From contig CAIKHO010000065.1 in assembly GCA_903827245.1 (NCBI GenBank), positions 1 through 64,000 on the forward strand: DNA of 64,000 bases. Reading direction: 5' to 3'. A program made the translations under genes and the position numbers. This document shows positions 1-64,000 of the stretch, in pieces. Below the pieces are notes generated by a model. That model was given only the letters and a program-made list of their open reading frames with translations, had not been told where the DNA came from and searched no databases. Source of the stretch: an uncultured Opitutia bacterium (lineage in GTDB: Bacteria > Verrucomicrobiota > Verrucomicrobiia > Opitutales > Opitutaceae). Every line of letters starts with the position of its first letter. Position 1 is the stretch's first letter.

Positions 1-402
1 ACCACGCAGACCTTCGATGTCGGCTTCGCCTGCGCGTTTCTCTACCACATGGTCGAGCCGGTCGAGGTGCTCGCCCTGCTCGCCCGCTGCTGCCGGCGCA
101 TTTTTCTCTGGACCGTGTTTTACGACGAGTCGCTGTTCGTGTAGCAGCCGGAAATGGCCCCGCGTTTCGGCCCGGGACGCGACCATGAGTTCGGCGGCTT
201 CCGGCACACCTTGTACCCGCATTATTACGGCAACGGCGTCGACTACCGGAAGTTTCTCGGCGGCACACAGCCCTCGTGCTGCTGGATGAAGGGCGCCGAG
301 GTGATCGCGGCCCTGCGTCATTTCGGTTTTGCCTCGATCGCGAGCCACGAGGAGGAAAATCCCTTCGGCAAGGCGATCTCCGTGGTGGCGGTGAAAGCGT
401 GA
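1..402 (+). pseudogene. SAM-dependent methyltransferase, C-terminal part, interrupted by TAG
   Basis: Frame 1 is open from the window edge and reads like the second half of a class I methyltransferase: FLYHMVEPVEVLALL followed by a hydrophobic strand, then the tail MKGAEVIAALRHFGF, a typical 'W(L/M)..(D/A)ll.aL...GF' ending of small-molecule methyltransferases. An in-frame TAG at 142-144 separates the two recognisable parts, and the frame is otherwise open to the TGA at 400-402. Either the gene is inactivated by one substitution (CAG to TAG would do it) or there is a base-call error. The 5' part lies outside the window. The location upstream of polysaccharide genes suggests a sugar or glycan methyltransferase, but the substrate cannot be read. 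Confidence 0.6.
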
Positions 403-439
403 TTTTCCCCTCGGTTGCGGCGAGGGCGGCTGCGCCGGT

Positions 440-526
440 AATTGGAAATTTGGAATTGGTTTCAGAAACACCGAAGCCAGACCACCGGTCGATTCCGGAC
501 CAATTCCAAATTCCCAACTCCCAATT
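440..526. repeat. Low-complexity imperfect palindrome
   Basis: AATTTGGAATTGGT at 447-460 is repeated inverted at 499-512, and the similarity continues outward on both sides with words of the 'aattggaa' type. It lies between the broken methyltransferase and the first YfhO-like gene. One of eight such structures in the window that share architecture but not sequence. Confidence 0.7.
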
Positions 527-593
527 CCCTCCGCCGGCGGCCGGCGGCAAAGAGTCTTGCCCTGACCATTGCCGTCCGCGCTAATGCGCTTTT

Positions 594-3500
594 GTGATGA
601 GAAAGTTTGTCCCCCCCTTGGCGCTGCTGTTCGCCGGCATTTTTTCCCTCGCCGCCAGCCTGCCCATCCTCACCACCGCGAAAGACCGGCCGGGATCCTA
701 TTTTTTCGAGGCCGAGCTCACGAGCAGCAGTCCCGGCAACGTGCAGCTGTTTTTCGACATCGGCCGCGGGATCAACGAGGCCGACTCCGTCTCCTTCCCC
801 CTCATCGTGCAAAAGGAGGCCGCGCTCTACCGCTTTCCCCTGCCCATGGGCACATGCCGGAACCTGCGCTTTGATCCCACCGACCGCGAGGGCGTGGTGA
901 CAGTGGCGAAGGCGCGAATCGTGGATCAGGGCGGGCACGTGGTGCGTGATTTCAAGCCGGGTGATTTTCACGGGGGGCAGCAAGTGGCGAGCGTGACGGA
1001 GGAAAACGGGCGGTTGAAGATTGTGACCACGCCCGCCGCGTTTGATGCCATGACCACCATCAGTCTGGGGAGTCCGGTCAAACTTGCCCTGAACTGGATT
1101 TCGGTCCTGCACACCCTTGTTCCCATCTGGATCGGCATTCTACTGGCCACCCTTCTCGTAAATCTGGTGGTGACCAGTGCCCGCGCGGCCCAAGTCTTGA
1201 CCCGGTTCGCCGCCTGGGCCGGCCTGAATCCGGTCAAGGCGATCCTGGGCGCCGCTGTCGCCGCCGTCACGGTGCAATGCCACCCAGTGTTGTTTTTCGG
1301 CAAGAGCTTTGTCTCGCCCAACAACAATGTCTATCTGCTCTACGACACTTTTCCCACGGTGCCCGGCTACGACAGCACGGACCTCGAGGATGCACGTGGC
1401 GCCGACGTGGGCGCAATGATGTGGCAGCACCTCTACTATCCCGTGGTCGCACGCGAGGCGCTTTTCACCCATGGCGAGCTCCCGCTCTGGAACCGCTACG
1501 ATCTCTGCGGCATTCCGCTGCTGGGCCAGGGCCAGTCCATGTTTGGCGACCCGCTCAACTGGCTGACAATCGCCGCAAAGGGCGCCACCTGGGCCTGGGA
1601 CACGCGGTTCCTGATCATCCGCGTGCTTTTCGCTTTTGGCACGGGGCTCGCCGTCTGGCTCCTCGTCCGCCACCTGGGCGCGGCCCTGCTCATCACCGCC
1701 AGCAGTGTCTTCATTGGATTTTTCGCCTTCCGGTTCAATCATCCCGCCATCCTGTCGGTCTGCTGGTCGCCGTGGGTGCTCGTGGCCTGGTGCTGGCTGC
1801 TTGAGGCCCGAACCCCGCGCGAACGCAACCTCAGCCTGCTGGCCCTCGTTGCCAGCCATTGGTGCATGATGACCAGCGGCACGATCAAGGAAGGCTACAT
1901 GCTCGCAGCCTGTCTCGATCTCGCCGGCGTTCTGCTCGTGCTGACGGCCGCGGGACCGTGGCACGAACGAACCGCCAAGCTGGGCGCCGCACTGGCGGCC
2001 GGCCTTGTGTTCATCCTGCTTTCCGCGCCCCTCTGGACCACGTTCCTCGATGCGCTGGGTAAATCCCAGACCCGCTATGACGTGCCGGGGGCCTCGCAAC
2101 TTTCCCCCTGGCTGCTGATCGGCTTTTTCGAGGATCTTTTCTACCGGCAGTTGCGGCCGGGCGAAGCCCACTTCGAGCCTTCCTCCAATTTTGTCGTGCT
2201 GTTTGGCGTGCTCTGGGCTCTCGCGAGCCTCCGGGAAACCGGGACCAACCGGCGTTTCACCGCCATGCTGCTCGCCACGCTGGTCCCGCTCGCCCTCGTG
2301 TTTGGCGTCGTGCCCGCCGACTGGATCGTGCGGCTGCCGTTTATCGCGAACATCATTCACGTCGACAACACCTTCTCCTGCCCACTGCTCATTCTTACCG
2401 CGGTCCTGGCGGGATTCGGGCTGGCGTCGGCCATCCGCCGGCTGCGCGAGCCGGGCTGGATCGTCGATTTTGGCTTTTTCTGCCTCCTACTCGCGGCCCT
2501 CACGGCGCTTTATTTCGGGTCGACCGGGCAAGCCCCCAAGAGCTCGTTTTTCCATGGCTACGTCCCGGCCCTTTTCCTGGCCGTCCTCGCCTGCCCCGCC
2601 GGCGCCTGGCTTGCCGCCCGACGGCAACAACGCGGGGCGCTGGCCGTGATCCTGGCCGGAGGTTTTGTGCTTCTCCTGTGGCGTCATGGACAATACCTGG
2701 CCACACCGTTCGACGCCTACGTCTTGAACCCCAAGGTGCGCGTCGATCTCGCCGCCCCCTCGCCGGCGGTGGCGCTGGTCAATTCGCAGATGAAGGATCC
2801 GTCGCGCACCGTCGGCCTGGGCTACAACCTTTTCCCCGGCTTCAACCAGATGTACGGCTGGGAATCCATCTATGGCGTGGATGCCGTGCGCAACAAATAC
2901 CTCGAGGAACTGGCCGACCTGACCCCGATGAAAAAGGTGGTCGACTGGATCGACGGGCCCATCGCCCAAGAAGATATCAAGGAGGCCCTGCCGATGCAGG
3001 ACCTGATGAATGTCCGCCACTATCTGGCCTCCCACCGGCCGGCCGCACGCGATTTGCCCGGACGACGCTGGCTGGCCAGCCTTGACCTCGACGTCTATGA
3101 AAGCCCCACCGCCTGGCCCCGGGCGTTCTTCACCGACACCCTTGCAACGTACCCCGCCGCCATCGATTTCGTGCATCTCACCTTGAACGGCGACCGGCGG
3201 CCTTTCGCCGCCGTGCAGGAAAAAGACCTGAAGGCCCTGCCGGCTTCAGCACGGCAACTGCCACGAAATCCGGGCACGCGGTCGGTCGCTCCGGCGTATG
3301 ACTATCACCTGACTTCCAACACCACTAGTTTTACGGTCGCCGCCACGGAGCCGGGCGTGATTGTCCTGTCCGAGTCCTATTATCCGGGTGATTTCGAGGT
3401 TAAGCTCAACGACGCACCTGCCGACTACTTCCGGGTCAACCATGCCTTCAAGGGCGTCTACGTCGATCATCCCGGCATCTACCACGTCACCTTCCGCTAC

Positions 3501-3614
3501 TGGCCCGAACACCTGACCCTCGGTCTCTGGTTGTGCGCCGCAGGCATCGTGATCGGCGGCGGCGCACCGGCACTTGAATGGTACCTGCGGCAATCCCGCG
3601 CCTCGCGGGCCTGA
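594..3614 (+). CDS. YfhO-like polytopic membrane protein (GT-C type glycosyltransferase candidate), copy 1
   Basis: A 1006-residue protein with an N-terminal hydrophobic segment, a beta-rich extracytoplasmic stretch to about residue 165, then many hydrophobic segments. Around residues 293-320 it has the ELPLWNRYDLCGIPLLGQGQ type motif that marks the YfhO family (plW..y...G.P...), and near residue 924 the YYPGDFEVKLND motif of the family's C-terminal beta domain. YfhO proteins are inferred GT-C transferases that add sugars from lipid-phosphate donors to cell-envelope polymers. The next gene is a full-length paralogue starting one base after this stop, so they are surely co-transcribed. Length exceeds the roughly 850-900 residues usual for YfhO because of the N-terminal domain. 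Start at ATG 594; ATG 597 is equally possible. Confidence 0.85.
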   Translation: MMRKFVPPLALLFAGIFSLAASLPILTTAKDRPGSYFFEAELTSSSPGNVQLFFDIGRGINEADSVSFPLIVQKEAALYRFPLPMGTCRNLRFDPTDREGVVTVAKARIVDQGGHVVRDFKPGDFHGGQQVASVTEENGRLKIVTTPAAFDAMTTISLGSPVKLALNWISVLHTLVPIWIGILLATLLVNLVVTSARAAQVLTRFAAWAGLNPVKAILGAAVAAVTVQCHPVLFFGKSFVSPNNNVYLLYDTFPTVPGYDSTDLEDARGADVGAMMWQHLYYPVVAREALFTHGELPLWNRYDLCGIPLLGQGQSMFGDPLNWLTIAAKGATWAWDTRFLIIRVLFAFGTGLAVWLLVRHLGAALLITASSVFIGFFAFRFNHPAILSVCWSPWVLVAWCWLLEARTPRERNLSLLALVASHWCMMTSGTIKEGYMLAACLDLAGVLLVLTAAGPWHERTAKLGAALAAGLVFILLSAPLWTTFLDALGKSQTRYDVPGASQLSPWLLIGFFEDLFYRQLRPGEAHFEPSSNFVVLFGVLWALASLRETGTNRRFTAMLLATLVPLALVFGVVPADWIVRLPFIANIIHVDNTFSCPLLILTAVLAGFGLASAIRRLREPGWIVDFGFFCLLLAALTALYFGSTGQAPKSSFFHGYVPALFLAVLACPAGAWLAARRQQRGALAVILAGGFVLLLWRHGQYLATPFDAYVLNPKVRVDLAAPSPAVALVNSQMKDPSRTVGLGYNLFPGFNQMYGWESIYGVDAVRNKYLEELADLTPMKKVVDWIDGPIAQEDIKEALPMQDLMNVRHYLASHRPAARDLPGRRWLASLDLDVYESPTAWPRAFFTDTLATYPAAIDFVHLTLNGDRRPFAAVQEKDLKALPASARQLPRNPGTRSVAPAYDYHLTSNTTSFTVAATEPGVIVLSESYYPGDFEVKLNDAPADYFRVNHAFKGVYVDHPGIYHVTFRYWPEHLTLGLWLCAAGIVIGGGAPALEWYLRQSRASRA

Positions 3615-3615
3615 C

Positions 3616-6600
3616 ATGCCGCCTTCCCCCAAGCCGTGGCTGGACTTCCGGGCCGCCCTCCTGGCCCTTCTCCTCGCCGTGGCGGCGGCCCTGCCGCTGG
3701 TGACGACGAGCGCCACCCGCCGCGACTTCTACTTCTTTGATGTCACCCTGACCTCGGATGCGGCGGGCATGACCCAGTTTTTCTGGGATCTGGGTCATGG
3801 AAACAATGAATCAGACTCTTCGGTCCAGCCTTTGCGGATTGAACGAAAGCCCGTCGTTTACCGCTTCATGGTCCCGCCGGGTGTGATTCGCGGCTTCCGG
3901 TTCGATCCCATTGACCGACCCGGCCGGCTTTCGATCAGCCACGCCCGCATCGTCGACATTCACGGTCACCTCGTGCGGGAGTTCAAGCCGGGTGAGTTCA
4001 AGCCGAACGCGCAGGTGCGCGAACTGACAACCCAGGGAGATACCTTAACCTGCGTGACCACACCCGACGCGTATGATCCGTTTCTTGATTTGGCTCTTAC
4101 CGAGCCGCTTTTTCTCCCGATCCTGAGCTGGATGAAGTTTCGGGCCGCGTTGCCGCTCGGTCTCTCCGTATTGTTGTTTGGCCTTCTGCTAAGCAGTCCC
4201 CGCCTGACCGGTTTGTTGCGGCCGCACGCGGCATCGCCGGCGCGCTGGCTGGCCGCCCGGCCCCGCACCACGGTCCTGCTGGTGGCGACGCTGGTCGTGG
4301 CCGTCCAGTCTCACCCTGTGATTTTTGGCGGACGGAGCTTCGTGTCTCCCAACAACGGATCGCTGATGCTTTACAGCAATCTGCCGACGCTGCCCAAGTC
4401 CACGGACGCGGAGTATGCCGATACCATGGGTTCGGATGTCGGGGCCATGCTGTTTAATTTCATTTATTATCCGATGGTGCAGCGGGACGCGCTGCTGCAT
4501 CACGGCGAACTGCCGCTGTGGAACCGGTACGACATGGCCGGCGAGCCCCTGCTCGGCCAGGGACAATCGATGTTCGGCGATCCGTTCAACGTCCTGACCA
4601 TTCTCGCCGACGGCGCAGGATGGGCGTGGGATGTGCGCTTTTTGATCGCACACTGGCTGCTCGCCGCGGGGATTGGCCTGACCGTCTGGCTGCTGACGCG
4701 GCATTTGGCGGCGTCGGTCCTTGTGACCATTGGCGCAGGGTTCATCGGTTTTTTCACGTTCCGCATCAACCACCCGGCCAACTTCAGCGTAGGCTACGCG
4801 CCGTGGATTCTCGTCGCGTGGGTGGGGCTCATTCAAACCCGCACCACGCGCGGGGAAGCGGGCTGGCTCGGCGTGCTGCTGCTAGCCAACTGGATTGAAT
4901 TTTCCAGCGGGACCATGAAGGAGGCCAGCATGCTCATGGCCTGCCTCAATCTGGCCGGCGTGTTGCTGGTGCTTTTCACACCCTTGGCCGCGAGCCACCG
5001 CGCCCGGCTGCTCCTCCTCGCCACCGCGACGGGTGGAGTCTTCCTGCTGCTCGCGGCACCCCTCTGGATGTCGTTTCTTTCGGCCCTGCGCCACTCCGTC
5101 ACCGCCTATGACGTCCCCCAGGCCCAGACATTCTCGCTGACGCAGTTCATCGGAATATTCGACGACATATTTTACCGCCAGAAATGGACAGGCGAATGGG
5201 TGGTGGCACCGGCGCTCAATGCGTTGCTCCTCCTGGGCGTGCTGGCTTGGCTCACCAGCCCATCGGCCTGGCGGCGCGACCGCACGGGACTCGCGCTCCT
5301 CCTTGCCGCAGTCGTGCCATGGGCCTTCGCATTTGGCGTCGTGCCACCGGCTGTGATCGTGAAGATCCCCTTCATCGGCAACATCTGGCATGTGGGCAAT
5401 ACGTTCTCCTGCCCGCTGCTCATCCTTTTCGCCGTGCTGGCCGGGTGCGGTTTCCGCGAGGCCCTGACCCAAGCCGCCCAGCCGGGCTGGTGGTGGCGAT
5501 TCGCCATCGCCGTGGGGCTGGCTGCAGGGCTGGCCGGAACATTTTTCCGCGCGACCCGCGATTTCCCCAAAAGTGCCTTTTTCGCAGGTTATGCTCCCGC
5601 CCTGGCCTTGGCCGCGCTGGCCCTGCCGCTGGGTGCACGTTGGGTGGCGCGCTCCAAGTCGACCAATGCCCTGCATGTCGTGCTCATTCTCGCGGTTCCC
5701 CTGCTCCTCTGGCGCCACAGCCAGTATCTATGGTCGTCCTTCAACCACTATGTCTTCACCCCGGGCGCACGAGTCGATTTTCACGCCCCTTCGGCCGCCG
5801 CCGAGGTCGTGGACCGGCAGGGTGCCGCGGAGCCATCCCGTGTGATCGGCCTGCAGAACAATTTGTTTCCTGACTACAACGTGGCCCTGCATTGGGAAAG
5901 CCTGTACGGGGTCGACGCGGTGCGCAGCGGCGTTTACCTCGAGTTTGCCGCCGCCCTGCACATGGGCCGCGTCTGGCAGTGGGACGGAGGCACCGCGGAA
6001 AGCGATGCGATCACCCTGCAGCCCGTTCACGACCTGCTGAACGTCAGCCATTATCTGGCCGACCACACCAGTCCGCCGCACAACATTCCACGGCTTCAAC
6101 TGCTCGCACAGCGCGACCTGGATGTTTACGTCAGCCCGTCAGCGTGGCCGCGGGCCTTTTTTACCGACCGGCTTGCGATCTACGACAAGATGCTAGAGTT
6201 CGTCACCTTGGTGCATACGGGTGACGGCCGGCCTTTCGCCGCGGTGCAAGCCGACGAGAATAACCCGCCGGCCCTTCCCGCAGATCTCACGGACCGCACG
6301 GTCCACGCGGCCTCCGACTACCGCCTGACATCCAATACCACCTCCTTTGTCATTGATGCGCCGGGGCCTGGCGTGGCGGTGCTGACCGAGACGTTTTACC
6401 CCGGCGACTTTAAAGTCACGATGGACGGACGCCCGACGGACTATTTCCGGGTCAATCACGCCTTCAAAGGTGTGCGTATTGACCGTGCCGGGCGGCACGT
6501 CATCACCTTCGCCTACTGGCCAGAGCATTTCACGCTGTCATTACTGCTGGCGGCGGCCGGTTTTGTACTCGCCGCCTTCGGATCCATCTGGCTCTGGAGG

Positions 6601-6645
6601 CGCGATGGAAAAAAGAGTAGCATTCAGGCTTTCTCCGCAGCATGA
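3616..6645 (+). CDS. YfhO-like polytopic membrane protein, copy 2
   Basis: A 1009-residue paralogue of the preceding gene, collinear over its whole length: same N-terminal beta region, same ELPLWNRYDMAGEPLLGQGQ motif, same NVSHYLADH and SPSAWPRAFFTD segments, same C-terminal YPGDFKVTMDG domain. I chose ATG 3616 because it directly follows the previous stop (TGA-C-ATG) and is followed by a short basic/proline stretch and a hydrophobic signal-anchor; a start further upstream would overlap copy 1. The two copies have diverged well beyond recent duplication, so they may form a heteromer or handle different sugars. Specific activity cannot be assigned. Confidence 0.85.
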   Translation: MPPSPKPWLDFRAALLALLLAVAAALPLVTTSATRRDFYFFDVTLTSDAAGMTQFFWDLGHGNNESDSSVQPLRIERKPVVYRFMVPPGVIRGFRFDPIDRPGRLSISHARIVDIHGHLVREFKPGEFKPNAQVRELTTQGDTLTCVTTPDAYDPFLDLALTEPLFLPILSWMKFRAALPLGLSVLLFGLLLSSPRLTGLLRPHAASPARWLAARPRTTVLLVATLVVAVQSHPVIFGGRSFVSPNNGSLMLYSNLPTLPKSTDAEYADTMGSDVGAMLFNFIYYPMVQRDALLHHGELPLWNRYDMAGEPLLGQGQSMFGDPFNVLTILADGAGWAWDVRFLIAHWLLAAGIGLTVWLLTRHLAASVLVTIGAGFIGFFTFRINHPANFSVGYAPWILVAWVGLIQTRTTRGEAGWLGVLLLANWIEFSSGTMKEASMLMACLNLAGVLLVLFTPLAASHRARLLLLATATGGVFLLLAAPLWMSFLSALRHSVTAYDVPQAQTFSLTQFIGIFDDIFYRQKWTGEWVVAPALNALLLLGVLAWLTSPSAWRRDRTGLALLLAAVVPWAFAFGVVPPAVIVKIPFIGNIWHVGNTFSCPLLILFAVLAGCGFREALTQAAQPGWWWRFAIAVGLAAGLAGTFFRATRDFPKSAFFAGYAPALALAALALPLGARWVARSKSTNALHVVLILAVPLLLWRHSQYLWSSFNHYVFTPGARVDFHAPSAAAEVVDRQGAAEPSRVIGLQNNLFPDYNVALHWESLYGVDAVRSGVYLEFAAALHMGRVWQWDGGTAESDAITLQPVHDLLNVSHYLADHTSPPHNIPRLQLLAQRDLDVYVSPSAWPRAFFTDRLAIYDKMLEFVTLVHTGDGRPFAAVQADENNPPALPADLTDRTVHAASDYRLTSNTTSFVIDAPGPGVAVLTETFYPGDFKVTMDGRPTDYFRVNHAFKGVRIDRAGRHVITFAYWPEHFTLSLLLAAAGFVLAAFGSIWLWRRDGKKSSIQAFSAA

Positions 6646-6704
6646 CGGTGGGTTCCAAATTGATGAAACCTCTCTCCCGTCCGATCAGCGGAACCTAATT
6701 TCGC

Positions 6705-8363
6705 ATGTACCACCGGAGCTGCCCGATCTGCTCGGGCAAACGCACTGCCTATGCCTTTTCACACGAGGGTTACCGCATCTGCCGGTGCGACGATTGCACG
6801 TTCATGTTCGTCAACCCGCAGCCCTCGGACGAGGTGCTGGCGAAGATCTACAACGAGACATATTTCATCGGCTCCATCTCCGGCGAGTCCGACATTGCGC
6901 AGGACGTCAAGCGGGCCACGGCGCGGCATTACCTGCGGCTGATGGAACTCTATGCCGGCAGCCCGCTGCGCGGGCGGGTGCTCGAAATCGGCTGCGGCCG
7001 GGGTGAGTTGATTTTCGAGGCAGTGGAGCACGGGCTCGAGGCGGTGGGCGTGGAATATGCCGAGGCCTCGGCCAGTCAGGCCCGCGCCCTGGTGGACGGC
7101 CACGCCAAGATCCTGACCGGGGACATCGATTCGGCCGATCTGCCGGCCGCCTCGTTCGACTACTGCGTTTTTGCCGACGTGATCGAGCACGTGCGCGATC
7201 CCGCCGCCTTCATCGAGCAGGTGTGGCGGATCCTCAAGCCCGGCGGCATGGTCTTCATCGCCACGCCCTCGATCGATTCCCCGACTGCCCGGTTCATGCG
7301 GGAGAACTGGATGGAATTCAAACTCGAGCACCTGTCCTACTTCAACCGCCACACCCTCGACCAGCTGCTGCACCGGCATCATTTCTCCGACATCCAGACC
7401 GGCGCCGGCTACAAGGTCCTGACCCTCGATTACATTGGCTCGCATTTCCAGCGCTACCCGGTGGGCGGCGTCCTGGGCCTCGTCCCCAAGGCTCTCCGGA
7501 TGCTACCGGCCGGGATGCGGGAGGAACCGCGCTTCTTCCGTTCCAGCGGCATCATCGCCTGCGCAACCAAGGGCCCGCGGCATCCCGTCCGCCGGCTTTC
7601 CATCATTGTGCCGGTCTACAACGAGGCCGCAACCGTCACCGAGCTCCTTCAGCTGCTGGAGGCCAAGGTCCTGGACGGCTTGGAGAAGGAAATCATCCTG
7701 GTCGAAAGCAACTCCACCGACGGCAGCCGGGAGATTGTCCAGCGCTATGCCGGTCGCGAGGGCTGGAAGGTCATCCTGCAGGACAAGGCCCGGGGCAAGG
7801 GCTTCGCCGTCCGCGAGGGTCTGGCACAGGCGACCGGCGATTACGTCCTGATCCAGGACTCCGACCTCGAATATGACCTCGAGGATTACGATGTCCTGCT
7901 GGAGCCGCTGCTGGCCGGACGCGAGTCGTTCGTTCTGGGCGCCCGGCATGGCAAGCGTCCGTGGTGGAAGCTGCGCCGTTTCAGCGACCGGCCCGCCTCG
8001 GCCCTCCTGCTCAACTTCGGCCACTACCTCTTCGCCACGGCGATCAACGTGATGTTCGGCCTGCGGCTGCGCGATCCCTTCACCATGTACAAGGTCTTCC
8101 GCCGCGACTGCATTTACGGCCTGAAGTTCGAGTGCAACCGCTTCGATTTCGACTACGAGTTGCTGCTGAAACTTGTGCTCCGGGGCTACCGCCCGATCGA
8201 GATCGCCGTGAACTACCGCTCCCGCTCCTTCTCCGAGGGCAAGAAGGTCCGTTTCATCCAGGACCCCCTGCTCTGGATCAAGGCCCTTTACCGTCTGCGC
8301 TTCCGCACCCCGCGCTCCGACCTCAGCAGCCTCGCCCGGGAGGCCCAGCGCGGCATCCTTTGA
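6705..8363 (+). CDS. Fusion protein: zinc-ribbon SAM methyltransferase + family 2 glycosyltransferase
   Basis: 552 residues with two enzymes in one chain. Residues 1-50 carry CPIC and CRCDDC cysteine pairs, a zinc ribbon as in Methyltransf_13/23 proteins; motif I LEIGCGRGE is near residue 92 and YCVFADVIEHVRDP near 150, giving a class I methyltransferase to about 285. From about residue 297 LSIIVPVYNEAA begins a GT2 domain with ILVESNSTDGS and IQDSDLEYD (acidic metal/nucleotide-sugar site), resembling polyprenyl-phosphate mannosyl/glucosyl transferases, without evident C-terminal membrane helices. It probably transfers a sugar to a lipid carrier or glycan and methylates a related substrate. 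It follows the YfhO pair by 59 bases and precedes an epimerase by 20 bases, so it is likely in the same operon. Confidence 0.85.
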   Translation: MYHRSCPICSGKRTAYAFSHEGYRICRCDDCTFMFVNPQPSDEVLAKIYNETYFIGSISGESDIAQDVKRATARHYLRLMELYAGSPLRGRVLEIGCGRGELIFEAVEHGLEAVGVEYAEASASQARALVDGHAKILTGDIDSADLPAASFDYCVFADVIEHVRDPAAFIEQVWRILKPGGMVFIATPSIDSPTARFMRENWMEFKLEHLSYFNRHTLDQLLHRHHFSDIQTGAGYKVLTLDYIGSHFQRYPVGGVLGLVPKALRMLPAGMREEPRFFRSSGIIACATKGPRHPVRRLSIIVPVYNEAATVTELLQLLEAKVLDGLEKEIILVESNSTDGSREIVQRYAGREGWKVILQDKARGKGFAVREGLAQATGDYVLIQDSDLEYDLEDYDVLLEPLLAGRESFVLGARHGKRPWWKLRRFSDRPASALLLNFGHYLFATAINVMFGLRLRDPFTMYKVFRRDCIYGLKFECNRFDFDYELLLKLVLRGYRPIEIAVNYRSRSFSEGKKVRFIQDPLLWIKALYRLRFRTPRSDLSSLAREAQRGIL

Positions 8364-8383
8364 ACCTTCCTTCCTAACTGACC

Positions 8384-9448
8384 ATGCCCAAGATTCTACT
8401 CGTCACCGGTTCGTCGGGCCTGATCGGCTCCGAAGTCTGCCAGTATTTTGCCCGCGAGCTCGGCTACACGGTGCATGGCCTCGACAACAACCAGCGTGCC
8501 GTCTTTTTCGGCCCCCAGGGCGACACCCGCTGGAACCAGCAGCGGCTCGCCCGCGAGCTGCCCGGTTTCGTGCACCATGAGCTCGATATCCGTGACCGCA
8601 CCGGGGTCCTCGCGCTCGTCAAGTCGGTCCGGCCCGACGCCATCGTCCATACCGCCGCGCAGCCGAGCCACGATCGCGCCGCGGCCATCCCGTTCGACGA
8701 CTTTGATACGAATGCTGTCGGCACGCTCAATTTGCTCGAGGCGGCCCGGCAGGCCTGCCCCGAGTCGCCGTTCGTGCACATGAGCACGAACAAGGTTTAC
8801 GGCGACGCGCCCAACCGCATCGCGCTCCAGGAACTCCCCACGCGTTGGGACTACGCCGATCCGTCCTATGAGCATGGCATCGCCGAGACCTTTACGATCG
8901 ACCAGTCAAAGCATTCTCTTTTCGGGGCGTCCAAGGTCGCCGCTGATGTCATGGTGCAGGAATACGGCCGCTACTTCAATCTGCCGTCCTGCTGCCTGCG
9001 CGGCGGCTGCCTCACCGGCCCGAACCACAGCGGCGTCGAGCTGCACGGTTTCCTCAGCTACCTCGTGAAGTGCAATCTGGAGGGCCGTGAATACAAGGTT
9101 TTCGGCTACAAGGGCAAACAGGTGCGCGACAACATCCACTCGCTCGATGTCGCGCGGTTCATCGCGGCGTTTGTCGCCGCCCCGCGCCCCGGCGAGGTCT
9201 ACAATCTGGGTGGCGGCAAGGCCAACAGCACCTCGATCATCGAGGCATTCAAGCTGGCGGAAAAATTCACCGGCCGGCCGCAGCTCTTCAGCTACCTCGA
9301 CCATAACCGCCTCGGGGACCATATCTGCTACTACAGCGACTTGCGCAAAATGCGCGCCCACTATCCCTCCTGGGACATCACCCAGTCGCTCGAGGAGACG
9401 GTCCGCCAGATCGTCGCCGCCTGGCGGGAGCGGCCGCCCGGCCCGTAA
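8384..9448 (+). CDS. NAD-dependent epimerase/dehydratase, CDP-paratose 2-epimerase-like
   Basis: 354-residue extended SDR. The Rossmann motif is [14 protein letters not shown] at the N terminus; the active-site strand MSTNKVYGD is near residue 130. The overall pattern ([38 protein letters not shown]) is what I recall of the CDP-paratose 2-epimerase-like subfamily. The position normally holding the catalytic Tyr of YxxxK is Phe180 (F-G-A-S-K184), so the catalytic mechanism or substrate may differ from the classical enzymes. It starts 20 bases after the methyltransferase-GT2 fusion. Substrate is inferred to be a nucleotide sugar; CDP is a guess from family resemblance. Confidence 0.82.
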
Positions 9449-9513
9449 TCTCGCCGGGGTGGTTTGACGAGAGTTTGACGTATCCTTGGGTGGCGTCCAC
9501 CGTCTCCAGCAAC

Positions 9514-10089
9514 ATGCGGGTCTTCCGGCCGAGTATCTTGTATTTTTTCGTGGCTTTGGCTCTGCCCTGCGGATGTCCGTTTCTCTCCGCGCAGACCACG
9601 CTGCCGGATTCTCCTTTTCTCACGGCTGGCGCGCCTACCGGCGGCCAGCCGGACGCGCCCGCGGAACCCCACCAACTGACCGGCATCAGTGTCGTGGGCC
9701 AAAAGACGTTCGTGAGCATTTATGAAACAGCCGAAAAGCACAGCCGGTGGATCGCGGTCGGCGAGAGTGCGGGCGACATCCACGTTCTCAGCTGCAATGT
9801 CGCCACTGACCAGTCCGTGATCCGGGTGGGCGGTGAAGTTAAGGTGCTCACCCTGCGGAAGCCGTCCGTCTTGTCGGCCGTCCTTCCTCCATCGTCCGCG
9901 GGAACCGTCTCCGTTGCCCAGCCCGGGGCCGACAGCGCCACCACGCCCACCACTACGAATTCCAGCGACGAAGAGCAGGCCCGCGAGGCCCGTATGCTCG
10001 TGACCGATCTGCTCGAAATCAGCGTGCAACAACGCAAGGCTTACGAGGATGCCCAGAAAAAGGCGGCTGAGCAGGCGGACAAGCCCTAG
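9514..10089 (+). CDS. Small secreted protein of unknown function
   Basis: About 191 residues. I start at ATG 9514 because it gives a clean signal peptide (MRVFRPS, a hydrophobic core, then a cut near LSAQ); a TTG at 9475 would prepend 13 residues that spoil it. The mature part has one compact segment (LTGISVVGQKTFVSIYE ... ALGE-like turn ... GEVKVLTL) that loosely resembles the PilP/GspC-type small beta domains of secretion systems, then an Ala/Thr/Ser-rich linker and a charged helix (QQRKAYEDAQKKAAEQ). No recognised enzymatic motif. It interrupts two epimerase genes, so it may be an envelope accessory factor; this is weak inference. Confidence 0.7.
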   Translation: MRVFRPSILYFFVALALPCGCPFLSAQTTLPDSPFLTAGAPTGGQPDAPAEPHQLTGISVVGQKTFVSIYETAEKHSRWIAVGESAGDIHVLSCNVATDQSVIRVGGEVKVLTLRKPSVLSAVLPPSSAGTVSVAQPGADSATTPTTTNSSDEEQAREARMLVTDLLEISVQQRKAYEDAQKKAAEQADKP

Positions 10090-10187
10090 GCGGTCCGGAC
10101 GAGCTGCCCAAGGCATCCGGTCTTCGTCTCCAGGTCCGCGGCAAAATCGCACTTCCCGCGCCCACGGTTTTTCACAAGGCTGGCCAG

Positions 10188-11261
10188 ATGCGAATCCTCC
10201 TCTCGGGCGCCTGTGGTTTCGTCGGCAGCTCGCTCGCGCGTGCCTTCGCCCAAGGCGGAGCCGGACATCAACTGTGCGGTTTCGATAATTTCATCCGCCC
10301 GGGCAGCGAAAGCAACCGGTCCGAACTGGCCCGGTTAGGCGTAAAGCTTTTCCATGCGGATCTCCGATCCACCAGTGATCTGGATGCCCTGCCGCCATGT
10401 GACTGGGTCATTGACGCCGCGGCCAATCCGAGTGTGCTGGCCGGCCTGGACGGCCGGACCAGTTCCCGCCAGCTCGTGGAGCACAATCTGGCCGGCACCG
10501 TCAACCTGCTCGAATACTGCAAGCTCCACCGGGCCGGCTTCATCCTGCTCAGCACGAGTCGCGTCTACAGCATCCCGCCCCTTGCGAGCTTGCCGGTGGA
10601 AGTGGCGAACAACGCCTTCCGGCCCGCGAGTGATGTCAGGCTGCCCTCAGGCCTCAGCCCGGCGGGCATTGACGAAACCTTCGCCACCACCGCGCCCATT
10701 TCGCTTTACGGAGCCACCAAGCTCGCCAGCGAGGCCCTCGCCTTGGAGTACGGCGAGGCGTTCGGCCTGCCCGTTTTCGTCAACCGCTGCGGCGTGCTCG
10801 CCGGCGCCGGACAGTTCGGGCGGCCCGACCAGGGCATCCTCGCCTACTGGATCAACAGTTACCTGCGCCGACGGGCCCTTAGATACATCGGATTCGGCGG
10901 TCAGGGACACCAGGTGCGCGACTTCCTGCACCCGCGCGACCTCGTGTCTTTGCTCGAGCAGCAGTTTGCCGCGCCGAAACTCGGGGCCGACGAACGCCTG
11001 GCAAATATCTCTGGCGGCCTCCCCTCCGCCCTGTCCCTGCGGCAACTCTCGGATTGGTGCGCGGAGAAATTCGGCCCGCACCCGGTGACCGCCGATCCGG
11101 CCCCGCGACCTTTTGACGTGCCTTGGATGGTGCTCGATCACGCCCGTGCGGCAGGGCAATGGAAATGGCGGCCGCAGACGGCTGTGCGGGATATTTTCGA
11201 CGAGATCGCCGCGCATGCGCTGGCGCACCCCGGATGGCTCGACCTGTCCGCTCCGTTCTGA
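10188..11261 (+). CDS. NAD-dependent epimerase/dehydratase (extended SDR)
   Basis: 357 residues. N-terminal GACGFVGSSLARAF nucleotide-binding loop, active-site LLSTSRVYS near residue 124, and intact catalytic pair Tyr174/Lys178 in SLYGATKLASE. Segments such as NRCGVLAGAGQFGRPDQGI and GQGHQVRDFLHPRDL are typical of CDP-paratose/tyvelose epimerase-like enzymes, so this is a distant paralogue of the gene at 8384 but with the classical Tyr. It would interconvert or dehydrate a nucleotide sugar in the cytoplasm. A glycosyltransferase gene follows 15 bases downstream. The exact sugar is not determinable. Confidence 0.82.
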   Translation: MRILLSGACGFVGSSLARAFAQGGAGHQLCGFDNFIRPGSESNRSELARLGVKLFHADLRSTSDLDALPPCDWVIDAAANPSVLAGLDGRTSSRQLVEHNLAGTVNLLEYCKLHRAGFILLSTSRVYSIPPLASLPVEVANNAFRPASDVRLPSGLSPAGIDETFATTAPISLYGATKLASEALALEYGEAFGLPVFVNRCGVLAGAGQFGRPDQGILAYWINSYLRRRALRYIGFGGQGHQVRDFLHPRDLVSLLEQQFAAPKLGADERLANISGGLPSALSLRQLSDWCAEKFGPHPVTADPAPRPFDVPWMVLDHARAAGQWKWRPQTAVRDIFDEIAAHALAHPGWLDLSAPF

Positions 11262-11276
11262 CCTTCTGCAGCCGTG

Positions 11277-12035
11277 ATGCCCGCCCCCATCCCTGCTCCC
11301 CTGACCCTCTTTTCCGTCGTCATCCCCGCGCGCGATGAGGAGGCCTCCCTGCCCTCGGCGATCCAGGAAATCCACCAGGCCTTGTCGGCCGAGGGTATCC
11401 CGCACGAAATCGTGGTGGTCGATGATGGCAGCAAGGATCGGACCTGGTCCGTCCTCCAGGAATTAAGCCGGACCTATCCCACCCTCGTCCCCGTGCAAAA
11501 CCCGGGGCCGCATGGCTTCGGGCGCGCGGTCATCTTCGGTTTCGATCACAGCCGCGGCGATGCCGTCGTGATCATGATGGCCGACTCCTCGGACGCGCCG
11601 TCCGACGCGGTCAAATACTGGCGTCTCCTGAACGAGGGTTATGACTGTGCCTTTGGCAGCCGTTTTATCAAGGGCGGCCAAGTCATCGACTATCCCCGCG
11701 TCAAGCTGCTCGTCAACCGCCTGGCCAATTTCCTGGTGCGCATTGGCTTCAATATCCCACTCAATGACACGACGAATGCCTTCAAGGCCTACCGGCGCAC
11801 GGTCATTGACGGCTGCCGGCCTTTTCTTGCGCCCCATTTCAACCTCACCGTGGAAATACCCCTCAAGGCCATTGTCCGCGGTTATAGCTGGACCGTGATA
11901 CCCATCACGTGGCGCAACCGCAAACACGGCGAGGCCAAGCTCAAGATCAAGGAAATGGGCAGCCGGTACTTTTTCATCTGCGCCTACGTGTGGCTCGAGA
12001 AATATTTCAGCCGCGGTGATTACCGTCGGAATTGA
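11277..12035 (+). CDS. Family 2 glycosyltransferase, dolichyl-phosphate-mannose synthase-like
   Basis: 252 residues forming a single GT2 domain: FSVVIPARDEEASL at the N terminus, EIVVVDDGSKDRT for the nucleotide-sugar site, a MMADSSDAPSD segment where the usual D-x-D-rich motif lies, and GSRFIKGG. This is the bacterial polyprenyl-phosphate glycosyltransferase (DPM1-like) pattern, charging undecaprenyl phosphate with a sugar. The domain ends without evident C-terminal membrane helices. ATG 11277 is preferred over the adjacent GTG 11274. Such a donor-making enzyme fits with the YfhO-like GT-C proteins upstream, which would use lipid-linked sugars. Confidence 0.85.
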   Translation: MPAPIPAPLTLFSVVIPARDEEASLPSAIQEIHQALSAEGIPHEIVVVDDGSKDRTWSVLQELSRTYPTLVPVQNPGPHGFGRAVIFGFDHSRGDAVVIMMADSSDAPSDAVKYWRLLNEGYDCAFGSRFIKGGQVIDYPRVKLLVNRLANFLVRIGFNIPLNDTTNAFKAYRRTVIDGCRPFLAPHFNLTVEIPLKAIVRGYSWTVIPITWRNRKHGEAKLKIKEMGSRYFFICAYVWLEKYFSRGDYRRN

Positions 12036-12056
12036 TCCCTTTCCTCCCGTCCGGCG

Positions 12057-12081
12057 ACGCGCCGGTTCGGGCGGCGCGTCT
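12057..12081. other. GC-rich hairpin without U-tract
   Basis: GACGCGCCG at 12057-12065 pairs perfectly with CGGCGCGTC at 12073-12081 around a 7-base loop. It lies 22 bases after the GT2 gene. No run of T follows, so it is a possible terminator or mRNA-end stabiliser rather than a convincing intrinsic terminator. Confidence 0.4.
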
Positions 12082-12158
12082 CGAAGTATTCCTGCACCCA
12101 GGCCCCGGGTGAGAAAACCCTTGTTCATCGCATATCCTGTCCCTTTCAATCCTCCTTT

Positions 12159-13031
12159 ATGATTTATCTGCTCGGCGGCTCCGGATACGTGGGCCACGCT
12201 TATCAGGAGCTGCTCACGCGCAAAGGCATCCCTTTTCGCAATTTGAAGCGATCGGAGATCGATTACAGTGACGCTTCCATGCTGACGGCGGCCCTCAAGG
12301 CCGACAAACCGGAGTTCCTGATCAATGCCGCCGGTTACACCGGCAAGCCCAACGTGGACGCCTGTGAACTGCACAAGGCCGAGTGCCTTTTCGGCAACGC
12401 CGTGCTGCCCGGTCGGATCGCCGAGGCCTGCTCGGCTGCCGGCGTGCCGTGGGGCCACGTCTCGTCCGGGTGCATCTTCACCGGCGCCCGGCCGGATGGC
12501 TCCGGCTTCACGGAGGCCGACGCTCCCAACTTCACGTTTCGCCAAAACAATTGCTCGTTCTATAGCGGGACGAAAGCCGTTGGCGAAGAGGTGCTCGCCG
12601 GCCAGTCCAACCTCTTCGTCTGGCGCCTGCGCATTCCGTTCAACGAAATCGACAATCCCCGGAATTATCTCACCAAGCTCCTCCGCTATAATACGCTGCT
12701 CGAGGCGACCAACTCGATCTCCCAGCTCGAGGAATTTGTCGCCGCGACCTTCGCCTGCTGGGAGAAACGCGTGCCTTTTGGGACTTACAACGTCACCAAT
12801 CCAGGGCAGGTCACGACCCACGACGTCGTGGACCTCATCCGTAAAACCGGCGTCTCGAACAAAAGCTTTGTCTTCTTCAAGGACGAATCCGACTTCATGG
12901 CGAAAGCGGCGAAAACCCCCCGCTCCAACTGCGTGATGGACTCGGCCAAGCTCGCCTCCGTCGGCATCCGCCTGACCGAGGTCCACGAAGCCGTCGAGCG
13001 CGACCTCCGCCGCTGGGTCCGCGCTGACTGA
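12159..13031 (+). CDS. RmlD-like NAD(P)-dependent sugar-nucleotide reductase/epimerase
   Basis: 290 residues, short for an extended SDR and typical of dTDP-4-dehydrorhamnose reductase (RmlD) relatives. N-terminal LLGGSGYVGHAYQELL loop, FLINAAGYTGKPNVDACE (RmlD uses 'NaaAyT.VD.aE'), HVSSGCIFTG and the catalytic pair Tyr135/Lys139 in SFYSGTKAVGE. It lies 45 bases before rmlB and with rmlB and rmlA forms a deoxysugar set. Because rmlC is missing nearby, it may reduce a dTDP-4-keto-6-deoxyhexose without prior epimerisation. The RmlD-like assignment is good; dTDP-rhamnose as product is not proven. Confidence 0.8.
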   Translation: MIYLLGGSGYVGHAYQELLTRKGIPFRNLKRSEIDYSDASMLTAALKADKPEFLINAAGYTGKPNVDACELHKAECLFGNAVLPGRIAEACSAAGVPWGHVSSGCIFTGARPDGSGFTEADAPNFTFRQNNCSFYSGTKAVGEEVLAGQSNLFVWRLRIPFNEIDNPRNYLTKLLRYNTLLEATNSISQLEEFVAATFACWEKRVPFGTYNVTNPGQVTTHDVVDLIRKTGVSNKSFVFFKDESDFMAKAAKTPRSNCVMDSAKLASVGIRLTEVHEAVERDLRRWVRAD

Positions 13032-13076
13032 GCCGGCGACCCAGGTCCTCCGCTGCCTTCGATCTTCGCTCCACTC

Positions 13077-14144
13077 ATGAACCTTCTCGTCACCGGCGGC
13101 TGCGGCTTCATCGGCAGCAATTTCATCCGCCAGCGCTTGCTCGAAAAAACCTCGCCCCTCGCGAGACTCGTCAACCTCGACGCCCTCACCTACGCCGGGA
13201 ATCCCGCCAACCTCGCCGACCTCGCGTCCGATCCGCGCTACGTTTTCGTCCACGGCGACATTGGCGACGCCACGCTCGTCCCGCGCCTGCTCGCGGAGCA
13301 CCAGATCGACGCCATCGTCAACTTCGCCGCCGAGTCCCACGTCGACCGCTCCATCGACTCACCCGAGCCTTTTATCCAGACCAATGTCGTCGGCACCCTG
13401 AGGTTGCTCAACGGCACGCGACTCTATTGGTCAAAACTGCCTGAGCCGAAAAAATCCGCTTTCCGGTTCCTGCACGTGTCAACGGATGAAGTCTACGGCA
13501 CGCTGTCCGCCACCGATCCCGCGTTCACCGAGGAAACACCCTTCGCGCCCAATTCGCCCTATGCCGCCTCCAAGGCAGCCAGCGACCATCTGGTGCGCTC
13601 CTACCAGCACACGTTCAAGCTGCCCACCCTCACCACCAACTGCTCGAACAATTACGGCCCGTATCATTTTCCGGAAAAACTCATCCCCCTGGTGATTCTC
13701 AACGCCCTTGAGGGCCGGCCGTTGCCCGTTTATGGCGACGGCCAGCAGATCCGCGACTGGCTCTTCGTCGAGGACCATGCCGCCGCCATCTGGCTCGTGC
13801 TGCAAAGGGGCCGCATCGGCGAAACCTATAATATCGGCGGCCTCAATGAAAAGCCGAACATCGAGATCGTGCAGACTATCTGCGCCCTGCTTGATCAAAA
13901 ATCACCCCGCCCCGACGGCCGGCCTTACGCCGCCCAGATCACTTACGTGGCCGATCGGCCTGGCCATGATCGGCGCTATGCCATCGACTGCACCAAGCTG
14001 CAGCGCGAACTCGGTTGGGTCCCGCGCGAAGATTTTAACACCGGCATCGCGAAGACCGTCGACTGGTACCTCCGACACCGCGACTGGGCCGCAGACATCA
14101 CTTCAAAAAAATACGCCCGTGAGCGGCTTGGGGTGGCGAAGTAG
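13077..14144 (+). CDS. rfbB: dTDP-glucose 4,6-dehydratase RmlB
   Basis: 355 residues, the usual length. It converts dTDP-glucose to dTDP-4-keto-6-deoxyglucose with bound NAD+. Hallmarks: [18 protein letters not shown] at the N terminus, [11 protein letters not shown] with the catalytic Asp/Glu pair of the dehydratase subfamily, [13 protein letters not shown] with Tyr162/Lys166, [18 protein letters not shown], and [15 protein letters not shown]. Next to rmlA (55 bases downstream), so both first steps of dTDP-deoxyhexose synthesis are encoded together. The stop codon is followed immediately by a small palindrome. Confidence 0.95.
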
Positions 14145-14145
14145 T

Positions 14146-14180
14146 TTTAAGCTGTAAGCCCGGACGCTTACGCCCTTAAA
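14146..14180. repeat. Palindrome between rmlB and rmlA
   Basis: TTTAAGCTGTAAGC at 14146-14159 is mirrored by GCTTACGCCCTTAAA at 14166-14180, starting two bases after the rmlB stop codon. Further 'ccttacccgcttacc' words continue to the rmlA start. Same style as the other low-complexity palindromes in the window. Confidence 0.6.
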
Positions 14181-14199
14181 CCTTACCCGCTTACCACTC

Positions 14200-15078
14200 A
14201 TGCAACGCAAAGGCATCATCCTCGCCGGCGGCTCCGGCACCCGGCTCTTTCCCCTGACCATAGCGGTGAGCAAGCAGCTCATGCCCGTCTACGACAAGCC
14301 GATGATTTATTATCCGCTTTCGGTCCTGATGCTCGCGGGGATCCGGGAGATCCTGGTCATTTCGACGCCGACCGACCTTCCGCTCTTCCGTCGCCTGCTG
14401 GGCGATGGTGCCAATCTCGGGCTCAAGCTCAGCTACGCCGAGCAACCCAGCCCCGACGGGCTCGCCCAAGCGTTTCTCATCGGCGCCGATCATGTCGCCG
14501 GTTCGCCTTCCGCGCTGATTCTCGGCGACAATCTTTTTTACGGGCATGACATCGGCCGCTCCCTCGCGACCGCCGGCGCGCGCACCAGCGGCGCCACCAT
14601 CTTCGGCTATCATGTGGCCGATCCCAAGAGCTACGGCGTCGTCGAGTTTGCCCCGGATGGCCGGGTGCTCTCGCTCGAGGAGAAACCGGCCCAGCCAAGA
14701 TCGAACTATGCAATTCCCGGACTCTACTTCTACGATCAGGACGTCGTTACGCTCGCCCGCCGGCTGAAGCCGTCAAAGCGCGGCGAGCTTGAGATCACCG
14801 ACCTCAACCGCCTCTACCTCGAGGCGGGGCGGCTCCACGTCGAGCTGCTGGGGCGCGGCACCGCCTGGCTGGACACCGGCACGCACGATTCCCTCCTCGA
14901 TGCGGCCCAATTCGTCCACGTGATCGAAAACCGCCAAGGCCTGAAGATCGCCTGCCTCGAGGAGATCGCCTTCCGCCAGGGCTGGATTGATCGGGCCGGA
15001 CTCGAGGCCAACATCACGAAGCTGGGTAAATCGAGCTACGGCGCCTATCTCCGGAAGGTCCTCGATGAGATCGCCTAG
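14200..15078 (+). CDS. rfbA: Glucose-1-phosphate thymidylyltransferase RmlA
   Basis: 292 residues, standard length. Makes dTDP-glucose from dTTP and glucose-1-phosphate. It carries the nucleotidyltransferase signature [37 protein letters not shown], the [13 protein letters not shown] segment with the substrate-binding residues, [10 protein letters not shown] (metal-binding Asp) and FLEEKP-like [14 protein letters not shown], and the C-terminal [10 protein letters not shown]. It feeds RmlB directly upstream. Highly confident family call. Confidence 0.96.
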
Positions 15079-15126
15079 AATTGCCCGCCCCATCCCTGGT
15101 CCCCGGCGTTTTCAACCCGCCCCACG

Positions 15127-16056
15127 GTGCAGGTTTCGTTCATCATCCCGCTTTTTGACTGCCTGGCGCTGACGCAGGCAATGGTCCGGAGCCTGCAGGC
15201 CACCCTGCCGCCGGCGCTGGACCACGAGATCATCCTGGTCGACGACGGCAGCACGGACGGCACCCGGGCCTGGCTGGCGACGCTGCAGCCTCCGTTTCGC
15301 GTCGTCCTGCATGAACGCAATCTGGGGTATGCCGCCGCGAACAATCATGGCGCGGCCATCGCGCGCGGCGAAATCCTGGCCCTTTTGAACAACGACCTGG
15401 TGCTGAAGTCCCGCTGGCTTGAGCCCATGCTCGCCCTGCTACAACGGCTTGGGCCTCAGGCCGGACTCGTCGGCAACGTGCAGCGCGTGGCCGCCACCGG
15501 CGCCATCGACCATGCGGGCATCTTTATCAACTCCAAGGGCAAGCCCGAGCATGAGCGAACCCTTCCCTGGTGGGCCTGGCTTCCGGTCGCCCAATGGCGG
15601 CAAGCCGACATGGTCACCGGGGCGTGCATGCTCATCCCGCGCGCCTTGTGGCAGCAACTCGGCGGATTTGACGAAGGCTATGTGAACGGTTGCGAGGACG
15701 TGGATCTCTGCCTCCGCGCCCGCCAGGCCGGCCGCACCAACGCCGTCGCGCTCAACAGCGTGGTCTCTCATCACGTGAGCTCGTCGCCCGGCCGCAAGGC
15801 ACGCAACGAGCAGAACACCTTCCGCCTGACGCGCCGCTGGCAGCGGGAACTCGCCGCTTGCGCCACGCGGCGCTGGTGCCGGGACTATTGCGAAGGCAAC
15901 CTGTTCCTGCCGCGGGATCGTGCGCCCCTTCTTACGCTGAAAATCTGGGCCTATGCCGCCAGTCTGAGCCGCACACCGCCGTCCGTGGCCACCGCCGCCG
16001 TGAACGCCGCCATCGGCCAGGAGCTGGCGCGCTGGCAGGAAATGTTTGCGCCTTAG
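15127..16056 (+). CDS. Family 2 glycosyltransferase (rhamnosyltransferase-like)
   Basis: 309 residues from a GTG start at 15127, the first start giving the complete fold (VQ/MQVSFIIPLFDC). GT2 landmarks: EIILVDDGSTDGTRAWL, LLNNDLVLKSRWLEPML (the 'NND' metal motif), VTGACMLIPRALWQQLGGFDEGY and NGCEDVDLCLRARQAG, which together are characteristic of the inverting GT2 enzymes often annotated as rhamnosyltransferases. It begins 48 bases after rmlA, so a dTDP-deoxyhexose donor is plausible. The stop codon TAG overlaps the beginning of a repeated palindromic element. Confidence 0.85.
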   Translation: MQVSFIIPLFDCLALTQAMVRSLQATLPPALDHEIILVDDGSTDGTRAWLATLQPPFRVVLHERNLGYAAANNHGAAIARGEILALLNNDLVLKSRWLEPMLALLQRLGPQAGLVGNVQRVAATGAIDHAGIFINSKGKPEHERTLPWWAWLPVAQWRQADMVTGACMLIPRALWQQLGGFDEGYVNGCEDVDLCLRARQAGRTNAVALNSVVSHHVSSSPGRKARNEQNTFRLTRRWQRELAACATRRWCRDYCEGNLFLPRDRAPLLTLKIWAYAASLSRTPPSVATAAVNAAIGQELARWQEMFAP

Positions 16057-16173
16057 CCGGAGCCGATGCCGTTGAATCGCAGCGATCGGTGTAGCAGCCG
16101 GGGTAACGAGGCTGGGTTTGGTGACTCACCTCAAACCAGCCTCCTCACTTCGGCTGCTACCGGCGACTGCATC
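16055..16173. repeat. Palindromic repeat element, family A copy 1
   Basis: About 110-120 bases that recur at 34061-34176 with high identity, including shared inner stem GAGGCTGGGTTTG / CAAACCAGCCTC and outer stem GTAGCAGCCG / CGGCTGCTAC. Similarity starts within the stop codon of the preceding gene in both copies. No transposase is seen. A REP/BIME-like non-autonomous element is the likely interpretation. Confidence 0.75.
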
Positions 16174-16203
16174 GTCCCGGCTCAGGCACCTCCCGCTTGC
16201 GCG

Positions 16204-17136
16204 CTATTTGCTGCGGACCATGTCCCGCACCACGGCCTGGGGGCGCTGGTTTATGGTCAGAAACATCCGGCCGATGTATTCTCCGATCAAGCCGAGCATC
16301 ACCAGTTGCACGCCGGAAAAAAGCACGAGGGCCGACATCAGCCAGCCAAAGCCGTATTGCGGCCCGCGGTTCGTGAGCCAGAGGCAGACGACCACGCCAA
16401 ACGCGATCAGCCCGGCCAGGGCCACCACCAGCCCGAGCAGCGTCGCCACGCGGAGCGGAAAAACGGAGAAATTCACCCACGAGCTCAGCCACAACCGGAG
16501 CAGGCGGCGCAGGGTGTAGCCGCTGCTGCCGGTCTGCCGGGCTTCATGCCGCACCTCGATCGATCCAATGCGCTGGGTCATCTGCAACAGCAGTCCGTCG
16601 ATGTACGGATAAGGGCCGGTGTAGCCTGACACCTGTCCCGCCACGAACGCGCTCACGCACCGGAAGCTCGAGAGATAAAATCCCGCCGGCTTGTCCAGCG
16701 CCCAATCGGTCACGCGGTTCGTCAACCAGCTGCCGGCATTGCGCCAAGCCGAATGCTGCTTCACCTCATAGTGGCCGAAAACGACATCGAGCCCGGTCTC
16801 CCGCGCATGCCGCCAGAGCCGCACGGCCTCCGCGGGGGGATTCTGCCCGTCGTCGTCCAGATTGACGACGTAGGCGCCGCGAGCCTGCCGCCAGCCCGTG
16901 AGCACCGCGTTGTGCTCGCCAAAATTCCGCGCATGCTCGATGTAGACGACCGGCACCGCGGCCGTGCGCACCAGTTCGCGGCAGACCGCCGCCGTCGCAT
17001 CGGCACTGCCGTCGTTCACTAGCACGATCTCGTGTCCGCCCTCAATCGCGAGGCTTTCGATTTCCCGCACCAGCGCCGCGATCGTCTGCGCGCTGTTGTA
17101 GAGGGGAATGACAAAGCTGAGGGCGGGGCCGGACAT
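16204..17136 (-). CDS. Membrane-anchored family 2 glycosyltransferase, ArnC/GtrB-like
   Basis: 310 residues. The N-terminal two thirds is a GT2 domain (LSFVIPLYNSAQTI, EIVLVNDGSADAT, YVVNLDDDGQNPPAEA, VVFGHYEVKQHS). The C-terminal third has two hydrophobic helices (about residues 228-255 and 262-290) ending in GLIGEYIGRMFLTINQRP, the signature end of ArnC/GtrB/YfdH undecaprenyl-phosphate glycosyltransferases. It would attach a sugar to undecaprenyl phosphate on the cytoplasmic face. It is convergent with the GT2 gene at 15127 and lies downstream of the minus-strand epimerase group, separated by a 131-base palindromic element. Confidence 0.9.
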   Translation of the reverse strand: MSGPALSFVIPLYNSAQTIAALVREIESLAIEGGHEIVLVNDGSADATAAVCRELVRTAAVPVVYIEHARNFGEHNAVLTGWRQARGAYVVNLDDDGQNPPAEAVRLWRHARETGLDVVFGHYEVKQHSAWRNAGSWLTNRVTDWALDKPAGFYLSSFRCVSAFVAGQVSGYTGPYPYIDGLLLQMTQRIGSIEVRHEARQTGSSGYTLRRLLRLWLSSWVNFSVFPLRVATLLGLVVALAGLIAFGVVVCLWLTNRGPQYGFGWLMSALVLFSGVQLVMLGLIGEYIGRMFLTINQRPQAVVRDMVRSK

Positions 17137-17285
17137 CGCGTTTTAATTAGCCGTAAAACCGACCCGAGGCGCAAGCACTCCTTGGGTCCCCTCATTCCAG
17201 CCGATTCATAGCCAGCCTACCGAGGCGGATGACTCAATCCGGATCACGGATTGCGATCTCAACGGATCGAGACCGGAAGCAACTC

Positions 17286-17416
17286 ATACCAACGTCTGCG
17301 AGGTTTTGTGCTTTAGCCTACTGGCCAATTCATGCCAGTAGGCCCAGGTGGCCGCCGACCTCCGGGCGGCGGCCACCCTATAAGACATAAGTCCAAAACC
17401 AACCGGACGTTGGTAT
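17286..17416. repeat. 131-base palindromic element with 10-base terminal inverted repeats
   Basis: ATACCAACGT at 17286-17295 is exactly inverted at 17407-17416. Inside, GCCTACTGGC pairs with GCCAGTAGGC around CAATTCAT-like loop bases, and GGTGGCCGCCG pairs with CGGCGGCCACC; the arms between also match imperfectly. The right end overlaps by one base the TGA stop codon of the epimerase gene on the minus strand. MITE-like or REP-like element; no coding potential. Confidence 0.75.
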
Positions 17417-18417
17417 CACACATAGGCCGGCAATTCCTGGCGGTAAAATGCCAGGGTCTTGCCCAGCGCCTCCCGCAGGCTGGTCCGCGGACGCCAGCCG
17501 AGCTTTCGGCCGATGAGCCGGTCGTCGGCATAATAATCGCCAATGTCGATCTTCTTCCGGTCATCCGGAAATTTGCGAACGACAAACGTACCGCCTCCAT
17601 TGATTTCAACCAGGGTTTCCGCGAGCTGTTTCAGTGTTACCGGCCGCGGCCCGCCGAGATTAAAGACCTCGCCCTCCGCCTCGCGCCGGCTCGCCGCGAG
17701 CAGGAAGGCCTCGACCGCGTCGTCCACGTAGGTGAAGTCCCGCAACTGGGCGCCACCCCAGACCTCGAACGGGCGTTCCTCGATGAGCCGGCGGATCCAC
17801 ACGCCGACAAAGGTCTGGCGGGCATCCTTGATCCTCATGCGCGGGCCGATCGTGTTGGTGAGGCGCAGCGCGGTCGCCCGGATCCCGTGCACGCGCGAAT
17901 ACAGCAGGTGAAACGATTCCCCCGCGACCTTGTTGATTCCGTTCACATCGACCGGCCGCAGCGGGTGGCCCTCATCCACCGGCAGATAATCCGGCCGGCC
18001 ATAAATTTGCCGCGTGCTCGCAAAGACGATCCGGATGCCGGGGTTGTGCTGGCGGCAGGCCTCAAGGATCGCGAGCTGCGCGCGGCAGTTGATATCGAGA
18101 TCGGCCTGGGGGTCACTCATCGAGTCCATGTGGCTCGTCTGGCCCGCGAGGTTGAAAAGATAGTCCTGCCCCTTCACCATGCTCGGCAGCCGCGGCCAGT
18201 CGCGCACGTCGGCCACATGCACCCGGAGACGCCCCGTAATGCCCGCAAGATTGCGCCGGTTGCCGCCGTACTCCGGGATGAGGCTGTCCACAATCGTCAC
18301 CTTCGCGCCGAGCGCCACCAGCGCATGGGCCAAGTTCGAGCCGATGAAGCCCAGGCCACCGGTCACAAGAACTCGCTTGTCCGCGAAGGCGCGGCGAAAA
18401 TTGGTCCCGGTGGGCAT
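17416..18417 (-). CDS. NAD-dependent epimerase/dehydratase with Asn in the catalytic Tyr position
   Basis: 333 residues from ATG 18417 (an upstream TTG at 18456 would add 13). VLVTGGLGFIGSNLAHAL binding loop, YLFNLAGQTSHMDSM, VFASTRQIYGRPDY and a RDFTYVDDAVEAF C-terminal half similar to UDP-glucuronate decarboxylase/UDP-glucose epimerase relatives. The YxxxK motif reads N159-G-I-N-K163 (DVNGINKVAGE), lacking the general-acid/base Tyr. I recall a subfamily with the DVNGINK motif, so this may be natural rather than damage. It sits in a minus-strand group with a methyltransferase and a large membrane protein. Confidence 0.82.
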   Translation of the reverse strand: MPTGTNFRRAFADKRVLVTGGLGFIGSNLAHALVALGAKVTIVDSLIPEYGGNRRNLAGITGRLRVHVADVRDWPRLPSMVKGQDYLFNLAGQTSHMDSMSDPQADLDINCRAQLAILEACRQHNPGIRIVFASTRQIYGRPDYLPVDEGHPLRPVDVNGINKVAGESFHLLYSRVHGIRATALRLTNTIGPRMRIKDARQTFVGVWIRRLIEERPFEVWGGAQLRDFTYVDDAVEAFLLAASRREAEGEVFNLGGPRPVTLKQLAETLVEINGGGTFVVRKFPDDRKKIDIGDYYADDRLIGRKLGWRPRTSLREALGKTLAFYRQELPAYV

Positions 18418-18477
18418 GTCACTCACAGCAAACACCGCCCGCGCGCCTTCCGCCAACCCGAAAAACGCCCCGGTTCA

Positions 18478-20691
18478 TCAGGGCTCAGGCGGGGCGCTGT
18501 CGGGCTGCACCTCGATCGCGAGGTCATAGACGGCGAAGCCCAGCGGCCGGAGATCCTTTGGGTTCGCAAAGGCCGGCGGCAGGTTGGAACGCAGCTCGAG
18601 GATTGCCCCACCCGGCGGAATCGTGACTTCGGGCACCCGCACCTTGGCCAGCTTGGTGCCGACTTTCACCGTCCGCATGAGCTTCCCGCCCATCCACACC
18701 TGCATTTGCCGCGGCACCACGCTGCGCACCATGAGCTCGCACACGATGCGGCGCGGCCGGTCATGGGGGTTGTCGATCCGCAGGGTGGCGTCCCCCTTCG
18801 TCCAGTGCCAGAGCGTGCTCATCTGATACGGGAGCCGTTCGGCTTCGTACCAGCCGTCACCCAGGTTCGCCTTCAGGTAATAAGGGCTGTCCAGCCTGAC
18901 GATCGAATAGTTTTCGCTCAGCACATTGTAGTCCGCCCGGTCCGGCAGCGTGATCTCGATCAGGCCCGCGTTGAGATCCCACTCGCCCTGCAACGGCGTG
19001 TTTTTTCTCCCCTCGTAGGTGTGCGTTACGAAATACTGCGGCTTGCGCAGCAAAAAGGCGTTGGCCCAGAGGCGCTGCCACATGTCCGGCACCAGCATAT
19101 TGAGCGAGGCAACGTTGGGCATGGCCTCGACCTTCTGGAGGTTGGCCAGTTCCGCATCGACCATGAGCGGCGGCCGCTGCATGCGCACGCTGAAGCGATA
19201 GGCCGCGTTGAGCGTGCCGGCCGTCACGACCAGCGCGAGAGCCCATCCGGCGAGCCGCAGGGCCGGAAAACGGCTGGCCATCAGGGTCACCCAGAAACAG
19301 AGGGCCGCCAGGACGCCGGGATAAAACACCGAGAGCACCTTGTAGGCGTCATAGCTCGCATTGGTGCCCAGCTGGATCCCGCGCAGGTTGAGGTACCCGT
19401 AGCCGATCAGCACCGGGACGGAAAGGGCGAGCGCCACGAATACGCCGGGCCGCTTGCTTTTCGCTCCCTCGAGGAAAGCCGTCGCGAGCAGTCCCACCAC
19501 GGCAAGCGACAATGCTACGTGGAACCAGCCGGACAAGCCGGACAGCTGCGGATCCGCCACGATCCCCAGCCAGCCCTCGGGTGAGAGTCCGGGGATGCGC
19601 CAGCCGAAATCATATTGCTGGAATAGCATGAACCGCTCCGCCATGCCCGCCACACGATCCGCATAGATCGCACCGCAGACCACCAACGGGAGGATCATCA
19701 TCAATGACCAGCGGACCAGGCGGCGCCATTCGCCCCGCCACTGGGCGATCCCACCCGCGTAGGCCAGCGCGGGGACAAAGCAGATGACGAGGATGAAATT
19801 ATACCCGCCCAGCACCAGGGTGTAACCCACCGACAACACTCCGGCCATCATGAGTCCGCGGCGCCAGGCCAGCCGCCCGCGCCAGAGGGCCACCCCGCCC
19901 CACGTGATCAGGACAATGCCGTGGACTGCCACCAACTGCCCCATCGCCACGTGAAAGACCGCATACCAGGTGACCGGGCCCAGCCCGTAGAGCAGGGTGA
20001 TCCACACACTGACACCGCGGCGATAACCCATGAGCGCCCGTGCCATCCAAAATACCAGCGGGAGCGACGTCACCAGCAGCACCATGGTCATCAGCCCCGT
20101 GATCTCGTGGGGCGCACAATGCAGGATCGTACCGTTCAGCGCGATGAGCGCCGACGGCGTGAAATGATTCAGGATCAGCCAGAAATCGAAAAAGTTATGC
20201 ACCGACATGACCGAGACCACCTCGGTCAGCCCAAGGAACCCGCTGCGGTCCGGGCGGGCGAATTCCATCAGGACGCGCGCACCCGCCGCATAGTCGGCCG
20301 CATCGCAACTCCCCAGTGAAATGGTGGTCAGCCCCACGTTCTTGGCCGCCAGCGCCAGCGGCAGCACCAGCGCCCCGAGGCAAAACACCATGCTCACCCA
20401 GATCCAGCCGAACCTGGCCAGATCCTCGCCGAAACGACCGCCATCCCGCGAGAGCGCCACGATGAGCAGCGCCGCCGGCAGGACTTCCGTCCACCCCGCG
20501 TAGCTGTTCGTGCCCGGCAGATTCGCGTAGGCTCCCAGCCAGACGACGAGGGACTGCAGCGCGAGACCCGCCGGACCCGCCAGCACCGGCCAGAAACGCC
20601 GCCACGGCCGCGGCATCACGAGCATCGCCAGGCCCACGCCCCAGAACAGGACGTGCAGCAGCAGGCCAAATGCGACCAGGAAAAAGACCAT
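18478..20691 (-). CDS. Large polytopic membrane protein with C-terminal beta domain (putative GT-C or polysaccharide factor)
   Basis: 737 residues. About twelve hydrophobic segments fill residues 1-490, beginning LVAFGLLLHVLFWGVGL; there is no motif I can tie to a known ligase or polymerase. The last 130 residues are soluble and beta-rich: 'LWHWTKGDATLRIDNPHD', an 'MQVWMGGKLMRTVKVGTK' hairpin and 'LRPLGFAVYDLAIEV'. The same C-terminal module ends the proteins at 23545 and 26773. Context (epimerase and methyltransferase on either side) suggests lipid-linked glycan transfer or export; function is not assignable from sequence alone. ATG 20691 is the only start before the first helix. Confidence 0.8.
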   Translation of the reverse strand: MVFFLVAFGLLLHVLFWGVGLAMLVMPRPWRRFWPVLAGPAGLALQSLVVWLGAYANLPGTNSYAGWTEVLPAALLIVALSRDGGRFGEDLARFGWIWVSMVFCLGALVLPLALAAKNVGLTTISLGSCDAADYAAGARVLMEFARPDRSGFLGLTEVVSVMSVHNFFDFWLILNHFTPSALIALNGTILHCAPHEITGLMTMVLLVTSLPLVFWMARALMGYRRGVSVWITLLYGLGPVTWYAVFHVAMGQLVAVHGIVLITWGGVALWRGRLAWRRGLMMAGVLSVGYTLVLGGYNFILVICFVPALAYAGGIAQWRGEWRRLVRWSLMMILPLVVCGAIYADRVAGMAERFMLFQQYDFGWRIPGLSPEGWLGIVADPQLSGLSGWFHVALSLAVVGLLATAFLEGAKSKRPGVFVALALSVPVLIGYGYLNLRGIQLGTNASYDAYKVLSVFYPGVLAALCFWVTLMASRFPALRLAGWALALVVTAGTLNAAYRFSVRMQRPPLMVDAELANLQKVEAMPNVASLNMLVPDMWQRLWANAFLLRKPQYFVTHTYEGRKNTPLQGEWDLNAGLIEITLPDRADYNVLSENYSIVRLDSPYYLKANLGDGWYEAERLPYQMSTLWHWTKGDATLRIDNPHDRPRRIVCELMVRSVVPRQMQVWMGGKLMRTVKVGTKLAKVRVPEVTIPPGGAILELRSNLPPAFANPKDLRPLGFAVYDLAIEVQPDSAPPEP

Positions 20692-20765
20692 CTAGAACGC
20701 GGGGGTAAGGTTGGACCGGTTGAAAACCGTCCTCATCCCTGCCATCACCCGACCGTGGTTTAAAG

Positions 20766-21509
20766 TCATTTGTTGCCCGGCTTGACCGCCACGGCAAAGA
20801 CCGAGCAACCAAAGGGCAGGCGCCCGACCCGGCTGATCCACGCCTGTTCGACCGCCATCATGGCGTTGAAGGCTGCCTCCAGCGGCGGCGCATAAAGCCT
20901 GACGTCACTGCCCTCCTTTGGCGCCGGCAGCAGTTTGCGACGCATGACAATCAGCGGAAACGGCAGCGTGTTCCAGTAAGTCGCCTGACCTTCGCCAAAG
21001 CCCGCGACCCGCAACTTTTCCAGCACTTCACCGCGGCCGTAGCGCCGCCGCGCGTGCACCGCGATGTCGTGATACGACCACAGCCAGCGGTAGGCCGGAA
21101 GGTTCAGGATCACCACGCCGCCCGGGCGCAGCACGCGGAAAAATTCAGCCAGCGCCGCCGCGTCGTCCTCCACGTGGTAGAGCACATCTGCCGCGATCAC
21201 TGCGTCGCAGGTGCCGTCTGCCAGCGGCAGCGCCGTCACCGAGGCCTCCCTTAAATCCGTGCCCGCGGGACAACGCTGCCGCGCGAGCTCGATCGCCAGG
21301 GGCGAGAGATCGACCCCGCTCCATTTCCATGGTGCCGCGCCGGCCGTCAGGCGCCGGATCAAACCGCCCGTGCCGCAACCTGCATCCAGCACCGCCGCCG
21401 GTCCGCGCAATCGCTTCGCCAGCTCGCGTTCCACCTGAGCGTGGAGTGATCGGAAATACCACATCTGGTCCTCGACGGCGGCGAGCTTGAGGTATTCTTC
21501 GGTTTGCAT
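20766..21509 (-). CDS. Class I SAM-dependent methyltransferase
   Basis: 247 residues from ATG 21509 (MQTEEYLKLAAVEDQMWYF), the start that yields the usual methyltransferase N terminus; an upstream in-frame extension is Arg/Gly-rich and non-homologous looking. VLDAGCGTGGLIRRL is motif I, GVDLSPLAIELA motif II, CDAVIAADVLYHVEDD motif III, and LRPGGVVILNLPAYRWLWSYHD is characteristic of the Methyltransf_11 group often found in glycan clusters. Divergent from the GT gene at 21700 with a 190-base shared upstream region containing a tandem repeat. First gene of the minus-strand group running to 17416. Confidence 0.85.
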   Translation of the reverse strand: MQTEEYLKLAAVEDQMWYFRSLHAQVERELAKRLRGPAAVLDAGCGTGGLIRRLTAGAAPWKWSGVDLSPLAIELARQRCPAGTDLREASVTALPLADGTCDAVIAADVLYHVEDDAAALAEFFRVLRPGGVVILNLPAYRWLWSYHDIAVHARRRYGRGEVLEKLRVAGFGEGQATYWNTLPFPLIVMRRKLLPAPKEGSDVRLYAPPLEAAFNAMMAVEQAWISRVGRLPFGCSVFAVAVKPGNK

Positions 21510-21574
21510 TCGACGGACCGGAATTGACTCTGCGGCATCAGGTGCCCTCTGCAAGCAGCCTCGCTCCACGGTGG

Positions 21575-21610
21575 CGTCCCGCCCGTCCCGCCCGTCCCGC
21601 CCGTCCGGCC
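21575..21610. repeat. Four 9-base tandem repeats
   Basis: CGTCCCGCC is repeated three times exactly and a fourth time with one change (CGTCCGGCC) in the region between the divergent genes at 21509 and 21700. Could be slippage-prone or a regulator-binding array; nothing decides between them. Confidence 0.7.
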
Positions 21611-21699
21611 CGAGCCGGAATCGGCAACCGCCCCGCGTCCCGGCCGCACAAAGGCTTTGCCATGGCCGCGGCAAGGGATTGTCCTTCGCAAATTCATTG

Positions 21700-23340
21700 A
21701 TGGCTCACGCACGCACGCACTTCTCGGGCAGCCCCGCCGGCCGGCGCTGGACCAGTTTCACCGGGTTGTTCTTCGACGAGTTTGCGCCTGACTCCGCTTG
21801 GATCCGCGACGGCGGACGGGTGCGCCTTCCTCCCCTGGAGGAAGTCGACCGGCTGCGCGTGCATGGTGAATTCCTCCCGCACCCGGAGGCCCGCGGCATG
21901 GAGTCCGCCCTGCCCGCCCTGGTTTGCAGCGTGAAGGGCGGCCGGGCCCAACATGTGAGGGCGGACCGGCCGGGCCCATGGGAAATCACTCTCGAACTCG
22001 CGCCGGCGGCCGCGCGCAAGGGTGCGGAGGTGCGCTTCCAACTGCAGGGTGTGGCCTTCACCAACCTGCTGGCCTGGCTGGGCCGCATCACTGGGCTCGG
22101 CTCGCTGCAACGCTTCCGCCAGCAGCGAAAAAACCGCCAACTCCGCGTCACCCGCATCGAGACCGGCGCCGGCGAGGTCATCTACGATTTTTCCCAGCGG
22201 CAGGCGCCCTACTCCGTCGCATTCGCGCGCCGGCACATGCATCTCGGCCTGAATATCGTCGGCTTCCTCACCGCCGACCTCGGCGTGGGCGAGAGCGCCC
22301 GCTGCATGGTCCGCGCCGCCGATGCGGCCAGGTTGCCCGTCGCCTTGGTCCCGCTCAAACTCAACTGCAAGAACCGCCTGGGCGACCAGACTTATGCCGG
22401 CCGCCTGCAGGACGCGAACCCGTACGACGTGAACGTCATTCACCTCGATCCTCCTTCATCGCACGATATCGACCATCATCACGGCCGGGCCTTCCGGGCC
22501 GGCAAGCACAACATCGCCTACTGGGCGTGGGAATTGCCGGAATTTCCCGATGCCTGGATGTCGGCCTTTGATTATTTTGACGAGGTATGGTGCCCGAGCG
22601 AGTTCACGCGCACGGCGATGGAGATGAAATCGCCCGTGCCCGTGATCCGGATGCCCCATGCCATCGCGTTCGCCCGGCCCGAGGGTGACTTCCGTCCGCG
22701 CTTCGGCCTGCCCGCGGATAAATTCCTCTTTCTTTTCGTCTACGACCTCAACTCCTACTCCGAGCGCAAGAACCCGCGCGCCGTCATCGAGGCCTTCCGC
22801 CAGTCGGACCTCGCCGGCTCCGGTGCAGCCCTGGTCATCAAGGTGCAGAACGGCGCCGCCAATCCGGCGGACTTCGCCGCGCTCCGGCTCGCGGTGGCCG
22901 ACCTGCCGGGCACCGTGCTGATCACGGACACGCTTTCCCGCGCCGAGGTCTACGAGTTGGAGAGTGCCTGCGATTGCTTCGTCTCGCTGCATCGCGCCGA
23001 GGGCTTCGGCCTCGCGGTCGCGGAATGCATGTATCTCGGCAAGCCCGTCATTGCCACCGACTGGTCCGCCACGGCGGAATATGTCACCCCGGAAAATGGC
23101 TGCCCGGTCAACTGCCGCGTCGTGACCCTCGCGCAAAACCACGGGCCGTACATGAGGGGATCCGCCTGGGCGGAGGCCGACCCGGCCCACGCCGCCGGCT
23201 GGATGCGGAAGCTCTTTTCCGACCGCGCGCTCGCCGCCCGGCTCGGAGCCGCCGCCCGCTCCACCATCGAGACCCGCTTCGCCCCGGCCGTGATCGGTGA
23301 ACGCTACCGCCGGCGTCTCGAGTCCATCGCCTGGTTTTGA
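21700..23340 (+). CDS. GT4-family glycosyltransferase (GT-B fold) with N-terminal extension
   Basis: 546 residues from ATG 21700. Residues 1-165 are an extension with no motif I recognise. From about 180 the fold is GT-B: LGLNIVGFLTADLGVGESARCM near the N terminus of the catalytic part, IAYWAWELPEFPDAW, VWCPSEFTRTAM, FVYDLNSYSERKNPRAVIEAF, and the C-terminal donor-site motif SLHRAEGFGLAVAECMYLGKPVIATDWSATAEY, the E-x7-E type signature of retaining GT4 transferases. Transfers a sugar from a nucleotide donor during glycan assembly. Likely first gene of its transcript; the next plus-strand gene is not adjacent. Confidence 0.85.
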   Translation: MAHARTHFSGSPAGRRWTSFTGLFFDEFAPDSAWIRDGGRVRLPPLEEVDRLRVHGEFLPHPEARGMESALPALVCSVKGGRAQHVRADRPGPWEITLELAPAAARKGAEVRFQLQGVAFTNLLAWLGRITGLGSLQRFRQQRKNRQLRVTRIETGAGEVIYDFSQRQAPYSVAFARRHMHLGLNIVGFLTADLGVGESARCMVRAADAARLPVALVPLKLNCKNRLGDQTYAGRLQDANPYDVNVIHLDPPSSHDIDHHHGRAFRAGKHNIAYWAWELPEFPDAWMSAFDYFDEVWCPSEFTRTAMEMKSPVPVIRMPHAIAFARPEGDFRPRFGLPADKFLFLFVYDLNSYSERKNPRAVIEAFRQSDLAGSGAALVIKVQNGAANPADFAALRLAVADLPGTVLITDTLSRAEVYELESACDCFVSLHRAEGFGLAVAECMYLGKPVIATDWSATAEYVTPENGCPVNCRVVTLAQNHGPYMRGSAWAEADPAHAAGWMRKLFSDRALAARLGAAARSTIETRFAPAVIGERYRRRLESIAWF

Positions 23341-23367
23341 GCCAAAAGCTCATTCAGTTGCTCCACT

Positions 23368-23389
23368 GCGGAACGGGAAGCCGTTCCGC
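23368..23389. other. Perfect short hairpin in convergent intergenic region
   Basis: GCGGAACGG at 23368-23376 pairs with CCGTTCCGC at 23381-23389 around GAAG. It lies 28 bases after the GT4 stop, between convergent genes, and has no T-run, so it may be a REP-like unit or an mRNA 3' stem rather than a clear terminator. The rest of 23341-23544 shows nothing I recognise. Confidence 0.5.
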
Positions 23390-23544
23390 TACGCTCATCG
23401 CCTGCTTGCAGTCTCCTACATGGAACCATCGAACGATTTTCCATTTTCAGCCGTGGCAGGAATCATCAACGGCACGAGTCCGGCCGAGACCATCGTATTG
23501 GCCGCCGGCGCTGACGACGCCCGCGGCAGTCAGGCTGCGCCTCT

Positions 23545-25224
23545 TCAAGGTTTCACCGTCGGAGCCGCCGGCGCTTCCGCGCGGCGGGTCACCTTGATTT
23601 CCAGGTTGCGCAGGCTGAAGGCCACTTTGCGCAGGTCGCCGTTGGGTGGAAATTCCGCGTCCTGGTCCGTTTCCAGCCGCCAGACCGTGTCGCCGGGATC
23701 AAGGCGCACGTTGGGCACCTTCACCCCGCGTAGCGTGCGCACGGTGTCGCCCGACCACAGGACGCGCTCACCGGCGCTCACGGTGACGTGGCGCTCGTCG
23801 TTGCTTTTCAAGTCGAAGCTGATGTCCGCCATGACCGGGAAAGCCTGCGGATTATGCAGCGTGAGCGAGGCGTTGCCTCGGCTCCAGCGCCAGTAGTCAA
23901 AGCGCGAGCGCTCGGGCAGGAACCACTCCTTGTCGCTGAAAATTGCCTCCACGGTGTGCCCCGTCTTGGCGATCATGTAGAGCTCCCGCGCGCCCGAGAT
24001 GTGATAATCCTCCCGGCCGGGTGGCTTGAGGAAATCCGAGGAAAACACCACCGTGAGGTTGCCCAGCAGCAGCAGGAGCCACCATCTCGGGCCGCGCGGC
24101 ACGAGGATATTGAACGCCAGCGCCATCGGCAACAGCACGCGCGAGGCCGCGCCGGGATAGCCCTCCCAGACGGCGTCGCCCAGTGCTGCCATCAGCACCG
24201 CGTAGGCCACGCCGACCCGCCACCAGGGCTCCTGCCATCGCGGCCGCAACACTAGGAACAGCCACTGTGCCGTCAGCGCCACGAGCATGAGGACGCTCCA
24301 CTGCGCGACCGAGCCGACACCTTCCGACTTCAGCTGCCCGATCGTATTGACCCATTTCGTATAATAGGCGCGAAAGGGCCACGCGAAGTTGTTGCCCGCA
24401 TGCATGCCGTCGCTGCCCACCCACCACCGCAGCACGTAGAGCCAGAGTGCCAGCGGCAATATGGCCAGCACTCCCCGCAGCACGAACGCCGCCCACGCCT
24501 TCACCGTCGGCGCGGCTGGCCAGACCGGCGCACCGGCGGCCAGGATGTTCGTTTCCCGGCCCAGCCCGGCCACGCCCATCATCGCCGCGGACCACCAGGG
24601 CCGGCCGGTCTCGGCCAGGGCCACCGCCGCCGCGATGAGCAGCAGGCTCGGGCCGTCCACCAGCGAGCCCCGCACACTCAGGCAGAGGCCGGAGGAAAAC
24701 AGCACCCCGAACCAGCGGGCAAAATTACCCCAGTTCACGGGCGGAAACCACCGCAGCATCAGCGCCGCCAGCGCCAGCCAGCAAACGATGTTCTGCACGG
24801 CATAAATTTGCAGCGCCCGCGATGGATCGCCCAGCGCGAGCCCATACGCGGTCCACGCAAACAGGATGCGCCGGGCGCGGTAAGGCAGGCTGTCCACCGC
24901 GCGTTTCAGGGCCGGATTGCCCAACCACGGCCGCATCGCGATCTGCGCGTAATACTGCGCATCGTAGCCGTACGAATCCTCTTCCTCGTAGTGGTTGATC
25001 GCACCCGGGCCCAGCGCCGGGATGACCGCGGGCACGTTGTGCTGCGTGCCAAACCGGATGAGATAGGTGAACCCTTTCCCCGGGATGTAGAACTGCGTGC
25101 AAACCCACAGGAACAAACCGACCGTCGCGGCATAAGCCAGCCGGTGCAGCAAGTACGGGTTGCGTGGAAAAAAGGGTTTCAGACTGGCCACGTAAATGTC
25201 AGAAGCCAGTGTTTCAAGGCTCAC
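23545..25224 (-). CDS. Polytopic membrane protein with GYDAQYYAQ motif and C-terminal beta domain
   Basis: 559 residues from GTG 25224; GTG 25191 is an alternative. One N-terminal helix, then an extracytoplasmic loop with EEDSYGYDAQYYAQIAMRPW and SLPYRARRILF, then about nine hydrophobic segments to residue 425, and a soluble beta-rich end (FDYWRWSRGNASLTLHNPQ ... LRKVAFSLRNLEIKV). Collinear with the 523-residue protein at 26773, so they are paralogues. The acidic first loop after helix 1 is where GT-C transferases hold their catalytic Asp/Glu, so a GT-C role is plausible but unproven. It is divergent from the ArnT-like gene with starts only nine bases apart. Confidence 0.8.
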   Translation of the reverse strand: MSLETLASDIYVASLKPFFPRNPYLLHRLAYAATVGLFLWVCTQFYIPGKGFTYLIRFGTQHNVPAVIPALGPGAINHYEEEDSYGYDAQYYAQIAMRPWLGNPALKRAVDSLPYRARRILFAWTAYGLALGDPSRALQIYAVQNIVCWLALAALMLRWFPPVNWGNFARWFGVLFSSGLCLSVRGSLVDGPSLLLIAAAVALAETGRPWWSAAMMGVAGLGRETNILAAGAPVWPAAPTVKAWAAFVLRGVLAILPLALWLYVLRWWVGSDGMHAGNNFAWPFRAYYTKWVNTIGQLKSEGVGSVAQWSVLMLVALTAQWLFLVLRPRWQEPWWRVGVAYAVLMAALGDAVWEGYPGAASRVLLPMALAFNILVPRGPRWWLLLLLGNLTVVFSSDFLKPPGREDYHISGARELYMIAKTGHTVEAIFSDKEWFLPERSRFDYWRWSRGNASLTLHNPQAFPVMADISFDLKSNDERHVTVSAGERVLWSGDTVRTLRGVKVPNVRLDPGDTVWRLETDQDAEFPPNGDLRKVAFSLRNLEIKVTRRAEAPAAPTVKP

Positions 25225-25233
25225 AACGCAAGT

Positions 25234-26766
25234 ATGGATTCATCGCCCCCGACCCCAGCCCTTCCCGCCGTGCGCCAACGGCGATGGCTTGCCCTGGGGG
25301 CGCTTGCGTTGGCCTTCGTCGCCTACGCCGTCTTGCTCGGATACCATATGGGAGCCTATGCCGGTGGCTCCGACTCGTCGGGCTACCTGAACAACGCACG
25401 GCTGCTCCGCAAGGGCCTCGTGCATGTGCCGCGCCGGACCATTGATGGGCTGTCACCCGAGACGCTTTCGGCTTACGCCTATGTGCCACTGGGCTTCAGT
25501 CCGGTAGGCCAGCGCGACATGGTGCCGACCTACCCCATCGGGCTTTCCCTGCTCATGGTGGCCCTGTCGCCGATCACGGGTGCATCGGCCGCGCCGCATG
25601 CCGTGATGTGGCTGCACGCGCTGCTCGGCATCATCCTGATGTTCGCCCTGGCGCGCCTCGCGGGATTGTCCCTCACCGCGACCACGCTGGGCGCGCTGCT
25701 GCTCGGGGCCTGTCCCCTTTATTTGTACATCTCGCTTCAGGCGATGAGCGATACTCCCGCGCTCGTCTGGACCACCGCGGCTGTGTATTTTGCATGGCGG
25801 AGCCAGCGGGCCGCGCCTTGGGCCCTCGCTGCCGGCGTGTCCGTCGCCGTCGCGGTGCTGGTGCGGCCCACCAACCTGCTGATTCTGGCGCCGGTCGCCG
25901 TCTGCCTCGGTTTCGCCTGGCGGCGGTGGCTCGGGCTTGCGCTGGGCGGCGCGCCCGGTGCGGTCCTGCTGGGTGTTTTTAATCACGCGCTTTATGGCAA
26001 GATCCTGACCACCGGCTATGGTGATGTCGGGTCCGCGTTCAGTCTGAAATTTGCGCCGCTTTCGCTGGGCAATTACATCCAATGGCTGCCCGTCTTGCTC
26101 ACGCCCGGCCTCCTGCTCGCCTTGGCCGCGCCTTGGGCCATGCCCCGCGGCCAGCGCCGGTTCCTCGCCGTGCTGGCGTCATGGATCCTGGCCTATGTCG
26201 GATTCTACACCTTCTATTATCACACGCATGAAACGTGGTGGTACCTGCGTTTCGTGCTCCCGGCGTTCCCGGCGATCATTCTGGCCATGCTCTTCACGGG
26301 TCGCGCCATCGCCGCCCGCTGGCCGGCCCGGGCGGCGGGTGCCACGGCCGTATTAATCGCTGTCGGCGTCCTGGGCTGGGACGGATGGTGGGCCAGGCAT
26401 TTTCATGCCCTTGATTCCGGCCGGGGCGAGGCGGTCTATCCCCAGGCCATCACCTGGGCGCGCGCGCATCTGCCCCCCAATGCCGTCATCGCCGCGATGC
26501 AGACGTCCGGCGCCCTGCTCTATTACAGCAACTTCACCTTTATCCGTTGGGATACGTTGTCGGAAAATAAATTCGCCACTGTCGCCGCCGCCTGCACGGC
26601 CTCCGGTCGACCGTTTTATGCGATGCTGCTGCCGTTCGAGATCGAGGATCAGGGTGCGCTCGCCCGCATGCCCGGCCGCTGGACCCAGGTCGGCACCGTC
26701 GATAACCGATATGGACACGTGACCATGTTCAAATGGGAGCCGCCACCACCGGCGGAAGCCCGCTGA
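25234..26766 (+). CDS. Glycosyltransferase family 39/ArnT-like integral membrane protein
   Basis: 510 residues from ATG 25234; the frame is open far upstream but that part is antisense to the neighbouring gene. First helix at residues 17-37, followed by the acidic loop GGSDSSGYLNNARLL, which is the position of the catalytic acidic residue in PMT/ArnT enzymes. Then about nine helices with MVPTYPIGLSLLM, QAMSDTPALVWTT and VRPTNLLIL typical of PMT_2 proteins (PF13231-like), and a short periplasmic tail. Would transfer a sugar from a polyprenyl-phosphate donor on the outer face of the membrane. First of three tightly packed plus-strand genes (6-base gap, then 4-base overlap). Confidence 0.82.
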   Translation: MDSSPPTPALPAVRQRRWLALGALALAFVAYAVLLGYHMGAYAGGSDSSGYLNNARLLRKGLVHVPRRTIDGLSPETLSAYAYVPLGFSPVGQRDMVPTYPIGLSLLMVALSPITGASAAPHAVMWLHALLGIILMFALARLAGLSLTATTLGALLLGACPLYLYISLQAMSDTPALVWTTAAVYFAWRSQRAAPWALAAGVSVAVAVLVRPTNLLILAPVAVCLGFAWRRWLGLALGGAPGAVLLGVFNHALYGKILTTGYGDVGSAFSLKFAPLSLGNYIQWLPVLLTPGLLLALAAPWAMPRGQRRFLAVLASWILAYVGFYTFYYHTHETWWYLRFVLPAFPAIILAMLFTGRAIAARWPARAAGATAVLIAVGVLGWDGWWARHFHALDSGRGEAVYPQAITWARAHLPPNAVIAAMQTSGALLYYSNFTFIRWDTLSENKFATVAAACTASGRPFYAMLLPFEIEDQGALARMPGRWTQVGTVDNRYGHVTMFKWEPPPPAEAR

Positions 26767-26772
26767 ACCGGC

Positions 26773-28344
26773 ATGCCGACGCTAACCCCGGCGCGGTCGT
26801 CTCAGCTCGTCCGCATCACCGGCGTCGCCGCTGTCGCGTTGTTTCTCCTGCTCGTCGCGCGGTTCTGGCACCCGGTCTACGGCTTCACCCGCTTCCTGCA
26901 GCTGGATGCGTCCAATGACACGGTCAAGATCGCGGCCTTCCAGACGGAGCCGGTCTACGTTTATCGCAACACGGGCGGCTACGACGGCCTTTATTACGCG
27001 CAGATTGCCTATCACCCGGGCCTCGGCGACCCCGAGCTCGCTCCAGCGATGGACAACCTCGCGTACCGCGCCCGGCGCATCCTGCCACCCGCCCTGGCGT
27101 GGCTGTTCGCCGGTGGCCAGACCGCTTGGATTGCGCAGGTTTACTCCCTGCTGAATGTTGCGGCCTGGCTCGCGCTGGCAGTAATGCTCTGGCGGCCGCT
27201 GGCATCAACCGGCCCGCGCGGCCTCATCGCGTGGCTGGGCGTGCTGTTTTCCGCCGGGGCGCTCGGCAGCGTGCGGTTCGCGCTGACCGACCTCGTCGCA
27301 CTTGCGTTCATCTGCGGCGCCCTGCTGGCCGTCGAAAACCGCCGCAGCCGCCTGGCCGTCGGACTGCTCGCCGCGGCCGGGCTCGCGCGCGAGACTTCCC
27401 TGCTCGCCCTTGCCGGGCTCATGGAACCGGCATGGTTTTCCCGCCGTAACCTCGCCCGGGCGCTGTTCGTAGTCACGCCACTGGCGGCCTGGCTGGTTTA
27501 CATTCACTGGCGGGTCGGTGCGGCTGATCCCGGCTGGGGGAATTTTGCCCCGCCCTTCACCGGATTTATGCAGAAGTTGCTGTCCGGTGCGGATACCTCC
27601 CTGCATCCCGATCCCGACCACATGCTCCTCACGTGGGCGTCGTTCCTTGCCACCATTGGACTCGCCGTGCAGGCCGCTTTTATCCTCACACGCTGGCGGC
27701 TGCACGATCCCTGGTGGCGTGCGGGCTTGGCCGCCATCTGCCTGATGGTTTTTCTCGGCACCGCCGTCTGGCATGGTTTTCCCGGCGCGGCCACGCGCGT
27801 GCTGCTGCCGCTCACCCTAGCCTTCAACGTGCTCGCCACGCGTGACCACGCCGCCCCGGCCTGGTTACTCGCGGGCAACTTCGCCGTCTTCAGCGGCCTG
27901 CTCATGCTCCTGGATGTCCATCACGACCCGCGCGAGCTCGCGGCCGCGCGCGTGGCGGGCAGCGGTGTGGTGGTCCGTGCGGGAGACGGTTGGTTCGATG
28001 CGGAACACAGCCTGCGGCACCACTGGACTTGGAGCAGCGGTCACGGGCCGCTGGACATCGAGTCCTGGCCGCACCAGACGCACAGGCTGCGGCTCGAGTT
28101 CAACCTGCGCAGCCTTTCACCCCGCAACGTGACCGTGACACAGAACGGCGTCCTGCTCTGGAGCGGCCGGGCCGGAGTTGAACGTGCGGCAGCCGCGATT
28201 GATTTTCCGCTCGTTGAGGGCCACGCCCGGCTGGAGTTTGCCAGTGACCCTCCCGTTGCGTCCGGCGCCTCGGGCACCGACGCACGGCCGCTTGCGTTTG
28301 CCGTTTACGACCTCCGGGTGACGCTGCCAGAAAGTGAACGATGA
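26773..28344 (+). CDS. Polytopic membrane protein, paralogue of the 23545 gene
   Basis: 523 residues. N-terminal helix, then TGGYDGLYYAQIAYHP and DNLAYRARRILPP in the first outer loop, matching the paralogue at 23545-25224 in position and sequence; LARETSLLALAG matches LGRETNILAAG. About nine hydrophobic segments, then the same soluble C-terminal module (WTWSSGHGPLDIES ... TVTQNGVLLWSG ... DARPLAFAVYDLRVTL). It sits between the ArnT-like gene (6 bases upstream) and a GT4 gene (overlap ATGA), so it belongs to the glycan operon. Candidate GT-C transferase; no direct biochemical clue. Confidence 0.8.
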   Translation: MPTLTPARSSQLVRITGVAAVALFLLLVARFWHPVYGFTRFLQLDASNDTVKIAAFQTEPVYVYRNTGGYDGLYYAQIAYHPGLGDPELAPAMDNLAYRARRILPPALAWLFAGGQTAWIAQVYSLLNVAAWLALAVMLWRPLASTGPRGLIAWLGVLFSAGALGSVRFALTDLVALAFICGALLAVENRRSRLAVGLLAAAGLARETSLLALAGLMEPAWFSRRNLARALFVVTPLAAWLVYIHWRVGAADPGWGNFAPPFTGFMQKLLSGADTSLHPDPDHMLLTWASFLATIGLAVQAAFILTRWRLHDPWWRAGLAAICLMVFLGTAVWHGFPGAATRVLLPLTLAFNVLATRDHAAPAWLLAGNFAVFSGLLMLLDVHHDPRELAAARVAGSGVVVRAGDGWFDAEHSLRHHWTWSSGHGPLDIESWPHQTHRLRLEFNLRSLSPRNVTVTQNGVLLWSGRAGVERAAAAIDFPLVEGHARLEFASDPPVASGASGTDARPLAFAVYDLRVTLPESER

Positions 28345-29540
28345 CGGCGCCCCTGCTTCTCGACCTCACGCACACCAGCCACACGGGGGCCCGCACCGGC
28401 ATCCAACGCGTGACCCGCACCCTGCACGCTGCGCTCGGGTCGCGCGCCATTGCCATTTGTCACGATCCCTACGCCGGCATCTGGCGCGAACTTGAGCGAT
28501 GGGAAAAGGCAAACCTGTCCCTGACCGGTACCGCCGGAGGAAAGCGCGGAGCCCACTGGCCACTCGGCGCCCGGCTCCGCGGCCGCCTACGCCGTTGGCT
28601 CGCCCTTCACCCTTCACCCGCCACCCGTCGCCTGCCAACGGCCGAGGGCCTGCTCGTCCCCGAGGTCTTTTCGCCGGCTGTGGCAGCCGCCCTGCCCGCC
28701 CTCCTCGCTGCAACCGGCGGCCCGCGCGTGGCGCTGTTTCACGACGCCATCGCCCTGAAATTTCCCGAGCTCACTCCCGGCAAAACCGTCGCGCGCTTTC
28801 CCGCCTATCTGCGCCAGTTGCTCTGGTTCGACGGTATCGCGGCCGTTTCCGAGGATTCGCGCCAGTCACTGCTGGACTACTGGCAATGGCTGGGCGTCGC
28901 TGACACTCCTCCGATCGTCGCCATTCCACTGGGCATCGATGTGCCTCGTTCATCGGCGCCGGATACTTTGTCCGGCCGGGATCAACCGCCTGTCATCCTG
29001 AGCGTGGGCAGCATCGAGGGCCGCAAGAACCACCTCGCCCTGCTCGAGGCCAGCGAACAGCTCTGGGCCGCCGGCACCCGGTTCGAACTGCGGTTGATCG
29101 GACTGGCCCAGCCGCAGACCGGCCGCGCCGCGCTCGAACGCCTGCGCGCGCTGCAGGCCGCCGGCCGGCCGTTGCGCTACGACGGGCCGGTGGATGACGT
29201 CGCGCTCGAGGCTGCCTATGCCGGTTGCACGTTCACGGTTTATCCTTCCCTCATCGAGGGCTTCGGCCTGCCGGTGCTCGAAAGTCTCGCCCGGGGCAAA
29301 CCGTGCGTCTGCTCCGCGCACGGCGCACTCGGCGAATCCGCCCGCGGCGGTGGTTGCGTGAACCTCCCGTCGGTCGACTCCGCCAGTCTCGCCGCGGCGA
29401 TGACCCGCCTGCTCGCCAACCCCGCCGAGCGCGCAGCGCTCGCCCTCGCCGCACAGGCCCGGCAGTTCAAGACCACCTCCACCTATGCCGCCGAATTGCT
29501 CGGCTGGATGTCGGGTCTGCCGCGCCGCAACCCGGTTTAG
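28341..29540 (+). CDS. GT4-family glycosyltransferase
   Basis: 399 residues, GT-B fold. N-terminal LLLDLTHTSHTGARTGIQRVTRTL is the glycine-rich acceptor loop; VALFHDAIALKFPELTPGKTVARFP and IAAVSEDSRQSLLDYWQWLGV lie in the first domain; VILSVGSIEGRKNHLALLEA opens the second, with the donor motif YPSLIEGFGLPVLESLARGKPCVCS. Overlaps the preceding gene by four bases. The minus-strand protein at 31000 is a clear paralogue with the same FHDAI and VSE.SR..L motifs, so two related transferases flank the alpha-oxoamine synthase gene. Confidence 0.88.
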   Translation: MTAPLLLDLTHTSHTGARTGIQRVTRTLHAALGSRAIAICHDPYAGIWRELERWEKANLSLTGTAGGKRGAHWPLGARLRGRLRRWLALHPSPATRRLPTAEGLLVPEVFSPAVAAALPALLAATGGPRVALFHDAIALKFPELTPGKTVARFPAYLRQLLWFDGIAAVSEDSRQSLLDYWQWLGVADTPPIVAIPLGIDVPRSSAPDTLSGRDQPPVILSVGSIEGRKNHLALLEASEQLWAAGTRFELRLIGLAQPQTGRAALERLRALQAAGRPLRYDGPVDDVALEAAYAGCTFTVYPSLIEGFGLPVLESLARGKPCVCSAHGALGESARGGGCVNLPSVDSASLAAAMTRLLANPAERAALALAAQARQFKTTSTYAAELLGWMSGLPRRNPV

Positions 29541-29729
29541 CGCTGCTTAGTCAGGGGACAATCGAGTTCGTCCCAGTGCTGAACCATCCCGTTGCCGGCT
29601 GTATCACGGCGCAGTGAGAAATTGCTTCGCGGGTTCGGCTCCGAGGACGCCGGCACCGTGACGGACACCTCGTCTCCCTGCCTTTCCGTTTGCCAAGCTT
29701 CTTCCCCCGCCCTTAGCCTGATCGCTTCC

Positions 29730-30926
29730 ATGGCGTTCTCTCTCTTTACGAAAAGTAAAAGTGCGATTCTGACCCGCTGCCGCGACGACTACGCGACCAA
29801 GATGCGGCACAAATACGCACCGTATTATCATGCCATGGAGGCCCAACAGGGCACCAATATCCGGCTCGATGGGCGCGACATGATCATGCTTTCGAGCAAC
29901 GACTACCTCGGGCTTTCCTTCCATCCCAAGGTCATCGAGGCCGGCCGGGCAGCCATGCTCAAGTGGGGCACCAGCACCACCGGCGCCCGCATCTCGAACG
30001 GCTCCCGGGTCTTTCACCTGGAACTCGAGGAAAAACTCGCCGCCTTCCTCGGCCGAGAGGCCTGCCATGTCCACGCCGCCGGTTATCTCTCCTGCATGTC
30101 GTCCGTCGCGGCGTTTGCGCAGAAGGGCGATGTCATCCTCGCCGACAAGAATCTCCATTCCTGCCTCTGGGACGGCATCCGCCTTTCCCATGCGACGGTC
30201 GAGCGTTTCTCCCACAACAGCCCGGATGACCTCCGTTCTGTCGCCTCCACTCTCAGCGGCTCGACGCCCAAGCTGCTGGTCGTCGAGGGCGTGTACTCCA
30301 TGGAGGGCCACATCTGCCGGCTCCCTGAAATCAGCGAGATCGGCGAGGCGAACGGCTGTTTCACCGTGCTGGACGACGCCCATGGCTTCGGCGTGCTCGG
30401 CCGCCAGGGGCGCGGCACCGTCGACCACTTCGGGCTCAACGACAAGGTCGACCTCATCTGCGGCAGTCTTTCAAAATCACTCGCCAGCACCGGGGGTTTC
30501 GTCGCCGCGTCGAGCGATGTGATCGAATACCTCCGCAGCAATTCGAAGCAGACCATCTTCAGCGCCGCCCTGAGCCCCTGCCAGACGGCCGTCGCGCTCG
30601 CTTCCCTCGAGATCATGCAGACCGAGCCGCAGCACTTGGAGCGCCTCTGGAGCAACACGAGGAAATACCGCGCCATGCTCAAGACGCTCGGCCTCGACGT
30701 CTGGGAGAGCGAGACTCCCGCCGTGCCGATCGTGCTCGGCGCGAAGGAGCGGGTCTATCCGTTCTGGAAGGCGCTGCTCGAAAAAGGCGTCTTCACCGTC
30801 ATGTCGATCGCACCCGCGGTCCCGCCCGGCAAGGATCTCATCCGCACCGCGATCTCCGCGATGCACAGCGAGGAGCAGCTCGAGAAAATCGCCGAGGCCA
30901 TGGCCTATGCGGTGAAGAAGCTCTGA
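29730..30926 (+). CDS. Alpha-oxoamine synthase family PLP enzyme (serine palmitoyltransferase / KBL / BioF type)
   Basis: 398 residues, the family length. It condenses an amino acid with an acyl thioester, losing CO2. Evidence: MIMLSSNDYLGLSFHP near the N terminus, GTSTTGARISNGSRVFH substrate loop, HAAGYLSCMSSVAAF, DDAHGFGVLG (Asp216 contacting the pyridine N, His218) and GSLSKSLASTGGF with the PLP lysine K249. Start ATG 29730; an in-frame extension upstream is not family-like. The family cannot be split reliably by eye into serine palmitoyltransferase, 2-amino-3-ketobutyrate ligase or BioF. The acyl-chain genes 6-10 kb away (SDR, KS, ACP-dehydratase) favour a sphingoid-lipid role; this is inference. 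Confidence 0.85.
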   Translation: MAFSLFTKSKSAILTRCRDDYATKMRHKYAPYYHAMEAQQGTNIRLDGRDMIMLSSNDYLGLSFHPKVIEAGRAAMLKWGTSTTGARISNGSRVFHLELEEKLAAFLGREACHVHAAGYLSCMSSVAAFAQKGDVILADKNLHSCLWDGIRLSHATVERFSHNSPDDLRSVASTLSGSTPKLLVVEGVYSMEGHICRLPEISEIGEANGCFTVLDDAHGFGVLGRQGRGTVDHFGLNDKVDLICGSLSKSLASTGGFVAASSDVIEYLRSNSKQTIFSAALSPCQTAVALASLEIMQTEPQHLERLWSNTRKYRAMLKTLGLDVWESETPAVPIVLGAKERVYPFWKALLEKGVFTVMSIAPAVPPGKDLIRTAISAMHSEEQLEKIAEAMAYAVKKL

Positions 30927-30999
30927 GCGGGTCCGCGGACTGTCGTGGATCGCGACGGTTTCGGTTCGCCCGGGCTCACGGTTGCGCGGAGGGATCGCG

Positions 31000-32037
31000 T
31001 CAGGCCAGCGCGGCGCGCAGCACCTGCGCGGCTTCGGCCCATGTCGGCAGTGGCCGCGTGAGCGCCTCGACCCCGAGGCGCACGTGCAGGGTTTCATCCG
31101 TCAGCACCCGCCTGAGCGCCACCGCCCACGCCGCCGTGTCACCGGGCGCCACGGGCAGGCAGCCGCCGAAGTCGGCATTCTCGCGCAGCACCGGCAGGTC
31201 GCTGCACACACAGGGCACGCCCATCCAAAGCGACTCCAGCAGCGGCAAACCGCAGCCCTCCGCGATCGTCGGGAAAACCGAGGCCCGCGCCTTCGCGTAC
31301 AACTCCAGGACCTTCCCGTCATCCGCCGCCTCGTGGTAATGCAGCCCGCGGCGGGCCGGGCGCAGCGCCTTTATTCCCGCGATCACCGGTGCGCCGAAAT
31401 GCGGGTTCACCCGGCCGACAATATGAAGGTCAAACGCGAGGCCTTCCCCCCATAGCTGGTCACAGACCTCGAGCAGGAACAGCTGGTTCTTCCGCGGTTC
31501 AAGAATCCCCACGCAAAGGAGGCTTGCGGCGAGAGGCGACAGGCGCGAGGTGACGCGCGGCCCACCGCTGAAATCGGCGCCGAGCGCAAATACATCGACT
31601 CGCGGGGGCCTTTCCACGCCCTGCCACTGCCAGAATCCCACCAAGTCCTTTCGACTGGACTCCGAGACCGCCCAGACCCGGTCAAAGCCGGCCAGAAGCT
31701 TCATATAGGACGGGTGCCGCGCGACGCTCTGCGGCCAGGTGATGTCCGGGTGCCTCAGCGGAATCGCGTCATGGAAAATCGCCGCAATCCGGCATCGTCT
31801 CGTCCGCAGAAATTCGCTGAACCCCGGACGCTCGTCCTCCGAAAAGAGTTCCGCCGTCAAGATCCAGTCATTCGGTGCGGGCATGACCGGGACTCCCTGC
31901 TTCAGCTCCCGCCAGCCTTCGTCCCAGCGAACCAAGGCGGCCGCCGTCCCGAGTTCCTCCGCCAGCCGCGCATTGACCCGGGTCAGTCCCGAGCGATGCC
32001 CCGCCTTGCCGGACTTCGTGACGTCAAGGTAGATCAT
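31000..32037 (-). CDS. GT4-family glycosyltransferase, paralogue of the 28341 gene
   Basis: 345 residues from ATG 32037 (MIYLDVTKSGKAGHRSGLTRV), which places the glycine-rich loop at the N terminus as in the paralogue; an upstream in-frame extension crosses a palindrome and is not used. AAIFHDAIPLRHPDIT and VWAVSESSRKDLVGFWQWQGV align with the 28341 protein; CVGILEPRKNQLFLLEVC and FPTIAEGCGLPLLESLWMGVPCVCSDL give the second domain and donor site. Convergent with the alpha-oxoamine synthase gene, 73 bases between stops. Confidence 0.85.
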   Translation of the reverse strand: MIYLDVTKSGKAGHRSGLTRVNARLAEELGTAAALVRWDEGWRELKQGVPVMPAPNDWILTAELFSEDERPGFSEFLRTRRCRIAAIFHDAIPLRHPDITWPQSVARHPSYMKLLAGFDRVWAVSESSRKDLVGFWQWQGVERPPRVDVFALGADFSGGPRVTSRLSPLAASLLCVGILEPRKNQLFLLEVCDQLWGEGLAFDLHIVGRVNPHFGAPVIAGIKALRPARRGLHYHEAADDGKVLELYAKARASVFPTIAEGCGLPLLESLWMGVPCVCSDLPVLRENADFGGCLPVAPGDTAAWAVALRRVLTDETLHVRLGVEALTRPLPTWAEAAQVLRAALA

Positions 32038-32046
32038 GCCGGAGGG

Positions 32047-32159
32047 AGGAGATTTGGAAAATCGATCGCGGAACCACGGAGAGACGAAAGCGCGGAAATA
32101 TTCGGCCAAGAATCAGGGTTCGCGGTCTTTCCGCCCTTTCGCGCTTTCGCGATCCTCCT
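32047..32159. repeat. Low-complexity imperfect palindrome
   Basis: Left words such as ATCGATCGCGGAA and ACGAAAGCGCGGAAA are mirrored on the right by CTTTCCGCCCTTTCGCGC and TTTCGCGATCCTCCT. It fills the gap between two minus-strand glycosyltransferase genes, directly upstream of the 31000 gene. Confidence 0.6.
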
Positions 32160-32184
32160 GAGTCGGAAAAATTGCCCGTTGGTT

Positions 32185-33420
32185 TCATCCATTGCCCGGG
32201 TTCCTTTCGCGTTCGCCGATCGTGGCCCGGAACAGTGTTAGCAGGCGTGCCGCATTGTCGTGGGCATTATAATTTTCCTCCACCCACTTGCGCGCCTCCC
32301 TCCGCATCCGCTCGGCGCCCGTGTCATTCACGGCGAGATTTTTCAACGCTTCCACCCACGCCGCGGGCGCGTCGACTGGCGCCACGATGCCCGAGACGCC
32401 ATCCGTGACCGCTTCCGTTGTCGCCGCCGCAGGTGAGGTCACGACCAGTACGCCGACGCACATCGCCTCCGGAATCACGTTCGGCAGGCCGTCCCGGTCT
32501 CCGCTTGGCGCCACCACGCCCGTGTGCAGCAGGACGTCCGCCCACGCGAGCTGGTTCCAGACCTCATGGTTCGGCAGGTGGCCGGTGAAGGTCACGCTGG
32601 CCGCGATGCCGAGTTGCCCGGCCAGACGTTCCAGCTCGGCCCGCAGCGGACCCTCGCCCACGATCCGGGCCTCAAACGGCAGCCCGGCCGCGCGCAGCGC
32701 CGCGTGGATGCGCAGCTGGTGGCGCAGTCCTTTCTTCTCCACCAGCCGGGCCACCGCCACGAGCCGCAGCGGTTCACGCGAGGGACGCAGCCGCTTGAGG
32801 GGCGGCAGCCGGTCGAGCCCGCGGCGGATGCAGTGGATGCGTTCCGCCGGCAGGCCGAACCCGATGAGCGAGCGACGGCCCATCTCCGTCGAGGTGTGAA
32901 TGAAGGCCGCGTGCTCGAGTTTCTCCCGCAGCCACCAGTCGCCACCATGCTCGTAGAGGTCGTAGGCGTGCGCCGCCGCGCTGTAGCGGTGGCCATCGAG
33001 GCGCCACAGCATCCACGCCGCGGTGGCCGGCGCCCCGCCCCAGGCCGCGTGGACCAGCGCGGGGGGATCCTGGCGGAACTGCCCCGCGTACAAGCACGCA
33101 AAACCCGCGCCCAGCATGTTCTCCCAGAAGTTCAGCCAGGACGGTGCCGGGCGCGTGCACAGCCCGTGCAGCACCTGCCGCAGGACCTCCGGACGCCGCC
33201 ATGCTTCATACGGGATCATCCAGGGCAGGGTGAGCAGTTTCCACTTGGGGAAACGCGTGACGGACAGTCCCCGGAAGGTGCCACCTCCGCCCCACAGCGA
33301 ATACAGCCGGAGCCCGATCTCCTGGGCCTGCATCGCGACAATCTCGCGCTGGAGAAACGTCTCCGTGTTCTTGGGAAACGTGGTGAACAGGTAGGCGACG
33401 ACGGGCTTGGAGTCAGGCAA
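32185..33420 (-). CDS. GT4-family glycosyltransferase (colanic-acid WcaL-like)
   Basis: 411 residues. YLFTTFPKNTETFLQREI at the N terminus is the acceptor loop typical of WcaL/AmsK-like transferases; AHAYDLYEHGGDWWLREKL and IHTSTEMGRRSLIGFGL sit in the middle, then LRLVAVARLVEKKGLRHQLRI, ARIVGEGPLRAELERLAGQLG and the donor motif GDRDGLPNVIPEAMCVGVLVVTS. Minus strand, 147 bases after the 31000 gene's start side, separated by a palindrome. Cytoplasmic addition of a sugar to a lipid-linked glycan is likely; the sugar is unknown. Confidence 0.88.
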   Translation of the reverse strand: MPDSKPVVAYLFTTFPKNTETFLQREIVAMQAQEIGLRLYSLWGGGGTFRGLSVTRFPKWKLLTLPWMIPYEAWRRPEVLRQVLHGLCTRPAPSWLNFWENMLGAGFACLYAGQFRQDPPALVHAAWGGAPATAAWMLWRLDGHRYSAAAHAYDLYEHGGDWWLREKLEHAAFIHTSTEMGRRSLIGFGLPAERIHCIRRGLDRLPPLKRLRPSREPLRLVAVARLVEKKGLRHQLRIHAALRAAGLPFEARIVGEGPLRAELERLAGQLGIAASVTFTGHLPNHEVWNQLAWADVLLHTGVVAPSGDRDGLPNVIPEAMCVGVLVVTSPAAATTEAVTDGVSGIVAPVDAPAAWVEALKNLAVNDTGAERMRREARKWVEENYNAHDNAARLLTLFRATIGERERNPGNG

Positions 33421-33569
33421 GGTGCCGCAAGCTAGAAGGCTCCCGGCCCCGCGGCCAAGCGGATAAGGCTGATGTCGCCGGCTGCGTTTCCTCCTCGTGT
33501 CCCATGTACCGGTTTGGGGTCGTTTTTAGGAATTGGAACCCGGCGCAGTTGGTCTTTGATCCTTCCCGG

Positions 33570-34061
33570 ATGAAAACCTCGGTAGCCCTCATGGGTGCGA
33601 CGGCGGCCCTTTTTCTCGCCGGGTGCGCTGCTTCCCCGGGCGGCGATCCGCTTCAGGTCGAGCGCATCAACCAGATCATGCGGGCGCCCGCGCGCGTCGA
33701 AAACGAGACCCCGGAGCAGCAGGCCACGCGCGGGGCCCGCGAACAGGCGTTCGGGCAAAAGATCGGCCTGCTTTCCGTGAAGGACACCTATGAGCCCCCG
33801 CGGCTTGTCCGGATTGTTGCGCCGGTCAATCCCCCGGGGGCGGCCGAGGCCGGGAAATCGGGCCAGGTCAGCGTGGGCGTGGGCGTGATCATCGATCCCG
33901 CCGGCCGCATCCAGGACGCGAGGGTCATTTCCTCCACCGATCCGGTCTTCGAGGCCGCGGCCCTTGCCGCCGTGAAACAGTGGCGGTTCACCCCGGGGCG
34001 CAGGAACGGCCAGTTGATCAGCATGAGCTTCATCTTCCCCGTGGATTTCCCGGCCCCCTGA
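33570..34061 (+). CDS. Lipoprotein with TonB C-terminal domain
   Basis: 163 residues from ATG 33570, chosen because it gives a lipoprotein signal (MKTSVALMG... LFLAGC, Cys19) where the upstream in-frame start does not. After a Gln/Glu-rich linker, residues 80-160 match the TonB-type energy-transducer fold: VRIVAPVNPP, GQVSVGVGVIIDPAGRIQDARVISSTDPVFEAAALAAVKQWRFTPG. Unlike true TonB there is no N-terminal membrane helix, proline-rich spacer or ExbB/ExbD partner nearby, so it is a TonB-domain lipoprotein, a common envelope type of unclear role. The stop codon's last base begins a palindromic repeat. Confidence 0.8.
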   Translation: MKTSVALMGATAALFLAGCAASPGGDPLQVERINQIMRAPARVENETPEQQATRGAREQAFGQKIGLLSVKDTYEPPRLVRIVAPVNPPGAAEAGKSGQVSVGVGVIIDPAGRIQDARVISSTDPVFEAAALAAVKQWRFTPGRRNGQLISMSFIFPVDFPAP

Positions 34062-34176
34062 GCCGGAACAATGCAATTGAATCGCGGCGATCCATGTAGC
34101 GGCCGAGCAACGAGGCTGGGTTGGTCACTCACCTCAAACCAGCTTCCTCACGTCAGCTGCTACTGGCGACTGCATG
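34061..34176. repeat. Palindromic repeat element, family A copy 2
   Basis: Matches 16055-16173 over nearly its whole length: shared GTTGAATCGC-like start, TAACGAGGCTGGG-like centre, ACTCACCTCAAACCAGC and CTGCTAC.GGCGACTGCAT end. Begins at the A of the TGA stop of the lipoprotein gene. The remaining bases to 34351 show no further structure I recognise. Confidence 0.75.
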
Positions 34177-34351
34177 AGTCCAACTGAGTCCGAACAGCTG
34201 ACTCCAGGCGGGAAATGGGGGCGTTCGGCGGTATTTCCCGCACGCATCTCCGGGCTCCCGACTTCAGCTACACGAATTCGCCTTAATTCCCGCAATTTTA
34301 CACTCGCCCCGCCCTGCCATGCCGGGGACCCTTGGCCTTTGCTGTTTTGAA

Positions 34352-35068
34352 ATGAATTTCTATCGCCGCAGCGACCTGCAGCCCAAAAACCTCGAACTTC
34401 TCGCCCGATATGACCGGGAAATTCTCCGCCTGCTCGGCTCCGACTACGCCTACCCCGTGCGCATGCGCGACTGGGAGCTTTGCCAGGTGCTGCAGGCCAT
34501 GGAGTCCGTGCCCGCCGCCGCTCGTATTCTCGATACCGGGGCCTTCAACACCTACCTGGGCCTCTATCTAAGCGGGACCCACCGCAACATCACCGTCTCC
34601 GACCTCCTGTGGACGCGGGCACGCAAAAGCCTCCAGCGCCGCCTTGGGCTCGCGCCCTTCAAGCCGACCGAGGCCGGTTACCTGACGTGGTACCGGGCCA
34701 TGCGCCGGCACGGACTGAAGGTCACCAATCTCGACCTCACCCGCATCGGTTATCCGGACCGCGCCTTCGACTGCATCGTGTCCCTGTCCGTCATCGAACA
34801 CATCCCCGCCGTCGAACAGGCGCTCGCGGAGATGTACCGCGTGCTCGCCCCGGGAGGAAAGCTGCTCGTCACCACCGATTGCTCACGCGAACCTCACCCG
34901 TTCGCGAAGGGCGTGCGCTATTTCAGCACGGGCGAACTGGACCGCCTTTTTGCCGGTTATCCGGTGACCTCGCCGCGCAACCAGCCCGACTTCGCCCCCG
35001 AAAACTGGTGCTACGGCGGCAAGCTCCCGGTCGTCACGTGCTTCATCGAAATCACGAAGCCGCGCTGA
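34352..35068 (+). CDS. Class I SAM-dependent methyltransferase
   Basis: 238 residues from ATG 34352 (MNFYRRSDLQPKNLELL); ATG 34319 is an alternative adding 11 residues. RILDTGAFNTYLGLYL replaces a canonical glycine-rich motif I, FDCIVSLSVIEHIPAVEQAL is motif III and YRVLAPGGKLLVTTDCSRE motif IV of the Methyltransf_11/23 group; the C terminus has NWCYGGKLPVVTCFIEI. The motif I glycines are partly missing (DTGAFNTY instead of D.GxGxG), so SAM binding may be altered. Closes the glycan region; convergent with the MGDG-synthase-like gene. Confidence 0.78.
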   Translation: MNFYRRSDLQPKNLELLARYDREILRLLGSDYAYPVRMRDWELCQVLQAMESVPAAARILDTGAFNTYLGLYLSGTHRNITVSDLLWTRARKSLQRRLGLAPFKPTEAGYLTWYRAMRRHGLKVTNLDLTRIGYPDRAFDCIVSLSVIEHIPAVEQALAEMYRVLAPGGKLLVTTDCSREPHPFAKGVRYFSTGELDRLFAGYPVTSPRNQPDFAPENWCYGGKLPVVTCFIEITKPR

Positions 35069-35105
35069 GGCGGGTACTCCGGTCCGTCTCCGGCTGCACC
35101 CCGCC

Positions 35106-36305
35106 TCACTCCGGCGGAAACGGATGGTAGGTCAGGTCGGCCCTGGCGGTTTCGTTGGCGAGGGCGACGACCTCCTTGATCAGGATCGTCGGGTCCTCCT
35201 CATAGCGGAGCTTGAGGAAATTCTCGCGCACGTGCTGGTAGGCGGCCGGATCGGCCATCCACGTGTCGATGAGGTGGGCGAAGTCGGACGGGTCCTCAAT
35301 CTTCTCCGAGGCGGCACCGTTGCGGAAAAATTTCCAGGTCAGCTCCTCCTGCGGCATGATGCCGCCGAACGCATTGAAGATGATCGGGCACCGGAAATGC
35401 AGCGCCTTGGCACAGGTGGTCGTGCCGCCGCGCGTGACGATTGCGTCGCTCACCTGGATCAGCAGATGGACAATCTCGGAGAATCCCTCCACGTAGCAGT
35501 CGAGTTCGGGATGATTGGCGCGCCAATGGACGAGGTCATTGTACGCCTGCTTGTTGCGGCCGCAGATGACGATGGCCTGGACCCGGCCGGCGTGCTTGAC
35601 GAGCGCGGGCAGGAGATCGAAGTGGTTGTTCGCGCCATTGCCCCCCGTGGCGAGGAAGACGGTGAACCGGTCGGGGTCCAGGCCCAGCCGCTTGCTGAGA
35701 AAGACCCGGCGGTCCACCGGGCTCAGCACCTCGAGATGCGCGCGCGGCGGCATGAGGGAGCCGCGCACGCGGGTTTTTTCGATCGGAATGCCTTTCTTGA
35801 CGGCGTAATCGCGCGCCGTGGGCGTTCGCGAAAAGTAGAGGTCCACGCTCGGCTCGATCCAGTTGCGCGAATAGCCCCAGCCACCGGAAAACTCGCCGCA
35901 ATAGGTGGCGCAACGCACTTGGTCGGCGCCCAGCGTCTCGCGCGCGAGCTGGAAGTAGCCGCGATTGAGGCAGTCGTGGACGCTGAAGATGAAGTGGGGC
36001 TTGTACTCGCGGAGGACCTCAAGGTAATAGCCGGCGCCGAAGGTGACGCGGCGGGTGTTGAGGAAGCTGAGAATCTCGACGACGGAGTAGAACCAGATGT
36101 GGACCCAGGGCGCAGCCTTCTGGATGCGGTTGTAGAAGTTCACCCCGGCGCGGTTCACCACCGAGGATTTTTCCAGCATCTGCTCGATACGCACGTCCAC
36201 CTCGTGCCGGTAAAGCTGGAAGCACCACTCCGCAAAGGCCTCGGCGCGGGCATCGTGGCCGGCGCCGGTGCTGGAGGTCAGGACGAGGATTCGAACCTTG
36301 GACAT
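35106..36305 (-). CDS. MGDG-synthase-like family 28 glycosyltransferase
   Basis: 399 residues. ILVLTSSTGAGHDARAEAF is the MGDG_synth (PF06925) start; KPHFIFSVHDCLNRGYF fits the acceptor domain; FTVFLATGGNGANNHFDLLPAL and VTRGGTTTCAKALHFRCPIIFN form the GT28-type UDP-sugar site. The family makes glycosyl-diacylglycerols (MGDG, glucosyl-DAG) or related lipids at the membrane surface. Here it is the last gene of a minus-strand lipid set (ACP-dehydratase, KS, SDR), so it may glycosylate the lipid those enzymes make. Start ATG 36305, 54 bases after the SDR stop. Confidence 0.85.
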   Translation of the reverse strand: MSKVRILVLTSSTGAGHDARAEAFAEWCFQLYRHEVDVRIEQMLEKSSVVNRAGVNFYNRIQKAAPWVHIWFYSVVEILSFLNTRRVTFGAGYYLEVLREYKPHFIFSVHDCLNRGYFQLARETLGADQVRCATYCGEFSGGWGYSRNWIEPSVDLYFSRTPTARDYAVKKGIPIEKTRVRGSLMPPRAHLEVLSPVDRRVFLSKRLGLDPDRFTVFLATGGNGANNHFDLLPALVKHAGRVQAIVICGRNKQAYNDLVHWRANHPELDCYVEGFSEIVHLLIQVSDAIVTRGGTTTCAKALHFRCPIIFNAFGGIMPQEELTWKFFRNGAASEKIEDPSDFAHLIDTWMADPAAYQHVRENFLKLRYEEDPTILIKEVVALANETARADLTYHPFPPE

Positions 36306-36359
36306 GCGGCTATTTCACGCCGTGGCTTGCGCCCGCAGGCAGGTTCCGGCCGGAGGTCG

Positions 36360-37193
36360 TCATAGTCCGAAATACCGGGCCGTCGTCGCCCGCACCAGCG
36401 AAGCCGGGGCCAGGCGGGCGAGCAATGGCGCCAGCCGCGCCTGGAAAAATGAGCCGGACCGCACCACCCCGCTCCGCCGGCGCCGGAGCGCCCGGCGCAG
36501 GTCGGCCGCGGCCCGCACGGGCAGCGGCGCAGCCTCCAGGTTGGACTCAAGGGCCAGCCAGGCCCGCGCCAGGCGTGGGTCGGCAGCGGGCGCCGCGGTG
36601 GTGGTTTGCATGGCTTGGTTGAAGGCGGTGCGGTAGTCGCCCGGCCGGAAGTCGATGACCGTGACACCCGTGCCGCGGGTTTCAAAGATCAAACTTTCGC
36701 TCAGCGCGGAAAGGCCGGCCTTCGCCATGTTGTAGCCGCTCATGAAGGGCAGGGGAAACTCCACCGCCAGCGAGGCCACGTGCACGAGACAGCCGCGGTC
36801 CTTCGCCCGCATGCCGCGGAGCGCAGTCTGACTGAGCCGGGCCGTCGTGAGGAGCATGGCCTCAAGCTGGGCCTGCCAGACCGCGAAATCGGTGGCGGTG
36901 AATTCACCGAAGGCACCGTAACCCGCGTTCTGGACCACGAGGTCAAAGGCGCCGCCTGCAGCCACGGCAGCGTGGTCGAGCGCGCTTCCGGCCGCGGCGG
37001 CGTCTGCCAGATCCAGGCCCACCGCAGTAAATGCCGGGTTCGCCGCCAGCGAGGCCAAGCGGGACGGATCCCGTGCCGTGCCCCAGACCCGCACCCCCTC
37101 GGCCAGCAGCATCGCGGAGAACGCGCGTCCCAGGCCCGCACTCGCGCCGGTCACGAACGCCGTGGGGTAAAGGTCGGAGACACGCGGGTTCAT
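36360..37193 (-). CDS. Short-chain dehydrogenase/reductase (ketoreductase type)
   Basis: 277 residues from ATG 37193 (MNPRVSDLYPTAF), which places TAFVTGASAGLGRAF near the N terminus. Classical SDR: the NAG motif in VVQNAGYG, Ser in VHVASLAVE 13 residues before the Tyr of SGYNMAKAGL (Y-N-M-A-K), and IDFRPGDYRTAF after it. The extended C terminus after residue 200 resembles SDRs acting on lipids (3-ketosphinganine or 3-ketoacyl reductases). Between the KS and MGDG-synthase-like genes on the same strand (43 and 54 base gaps), so it likely supplies the beta-keto reduction step. Confidence 0.83.
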   Translation of the reverse strand: MNPRVSDLYPTAFVTGASAGLGRAFSAMLLAEGVRVWGTARDPSRLASLAANPAFTAVGLDLADAAAAGSALDHAAVAAGGAFDLVVQNAGYGAFGEFTATDFAVWQAQLEAMLLTTARLSQTALRGMRAKDRGCLVHVASLAVEFPLPFMSGYNMAKAGLSALSESLIFETRGTGVTVIDFRPGDYRTAFNQAMQTTTAAPAADPRLARAWLALESNLEAAPLPVRAAADLRRALRRRRSGVVRSGSFFQARLAPLLARLAPASLVRATTARYFGL

Positions 37194-37236
37194 GCAGAGG
37201 TCGGGCTGCAGCGCGGGCCGGACGGTACGGGCGCAA

Positions 37237-38496
37237 TCATGCCTTGTTGAAGACGAGGCAGACGTTCGCGCCGCCAAATCCGCTCACGTTGTTGAGCACG
37301 ACGTTCGGCCGGGCGGGCAGGGTCGAGCGAATGATGTTCAGGCCCTCGCAGGCCGGATCGAGCGTCGTGATGTGCGCGGAGCCGGGCATGAAGCCCTCGC
37401 GGATGGCCAGGGCGCAGAAACCGCTCTCCATCGCACCCGCCAGCGAGAGGCCGTGACCGGTGAGCGCCTTGGTGCTGCTGATGGCCGGGCGGGAGGCGGG
37501 AGTCTTGAAGACGGCCTTGAGCGCCTTCGCCTCCGAGCTGTCGCCGATAGGCGTGGAAGTCGCGTGGGCATTGACGTAATCGACCTCCTCGGCCGATGTG
37601 CCGGTGGCCCGGAGCGCATTCTCGATCGCAGCCTGCAGGCCGTGCCCCTCCGGGTGGGAGATGGCGACGTTGTACCCGTCGGATGCCTGGCCCCAGCCGG
37701 CAACCTCGCAGTAAACCTTCGCCCCGCGGCGCTCAACCTCATCGCCGGTCTCGAGCACGAGCACCACCGCGCCGCCGGTACCGACGAAGCCGTCGCGCGC
37801 CGAGTCGAAGGGACGCGAGGCAAGATCAGGGTCGGTCTGCAGCGACAGGGCGCGCATGCCGGCAAACGGCAGGATCGCGTCGACATTGCCGTCCTCGGCC
37901 CCGACCACGAACATGCGCTTCTGGCGGCCCAGCACGAGTTCATCGTAGGCAAAACCGAGCGCATGCGACGACGACGCACAGGCCGACGAGAAACCGCACG
38001 AGGCGCCCTTGATCCTGAAGTGCGCCACCAGGTTGAAATTCAGCGTGCCGGAGATCGAGGCCACGATGCCCAAGGGCGAGCATTTCATCACACCCTGCGC
38101 GTGCATGCGCTGCAACATGTGGCCCATCAGATGGGGCGATCCGCCCGAGGCCGCGTAGAGGCCGGTGTCGCGGTTGGAGATATCGGCCTCGGAGAGCCCC
38201 GCATCCGCGACCGCCTGCTGCATGGCGCACCATGCATAGACCCCATGCGGCGCCATCCCGCGCAGAATCTCGCGCCTCATCCGGTAGGGCGCGGGAAATG
38301 TCCAGTCCTCAGCATCGGTCGATTCCATCGAAAATCCACGGACGGGAGCGGCGACCTTGACCGGAATCTCGGGCTTCTGGAACGGCGGATAGAGTTCAAA
38401 GCCGTGCCGCAGCTCGCGGAGGCTCTCGATCACGCCCGCCGCATCGTTGCCGATGCTGGTGATGAAGCCGAGTCCGGTAATATAAACTTTGGGCAT
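37237..38496 (-). CDS. Beta-ketoacyl-ACP synthase (KAS II/FabF-like)
   Basis: 419 residues from ATG 38496 (MPKVYITGLGF); a TTG 15 bases upstream is unlikely. The thiolase-fold triad is intact: Cys173 in SACASSSHA, His311 in NAHATSTPIGD and His348 in LTGHGLSLAGAME, so it is a condensing enzyme rather than a chain-length factor. It differs from housekeeping FabF in details such as a short N-terminal insertion (HGFELYPPFQKPE). Adjacent SDR and ACP-dehydratase genes indicate a dedicated acyl-chain pathway. The 255 bases upstream to the ACP gene hold no gene and may contain its own promoter. Confidence 0.88.
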   Translation of the reverse strand: MPKVYITGLGFITSIGNDAAGVIESLRELRHGFELYPPFQKPEIPVKVAAPVRGFSMESTDAEDWTFPAPYRMRREILRGMAPHGVYAWCAMQQAVADAGLSEADISNRDTGLYAASGGSPHLMGHMLQRMHAQGVMKCSPLGIVASISGTLNFNLVAHFRIKGASCGFSSACASSSHALGFAYDELVLGRQKRMFVVGAEDGNVDAILPFAGMRALSLQTDPDLASRPFDSARDGFVGTGGAVVLVLETGDEVERRGAKVYCEVAGWGQASDGYNVAISHPEGHGLQAAIENALRATGTSAEEVDYVNAHATSTPIGDSSEAKALKAVFKTPASRPAISSTKALTGHGLSLAGAMESGFCALAIREGFMPGSAHITTLDPACEGLNIIRSTLPARPNVVLNNVSGFGGANVCLVFNKA

Positions 38497-38751
38497 GCGA
38501 AAGATAGACAACGCAACCGGCCCGGCCGGCCGGCGGCGCGTGCCGACGCGTCAGGTTTTCAACTTCTTACATGTCGCCAAATTCGCATCGGTCAACGCAG
38601 GAGGTGTCCCGGTTTATGGATGCGTTCGAATCTGGCCGGATGGAACGCACTGGTCTCAACGCGTTCCGCTTTTGCTCAGACTTTCCGCCAACCTATATAC
38701 GGGTAAAACCACGGGCCACCAGATGGCCGAGCGGCACAGGCGACCGGCCAT

Positions 38752-39726
38752 TCAGGCATTAATGGCGGCGCGCAGCGGGATGGGCGCAACGGCCTCCGCC
38801 CCTTTGAGCCCGGCATGCTCGCTGCCGTTGACCACGGGAGCCACCACGGCCTCGGCATAACCGAACGTCAGCGTAATTTCCTCGGCGATCACGGCTTTTT
38901 CCTGGCCGACGCGAATCGTGCCCTCGAAGGTGGCAAGCGGCATTTTCATGCGTTTCGGCTTGATCGAGAGCGTCAGGATGTCGCCGGGCCGGCAAATCCG
39001 GTGGGCGCGCACCCCCTCGCAGCCCGTGAAGAAAATAGTGGAAGGACTCACCACCCGGCCGGGCTCGGCGAGCGGACCATCGAGCAGGAACAGGACACCG
39101 AGCTGGCCGAGCGCCTCGAGCATGATCGACGCGGGCATCACCGGGTTGTCCTTGAAGTGGCCCTGCAAGAAAAATTCCTGGCCGGTGATCTTGTATTTCG
39201 CATTGGCGCCGCTGGAGCTGACCGAGGCCTCGTTGATGAACAGGAACGGCGGCTGGATCGGCATGATCGCGGCGATCTGCTCGATGGGAAGAAACTTGGT
39301 CGGCTTGGGCAGCGAGAGCCCGCGCACCTTGCAATCGATGAAGGTCTTCACGTCGCCCACCGTGCGGAGGTTGCGCAATTCATCGTTGTTGATCGACATC
39401 TGGAGCACGTCCTCCACGAGGATGACGATTTCCATCATCGTGAGCGAGTCGATGCCGAGATCCTCGATGAGGCGCAGGTCGTCATCGGCGTCCTTGAGCT
39501 TGGTGCGGAGGTCGGGTTCGACGAAGCGCTCGATCACACCGATGACCACGGCGGGCAAGTGCTCGGGATTGCCCGTTTTGCGAAATTGAATGGCCGCCTC
39601 AAAGGTCGACGGGGAACAACGTTTCAACGCCTCGCGCAGGGGGGCCTCGTCTTCCGGCGCAAATGCCTTTGGTGAAGCCGGATGGGGCTTGTCGTTACCC
39701 GAACCGGGTTGAATTGCGTCTGCCAT
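38752..39726 (-). CDS. Acyl carrier protein fused to FabZ/FabA-like dehydratase
   Basis: 324 residues. Residues 55-135 are an ACP with phosphopantetheine Ser94 in EDLGIDSLTMMEI. Residues 145-310 are a hot-dog dehydratase: QGHFKDNPVMPASIMLEALGQ with His190 and Glu204 as catalytic pair, and a FTGCEGVRAHRICRPGD strand. The Glu retained (FabZ-like) argues for dehydration rather than a degenerate domain. Start ATG 39726 is set by an AAGGAA ribosome site six bases upstream; an ATG at 39747 is possible. The tethered ACP-DH would act with the downstream KS and SDR. Confidence 0.87.
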   Translation of the reverse strand: MADAIQPGSGNDKPHPASPKAFAPEDEAPLREALKRCSPSTFEAAIQFRKTGNPEHLPAVVIGVIERFVEPDLRTKLKDADDDLRLIEDLGIDSLTMMEIVILVEDVLQMSINNDELRNLRTVGDVKTFIDCKVRGLSLPKPTKFLPIEQIAAIMPIQPPFLFINEASVSSSGANAKYKITGQEFFLQGHFKDNPVMPASIMLEALGQLGVLFLLDGPLAEPGRVVSPSTIFFTGCEGVRAHRICRPGDILTLSIKPKRMKMPLATFEGTIRVGQEKAVIAEEITLTFGYAEAVVAPVVNGSEHAGLKGAEAVAPIPLRAAINA

Positions 39727-39732
39727 TGTCAG

Positions 39733-39738
39733 TTCCTT
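39733..39738 (-). promoter_or_regulatory. Shine-Dalgarno AAGGAA deciding the ACP-dehydratase start
   Basis: AAGGAA on the minus strand ends six bases before ATG 39726. It lies inside the would-be 7-codon extension from ATG 39747, favouring the shorter start. The 275-base region to 40001 upstream is shared with the divergent GT4 gene and shows no other clear site. Confidence 0.5.
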
Positions 39739-40001
39739 GTAAGCCATCGGGGATTTGCTTGTAAACGCATTTCTTTCCTCGCGGAAGCTAACTGCATGGT
39801 GCGTGCGAACGTTAATTATTGCAGATTGTATGCCACCGTCAGCCAGTGGAGCTCTTGGTTCCCCCCCGGTTTTAAAGGTGTTTCAAAAAAGCAGCATTGA
39901 CGGGAACTGCGCCGTGCCGCCCCGTTCCATCGCCAGCCTTGCCACCCATCCCCCGATCCACCACGGTGCCCGCCGTTCCCGGTGCTTCCGTTCCAACGCG
40001 C

Positions 40002-41159
40002 ATGCGCGCTTCCGCCGCCACCTCGCAATCCGTCTTCCTGATCACCCACGAGTTTTTTCCAAAACGCGGCGGCATTGCCACGTTCACGGAAGAGATCGCG
40101 AAGGCTTCCGCCAGCCTCGGGTATGATGTCGAGGTCTGGGCCCAGTCCGCCTCCCCGGCCGTCGAAAAGAACTGGCCGTTCCGTCTGCGGCGCCTGCCGC
40201 TAAAGGGCTCCCATGATCTCATGTGCCAGTTCCTCCTGGCCTGGCAGCTTGTCCGGGAACGGCGCCGGCTGCGCTATGCCACGGTCTACCTCCCGGAGCC
40301 CGGGCCTATGCTCGCGATGATGCTGCTGCAATTTTTCCAGGCCTTCCGCCCGCACCGGCTCGTGCTCACCTTCCATGGCTCCGAGATCCTCCGTTTCGCC
40401 CGGAACCCCTTCACCCGCTGGCATACCCGCCGTCTCATCCGCCGCGCCACCCGCATCAGCACGCTTTCCCGCTACACCCAGGACCTGCTCTGCACCCATT
40501 TCCCCGAGGCCGCCGGAAAAACCTTCCTCACGCCCGGCGCGCTGCGGGCCGACTTCGCGGTCGTGCCGATGGCTCCGGCCACCCGCCGCGAAAAGATCAT
40601 CATCCTCACCGTCGGCCGGCTGCACCCGCGCAAGGGCCAGCTTCCGGCCCTGCAGGCCCTGGCGGCCCTCGCGCCGGAATTCCGCCACTTGATCGAGTAC
40701 TGGCTCGTCGGCAGCCAGAGCAAGGAGAACTACGAAAAGACGCTTCGCGCCGCCGCCGCCGAAACCGATTTTCCCGTGCGGTTTTTCGGCGACGTGCCCG
40801 ATAACGAGCTCAGCCAGATCTACGACCGCGCGGACATCTTCGCGATGACCAGCATCAACCATGGCGACAGCATCGAAGGCTTCGGTCTCGTTTACCTTGA
40901 GGCCGCGGCCCACGGCCTGCCGGTGGTCGCCCATACCGTCGGCGGTGTCGGCGAGGCCGTCGCCGACGGGGTCACCGGCCTGCTCGTGCCTCCACACCGC
41001 CCGGCCCAGCTCACGGCGGCTTTTGAAAAACTCATCACCGACGCCCCGCTCCGCCAGCGGCTGGGCAAGGCCGGCCGCGCCTGGGCCAGCCGCAATTGCT
41101 GGAAGCAGTCGGCCAACGCGCTCTTCAGCCCGCGCGAGGCACCGGCCGCCAGTCGTTGA
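40002..41159 (+). CDS. GT4-family glycosyltransferase
   Basis: 385 residues from ATG 40002; the upstream in-frame TTG extension is proline-rich and non-homologous. LITHEFFPKRGGIATFTEEIAKA is the GT4 acceptor loop; LVLTFHGSEILRFARN, ISTLSRYTQDLL, IIILTVGRLHPRKGQLPAL and VRFFGDVPDNEL follow in order, and SIEGFGLVYLEAAAHGLPVVAHTVGGVGEAV is the donor-site E-x7-E motif. Related to PimB/phosphatidylinositol mannosyltransferase-like proteins. It is divergent from the acyl-chain operon and 22 bases before a thioesterase gene, so it may glycosylate a lipid. Confidence 0.88.
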   Translation: MRASAATSQSVFLITHEFFPKRGGIATFTEEIAKASASLGYDVEVWAQSASPAVEKNWPFRLRRLPLKGSHDLMCQFLLAWQLVRERRRLRYATVYLPEPGPMLAMMLLQFFQAFRPHRLVLTFHGSEILRFARNPFTRWHTRRLIRRATRISTLSRYTQDLLCTHFPEAAGKTFLTPGALRADFAVVPMAPATRREKIIILTVGRLHPRKGQLPALQALAALAPEFRHLIEYWLVGSQSKENYEKTLRAAAAETDFPVRFFGDVPDNELSQIYDRADIFAMTSINHGDSIEGFGLVYLEAAAHGLPVVAHTVGGVGEAVADGVTGLLVPPHRPAQLTAAFEKLITDAPLRQRLGKAGRAWASRNCWKQSANALFSPREAPAASR

Positions 41160-41181
41160 ACCGCGCGCCCATCGTCCTCCC

Positions 41182-41586
41182 ATGTTGCAATCGCGCGCGC
41201 TCGTCACGGTCCGTTACGCCGAGACCGACATGATGGGCATCGTCTATCACGGCAGCTACCTCCCGTGGTTCGAGATCGGCCGCACCACGCTGCTCAAGGA
41301 AATCGGCCTGCCTTACCGCCAGCTCGAGGCCGACGGCTTCCGGCTCCCGGTGCTCGAGGTCTCCGCCAAATACCTGCGTCCCGCCGTGTATGACGATGCC
41401 CTCACCATCGTCACGACGATGAGGGAAAAGCCGCTGCTCCGCATCCGGCTCGAATACGAGGTGAAGCGTGGCGACGAACTGCTCGCCACCGGCCAGTCCC
41501 TCCACGCCTTCGTCGACCTGAAGGGTAAGCCCGTGCGGCCGCCCCCGGGTCTGGTCGCCAAGATGAACGCGGTCTTCGGCGGGTAA
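41182..41586 (+). CDS. YbgC/FadM-like acyl-CoA (acyl-ACP) thioesterase
   Basis: 134 residues, normal for the 4-hydroxybenzoyl-CoA thioesterase hot-dog family. VRYAETDMMGIVYHGSYLPWFEIGR carries the catalytic Asp and the 'G.VyH..Y' loop. The C terminus GQSLHAFVDLKGKPVRPP is typical. It would hydrolyse an acyl thioester in the cytoplasm. Co-directional with the GT4 gene 22 bases upstream and next to the KS/ACP-dehydratase cluster, so release of the specialised acyl chain is a possible role; a housekeeping Tol-Pal-associated YbgC role is less likely because no tol genes are nearby. Confidence 0.85.
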   Translation: MLQSRALVTVRYAETDMMGIVYHGSYLPWFEIGRTTLLKEIGLPYRQLEADGFRLPVLEVSAKYLRPAVYDDALTIVTTMREKPLLRIRLEYEVKRGDELLATGQSLHAFVDLKGKPVRPPPGLVAKMNAVFGG

Positions 41587-41641
41587 GGCGCCTGATTCTT
41601 AACGCGCTGTCCCGGCCCGCGGTTTTTTCAAGCCCGGCCGA

Positions 41642-42805
41642 TTAAGGATCATCCCGCTGCCCCGCGTCATACTCCGCCAGGACGTTTGCGTCCCGCTCCC
41701 CGGCGCGCAGCGCCGTCAATTGCGCTTCCCCACCCAGCCGGTGCACCGCCCACACGGCATGCGCGCGCACCACCGGCGAATCGTGTGCCGCCAGTCGCAC
41801 GAGCGGCCCCAGCAGGTCGGGCTCGCCGGTGTTGCCCGCGACGACGCAAGCGTTGCGCAGCAAGCCGGTGAGCTTGAGGCGCTTGATCGCCGTCCGACGG
41901 AACACTTCCGCAAAGCGCGCCGGCGTGAGTTCCAGCAAGTCGCGCAACTCCAAACCTACGATGTCGTCGCGCACCGCGAGCAGCATGCGCCGGCCTTCGC
42001 GGGCGAAGCGGTTCCACGGGCAGACCTCGAGGCAGACATCGCACCCATAGATGTGATGGCCGATGCCGGCGCGGAGTTCACGCGGGATGATCCCCTTGTT
42101 CTCGATGGTCTGGTAGGAGATGCACCGCCGCGCGTCGACCACGCCGGGCCGCGGGAACGCCTGCGTTGGGCACGCGTCAAGGCAACGCGTGCACTTGCCG
42201 CACAAGAGGCCGACCCCGGTCTCCTTCCCTGTTTCGCGGACCGGGATTTTTTTCCGCACCGGGGCGTCCGGCGCCAGTTCCACGCGCGTCAGGATCGCCG
42301 CGAGCAGGAGCCAGTTGCCGTGCCGGCGGGAGATCAGCATCGCGTTTTTCCCGATGAAACCGATGCCGGCGCGGGCCGCCCAGCCGCGCTCGAGCACGGG
42401 ACCCGTGTCGACGTAATAACGGTAGTCCTCCGCCGCTGCGCCGTAGAGTTCCTCCAGCACGCGCCCCGCGGCCGCCAGCGCGGGCTTGATCGTGTTGTGA
42501 TAATCCTCGTGCAACGCATAGCGCGCCCACCGGGGATTTTCGCCTTTGCCGTTCCGCTCCTGAACTTCCGGCCCGCGCCAGTAGTTCACGCCCAGCATGA
42601 TCACGGAGCGCACCCCGGGCAGCACGAGTTCGGGCCGCAATCGTTTTTCCTCGGTGCGGGCCATCCAGGCCATGTCCGCCTGGAGGCCCGCTCCCAACCA
42701 GTCGCGCAGGTGGCTGGAGGGGACGTCGCCAGCCTGCGCGAACCGCACGTCGTCGAAACCCAGTCCCGTCAGGCGGCGCCGCAGTTCCTCCTGGAGAGTG
42801 GTCAT
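41642..42805 (-). CDS. queG: Epoxyqueuosine reductase QueG
   Basis: 387 residues. Final step of queuosine synthesis in tRNA anticodons: reduces epoxyqueuosine using cobalamin and two 4Fe-4S clusters. N-terminal domain with RSVIMLGVNYWRGPE and YHNTIKPALAAAGRVLEEL (family hallmarks), then CGKCTRCLDACPTQAF and CDVCLEVCPWNRFA cluster motifs, and a C-terminal HEAT-like segment (VVAGNTGEPDLLGPLVRLAAHDSPVVRAHAVWAV as short pieces). Convergent with the thioesterase gene. Stand-alone; no other queuosine genes nearby. Confidence 0.93.
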   Translation of the reverse strand: MTTLQEELRRRLTGLGFDDVRFAQAGDVPSSHLRDWLGAGLQADMAWMARTEEKRLRPELVLPGVRSVIMLGVNYWRGPEVQERNGKGENPRWARYALHEDYHNTIKPALAAAGRVLEELYGAAAEDYRYYVDTGPVLERGWAARAGIGFIGKNAMLISRRHGNWLLLAAILTRVELAPDAPVRKKIPVRETGKETGVGLLCGKCTRCLDACPTQAFPRPGVVDARRCISYQTIENKGIIPRELRAGIGHHIYGCDVCLEVCPWNRFAREGRRMLLAVRDDIVGLELRDLLELTPARFAEVFRRTAIKRLKLTGLLRNACVVAGNTGEPDLLGPLVRLAAHDSPVVRAHAVWAVHRLGGEAQLTALRAGERDANVLAEYDAGQRDDP

Positions 42806-42880
42806 CGCAAATAAAACCCGACGGGAAGATCCATCATTCCGGGACGACTTACGAAGGCTCCGTGCCTCGGTTGATGCCGC

Positions 42881-42979
42881 CCAATGAGCATGATGGGAGA
42901 TGTCATTGGCACCGCGGCAATGTCATATCGATGCAGACGCGACCTCCCGGTCGCGTTCGGACAGCGACCGGGAGGTCGC
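42881..42979. repeat. Two adjacent hairpins between queG and aroK
   Basis: CCAATGA at 42881-42887 is inverted at 42903-42909. Just after it, GCGACCTCCCGGTCGC at 42939-42954 is perfectly inverted at 42964-42979 with a 9-base spacer. REP-like unit; sits in the 224-base gap between the start of queG and the end of aroK (both minus strand). No gene is visible in this gap. Confidence 0.6.
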
Positions 42980-43029
42980 CGCTCCAACACCAGTGGATCC
43001 GTCGCATATGGCGCGGTCCGGCCATGCCA

Positions 43030-43593
43030 TCATTCGCCGGCATTCCCGTGGAGCCTGGCCTTGGTCCATTCCTCCGCCTCGCGGCGGTAGGCGCGCAGCA
43101 CGTGGCTCACAATGTCGGTGAGTTGACGGCCGTCGGTCAGGATCGTCGTGCCCGCCCGCTTGTATATCGGCTCGCGCTGGGCAAACAGCGTGCGGATGCG
43201 TTCACCGGGGTCGTCCACGTTGAGCAGGGGGCGGTTCCGGTTGCCTTGGGTGCGACGCAGGATCGTGTCGAGTGACGCATGCAGGCACATGACCACGCCC
43301 TTCGCCTGGAGCATTTCGAGCATGCCCGGCGGGACAATGAGCCCGCCGCCGCAGGCGACCACTTGCTGCCGGGGAGGATGCCCCGCCTCGATAAACTCCC
43401 GCTCGAGCACCCGGAACGCCACCTCGCCTTCCTCGGCGAAGATCTGCGCCACGGGCTTCTGTTTCCGCCGCTCGATCTCGTGGTCGCTGTCGAGCAGCTG
43501 GAAACCCAGTTTCTGCGCGACTGCGCGCCCCACGGTGGTTTTGCCCGTGCCCATGAAACCGACCAGGTAGAGATTGACGTCCGGATTTGGCAT
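43030..43593 (-). CDS. aroK: Shikimate kinase
   Basis: 187 residues from ATG 43593 (MPNPDVNLYLVGFMGTGKTT). Phosphorylates shikimate in chorismate synthesis. P-loop GTGKTT at 15-20, DSDHEIERRKQKPVAQIF with the shikimate-binding Asp, VVACGGGLIVPP (Walker B-like GGG), and the LID region NRNRPLL with its Arg. Slightly longer than the family's 165-175 residues at the C terminus. The open frame continues upstream 44 residues but without family signal. Confidence 0.9.
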   Translation of the reverse strand: MPNPDVNLYLVGFMGTGKTTVGRAVAQKLGFQLLDSDHEIERRKQKPVAQIFAEEGEVAFRVLEREFIEAGHPPRQQVVACGGGLIVPPGMLEMLQAKGVVMCLHASLDTILRRTQGNRNRPLLNVDDPGERIRTLFAQREPIYKRAGTTILTDGRQLTDIVSHVLRAYRREAEEWTKARLHGNAGE

Positions 43594-43744
43594 GCCGTTC
43601 CGGGCAGCAAACGGCCCGGCCCGCGCATTGCCAACGTCGAAAAAGCATTTGCCCCGCGCGGACCACCACCGAAAGTGGTCCGCATGTCCCCGTGCGACTT
43701 GCGAGTGGCTATCACGGCCTAGCATCTGCTACCTGTCCCGCTGC

Positions 43745-44611
43745 ATGCTGCTCCGCATCTCCCACCTGACCCGCTACGACTACGCGCAGGAAGTCTCGTT
43801 TGCCCCCCACCTGATCTACCTGCGTCCGCGCGAGACGCCGCTGCACCGGCTCCGGAGCTTTCGCTGCACGTTCTCCCCCCAGGCCCGCGTGCTCACCACG
43901 CTCGATGCGCAGGACAACACCGCGCTCTGGGCGCATTTCTGGGACCGGTCCGCCGCCCTGAACATCCGCACTGAGTTCGAAATCGAGACGCTCGACACCA
44001 ATCCGTTCGATTTCCTGCTGCGGCCCGCGGCCGCCAAGTTTCCCTTTGCCTACAGCCCGGCCGACAAGTTTGCACTCACCCCGTATCTCATCCCGCCCTT
44101 CGACCAGACCCAGACCCGGCTGCGCAGCTGGCTCGCGGAGCACATGGTGGATGCCCCCAAGGAGACCCTCCCGTTTGTGTCCGCCCTCAACGAATTGATC
44201 CACGACTCCGTTTCCTACACCCGCCGCGAGGAGGGCGGGATCCAGCCCTCCGCCGAGACGCTGGCGCTCGGTTCGGGTTCCTGCCGCGATTTTGCCGTCC
44301 TGTTCATCGAAATGTGCCGGACCCTCGGGCTCGCCGCGCGCTTTGTCAGCGGCTACCTTTACGATCCACCGCCGCCGGAGGAGAAAAACCCCGCACCGGG
44401 CGCGATGCACGCCTGGGTCGAGATTTATCTGCCCGGCGCCGGCTGGAAGGGACTCGACCCGACACGCAATATGTACTGCGACGATACCTTCATCCCGGTC
44501 GCGCACGCCGCGCAGGCCGACACCGTGAATCCGATCCAGGGTAATTATTACGCCTCCCAGCCCGTGCCCTCGAAGCTCACGACCAGCGTGCACATCGAAA
44601 AACTGGCCTGA
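43745..44611 (+). CDS. Transglutaminase-like cysteine protein
   Basis: 288 residues from ATG 43745 (MLLRISHLTRYDYAQEV), which is the typical bacterial transglutaminase-like N-terminal domain (PF08379). Core triad: Cys180 in GSGSCRDFAVLF, His222 in AMHAWVEIYLPG and Asp238 in GLDPT. No signal peptide, so probably cytoplasmic. Such proteins are often fused or paired with DUF2126; here the DUF2126 protein starts 14 bases later with a GAGGAA site, so the two work together. The substrate (amidase or protease-like ligase action on peptides) is unknown. Confidence 0.88.
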   Translation: MLLRISHLTRYDYAQEVSFAPHLIYLRPRETPLHRLRSFRCTFSPQARVLTTLDAQDNTALWAHFWDRSAALNIRTEFEIETLDTNPFDFLLRPAAAKFPFAYSPADKFALTPYLIPPFDQTQTRLRSWLAEHMVDAPKETLPFVSALNELIHDSVSYTRREEGGIQPSAETLALGSGSCRDFAVLFIEMCRTLGLAARFVSGYLYDPPPPEEKNPAPGAMHAWVEIYLPGAGWKGLDPTRNMYCDDTFIPVAHAAQADTVNPIQGNYYASQPVPSKLTTSVHIEKLA

Positions 44612-44624
44612 ACGAGGAACGACC

Positions 44625-46790
44625 ATGTCCTGCACACCTTATCCCGCCGAAACCCTGAAGAAAATCGCGACCTGCGCTGCAGGCGTCGAGGCCTCACTCA
44701 GCCGCAGCGGCGTGTTGCTGACGATGGGTGGCGAGCCGACATTCGTACCGGTCCAACCCGAGGGAGCGGAATGGGCCACCGCCGCCCTGGGCCCGACCAA
44801 GCTCGGCTATGCCCGCCGCCTCGCCCGACGGCTGGTGGAGGATGCGTTTCCCGGCGCCGCCCTGCTCGAAACCTCCGGCAAGCAGTATCCCGGCGAGCCA
44901 CTGCCCCGCTGGGCGCTGCTGATCCAGTCCCGCGCCGACGGGGAAAAGCTCTGGCGCGATATCACCCGCCTGCGGGCCGATACCGAACCCGGCGCCCACA
45001 CCCCCGAGGATGCCCGCCGCACCATTACCGCCCTCGCCGCCAAACTCGGCGTCGGCGCCGGCGGCATCCTGCCCTGCCATGAAGCGGCCGCACCCGAGGC
45101 CGCCACCGGCTACGTGCTGCCCCTCGATTACGACACCGGAAAATGGATCACCGACGACTGGCGCGTGGCATTGAAGACGGACGTGACCCGGCTTTTCCCC
45201 GGCGATTCGCTCATCGGCCTCCGCCTGCCGCTCGGCGATCTCGGGGAGAAAAATCTCCGGCGCGCACTGACCATCGAGATCCGCACGGGGACCCTGACGG
45301 TTTTCATCCCGCCGCTCACGCTCGACGCCTACCTCACGCTTCTGCCCTTGATCGAGGACTGCCTCGCCGGGCTGCGGCTCCACGACATTGTGCTCGCGGG
45401 TTATGCGCCGCCACTCGATCCGCGCCTTTCGACCATCGGGCTCGCGTCCGACCCCGGCGTGATCGAGGTCAACCTGGCCGTGTGCGCGACCTGGGCGGAT
45501 TACGACCGGCACCTCGCGGAAATTTATGCCGCCGCGGAAAAGTCAGGGCTGATCGCGCGCAAGCTGCAGTTCAACGGCCGCGAGATGGGCACGGGCGGCG
45601 GTGCGCACCTGGTCTTCGGCGGCCCGGTCGGCCTCGTCTCGCCGTTCTTCGCCTTCCCCTCGCTGCTGCCTTCCATGGTCCGTTACTGGCAGCAGCATCC
45701 GGCCCTGAGCTATGCGTTCACCGGCCAGTACCTCGGACCGAGCTCCCAGGCGCCGCGCATCGATGAATCGACCTTCGAGGCCCTCTACGAGCTGGAGATC
45801 GCGTGCGAGGGCGCGGCCCGGCTCGGTTCGGCGGGGAATCGACCGTTCTTCGACCTGCTGTTCCGTGATTTGCTGATGGACCGGTCGGGCAATACCCACC
45901 GCGCCGAGATCAGCGTCGACAAGCTCTGGAATCCCTTTGCCGGCAACGGCCGCCTCGGGCTGGTCGAGCTCCGCGCATTCGAGACGCACCCGTCGGGCAC
46001 CGCGCTCTCGGTGACCGCCCTTTTTGTCCGGGCGATCCTGGCCCGTCTCGCCGCCGATCCGTGCGGGACACCCTTCGTCCGCTGGGCCGGCGAGCTTCAT
46101 GACCGGTTTTTTCTGCCAGCATTCGTTTGGTCGGACCTGGTCGCGATCTGTGCGGATCTTTCCGCCCATGGCATTCCCTTCGACCCCGAATGGCTGCGCC
46201 CCCTCTGGGAGTGGCGTTTCCCAAGACTGGGCGAGCTGGTGCTCCCGCCGTCCAAGGAAAAAAAATCCCCGCACTCCGGCGCCACGATAACCTTCCGCCA
46301 GGCGCTTGAGGCGTGGCCGCTGCTGGGTGAACAACCCAGCGGGGCCGGTACCTCGCGCAGCGTCGACGCCAGCATGGACCGCCTTGAGGTCAGCGTGAGC
46401 GACCCGACCATCTTGGAACACGGGGCACTCCTGGTGAACGGCCTGCCCTGCGCCTTTCACACCTCCGGCGGCGGCGGGGCGGCGGGCGGGGTGCGCTTCC
46501 GGGCGTTTTTTCTGACCCCCGCCTTGCATCCCCACATCCCGGTCCATGCGCCCTTGCTCATCGAATGGGTCGACAAGGCAACGCTCACGGTCACGGCCGC
46601 CGCCCGCTGGCACGTGTGGAATCCAAAGGGCGATCCGTACCTGACCCGTCCGCTCGATGAGACCGAGGCGCGCCGCCGGCATGCGGAGCGCTGGGAGCCC
46701 TGGCCTCAGACCGTCGGCCATCCCCGAACGATTCCGGTCCTGAATTTCCCACCGGAGGGCCGACACACGCTCGATCTGCGGCGGTACTAG
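44625..46790 (+). CDS. DUF2126 protein, partner of transglutaminase
   Basis: 721 residues. Begins LTMGGEPTFVPVQPEGAEWATAALGPTK, GKQYPGEPLPRWALLI, the diagnostic start of DUF2126, and keeps family segments to the end such as MGTGGGAHLVFGGP, ALSYAFTGQYLGPSSQAPRIDE and LWNPFAGNGRLGLVELRAFETHP. The fold is reported to resemble ATP-grasp/GCS-type ligases in some related proteins, but I do not see decisive residues. In many bacteria this domain is the C-terminal part of a ~1100-residue transglutaminase protein; here it is a separate gene translated from GAGGAA at 44614-44619. Confidence 0.85.
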   Translation: MSCTPYPAETLKKIATCAAGVEASLSRSGVLLTMGGEPTFVPVQPEGAEWATAALGPTKLGYARRLARRLVEDAFPGAALLETSGKQYPGEPLPRWALLIQSRADGEKLWRDITRLRADTEPGAHTPEDARRTITALAAKLGVGAGGILPCHEAAAPEAATGYVLPLDYDTGKWITDDWRVALKTDVTRLFPGDSLIGLRLPLGDLGEKNLRRALTIEIRTGTLTVFIPPLTLDAYLTLLPLIEDCLAGLRLHDIVLAGYAPPLDPRLSTIGLASDPGVIEVNLAVCATWADYDRHLAEIYAAAEKSGLIARKLQFNGREMGTGGGAHLVFGGPVGLVSPFFAFPSLLPSMVRYWQQHPALSYAFTGQYLGPSSQAPRIDESTFEALYELEIACEGAARLGSAGNRPFFDLLFRDLLMDRSGNTHRAEISVDKLWNPFAGNGRLGLVELRAFETHPSGTALSVTALFVRAILARLAADPCGTPFVRWAGELHDRFFLPAFVWSDLVAICADLSAHGIPFDPEWLRPLWEWRFPRLGELVLPPSKEKKSPHSGATITFRQALEAWPLLGEQPSGAGTSRSVDASMDRLEVSVSDPTILEHGALLVNGLPCAFHTSGGGGAAGGVRFRAFFLTPALHPHIPVHAPLLIEWVDKATLTVTAAARWHVWNPKGDPYLTRPLDETEARRRHAERWEPWPQTVGHPRTIPVLNFPPEGRHTLDLRRY

Positions 46791-46954
46791 GCTACGTTTC
46801 CCCTGGGCCCAGCCCGGCCCATTTTGCCGCGGAAGTCGCGGATCAATCCGGATGAGCCGTGGCCCGACGGAATTCAGGCCGCGAGACGCGCGAGGACGGA
46901 TCAAGTCTACGACGGTCAATATCCCTCTCCGCGTCCATCCGTGTCGTCAGCGGG

Positions 46955-46990
46955 AAAACAAAAAGCCCGCCGCGGATGAGGCGGCGGGCT
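46955..46990 (-). terminator. Rho-independent terminator of the FKBP gene
   Basis: On the minus strand AGCCCGCCGC pairs with GCGGCGGGCT (46964-46973 and 46981-46990) around a 7-base loop, followed by TTTTTGTTTT. It lies 31 bases beyond the FKBP stop. Convincing intrinsic terminator. The rest of 46791-47021 shows no gene. Confidence 0.85.
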
Positions 46991-47021
46991 GGTATAGATT
47001 CGGTGATCCGGAGCGGCGGCT

Positions 47022-47828
47022 TTACTTGCCCAGCGCCGGCGTGATCGAAGCGGGCCCGGGGGTCGGCTTGATGTCGATCACCTCGATGTCGAAGATGAGC
47101 GTCGAGGCCGGCGGGATACCCGGGCGGCCTTCGTCGCCGTAGGCCAGCTGCGGCGGGATGTAGAGTTTGATCGAGCCGCCCTTGTTGATCTTCTGCAGGC
47201 CCTCGGTCCAGCCCGGGATGACCTGGTCCAGCGCAAACTGGGCCGGCGAGACCGGCTCGCCGGGCTGACGCGGCTGGCGCGAGGTGTCAAAGACCGACCC
47301 GTTGATCAGCGTGCCGGTATAATGCGCCGTCACGGTGTCCGTCGCCTTGGCGTTCGGGCCCGCGCCCGGTTTGGTGATTTCATAGCAAAGACCGCTGGGG
47401 AGCGCGACGATGCCGGCCTTTTTCTTGAGATCGGCGAAGAACTTCGCCGTCTCGGCGACACCCTGGTCCTTGAGCTTGGCGAGGTAGGCATCCTGCCGCT
47501 TGTGCACGAAATCCTCGACCTGCGGCCCGATTTTCTGGACATCGGTCGGGGCCTCCTTGCCGGCGGCGGCGAGCAGGAAACCGCGCGACACGGAGTCGAG
47601 CTGGTCCTTGGAGAAGTCGAAGGAATCGACCTGGCTGTTCTTGCCCATGAACCAGCCCACGACCTCGAGCACCTGCGTCTCGGTGTACTGCGGGGCAGGA
47701 GCGGCGGGAGCCGCAGGCGGGGTCGCGGCCGGCTGGCCGGGAACGTTGAGCTTCACGTCCTGTGCGCGAACCGCGGCGAAGGCGCCGAGACCCAGCAGGC
47801 CGGTGGTGAGGATGGACTTTAATTTCAT
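47022..47828 (-). CDS. Secreted FKBP-type peptidyl-prolyl isomerase (FkpA/Mip-like)
   Basis: 268 residues. Signal peptide MKLKSILTTGLLGLGAFAAVRAQ, a proline/alanine-rich linker, then FKBP_N helices (residues 50-140, with the FLLAAAGKE.. helix) and the FKBP catalytic domain from about 145: VTAHYTGTLINGSVFDTS, PGWTEGLQKINKGGSIKLYIPPQLAYGDEG and STLIFDIEVIDI. It catalyses prolyl isomerisation for folding of exported proteins in the periplasm. It ends in an intrinsic terminator and is divergent from the LOG-fusion gene. Confidence 0.93.
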   Translation of the reverse strand: MKLKSILTTGLLGLGAFAAVRAQDVKLNVPGQPAATPPAAPAAPAPQYTETQVLEVVGWFMGKNSQVDSFDFSKDQLDSVSRGFLLAAAGKEAPTDVQKIGPQVEDFVHKRQDAYLAKLKDQGVAETAKFFADLKKKAGIVALPSGLCYEITKPGAGPNAKATDTVTAHYTGTLINGSVFDTSRQPRQPGEPVSPAQFALDQVIPGWTEGLQKINKGGSIKLYIPPQLAYGDEGRPGIPPASTLIFDIEVIDIKPTPGPASITPALGK

Positions 47829-47975
47829 GGATGAGGGGGAGGGATTAGGGAACCGTCAGGGGGACATTTGTGCCATAAAAGTTTTTGGGTGTGCCAGTCC
47901 ACCGGGCTGAATGCAAACAATTACTCCCCTCTTGTATCGGAGGCCTTGCAGTGTTTCCATCCGCCTCTTTTCAAG

Positions 47976-49883
47976 ATGAATCCCGACCAATTCTGGACCA
48001 GCCAGGACGGACAGATCCTGCAGGTGAAGAACAAGGACGACCGCACGGTCGCGCTCACCCTCGCCTTCTGGCCGCGCCATCCCGCCGAGTTCGACTTCCT
48101 CAAGGCCCACCTGGCCGAATTGAAGTTCTCCGAGCGGAGCTCCCTCGCCCGCATCGGCATCGAGATGCTGATCCATGGCAGCCCGGCCGTCGACGGCAAC
48201 CGGATCGTGCTCACGGCCGATGCCTTCATCTACGACCCGAGCTTCCCCAACTCCCCGTACTGGAAGAAGCTCCTGCGCACCGGCTCGCCCGTCGGGCGCC
48301 TGTTCCGCGCCCCAGCCGCGGCCAAGCTGACCACCGCGGAAATCTGGGACGCCATCAAGAACAACGAGCTCAAGCTGCCCAACACGATCAGCATCGACCG
48401 GCTCGGCCGCGTGTTCCTCACGCCGCACCAGGTCAGCTATACGCTCAACCCCAAGCTCATCCGGATCAACTTCGAGCACATCGTCAGCGGCAACGCCGGC
48501 CGCTCCTACCTCGACAAGGTGCAGGTGCGCCATGACGCCGCCCCGCTGATCATCCCGCCCCAGTCCGGCATCCTCACCAGCTGCTCGATGTACCTGAAGG
48601 AGCACTTTGTCGTGCTCAATCCCGGCGCGGGCAATTTCGGCATCCACACCAGCGCCGTGCTGCTCGACCCGATCAAGACCTTCGGCACGAATGTCATGCT
48701 CGAGATCTACAACACCGGCGACCAGCCCGTCGTTAACCCCATGGTCTCGGTCGACCTCTACCGTGCGCCCGAGGCCAACGACCCGGAGCTGAAGACCCTC
48801 ACGAAAAAACGCCAGCGGCTCCTCGCCACCGCGTCCGACCTGTTCAAGTGCCTCGACGACAATCCGGCCCGCGATACCGGCGAGGCCCACCCGAAGACCA
48901 AGATCATCGTCCGCGGCCAAAGCGCCACCATGGAAAACCGCTGCGTGGTGGTGCGGGCGAACGAGGACCTCAAGAAGGTGCTCGAGGGCGAGGTCTGCCC
49001 CATCGGCAGCCGCACCATGATCCAGGCGCTCGACGCCGCCCCGGAGGGCGCCGACACCCTCATCATCGACTACTTCCCGGACCTGCTCGAGCACATGGAG
49101 CTCATCACCCGCATCGGGGACGTGAAGCTGAAGCGCATCATCTTCCGCAAGGCCTCGCGGACCCATGGTTATTTTCTGTCCAGCAATGCCCACGCGCGTC
49201 TCGACACGTTCAACGCCATCGGCGTGCAGGTCTGCTGGTACGACGAGCTGACCAAGGAACTCTACACCCACGTCTACAAGAAGGACCACGGCTTCTTCGT
49301 CCGCGAGGAAATGGCCCGCAAATTCCAGGAGGCCACCATCCTGGCCTTCTATGGCTCGGCCGTCGGGCTGGACAAGGCCGACACCGACCGCATCTCCTCG
49401 CTGGTCGACAAGCTCACCTCGTTCATCGGCTACAACCTCGGCGTGCTCACCGGCGGTGGCGGCGGCGTGATGCGCCTCGCGACCGACCAGGCCCGCGGCA
49501 AGGGCGCGCTCACCGGCGCCTGTTTCCTCGAGCTCGAGGCGCAGCCGCCGGAACTCGGCGTGGACTTCTTCAACACCTTCCAGGAATCGTCGCGCCACTT
49601 CCGCCAGAAATGGTTCGAGGCCGCGGATTTTTGCATCTTCAACGTCGGCGGCGTCGGCACCCTCGAGGAAATCGGCATCGAGATGTGCAACCTCAAGCTC
49701 GGCATCCGCCCGCGCGTGCCCTACGTGTTCTTCAACGCGCGCTTCTGGGGCGACCTCCGCAAGCAGATCCGCGAGATGATCCGCACAAAGCGCGCCCCGG
49801 CCTGGATCGCCGACTACATCTTGTTCACCGACGACCCCGACGAAGTCGTGGCATTCTACCGGAAGAAGCTGCAGGTGCTTTGA
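47976..49883 (+). CDS. Unknown ~420-residue domain fused to LOG/lysine-decarboxylase-like domain
   Basis: 635 residues from ATG 47976. Residues 1-430 have no motif I recognise. The C-terminal ~220 residues are a Rossmann-like LOG domain: FYGSAVGLDKADTDRI, VLTGGGGGVMRLATDQA, FNVGGVGTLEEIGIEM (canonical: PGG.GTxxE). LOG enzymes hydrolyse nucleotide 5'-monophosphates from cytokinin-type compounds, and related folds bind nucleotides or (as TIGR00730/MoCo-carrier-like) other ligands. The N-terminal FTGT-like 'PGG' is VGG, so nucleotide hydrolysis is not assured. Convergent-free: the next gene, purD, starts 18 bases after the stop, suggesting a nucleotide-related operon. Confidence 0.8.
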   Translation: MNPDQFWTSQDGQILQVKNKDDRTVALTLAFWPRHPAEFDFLKAHLAELKFSERSSLARIGIEMLIHGSPAVDGNRIVLTADAFIYDPSFPNSPYWKKLLRTGSPVGRLFRAPAAAKLTTAEIWDAIKNNELKLPNTISIDRLGRVFLTPHQVSYTLNPKLIRINFEHIVSGNAGRSYLDKVQVRHDAAPLIIPPQSGILTSCSMYLKEHFVVLNPGAGNFGIHTSAVLLDPIKTFGTNVMLEIYNTGDQPVVNPMVSVDLYRAPEANDPELKTLTKKRQRLLATASDLFKCLDDNPARDTGEAHPKTKIIVRGQSATMENRCVVVRANEDLKKVLEGEVCPIGSRTMIQALDAAPEGADTLIIDYFPDLLEHMELITRIGDVKLKRIIFRKASRTHGYFLSSNAHARLDTFNAIGVQVCWYDELTKELYTHVYKKDHGFFVREEMARKFQEATILAFYGSAVGLDKADTDRISSLVDKLTSFIGYNLGVLTGGGGGVMRLATDQARGKGALTGACFLELEAQPPELGVDFFNTFQESSRHFRQKWFEAADFCIFNVGGVGTLEEIGIEMCNLKLGIRPRVPYVFFNARFWGDLRKQIREMIRTKRAPAWIADYILFTDDPDEVVAFYRKKLQVL

Positions 49884-49901
49884 CGCCGGCAAGCGCACGC
49901 C

Positions 49902-51197
49902 GTGGCCAATAACCTTCCCCAGCTTATCCTTGTCGTCGGATCCGGTGGCCGCGAGCACGCCCTCGTTCGCTCCCTGCTCGCCTCGCCGGCCCGGCCGCGC
50001 GTGCTCTGCGCGCCGGGCAATGCCGGCATCGCACAGGATGTGCCCTGCTTTCCGGTCGCCGCTGATGATGTCGGCGCACTCGTCGCCCTGGCGCAAAGAG
50101 AGAAGGTCGACTTCGTCGTCGTCGGCCCCGAGGTGCCGCTCTCGCTCGGGCTCGTCGATGAGTTGATGAAGGCCGGGATTCCCGCCTACGGCCCGAAGGC
50201 CGATGGCGCGCTGCTCGAGGCGTCGAAAATCTTCACGAAGAAAATCCTGCTGAAGTACAAAATCCCGACGGCCCCCGCCGGATTCTTCAGCGCCGTCGCG
50301 CCCGCGCTCGCCTACCTGCGGACGCGGTCGATCCCGATCGTGGTCAAGGCCGACGGCCTTGCCGCCGGCAAGGGCGTGGTAGTGGCGCAGACTCTGGCCG
50401 AAGCCGAGGCCGCCGTGCGCGGGATGCTGGAAGGCGGCAAGTTCGGTGCCAGCGGCAGCCAGTTGCTCATCGAGGATTGTCTCGCCGGCGAGGAAACCTC
50501 CCTGCTGGTCGTCGTGTCGGGACGCGATTACGTGATGCTTCCCGTTGCCCAGGACCACAAGCGCGTCGGCGACGGCGACACCGGACCGAACACCGGCGGT
50601 ATGGGCGCCTACTCTCCCGCCGAGGTCGTCACGCCCGCGCTGCTCGACCGCATCGAGCGCGAGATTGTCCGCCCGTCCGTCAACGCCATCGCGGACGAGG
50701 GCATCGATTTCCGCGGCACGCTCTTCATCGGCCTCATGCTCACCCCCGCTGGCCCGAGCGTGATCGAGTACAACACGCGCTTCGGCGACCCGGAGACCCA
50801 GGTGGTGCTGCCGCGACTCCAGACGGATCTCCTCGCGCTGCTCTGGGCCGCCGCCCGCGGCGGGCTCGCCGGGCTGAAGCTCGAGGTCAAGCCGGACTAC
50901 GCGGTCTGCGTCGTGATCGCCGCCAAGGGTTATCCCGAGGCCTATCCGAAGGGCGATGTCATCACTTTCCCTCCCGCCTCCAGCCTCCCGCCCCAGGCCT
51001 TCATCTACCACGCCGGCACGGCCCGCAACTCCGCCGGTCAGACCGTGACCAACGGAGGCCGCGTGCTCGGGGTCACGGCACTCGCCCCCACCCTGCGTGC
51101 GGCCGCCGACCAGGCCTACGCGGTGTGCGAGCAAATCCAATGCGCGAGCAAATACTACCGCCGCGACATCGGCGCCCGGCAGCTTCATCGAACATGA
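49902..51197 (+). CDS. purD: Phosphoribosylamine-glycine ligase PurD
   Basis: 431 residues from GTG 49902; second step of purine synthesis, ATP-grasp enzyme. N-terminal LVVGSGGREHALVRSLL, VVVGPEVPLSLGLVDEL, the ATP-grasp core IPIVVKADGLAAGKGVVVAQT, DHKRVGDGDTGPNTGGMGAYSP, and C-terminal EYNTRFGDPETQVVLPRL. Length and motif order match the family. The stop codon overlaps the start of the next gene (ATGA). Grouping with the LOG-domain gene 18 bases upstream may reflect nucleotide metabolism. Confidence 0.97.
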   Translation: MANNLPQLILVVGSGGREHALVRSLLASPARPRVLCAPGNAGIAQDVPCFPVAADDVGALVALAQREKVDFVVVGPEVPLSLGLVDELMKAGIPAYGPKADGALLEASKIFTKKILLKYKIPTAPAGFFSAVAPALAYLRTRSIPIVVKADGLAAGKGVVVAQTLAEAEAAVRGMLEGGKFGASGSQLLIEDCLAGEETSLLVVVSGRDYVMLPVAQDHKRVGDGDTGPNTGGMGAYSPAEVVTPALLDRIEREIVRPSVNAIADEGIDFRGTLFIGLMLTPAGPSVIEYNTRFGDPETQVVLPRLQTDLLALLWAAARGGLAGLKLEVKPDYAVCVVIAAKGYPEAYPKGDVITFPPASSLPPQAFIYHAGTARNSAGQTVTNGGRVLGVTALAPTLRAAADQAYAVCEQIQCASKYYRRDIGARQLHRT

Positions 51198-51883
51198 AAT
51201 ATCTTCCCCTGGTTTTTCTCCTCCTGACTGCGCCGCTCCTCCGTGCGGCTGACACGCCGGCCGGTCCGGCGGCGTCGAACGGCGGCGTGCAGGCGATCGA
51301 GCGCAACCTCTCCTATGGCCGTGTTCACACGCTGCCGGACGATCTGCCGGCGCTATCCGGCCCGGCCACCGGCACGCTCGTGCTCGACCTGCGTTTTGTC
51401 CCGGCCAGCCCGGAAGCGGCGGCCGCCTTCTCCGCCTGGTTGAAATCACGCGCCCGACCCCAGGCACCCGTGCTCGTCCTCGTCAATCCCGGCACCGCGC
51501 CCGCCCTGCTCGCCCCCCTCGCCGCCCCCGGGGTCCCGCCGGGAGTCGTCAGCATTGGCCCGGAAATGAACGACGCGGTGCCCGATGTCGGGCTCACCCT
51601 CGCGGCCGGCGCCGACCGCGCCGCCTACGATGCCTTCGAGCACGGCACGCCCCTCGCCGAGCTGATCAGCCCGAAGATCGACAAGGTCCGCCATGACGAA
51701 GCCGCCATGGCGCGGGAACGCGCGGCGGGCGCCGTCGCCGATGCCGGGGACGACAGTACTCCGCCCCCCGATGAGAAACCCGCGACCCCGCTCACGGCCG
51801 CCGCTTCCGTCGCGCCGGTCGATCGCGTGCTCCAGCGCGCCGTCCAGCTCCAACACGCGCTGCAGGCGCTGAAGAAAATCTAG
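51194..51883 (+). CDS. Secreted protein of unknown function
   Basis: 229 residues, start overlapping the purD stop by four bases. Signal peptide MKYLPLVFLLLTAPLLRA with Ala-X-Ala-type cut near RAAD. Residues 30-150 hold two strand-rich blocks (LVLDLRFVPASPEAAAAF..., PVLVLVNPGTAPALL...), possibly a degenerate Rossmann-like or periplasmic protease-like fold (ClpP-like VLDLR..p. is a loose resemblance), then a Ser/Thr/Pro/Asp-rich tail and a C-terminal helix. No catalytic residues identifiable. Translational coupling to purD does not imply a purine role given the export signal. Confidence 0.75.
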   Translation: MKYLPLVFLLLTAPLLRAADTPAGPAASNGGVQAIERNLSYGRVHTLPDDLPALSGPATGTLVLDLRFVPASPEAAAAFSAWLKSRARPQAPVLVLVNPGTAPALLAPLAAPGVPPGVVSIGPEMNDAVPDVGLTLAAGADRAAYDAFEHGTPLAELISPKIDKVRHDEAAMARERAAGAVADAGDDSTPPPDEKPATPLTAAASVAPVDRVLQRAVQLQHALQALKKI

Positions 51884-51900
51884 CGGCCGCTTGCGACTGC

Positions 51901-51966
51901 AGGAACGGCTTTATGCCGCGATGATCGGCTTCGTCGGACAAGCCATCGCGGCATAAAGCCGCTCCT
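51901..51966. repeat. REP-like palindrome (family B) full copy
   Basis: Arms 51901-51922 and 51945-51966 are near-perfect inverted repeats of the AGGAGCGGCTTTATGCCGCG type with one mismatch. The type is widely seen as REP sequences in other phyla (recall, not searched). Sits between a secreted-protein gene and the phosphatase gene. Confidence 0.8.
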
Positions 51967-52033
51967 ACAACTTGGCGCCCACTCCGGCTTTGCCTTTCCT
52001 CCAAAACCGTATCCCTTGGCTCCTTCGTCGAAG

Positions 52034-52525
52034 ATGCCCGCGCCCGGACCAATCCTGACCGTCTGCACCGCCAACATCTGCCGCAGCCCGATGGCCGCGG
52101 GGTTGTTGCAGCACGCCCTGTCCGCCCAGCCCGAGCCCCTGCGTTCGCTCAAAATTTTTTCCGCGGGCGTGGCCGCCCGGACCGGCGAAGCCGTCTCGGA
52201 AAACTCGGTGATCGCGCTCAAAAAGGTCGGGATCGACATCAGCGGCGCACGCAGCCGGCCGCTCACCCCGCAGCTCGTGACCCAGGCTTCCCTCATCCTG
52301 TGCATGACGGAATCGCACCGGGCCATGATCCAGCTCAACTTCGATCCGGTGCCGCGCCACGTCTATCTCTTCCGCGAGTTCATGCCGCGCGCCGCCGACA
52401 AGGAAATCGGCGATCCGTATGGCGGCCCACTGCGGGTTTACGAGGCGGCGCGGGACGAGATGGTCGAGGCCATCCCCTCGCTGCTCGCCTTCCTTAAGAC
52501 ACAGTTCGCGGCCAAGCCCGCGTGA
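52034..52525 (+). CDS. Low-molecular-weight protein-tyrosine (or arginine) phosphatase
   Basis: 163 residues from ATG 52034. CX5R active site CTANICRSP with Cys11 and Arg17, and the acid Asp127 in IGDPYGG. Usual length 140-160. It would dephosphorylate phosphotyrosine or phosphoarginine; the residue after Cys (T) does not separate these convincingly. In Gram-positives a relative (YwlE) is near glyA, as here, where glyA starts 89 bases downstream. It lacks a signal peptide. Confidence 0.9.
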   Translation: MPAPGPILTVCTANICRSPMAAGLLQHALSAQPEPLRSLKIFSAGVAARTGEAVSENSVIALKKVGIDISGARSRPLTPQLVTQASLILCMTESHRAMIQLNFDPVPRHVYLFREFMPRAADKEIGDPYGGPLRVYEAARDEMVEAIPSLLAFLKTQFAAKPA

Positions 52526-52607
52526 TTTGCGATTTACGATTCACGAATTATGCCTTCGCCTCGGTCTTCCGTCCCGCAATCGTCATTCGTAATTCTCCAA
52601 TCGTAAC
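52524..52607. repeat. Low-complexity imperfect palindrome before glyA
   Basis: Words GATTTACGATT and CACGAATTA on the left are mirrored on the right by TCGTAATTC and CAATCGTAAC. Left arm overlaps the phosphatase stop codon TGA (52523-52525). It fills the gap to glyA. Confidence 0.55.
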
Positions 52608-52614
52608 TTCCTAA

Positions 52615-53883
52615 ATGTCCCTTAACGCCGCGCCCCTGCCGAGCCTCGACCCCGAAATCTACGCCGCGATCTCCCGCGAGTTCGCGCGCCAGCAGAGCCA
52701 TCTCGAGCTCATCGCCTCGGAGAATTTCACCTACCCCGCCGTCCTCGAGGCGCAGGGCAGCGTGCTGACCAACAAGTACGCCGAGGGTTATCCCGGCAAG
52801 CGGTGGTACGGCGGCTGCGAGTTCGTCGACCAGGTCGAGCAACTCGCCATCGACCGCGCCAAGCAGCTCTTCGGCGCCGAACACGCCAACGTGCAGCCCC
52901 ACTCGGGCTCGCAGGCGAACACCGCCGTCTACGCCTCCGTCCTCCAGCCGGGCGACAAGCTCCTCGGCATGAACCTCAGCCACGGCGGCCACCTCACGCA
53001 CGGCAACCCCGCGAATTTCTCCGGCAAGCTTTATAATTTCTGCCAGTACGGCGTCCGCCAGGACAACGGCCTGATCGACTACGACGAGCTCGCCGCCATC
53101 GCCGCCCGCGAGAAGCCGAAGATGATCACCGTCGGCGCCAGCGCCTATTCGCGCGTCATCGACTTCGCCCGCATGGGCGAGATCGCGCGGGCCAACGGCG
53201 CGTTCCTCTTCGCGGACATCGCCCACATCGCCGGCCTGGTTGCCGCCGGGCTCCATCCCTCCCCGGTCCCGCACGCCGACTTCGTCACCACGACCACCCA
53301 CAAGACGCTCCGCGGACCGCGCGGCGGCCTCATCCTCTGCCGCTCCATCCACGCCAAGGCCATCGACTCCGCGGTCTTTCCCGGCACCCAGGGCGGACCG
53401 CTCATGCATGTCATCGCCGCCAAGGCGGTGTGCTTCGCCGAGTGCCTGAAGCCCGACTTCAAGGTCTACTCGGCCCAGATCATCAAAAATTCCCGCGCCC
53501 TCGCCGCCGCGATGCAGTCCCGCGGCTACCAGATCGTCTCGGGCGGGACGGACAACCACCTTTTCCTCGCCGACCTCCGCGGCAACCTCCCCGAGCTCAC
53601 CGCCAAGAAGGCGCAGGAGACCCTCGATCTCGCCAACATCACCTGCAACAAGAACACGGTCCCCTTTGAGACGCGTTCGCCGTTCCAGGCCTCCGGCATC
53701 CGCCTCGGCACGCCCGCCGTCACGACGCGCGGCCTCGTCGAAAAGGACATGGAGGAAATCGCCGCCTGCATCGACGCCGTGCTCAAGGCCATCGGCACCC
53801 CCGGTGAAGCCGCCGCCATCGCCGCGACGAAGCAGCGGGTCATCGCGCTCACCGCGCGCTATCCGCTTCCCTACAAGCTGTAG
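52615..53883 (+). CDS. glyA: Serine hydroxymethyltransferase GlyA
   Basis: 422 residues, family length. Interconverts serine and glycine, supplying one-carbon units. [38 protein letters not shown] is the diagnostic start; [28 protein letters not shown], and the PLP lysine K230 in [14 protein letters not shown] follow; C-terminal [18 protein letters not shown] is typical. The TAG stop is the first three bases of a truncated REP-like repeat. Confidence 0.97.
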
Positions 53884-53909
53884 GAGCGGCTTCACGCCGC
53901 GATGATCGG
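53881..53909. repeat. REP-like palindrome (family B) half copy
   Basis: Matches the left arm and loop of 51901-51966 (TAGGAGCGGCTTCACGCCGC then GATGATCGG) but has no right arm. Its TAG is the glyA stop codon. The bases to 54010 hold no further structure. Confidence 0.7.
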
Positions 53910-54010
53910 GTTTGCCGGGCCGCAGTCGCGTTTCCGCCCGCAAATTTCGCTCGCCCCGTACGCGTGGAACTCGGCTTGCCCAGCCGCGGACCGGCTGCAT
54001 TCTCCCGGCC

Positions 54011-54361
54011 ATGTACGAACCTCGCCATGCCCCGCTGCTCCCCCGCAGGCGGTTCTACGCCCGGCTCGGCAATCATGCGCTCATCTCGTTTGGCACACTC
54101 GCATTGTCCCTCGGCCTGGGCATGGGCGGCTACCATTTCCTCGAGCGCCTCGGCTGGGTGGATTCATATGTTAACGCCTCCATGATCCTTTCCGGCATGG
54201 GTCCCCTCGACCCCATCAAGACCACCGCGGGCAAGCTCTTCGTCGGCACCTATTCCCTGTTCAGCGGCGTGGTCTTCCTCACGACCGTGGGATTTTTCCT
54301 GATGCCGGTCATCCATCGCCTGCTCCACAAGTTTCACCTGCGGGATGTCGAGCGGTCCTGA
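54011..54361 (+). CDS. Small two-helix membrane protein of unknown function
   Basis: 116 residues from ATG 54011 (MYEPRHAPLLPRRRFYARL), so the N terminus is basic and cytoplasmic. Two hydrophobic segments, residues 25-45 and 75-100, with the loop SYVNASMILSGMGPLDPIKTTAGKLF between them and a His-rich cytoplasmic tail. The loop looks conserved-type (ion-channel-like proteins of this size exist), but I see no selectivity signature. A longer in-frame upstream start is unconvincing. Next gene starts 61 bases later. Confidence 0.75.
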   Translation: MYEPRHAPLLPRRRFYARLGNHALISFGTLALSLGLGMGGYHFLERLGWVDSYVNASMILSGMGPLDPIKTTAGKLFVGTYSLFSGVVFLTTVGFFLMPVIHRLLHKFHLRDVERS

Positions 54362-54422
54362 TGGCCTGCGCCCTGCCGAAACCACCCCGCGCCATGTCGT
54401 TCCCGCCCTGGCTGGACGCCCG

Positions 54423-57080
54423 ATGAATCCCGAGACCATCCGCCGGCCGCGCATTCCGTCGAGCCGCCTGATCATCGGTTTCGTGATCATTGCCGGCTCG
54501 GTGCTGTCCTTCCTCGCCTACCGCCAGGTGGCGGATGTCGAGCGCGAGCGGGCGGAAGCGGAGTTTTACCGCCGCGCCGACGTGCGCCATGCGCTCACCC
54601 GCGAGATCCTGAGCTATTATGAGGCCGGTGTGTTCGGCCTCCGCAACCTTTTCATCGGCGACGACGCCGTCAGCCGCAGCCAGTTTCTTCAGGTGGCGCG
54701 CGACATCATCGCCCGCTATGAGGGCATCGCCGCCCTAGAGTGGGTGCCCGTCGTGCCAGGGCGCGACCGCCCGGCCTTTGAGCTGGCGATGGGCCGGGAG
54801 CTCGGCCGGCAGTTCCGCTTCACCGAACGCGACAACATCCATCCCCCGGGACTGATCGCCGCGCGCGACCAGGGCGAGTACCTCCCGATCGCGTACCTGG
54901 AGCCGCTCGCCGGCAACGAGCCGGCGCTGGGCCTCGATCTCTCGAACGGGCCCTCGCGCGACGTACTGGAGCTGGCCCGGCGCGAAAACCGCATGGTCGT
55001 GAACGCCGTGATCAACCTGGTACAGGGCCAGCGCGGCCTCGTCATCATCTGGCCCGTCTATCGCAAGGGCGGCAACCCGGCCGTGACCAAGGGCGAATTC
55101 CTCGGCTTTGTCCAGGGGGTGTTCCGCGTCGGCGAGCTGTTCGAGCAGACCCAGAAGCGCGATCCCACGACCACGATCGACACCCTTTACCTCGACCAGT
55201 CCGCGACGGATCCCGCGTCCCGTTTGCTCTATTACCGACCGGGCGACGGCCGGGCGGCGCGCCAACCTGTGCCCAGCGAGGCGGAATTCCGCGCCGGGGT
55301 ACACCGCGAGCACGTCATCACCCTCGGCGTACGCGACTGGAACGTGCTTTACCGGCCCACGCCGGCCTGGCTCGGGGCGCAGATGACGAGCCTGCCCATG
55401 ATGCGCCTGGGCGGCGGCCTGATCATCACCGGGCTGCTCGCCGCCCTCATTGGGGCCCTCGCCCGCCGCACGAGCGCCATCGAGGCGTTGGTCGCCGAAC
55501 GCACCGCCGAGCTCAGCGAGAACCGTCTCCAGACCGAAAACATCCTCACGCAGTTGCCCGGCATGGCCTTTCGCTGCCTGGGCGATGAAAAGCTGACCCC
55601 GGTCTATATCAGTTCGGGAGCCTTGGACCTGACCGGATACACTGCGGGGGATTTCCTGGCCGGCGTGGTCTGGTACGAGGACCTCATCGAGCCCGGCGAC
55701 CGCGCGACGGTCACCGGCACAACCCTGAATGCGGTCGCCCAGCACAAGCCCTTTGAGATCGAATACCGCCTCCGCCATCGCGACGGCCGGGAGAAGTGGG
55801 TGCTGGACCGCGGCACCGGGGTGTTCGCGGAGGACGGCCGCCTGCTGTTCATCGAGGGCCTGGCCGTGGACATCACCCAGCGCAAGCAGGCCGAGGCGGA
55901 AAAAATCGCCCTCGAGCGCAAGCTCCTGGAAAGCCAGAAGCTCGAGAGCCTCGGGGTGCTCGCGGGCGGCATCGCGCATGACTTCAACAATCTGCTCACC
56001 GCGATCATGGGCAATGCCAGCCTCGCCCGCCTGGAACTCGGGGACGCCTCGCCCATCCAGAAAAACCTCCGACAGATCGAGACCACGTCGCTCCGCGCCG
56101 CCGAGCTCTGCCAGCAGATGCTCGCCTACTCGGGCCGGAGCCGCTTCGTCGTCGAGCGCCTCGACCTCAGCGCCCTCGTCGAGGGTGCGGTGCCGTTGCT
56201 CCAGTTCTCGCTCGGCCGGCATGCCTCGTTCCGCCTGGATCTGCCCCGCGGCCTGCCGCCCGTGATGGCCGATGCCACCCAGCTGCGCCAGATCGTCATG
56301 AACCTGGTGATGAACGCCGCCGAGGCCATGGGCGAGACCCCGGGAAAAATCACGCTGGAGACGGGCGTGCGCGCGGCCGACCACGCTTTCCTCGCCACCA
56401 CGGTCAACGGCGGCGATCTGCCGGCCGGCGAATATGTTTTCCTCCGCGTCAGCGACGAAGGCTGCGGCATGTCGGCCGAGACCCTTGCGCGCATCTTCGA
56501 TCCCTTTTTCACCACCAAGTTCGCCGGACGCGGCCTCGGTCTGGCCGCGGTGCTCGGCATCGTGCGGAGCCACCAGGGCGCCCTCCACGTCGCGAGCGAG
56601 CCGGGCCGCGGCACCACGTTCACCCTCCTGCTGCCGCCGACGGACGGCGCCGTCTCCGCCGTGCCTGACACACCGGCCTCGGCCGCCCCGTGGCATCATG
56701 CCGGCACCGTCCTCGTCGCCGACGATGAGGACGAGGTACGGCAGATCGCCGGCGATATTCTCCAAAAGCTCGGCTTCACGGTGGTCAACGCCGCGGACGG
56801 CCATGAGGCCATCGCCTTGTTCGGACGCGATCCGGCCCGCTTCACCCTGGTGCTGCTCGACCTGACGATGCCCGGCGTGAGCGGCGTGGAAACCCTGCGG
56901 CAGATGCGCGTGCGCCGGCCAGGCCTCCCCGCGCTGCTGATGAGCGGTTATGCGGAAATCGAGGCCGAGACCCGTCTGGCGGGGCTGAATTCCGCCCCGT
57001 TTTTGCAGAAGCCTTTCACTGTCGCCAGCCTCACGGCCATGGTGCGCGCCATTTTCGAGGAACCCGGCCGGGCGGGTTGA
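54423..57080 (+). CDS. Hybrid sensor histidine kinase (CHASE-PAS-HK-receiver)
   Basis: 885 residues from ATG 54423. Helix 1 at about 22-42, extracytoplasmic CHASE domain to about 300 (RYEGIAALEWVPVVPGRD and GEYLPIAYLEP are CHASE-typical), helix 2 near 330, then a PAS region 370-500 (ILTQLPGMAFRCLGDE, FEIEYRLRHRDGREKWVLDRG). HisKA with His519 in GGIAHDFNNLLTAIMGNA, HATPase_c to about 740 (SDEGCGMSAETLARIFDPFFTTK, GRGLGLAAVLGIV), and a receiver with Asp813 in LLDLTMPG. Senses an external small molecule or condition; no response-regulator gene is adjacent, the C-terminal receiver probably feeding a phosphorelay. Confidence 0.9.
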   Translation: MNPETIRRPRIPSSRLIIGFVIIAGSVLSFLAYRQVADVERERAEAEFYRRADVRHALTREILSYYEAGVFGLRNLFIGDDAVSRSQFLQVARDIIARYEGIAALEWVPVVPGRDRPAFELAMGRELGRQFRFTERDNIHPPGLIAARDQGEYLPIAYLEPLAGNEPALGLDLSNGPSRDVLELARRENRMVVNAVINLVQGQRGLVIIWPVYRKGGNPAVTKGEFLGFVQGVFRVGELFEQTQKRDPTTTIDTLYLDQSATDPASRLLYYRPGDGRAARQPVPSEAEFRAGVHREHVITLGVRDWNVLYRPTPAWLGAQMTSLPMMRLGGGLIITGLLAALIGALARRTSAIEALVAERTAELSENRLQTENILTQLPGMAFRCLGDEKLTPVYISSGALDLTGYTAGDFLAGVVWYEDLIEPGDRATVTGTTLNAVAQHKPFEIEYRLRHRDGREKWVLDRGTGVFAEDGRLLFIEGLAVDITQRKQAEAEKIALERKLLESQKLESLGVLAGGIAHDFNNLLTAIMGNASLARLELGDASPIQKNLRQIETTSLRAAELCQQMLAYSGRSRFVVERLDLSALVEGAVPLLQFSLGRHASFRLDLPRGLPPVMADATQLRQIVMNLVMNAAEAMGETPGKITLETGVRAADHAFLATTVNGGDLPAGEYVFLRVSDEGCGMSAETLARIFDPFFTTKFAGRGLGLAAVLGIVRSHQGALHVASEPGRGTTFTLLLPPTDGAVSAVPDTPASAAPWHHAGTVLVADDEDEVRQIAGDILQKLGFTVVNAADGHEAIALFGRDPARFTLVLLDLTMPGVSGVETLRQMRVRRPGLPALLMSGYAEIEAETRLAGLNSAPFLQKPFTVASLTAMVRAIFEEPGRAG

Positions 57081-57490
57081 ACCAGCGGGCTCCGGGGCTC
57101 TTCCGCTGGCCGGTACTGTCCGGTTAATGGTACAGTTTGGGATCAATCCGACCAGGCCGGTTTCGCTCAGAGGCGCCAAGCTGCGTAGTAAGGGCAGGAG
57201 ATTAGGCTCGGCATCCGGAATTTTTCGCGCAGAGCGCGGAGGACGCAGAGATCAATCATCGACTGACTACTCTGCGTGCTCCGCGCTTCTGCGTGAAATT
57301 GCCTTTCTTTCCCCGTCATTCCTTTTCCGCGCAAAACCAGGGCAGTATTGGCGGGCTCTCCCAGTGGCAGTGGCCAGCCCTGCCCTATTACGGAAGGTTT
57401 TGCCGGCGAATCGCAGCCCTATACTCCGCCGCAACTTTTCTTTGCTCCTTGGCGTCCTCCGGGTAACGGTCTTTCTTCCAGTTTTTTCCC
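57081..57490. other. 410-base intergenic region without gene
   Basis: Between the histidine kinase and the MFS gene. It holds one palindrome (57223-57298) and a direct doublet GGTAC..TG/GGTACAG near 57111-57138. No ORF with coding character; readings through it are antisense or shadows of the MFS gene. Confidence 0.6.
57223..57298. repeat. Low-complexity palindrome (cgcagagcgcggag type)
   Basis: TTTCGCGCAGAGCGCGGAGG at 57223-57242 is mirrored by CTCCGCGCTTCTGCGTGAAA at 57279-57298, with GACGCAGAG/CTCTGCGTG inside. Words of this type recur in many bacterial genomes as palindromic spacers (from memory). Confidence 0.75.
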
Positions 57491-58816
57491 GTGTCCACCC
57501 CCGCCGCTCCCCTTCCCTCCCGTCGTCCGCTCTCGCTCGGCGTCATTTTTCTCACGCTGTATATCGACCTGATCGGGTTCTCGATCATCTTCCCGCTCGG
57601 GCCCGATCTGCTCGACTATTACCTGAAGCTGGAAGGCCATGCCGGCGCCTTGGGCTGGCTGCTGGGGCAGATCGATTCGCTCGCGCGCGCCGCGGGGATC
57701 GAAAATTACGCGCCCGTGCTTTTCGGCGGCGTGATCAGCTCCTTCTTCTCGATCCTCCAGTTTGTCTTCGCCCCGTTCTGGGGCGCGGTGAGCGACCGGC
57801 GCGGGCGCCGTGGGGTTCTGGTGATGACCGTCGCCGGCACGGCCTTGGGTTATCTCCTTTGGCTTGTGAGCGGATCCTTCTGGTTGTTCCTGCTCTCGCG
57901 CATAGTCAGCGGGGCCTTCAGCGGCAACCTGTCCGTGGCCACCGCCGCGGTCGCCGACGTCACATCGCGGGAAGAGCGCTCGAAGGCCATGGGCCTCGTG
58001 GGCGCGGCCTTCGGGCTGGGGCTGGTCACCGGGCCGACCATCGGTGCGCTGACGGCCCACTTCAATCTGCTCACCCATCATCCCTCCCTCGCGCGCTTCG
58101 GGGTGAATCCATTCTCGGTGCCGGCGTTCATCGCCTTCGTTCTCTGCCTCGTCAACCTCGGGTGGATTTACCTGCGTTTCAAGGAGACCCTCACGCCCGC
58201 CATGCGCGCCGCGGCCCGCGAGCCCCGGCTGCGCAATCCGGTGAGCGCCATCCTCGGCCTGGACAATCCCGCCGTGCGCCGCGCCAACCTCGTGGCCTTC
58301 ATCTTCTCGATCGCCTTCGTCGCCATGGAGTCGTCGCTCACCTTTCTTGCGACCAAGCGGTTCGGCTACACCGCGCGTGAAAACGGCCTGCTGCTCGGCT
58401 TTCTCGGGCTCTGCGCGATCGTCACGCAGGGCTACATCGTGCGCAAACTGCTGAAAACCATGGAGGAGATCCGGGTGCTTACCATCGGGCTGGGGGTCAC
58501 CGCCGCCGGCCTGCTGGTCATCGGCTTCGCCCTGCAGGCGTGGATGCTGTACGCCGGCGTGGCCTTGCTCGCGCTGGGCTCCGGGCTCGTCAATCCCGCC
58601 ACCACCGGCCTCATCTCGCTCTACGCCACCGCCGCCGAGCAGGGCCGTGTGCTCGGCATTTTTCGCTCGCTCGGTTCGCTCTCCCGCGCCTTCACCCCCG
58701 TGCTCGCGGGCGTGGTGTTCTGGGTGTTCGGCTCGAAAAGCGTGTTTATCGCCGGCGCGGTGATGTCCGCCCTGGCTCTCTCCCTGAGCTTCAGCCTGCC
58801 GAAGCCGGTGAAATGA
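57491..58816 (+). CDS. Major facilitator superfamily transporter (TetA-type DHA1)
   Basis: 441 residues from GTG 57491. FLTLYIDLIGFSIIFPLGPDLL is helix 1 with the motif D-like start of TetA/DHA1 exporters; FAPFWGAVSDRRGRRGVLV is the loop 2-3 G.lsDr.GRR motif A; GFLGLCAIVTQGYIVRKLL leads helix pairs in the C-terminal half. About 12 helices. Antiporter-type efflux of small organic compounds is likely; the substrate is unknown. No regulator is adjacent. Its stop overlaps a possible ATG of the next gene by four bases. Confidence 0.88.
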   Translation: MSTPAAPLPSRRPLSLGVIFLTLYIDLIGFSIIFPLGPDLLDYYLKLEGHAGALGWLLGQIDSLARAAGIENYAPVLFGGVISSFFSILQFVFAPFWGAVSDRRGRRGVLVMTVAGTALGYLLWLVSGSFWLFLLSRIVSGAFSGNLSVATAAVADVTSREERSKAMGLVGAAFGLGLVTGPTIGALTAHFNLLTHHPSLARFGVNPFSVPAFIAFVLCLVNLGWIYLRFKETLTPAMRAAAREPRLRNPVSAILGLDNPAVRRANLVAFIFSIAFVAMESSLTFLATKRFGYTARENGLLLGFLGLCAIVTQGYIVRKLLKTMEEIRVLTIGLGVTAAGLLVIGFALQAWMLYAGVALLALGSGLVNPATTGLISLYATAAEQGRVLGIFRSLGSLSRAFTPVLAGVVFWVFGSKSVFIAGAVMSALALSLSFSLPKPVK

Positions 58817-58820
58817 AAAC

Positions 58821-58918
58821 GGAGGGCAGAGGACCGAGGACCGAGGGCGGAGAACCGATGCCGGGATGCCGTTTGTTTTCCGTCCTCCGTCTCCTGTCGA
58901 AGGTCTCCTGTCTCCTGC
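58821..58918. repeat. Degenerate palindrome overlapping the next gene's start and signal peptide
   Basis: GGAGGGCAGAGGACCGAGG-type words upstream of ATG 58858 are mirrored by CCGTCCTCCGTCTCCTG and TCTCCTGTCTCCTG inside the signal-peptide coding region. Pairing is imperfect, so this is a weaker member of the low-complexity palindrome group. Confidence 0.45.
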
Positions 58919-60066
58919 TGATCGCCGGCTGCGTTTCCTTCCGCCACGAGGCGCCGCGACCCGGCCGCACCACCCTCGGTTCGCCGCTGGTCGTGCTGCC
59001 GGCGCAGAATCTCGGCGACTGCCTCGTGATCGAGGCCAAGTGGGACCGCTATGGCCCCTACCATTTCCTGGTCGATACGGGCTCGTCCGTGACCCTCGTC
59101 TCGCCCGACCTTGCCAAGCGCTACGGCGACAAGAATGCCCCGGCGTCCTTCAACGCCCCGCAAATCCACGTCAAGTCCGCCGAGGGAGACCTCGTCGTGC
59201 TTCCCGCCACGACCCTGCGCCGCATCGAACTCGGCGAGGCGCGCTTCGACGATGTCCCCGCCCTCATCTACGACTGCGCGCCTCTTTCCGACCACCTCGG
59301 CGTCAAAATCGACGGCATCCTGGGCTTCCCACTTTTCCGCGAAACGCTGCTGACCCTCGACTACCCGCGCTCCCGCGTGCTGCTCAATCCCGCCGCTCAG
59401 GCGCCCCTGCTGCCCGGCGACACCATTCCCTTCAACAACGCCAGCAAGACCCCGCTCATCCCGATCCGGCTGCACGACACCACATTCATCGCCCTGATCG
59501 ACTCGGGCAGCGATGCGCCCCTCAGCCTGAATCCCGTCGGCATGAAGCCGGCCTATGCCTCCGGTCCTCGACCCGGCCCCAACGTAGGCACCCTCAGTGG
59601 TGACCACGCGCCACAGGTCGGACGGCTCGCCGACACGCTCATGATCGGGAGCTATGCGCTGCCGCGGCCTCTCGTGGTCATCACCGATGAGCTGTCGTCC
59701 GTCGGGGGCGAGGTGCTGAGGAACTTCACCGTGACCTTTGACCAGGAAAGAAACCAGGTGACATTTTATCGGGAGACCACCGCTCCGATCAGCTTCGATC
59801 CGCAGCGCGGCGTGGGCGTCAGTTTCAGCAAGGCGCCGGCCTACTGGCGCGTGGTCGGCGTGATCCCCGATTCTCCCGCCGCCTCCGGGCCGGATCCGGT
59901 CCAGCCGGGCGATCTCGTCACCCGGATCAACGGCGAACCGGTAGCCCAGTGGGACCTCCGCCGCTTCGACCAGCTCGTGGCCTCGGCCCGCACCATCACC
60001 TTCACGTTTCTCAAGGGCACCGAGGAAAAATCAAAAGCCCTCAGCGTCTTCGATTTGGTGCCGTGA
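58858..60066 (+). CDS. Aspartyl-protease/PDZ lipoprotein
   Basis: 402 residues from ATG 58858 (MPGCRLFSVLRLLSKVSCLLLIAGC, lipobox near Cys25); an upstream ATG 58813 overlaps the MFS stop but gives a poor signal. Two retropepsin-like half sites, FLVDTGSSVTLVS and ALIDSGSDAPLSL, mean a single chain carries both catalytic Asp (D-T-G and D-S-G). A PDZ domain follows (GVIPDSPAASGPDPVQPGDLVTRINGE). Such proteins are outer-membrane or periplasmic aspartyl proteases that bind peptides with the PDZ; substrates unknown. Confidence 0.85.
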   Translation: MPGCRLFSVLRLLSKVSCLLLIAGCVSFRHEAPRPGRTTLGSPLVVLPAQNLGDCLVIEAKWDRYGPYHFLVDTGSSVTLVSPDLAKRYGDKNAPASFNAPQIHVKSAEGDLVVLPATTLRRIELGEARFDDVPALIYDCAPLSDHLGVKIDGILGFPLFRETLLTLDYPRSRVLLNPAAQAPLLPGDTIPFNNASKTPLIPIRLHDTTFIALIDSGSDAPLSLNPVGMKPAYASGPRPGPNVGTLSGDHAPQVGRLADTLMIGSYALPRPLVVITDELSSVGGEVLRNFTVTFDQERNQVTFYRETTAPISFDPQRGVGVSFSKAPAYWRVVGVIPDSPAASGPDPVQPGDLVTRINGEPVAQWDLRRFDQLVASARTITFTFLKGTEEKSKALSVFDLVP

Positions 60067-60083
60067 TGCGGCTCCGCCGCATC

Positions 60084-60151
60084 GTTGAAAGTTGAAGGAT
60101 GAAAGCCCGGGGCTGAATCCAGCTTTCAACCCTCACCTTTCCACTTTCAAC
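60084..60151. repeat. Low-complexity palindrome overlapping the rsmB stop
   Basis: GTTGAAAGTTGAAGG and GATGAAAGC on the left are mirrored by GCTTTCAACCCTCACC and CACTTTCAAC on the right. The minus-strand rsmB stop TGA (60147-60149) lies in the right arm. It separates convergent genes. Confidence 0.7.
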
Positions 60152-61502
60152 TCTTGCGCAGCAAGAACGCCCCCGCCCCATCGTGTCCGCTCTCCCACGG
60201 GAAGCTCGTCGTGCTGGCCTCCAGCTTGAAGGGGCCGCCCGCGCGGCTTTCGAAAAAGGCCTTCACCACCGCCGCGTTTTCCTCGGTATCGATGCTGCAG
60301 GTTGAATAGACGATGCGCCCGCCCGGCGCGACCAGCCGCGCCGCCGCGTGCAGCAGCGCCAGTTGCTGGCGGCCGTGCTTCCCAAAGTCGCCTTCCTGCA
60401 GCCGCCATTTCACGTCCACCCGGTGGCGCATCACACCGGTATTTGAACACGGCACGTCCAGCAGGACCGCGGCGTACTCGGTCGGCAGCCGGTGGTCGTC
60501 GAATAATTTGTACTCCCCGCTCAGCAGGTCGCCCTGCAGGAGGGCGACATCGACGTCGGTCACGCGCGAAAGATTTTCCTTCAGGCGGTCGATGCGCGGC
60601 CCGGGCAGGTCGAGCGCGATTACCCGCCCCGCCGGAGTCCCCGGTGCCGCTCCGCCAGCCCGGGCCGCATCGCGCAGGCGGTCGGCGATTAGCAGGCTTT
60701 TGCCCCCGGGCGCCGCGCAGGCGTCCAGCACCGTCTCTCCCGGTTGCGGCGCCAGCAGGTCCACCGCCAAGCGCGTGGACGGGTCCTGCAGGTATAACCG
60801 GCCCGCGGAAAGCAGCGGTTCGATCTCACCCCAGCGGCCCGATGGCACTTCATGATAGCCCGCCCACGCCGTCGGCGTGAACCAGGCGGGCGCCGGCGCA
60901 GCCGGGTCCCGCCAGCGCGCGTACACCGGCGCGGGTTGCTGGTTCCATTCGAGCAGCCGCCGCGTCGGCCCGGCACCGAATTGTGTCAGCCACCGCCGCA
61001 CCAGCCACTCGGGATGGGAAAAATACTCCGCCAGGACCGAGGGCTCCGCGAGCTTCGGCGGCGCCTCCGCCGTCAGCGCGCCGGCCAGCTTGCGCACGAC
61101 GGCATTGACCAGCTTCGCCTCCTTGGGACTCGCCAGGTGCTTCGCCTGCTCCACCGCGTGATGCACGATCTTGGCCGCCCGGCCCTCCGCCGCGGGCTCG
61201 CCCACGGCCTCGATCAATTCGAATCCGGCGATGAACAGCACCGCCCGGGTCGCCGGCCGCGGCGGGTGCGACATCAGCCGGCCCAGCCCGGCGTCGAGCC
61301 GGCCAAAATGCCGCAGCACCCCGAAAACGAGATGCTGGCAGCGCGCGCGCTCCGCCCCGGTCAGCCCGGGCGGCAGCGTGGCGAAAAGCTCGTCGACGCG
61401 TTCGTGCCGGTCCAGCCAGCGGGTGATCAGCCGGGCGGCCGCAGCCCACGCGCCGACGGTCCGGGAGGGCGCGGCGGGTTTGTCGGGGGCCGGTTCAGGC
61501 AT
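60147..61502 (-). CDS. rsmB: 16S rRNA m5C methyltransferase RsmB-like (NusB + Nol1/Nop2/Sun)
   Basis: 451 residues from ATG 61502; a TTG 30 bases upstream is less likely. N-terminal NusB-like helical domain (residues 25-150) with AGFELIEAVGEP and KLVNAVVRKLAG, then the SAM domain with VLDACAAPGGKSLLIADRL, catalytic Cys352 in LDVPCSNTG and second Cys402 in YSTCSIDTEEN. Modifies C967 of 16S rRNA in related species. Upstream region to the GreA-fusion start is 82 bases and divergent. Stop codon lies inside a palindrome. Confidence 0.92.
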   Translation of the reverse strand: MPEPAPDKPAAPSRTVGAWAAAARLITRWLDRHERVDELFATLPPGLTGAERARCQHLVFGVLRHFGRLDAGLGRLMSHPPRPATRAVLFIAGFELIEAVGEPAAEGRAAKIVHHAVEQAKHLASPKEAKLVNAVVRKLAGALTAEAPPKLAEPSVLAEYFSHPEWLVRRWLTQFGAGPTRRLLEWNQQPAPVYARWRDPAAPAPAWFTPTAWAGYHEVPSGRWGEIEPLLSAGRLYLQDPSTRLAVDLLAPQPGETVLDACAAPGGKSLLIADRLRDAARAGGAAPGTPAGRVIALDLPGPRIDRLKENLSRVTDVDVALLQGDLLSGEYKLFDDHRLPTEYAAVLLDVPCSNTGVMRHRVDVKWRLQEGDFGKHGRQQLALLHAAARLVAPGGRIVYSTCSIDTEENAAVVKAFFESRAGGPFKLEASTTSFPWESGHDGAGAFLLRKS

Positions 61503-61584
61503 CGGGGGCCCCGGTGAAGCACTGTTTGACAAGCTGAGTCATTGTCCGCTCAACTCTCCCGTTCAGGCCCTCACACACGCAATC

Positions 61585-63429
61585 ATGAATTCCGAAGCCG
61601 TCTCCGCGCTCATCGCCAAAAATCCGTCCCTCAAGGCGGCCAAAGCCAAGCTAGAGGCGATGGAGCCCGGCAGTTACGTGATCCACCGGAGCTGGGGTTT
61701 CGGCCACATCAAGAGCTACGACGACGCCGCGCAGAAGCTGCTCATCGATTTCAAGGGCAAGAAAAACCACCCCATGGACCCGACCTTCTGCCTGACCACC
61801 ATGGAGGTGCTGCCCGAGAAGCACCTGCTCGTCCGCAAGGAGACCGAGGCCAAGAAGATCGCCGAGCTCATCGCCGATGATCCCGTCCAGCTCGTCGTCG
61901 AGGCCCTCCAGGCCCACCCCAACCACGCCACCACCGCCATCGACCTCGAGATCACCCTCGCCCAGGTCGTCGGCGAGGAGAAGTTCAAGAAATGGTGGTC
62001 CGCCGCCAAGAAGGCCATCGGCAAGGACCCCCGCATCTCTGTGCCCGAGAAGAAGACCGAGCTCTACGTCCTCCGCGACGTGCCCGTCTCCGCCCAGGAC
62101 GAGATCCTCGAGCAATTCAACGGCACCCGCTCCGCCCGCCGCCGCATCCTCCTCGCCGAGGAGCTGCTCGACGCCGCCGACAAGAAAAACCTCAAGACCG
62201 ACCTCGCCTCCATCCTCTCCGGCCTTGCCGACGCGGTGAAGGACAGCAACCAGATCGACGCCTCCGAGCGCCTCTACGGTGCCGCCGTCCGCGACGACCT
62301 CGCCAAGCTGCTCGGCAACGAGACCGCCTTCGAGCCCACCCAGGCTTCCCTCATCGCCAACATCCGCGATCTCCCGGCCATCGCCGAAAAAATCCCGGTG
62401 CAGTTCCAGAGCCGGTTCCTCGAGCTCGTCAAGGAGACCCACCCGATCGAGTACCGCGACATCGGCTTCACCCTGCTCAAGAGCAGCCAAGGCAAGTTCA
62501 CCACCGAGTGCATCAATTTCCTGGTCGAGAACGGCCACGCCGACGAGCTCGCCGCCACCCTCAAGCGCTGGCAGACCGAGCAGAACCTCCGCGCCCCGGT
62601 CCTCCTGTGGGTCGTCAAGAACCGCCACTCGAAGAAGTTCGCCAAGCTGCTCAACGACCTCATCACCCCGCGCCTGCTCAGCGCCATCTTCTTCGCCATC
62701 GACTACGAGGCCCTGCAGGCGTCGAGCGCGCGCCGCATCCCGCTCGGCGACATCCTCAGCGAAGACACCGACCTGATCTCCGACCTGCTGTCGACCGCCG
62801 ACCCCGAGACCGCGCGCGACCTCGCCAACACCCTCATGCTCAACCAGGGCTTCGAGGAACTGACGAAGAAGTCCCTCCTCGCCCGCTTCATCAAGATCTT
62901 CCCTGGCATCCAGTCCCTCGTCGCCGAGGCCGCCGACAGCAAGGAGGAGCAGCTCCTCGTGTCCCGCGAGAGCTTCGAGCGCAAGCGCACCGAGTACGAG
63001 ACCATCGTCTCGAAGAAGATCCCCGAGAACTCCAAGGCCATTGCGGCCGCCCGCGAGCACGGCGATCTCAAGGAAAACTCCGAGTACAAGATGGCCAAGC
63101 AGGACCAGCAGGTGCTCATGGCCCAGAAATCGCAGCTCGAGAAGGAACTCGCCCGCGCCCGCGTCAACGACTTCAAGGAGGCCACCATCGACCAGGTTAG
63201 CGTCGGCACCATCGTCGAGGTCAAGGACGCCAAGGGCGGCAAGACTTCCCGCTACACCGTGCTCGGCGCCTGGGACAGCAACCCCGACGCCGGCGTCATT
63301 TCCTACAAGACCCCGCTCGGCCTCGCCTTCCTCGGCCGCAAGCTCGGCGACCAGGTCAAGGTGAAGCTCGGCTCCGGCGAGGAAAACTACGAGATCACCA
63401 ATATCTCCCGCTACGTTGACGCGAAGTAG
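61585..63429 (+). CDS. GreA/GreB-type transcription cleavage factor with long N-terminal extension
   Basis: 614 residues from ATG 61585 (MNSEAVSALIAKN); the open frame upstream overlaps the divergent rsmB. The last ~165 residues are GreA: coiled coil AAAREHGDLKENSEYKMAKQDQQ with Asp494 and Glu497 at the tip positions needed for RNA cleavage, then a FKBP-like C domain ending WDSNPDAGVISYKTPLG. Residues 28-90 (PGSYVIHRSWGFGHIKSYD) look like a CarD/TRCF-type RNA polymerase-interacting Tudor domain, and 90-440 is helical and unassigned. GreA is normally ~158 residues, so this is a fusion; it ends in a strong terminator. Confidence 0.88.
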   Translation: MNSEAVSALIAKNPSLKAAKAKLEAMEPGSYVIHRSWGFGHIKSYDDAAQKLLIDFKGKKNHPMDPTFCLTTMEVLPEKHLLVRKETEAKKIAELIADDPVQLVVEALQAHPNHATTAIDLEITLAQVVGEEKFKKWWSAAKKAIGKDPRISVPEKKTELYVLRDVPVSAQDEILEQFNGTRSARRRILLAEELLDAADKKNLKTDLASILSGLADAVKDSNQIDASERLYGAAVRDDLAKLLGNETAFEPTQASLIANIRDLPAIAEKIPVQFQSRFLELVKETHPIEYRDIGFTLLKSSQGKFTTECINFLVENGHADELAATLKRWQTEQNLRAPVLLWVVKNRHSKKFAKLLNDLITPRLLSAIFFAIDYEALQASSARRIPLGDILSEDTDLISDLLSTADPETARDLANTLMLNQGFEELTKKSLLARFIKIFPGIQSLVAEAADSKEEQLLVSRESFERKRTEYETIVSKKIPENSKAIAAAREHGDLKENSEYKMAKQDQQVLMAQKSQLEKELARARVNDFKEATIDQVSVGTIVEVKDAKGGKTSRYTVLGAWDSNPDAGVISYKTPLGLAFLGRKLGDQVKVKLGSGEENYEITNISRYVDAK

Positions 63430-63457
63430 GGCCAACGAAGTCGTCCTTCAGTTTCCC

Positions 63458-63488
63458 AACGCCGGGCTCAGCCCGGCGTTTTTGTTTT
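63458..63488 (+). terminator. Rho-independent terminator of the GreA-fusion gene
   Basis: AACGCCGGGC at 63458-63467 pairs with GCCCGGCGTT at 63471-63480 around TCA, then TTTGTTTT. 29 bases after the stop. Convincing. Confidence 0.88.
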
Positions 63489-63510
63489 GGCCTGCGATCA
63501 GGCCGATCCC

Positions 63511-63609
63511 GGATTTTTTGGCCGCAAAGAGGCACAAAATGACACGAAGAAATACATTCTGAAGGGATCGTTTTTGTGTCATTTCGTGCCTCTTCGTGGC
63601 AAAAAATCC
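63511..63609. repeat. Long low-complexity palindrome
   Basis: Arms 63511-63548 and 63571-63609 match over about 38 bases with few mismatches (GGATTTTTTGGCCGCAAAGA versus the complement of TCTTCGTGGCAAAAAATCC). Words such as GAGGCACAAAATGACACGAA are repeated within arms. Located between the GreA terminator and the LysE-like gene. Confidence 0.8.
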
Positions 63610-63626
63610 GAGGTCCGACTCCTGAC

Positions 63627-64000
63627 ATGATCCACCTCCTTCAAGGCTTCCTCATCGGCTTCGCCCTCGCGGCACCCGTCGGACCCGTGGGCCTGCTCTG
63701 CATCCGCCGCTCCATCGCCCATGGGCGCTTGGCGGGATTTCTGACCGGCCTCGGGGCGGCTTTTGCCGACGGCCTGTTCGGCCTCGCCGCCGTGCTCGGA
63801 CTGGCGGCGGTCACCGCCTTTGTCGCGCGTCACGCCGGGGCCTTTCAACTCACCGGAGGAATCTTCCTGTTCCTGATGGGTCTTGCCATTCTCCGCCCGC
63901 AGCCGCGTCCGGGCGCCGGCGGTTCCTCGGATGCGGCCCGTCCGTCCACCGCGCGTCTGCCGGGGGTTTTCGTGTCGACCTTCCTCATTGCCGTGCTGAA
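63627..64000 (+). CDS. LysE-family exporter, N-terminal part (runs off the window)
   Basis: Starts ATG 63627 and is open to the window end, 124 codons. MIHLLQGFLIGFALAAPVGPVGLLCIRRSI is the LysE/RhtB signature (APVGPVGLLCIRR), followed by G.L.GFLTGLGAAFADGLFGLAAVLGL, helix 3 and a second membrane-spanning block up to VFVSTFLIAV. Exporters of this family pump amino acids or related small compounds out of the cell. The palindrome immediately upstream leaves only 17 bases for a ribosome site, in which none is obvious. Confidence 0.8.
   Translation, partial: MIHLLQGFLIGFALAAPVGPVGLLCIRRSIAHGRLAGFLTGLGAAFADGLFGLAAVLGLAAVTAFVARHAGAFQLTGGIFLFLMGLAILRPQPRPGAGGSSDAARPSTARLPGVFVSTFLIAVL

Follow-up and report, generated by a model that had tools for sequence, protein, structure and literature searches.

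A fatty-acid gene row and a serine-palmitoyltransferase-like gene in Opitutales: a putative acyl-chain module for a glycosylated sphingolipid

The window, a 64,000-nucleotide stretch of contig CAIKHO010000065.1 from an uncultured Opitutia bacterium, contains a short row of fatty-acid genes with glycosyltransferase partners, which raises the question of what acyl chain the row makes and for which lipid. Many related bacteria carry both this fatty-acid set and a serine palmitoyltransferase (SPT), a pairing that suggests that the tail of an unusual glycosphingolipid is made by this set. We favor, with a probability of about 0.6, a reading in which the row is a dedicated module that supplies and tailors the acyl chain of a glycosylated Opitutae sphingolipid. 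Verrucomicrobiota sphingolipids have hardly been described. Among titles and abstract openings in the open-access literature, no paper on an SPT-linked acyl module in Opitutales was found, and no title among the matches listed concerned Opitutaceae sphingolipids. Spt-like genes have been counted in 22 Black Sea Verrucomicrobiota MAGs, according to PMC11334938.

The gene row and its neighbors

The earlier note described a minus-strand row encoding an ACP-FabZ fusion, a ketosynthase (KS), a short-chain dehydrogenase (SDR) and an MGDG-type glycosyltransferase, and all four are present as intact minus-strand ORFs. The row is longer than first described, with two further minus-strand GT4 genes (31000-33420). 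The features are as follows.

28341..29540, plus strand: GT4 glycosyltransferase preceding the SPT-like gene (Pfam; adjoins the SPT-like gene elsewhere)
29592..30926, plus strand: SPT-like alpha-oxoamine synthase (tree, models, motif, residues)
31000..32109, minus strand: second GT4 glycosyltransferase (Pfam; match in 47/80 loci, many of them incomplete, and GT4 paralogues may cross-match)
32185..33420, minus strand: GT4 glycosyltransferase (Pfam; related genes in loci from many of the order's families)
35106..36305, minus strand: MGDG/diglucosyl-diacylglycerol-synthase-type glycosyltransferase (near-cut-off Pfam, model and PDB matches)
36360..37193, minus strand, ATG start: classical SDR, Tyr-x3-Lys (Pfam adh_short, catalytic residues)
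37237..38496, minus strand: FabB-like beta-ketoacyl-ACP synthase, KS (Pfam, PDB matches, tree, C-H-K-H residues)
38752..39726, minus strand: fusion of an ACP to a FabZ-type dehydratase, the ACP being preceded by a helical stretch (Pfam PP-binding and FabA-like, conserved residues, AlphaFold model)
39897..41159, plus strand: divergent GT4 glycosyltransferase, constant neighbor (Pfam; 79/80 loci)
41182..41586, plus strand: 4HBT (YbgC/FadM-type) thioesterase, constant neighbor (Pfam 4HBT_2, matching residues 117-234 in the frame opening at 40861; TIGR00051 over cut-off; 78/80 loci)

The FabA-like, PP-binding and adh_short families and both ketoacyl-synthase domains score over the Pfam cut-offs. 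The open frame of the SDR reaches 37277, beyond the ATG at 37193, and relatives of the SPT-like protein start at about 29730, versus the frame start at 29592. An alpha-oxoamine synthase does lie nearby, as had been proposed, but not at the proposed distance of 6 kb: the gene ends 4.2 kb from the MGDG-type glycosyltransferase gene and 7.8 kb from the fusion.

Eighty named contigs, some of them cut by contig ends within a flank of about 8 kb, were fetched via the fusion, which is therefore always there; the KS is present in 76, the MGDG-type glycosyltransferase in 71 and the divergent GT4 in 79. Of 71 loci, 23 have no SDR in the gap between KS and glycosyltransferase. Where the flank left room for SPT (53 loci), it was found in 29, a lower bound, given that the flank barely reaches that far. 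The commonest glycosyltransferase adjoining either SPT or the fusion is the GT4 at 32185..33420. The counterpart of the GT4 at 28341..29540 adjoins the SPT-like gene in loci such as L043, L048 and L053, and this GT4 probably belongs to the cluster.

Properties of the encoded proteins

The catalytic residues, including those that the earlier note called intact, are constant among the selected relatives, counted with the window's own sequence: Cys, His, Lys and His of the KS in 39/39 rows, the ACP Ser and dehydratase His and Glu in 35/35 fusion rows, and Ser, Tyr and Lys of the SDR in 19/19. The earlier numbering fits a KS start at 38496 and a fusion start at 39726; in the longer frames used here, Cys173/His311/His348 of the KS become C178/H316/H353, and Ser94/His190/Glu204 of the fusion become S101/H197/E211.

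The best PDB matches of the KS are KAS I enzymes, and in a tree of 22 of the 39 KS rows (the genome's own KS at C30 being left out) it groups with two FabB sequences with support of 99/96, the tree containing a single FabF from elsewhere. Its score falls below the NCBIfam FabB cut-off (316 vs 630), so it is described only as FabB-like.

The dehydratase half of the fusion scores 68 bits against FabZ and 24 bits against FabA models, and stays under the NCBIfam FabZ cut-offs (68 vs 113, 61 vs 155). An AlphaFold model (mean pLDDT 84.7) predicts a FabZ-type fold with His and Glu, and its PDB structural matches are FabZ-type throughout among the matches listed (best 50 of 1501). The FabA isomerase has Asp where FabZ has Glu; here that Asp is absent, with Glu at the position in 35/35 rows, which is still compatible with a FabN-type activity. 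In one comparison 31 of the 35 rows were kept. The fusion was also considered as a widespread domain pair and rejected as such, since only 49 of 387 phylum genomes match it (E 1e-25), all within the order except three that share its class. Among plasmid records, none covers 80% of the fusion, and the fusion is missing from a genome of the same genus (G002, 98% complete).

The SDR, which scores 85.8 bits against the KdsR model (cut-off 400), is a candidate ketoacyl-ACP or 3-ketosphinganine reductase. The glycosyltransferase at 35106-36305 falls just below two Pfam cut-offs (MGDG_synth, 24.1 vs 25; Glyco_tran_28_C, 21.2 vs 22), scores 90 bits against a diglucosyl-DAG synthase model with a cut-off of 500, and matches a PDB MGDG synthase at 1.6e-15. 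Four of its columns were inspected, two of which are constant (25/25) and two variable (19/25, 16/25).

The SPT-like protein is the sole alpha-oxoamine synthase found in the genome. Its best PDB match is the Sphingobacterium SPT (321 bits, the next enzyme scoring 247), and it carries the motif GSLSKSLASTGGFVA, versus GTFSKSLASLGGFVA in that enzyme; Sphingomonas-type SPT chains score under a BioF/KBL-type chain (234 vs 247). In a tree of 24 of 36 rows, the 24 SPT-like relatives form one clade with the solved Sphingobacterium SPT, apart from KBL, BioF and HemA (99/98); this tree holds one solved SPT and no Sphingomonas-type SPT, and its HemA and BioF sequences sit on long branches. K295, H189 and H264 are constant in 36/36 rows and D262 in 35/36, which we take to be the PLP lysine, the stacking His and the catalytic Asp/His. 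The SPT models score below their curated cut-offs (383 vs 640, 340 vs 500), and the first of these, an NCBIfam value, makes the protein SPT-like and places it outside that equivalog. The tree, the models and the motif all give an SPT-like enzyme, predicted to condense L-serine with a long acyl thioester. A BioF role in biotin synthesis was considered and rejected on the tree, the motif and the lack of a BioB match over cut-off (30.6 vs 225 bits, in a search that succeeds in 7/14 control genomes); with a single alpha-oxoamine synthase in the genome, a biotin role is unlikely.

Elsewhere in the genome, three FabF, one FabG and one FabZ score over cut-off, which rules out the row as its sole fatty-acid set and the four genes as its only FabF/FabG/FabZ, a refuting condition of the earlier note. 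A 50-residue ACP fragment beside one FabF is under the cut-offs (57 vs 71), and the FabZ is a possible LpxC fusion whose longer frame contained a stop. The absence of an enoyl reductase, asserted previously, is correct for the operon. Elsewhere in the genome there is a FabI-like gene (C27), although every FabI model listed falls under its cut-off, so that enoyl reduction may still take place. Two fatty-acid desaturase matches are over cut-off.

Co-occurrence and linkage across the order

Across 273 genomes from the order, both SPT and ACP/DH (fused or split) are present in 105, SPT alone in 8, ACP/DH alone in 31 and neither in 129, uncorrected for kinship. ACP/DH and KS are both present in 126, alone in 10 and 13, and absent from 124, likewise uncorrected. 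SPT-positive genomes have a match of at least 300 bits, plus one 68%-identical fragment (G246), a weaker group (about 205-233 bits) being scored as non-SPT; ACP/DH-positive genomes match the fusion or either half at E 1e-25. The KS threshold of E 1e-90 admits paralogous copies, and therefore KS co-occurrence may be inflated.

Linkage was assessed in SPT-positive genomes whose gene positions were listed, leaving aside the genome of the window, namely 104 of the 105 for SPT and fusion, and 94 of the 126 with both fusion and KS. The fusion lies within 12.5 kb of SPT in 49/104 genomes, with about 2 expected, in 8 families (tallied by eye), and adjoins the KS in 62/94. The KS is elsewhere in 22 of those 49 genomes and SPT is elsewhere in 40 of the 62, so that the fusion bridges SPT and KS. 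A chance neighborhood of the four genes, set beforehand as a refutation, is ruled out by the co-occurrence and the 80-contig survey.

In 42 hand-chosen loci, the clusters recurring in at least 3 families around the module genes, among the 40 largest, include SPT, glycosyltransferases, KS, ACP/DH and SDR; a further set comprised 57 hand-chosen loci. Two loci (L214 and L215) have an ACP-KS-SDR-GT4-SPT row plus an MGDG-type glycosyltransferase, with no dehydratase match in either row. In another (L213), SPT, GT4, MGDG-type glycosyltransferase and SDR are together, and KS and fusion lie on a different contig. No N-acyltransferase was recognized among these recurrent clusters, and a GNAT gene adjoining a Rubrobacter SPT relative, used as a single query with no positive control, has no match in this genome. 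One PF13480/FemAB-like gene sits at C33.

The module also occurs without SPT. At E 1e-60, no SPT match was found in any of the 18 genomes of family f16 carrying the module, where a DH-KS pair adjoins a waaA-like gene, nor in G056 (family f21, 100% complete), which has the fusion, KS, MGDG-type glycosyltransferase and GT4 in a row; its congener G169 does have one. SPT is also missing from four g54 genomes of family f20. These cases indicate a further use of the module, either now or in the past.

Possible pathway, alternatives and known systems

A specialized glycolipid or sphingolipid-like product, as first suggested, fits both the SPT-like assignment and the co-occurrence, and we infer the following pathway, its product included. 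The FabB-like KS would remove an acyl chain from the housekeeping ACP and join it to malonate carried by the private ACP, a condensation that would both load this ACP and extend the chain. Reduction by a ketoreductase, either the SDR or FabG, and dehydration by the tethered FabZ domain would then give a trans-2-enoyl-ACP, which either goes on to a housekeeping reductase or is used unreduced. From serine or a similar amino acid and the private acyl-ACP, the SPT-like enzyme would form a 3-keto long-chain base, which the SDR or another reductase may convert to the alcohol, and the MGDG-type and GT4 enzymes would attach sugars. Weighing against this reading are the module-bearing genomes without SPT, the sighting of SPT in no more than 29 of the 53 roomy loci, the loci that lack the SDR, the SPT-model scores under cut-off, the BioF/KBL-type chain that outscores the Sphingomonas-type SPT chains, and the lack of the fusion in G002; nor was a ceramide synthase found or, among the recurrent clusters, an N-acyltransferase recognized. 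As a tentative extension, rather doubtful at present, the trans-2-enoyl-ACP may pass unreduced from the ACP-tied dehydratase to SPT, so that the fatty-acid machinery would set the sphingosine 4,5-trans double bond with neither oxygen nor a desaturase; the rows of L214 and L215 would then give a 5-hydroxylated base. If true, this would be an independent oxygen-free route to sphingosine-type glycolipids.

It is unlikely that the row instead serves anaerobic unsaturated-fatty-acid synthesis in the manner of fabA-fabB or fabN-fabO, in which the dehydratase would isomerize and the KS elongate the cis-enoyl chain, with the SPT link reflecting a lipid-gene neighborhood. The grouping of the KS with FabB, the same order of functions in fabA-fabB-fabI of S. 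meliloti and the retention of DH and KS without SPT in f16 are consistent with it. However, the dehydratase is FabZ-like by models and structure, the gene in third place encodes a classical SDR with Tyr-x3-Lys, unlike FabI, and the genome has its two desaturase matches; SPT co-occurrence and the private ACP would also go unexplained.

Rhizobia make a special lipid A/LPS acyl chain with an AcpXL-FabZ-FabF cluster, and private ACPs are typical of such clusters. A special chain destined for lipid A/LPS or a different outer-membrane glycolipid, used only secondarily by SPT, would account for the private ACP here and for the waaA-like gene that follows DH-KS in 7/7 f16 loci with enough flank (by Pfam in L137, by eye in the other six), and a heptosyltransferase-family (GT9) gene recurs nearby in 4 loci of 3 families (Pfam in L202). 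This reading is nevertheless improbable: no Lpx-type acyltransferase was recognized among the recurrent clusters, part of which were scanned, and outside f16 the commonest partners are SPT and the GT4 and MGDG-type glycosyltransferases. Synthesis of polyenes or aryl-polyene-type products through iterated KS-KR-DH cycles with no reduction step, an idea that goes back in its polyene form to the earlier note and is suggested by an operon holding only KS, SDR, DH and ACP, is very hard to sustain, given a single FabB-like KS, no chain-length factor, second KS or second ACP recognized among the recurrent clusters, and no dehydratase match in L214 and L215.

The row has partial counterparts among known systems. 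The FabA-FabB-FabI operon of S. meliloti pSymB shares a dehydratase adjoining a FabB-type KS, whereas here the dehydratase is FabZ-type and fused to an ACP, the SDR is classical, and the partners are glycosyltransferases and SPT. We know of no fatty-acid module beside SPT in Bacteroidota. The Bacteroidota-type SPT (Sphingobacterium, PDB 8guh/3a2b) is the closest solved SPT by sequence and tree, and the enzyme here is closer to it than to the rhodobacterial starting enzyme. Rhodobacterial SPTs favor an acyl chain on a special ACP, and the Caulobacter/rhodobacterial system of SPT, AcpR and AasR likewise ties SPT genetically to a private ACP, as described in PMC9386255. In contrast to that system with its AasR, an acyl-ACP synthetase, no acyl-ACP synthetase was recognized among the recurrent clusters, and KS, SDR and a dehydratase fused to the ACP are found instead; the row has a classical SDR in place of the NDUFA9-like CerR described in PMC11087976. 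Pseudomonas MYb115 SgaAB also employs a carbon-chain assembly machine for sphingolipids, in that case a polyketide synthase cluster, according to PMC12134224, versus separate type II proteins here. If the sphingolipid reading is right, it names candidate genes for Opitutae lipids, makes chain modification ahead of base formation testable, and adds a second means of loading the private ACP that serves SPT, with a ketosynthase replacing the acyl-ACP synthetase.

Genes of the row and their predicted activities

The four-gene row claimed by the earlier note (ACP-FabZ-type fusion, ketosynthase, short-chain reductase and glycosyltransferase) is real and its genes are intact. The window sits on a 98.6 kb contig of a 3.55 Mb genome (91 contigs, 97% complete).

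Genes of the row and its surroundings in the window
29592-30926, convergent with the minus-strand row, serine-palmitoyltransferase (SPT)-like alpha-oxoamine synthase
31000-32109, minus, GT4 glycosyltransferase, downstream in the same row
32185-33420, minus, GT4 glycosyltransferase, downstream in the same row
33504-34061, plus, TonB-C protein, among the row genes
34319-35068, plus, methyltransferase, among the row genes
35106-36305, minus, MGDG-type glycosyltransferase
36360-37193, minus, short-chain reductase (SDR), preferred start
37237-38496, minus, ketosynthase (KS)
38752-39726, minus, ACP-FabZ fusion
39897-41159, divergent from the row, GT4 glycosyltransferase
41182-41586, divergent from the row, 4HBT thioesterase

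The shorter SDR start is preferred, as the longer frame would run into the KS gene. The KS clusters with FabB, away from the genome's own FabFs (support 99/96). The predicted model of the fusion matches FabZ structures (all 50 listed of 1501 matches) and places three helices, residues 31-75, ahead of the ACP; the dehydratase His and Glu are constant across aligned relatives. Tyr-x3-Lys is found in 19 of 19 SDR rows, and on this family feature we take the SDR to be a ketone reductase, not a FabI-type enoyl reductase.

The earlier note had raised the possibility that these are the genome's only fatty-acid genes; FabF, FabG and FabZ were in fact all detected over cut-off elsewhere. There are seven KS places, including that in the window; of the remaining six, three score above the FabF cut-off (630, 516 and 524 versus 494 bits), and one FabG and one FabZ score above theirs. 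A 50-residue ACP fragment falls under cut-off, and a FabI-like candidate on contig C27 fails to reach the cut-off of any FabI model among the matches listed. That candidate belongs to a second fatty-acid-like row (L153:11554-18739), together with a divergent KS on a very long branch of the KS tree, an FAD amine-oxidase-type protein, a FabZ-like dehydratase, a KAS III-type protein and a hydrolase assigned by eye. In related genomes, second KS copies with 57-58% identity to the window KS (G008:C9, G006:C1, G017:C3, G035:C11) adjoin further ACP matches, which suggests paralogous ACP-KS pairs.

The SPT-like synthase and its association with the module

Models, solved chains, a lysine motif and a tree all indicate that the oxoamine synthase is SPT-like in sequence. 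The top NCBIfam models are two for SPT (383 and 340 bits) and BioF (325), all under cut-off. The closest solved chain is the Sphingobacterium SPT (321 bits), whose lysine motif is similar, followed by a BioF/KBL-type chain (247) and a Sphingomonas-type SPT (234). The 24 oxoamine synthase rows in the tree form a single clade, which is placed with the Sphingobacterium SPT and proteins from Rubrobacter and Phocaeicola massiliensis, separate from KBL, BioF and HemA (99/98). The Rubrobacter gene adjoins a GNAT and an epimerase-type reductase, the kinds of enzyme to which bCerS and CerR belong. With this GNAT as query, a search run without a positive control gave no match in the window's genome. A Black Sea survey reports Spt-like genes also without bCerS and CerR nearby, and its authors considered replacement by other proteins (PMC11334938).

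Fusion homologues carry labels such as Opitutaceae bacterium, Opitutus sp. and uncultured Opitutae. In a search of 37 family genomes, the window's own among them, the fusion matched at E <1e-80 in 34 (in G001 it is cut by a contig end) and as separate ACP and dehydratase halves in G007. It was absent from G002, which is 98% complete and belongs to the window's genus, and from G013 (67%). Fused or split forms (ACP/DH) occur in 49 of 387 genomes of the phylum, 46 within the order and three elsewhere in the class.

Among 273 genomes of the order, 113 are positive for SPT, 136 for ACP/DH and 139 for KS; 105 have both SPT and ACP/DH, eight SPT only, 31 ACP/DH only and 129 neither (Fisher p 9e-37, uncorrected for kinship). 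Three SPT-only genomes are at most 72% complete and three (G090, G092, G234) have another form of the row. The ACP/DH-only genomes include 18 from family f16 and four from genus g54 of family f20, and the 100% complete G056 has the row without SPT. SPT lies within 12.5 kb of the fusion in 49 of 104 genomes, from eight families (KS elsewhere in 22), and KS within 2.5 kb of the fusion in 62 of 94 (SPT elsewhere in 40).

A set of 80 named loci has flanks of about 8 kb. In 53 of them the flank on the side where SPT would lie measures 7.8 kb or more; among these, SPT is present in 29 and the GT4 of 32185 in 39. In 42 chosen neighbourhoods, SPT, ACP/DH, GT4, KS, MGDG-type glycosyltransferase and SDR clusters span at least three families, and five further clusters, including a heptosyltransferase-family gene, recur in three to six loci. 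The cluster is flanked in 58 of the 80 loci by a gene for the epoxyqueuosine reductase QueG, at 41642-42805 in the window; beyond it lie a transglutaminase-type gene (43574-44611) and a DUF2126 putative amidoligase (44625-46790).

Variant rows

Two loci (L214 and L215) combine a lone ACP, KS, SDR, GT4 and SPT in a single row, accompanied by an MGDG-type glycosyltransferase, a class III aminotransferase and an approximately 265-residue protein (the last two at L214:428-2442 and L215:7225-10234). This row gave no dehydratase match, and the rest of these genomes could still hold one. The 265-residue protein, which has no Pfam match, is a candidate for the missing N-acyltransferase solely by its position. 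L249 has SPT, GT4, SDR and KS.

In f16, dehydratase and KS precede a waaA-like gene in all seven loci with enough flank (L137, L230, L231, L232, L234, L235, L236); an eighth, L233, is cut off by a contig end, and in G051 the ACP is located elsewhere. This row of an SPT-less family is the strongest evidence against a module serving sphingolipids alone, and its conservation points to a possible connection of the KS with LPS.

Proposed charging of a private ACP by elongation

The core of the proposed explanation, acyl supply for a glycosylated sphingolipid, is that the KS would elongate a housekeeping acyl chain onto the private ACP and so charge it. If the resulting trans-2-enoyl chain were reduced before SPT acts, a plain dihydrosphingosine-type base would be formed; on a bolder reading, SPT would use it unreduced, yielding a sphingosine-type base.

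All enzyme kinds of the module are already known, and no SPT-bound type II module was found in open-access literature by title or abstract start, among the matches listed; any novelty would therefore lie in the combination with SPT. In Rhodobacteria, SPT is described as having a private ACP onto which a dedicated acyl-ACP synthetase loads the chain (PMC9386255), and no synthetase of that kind was recognised among the recurrent clusters of the 42 neighbourhoods. The two systems would thus share a private ACP for SPT and differ in its charging, by an acyl-ACP synthetase in Rhodobacteria and, as proposed here, by a KS.
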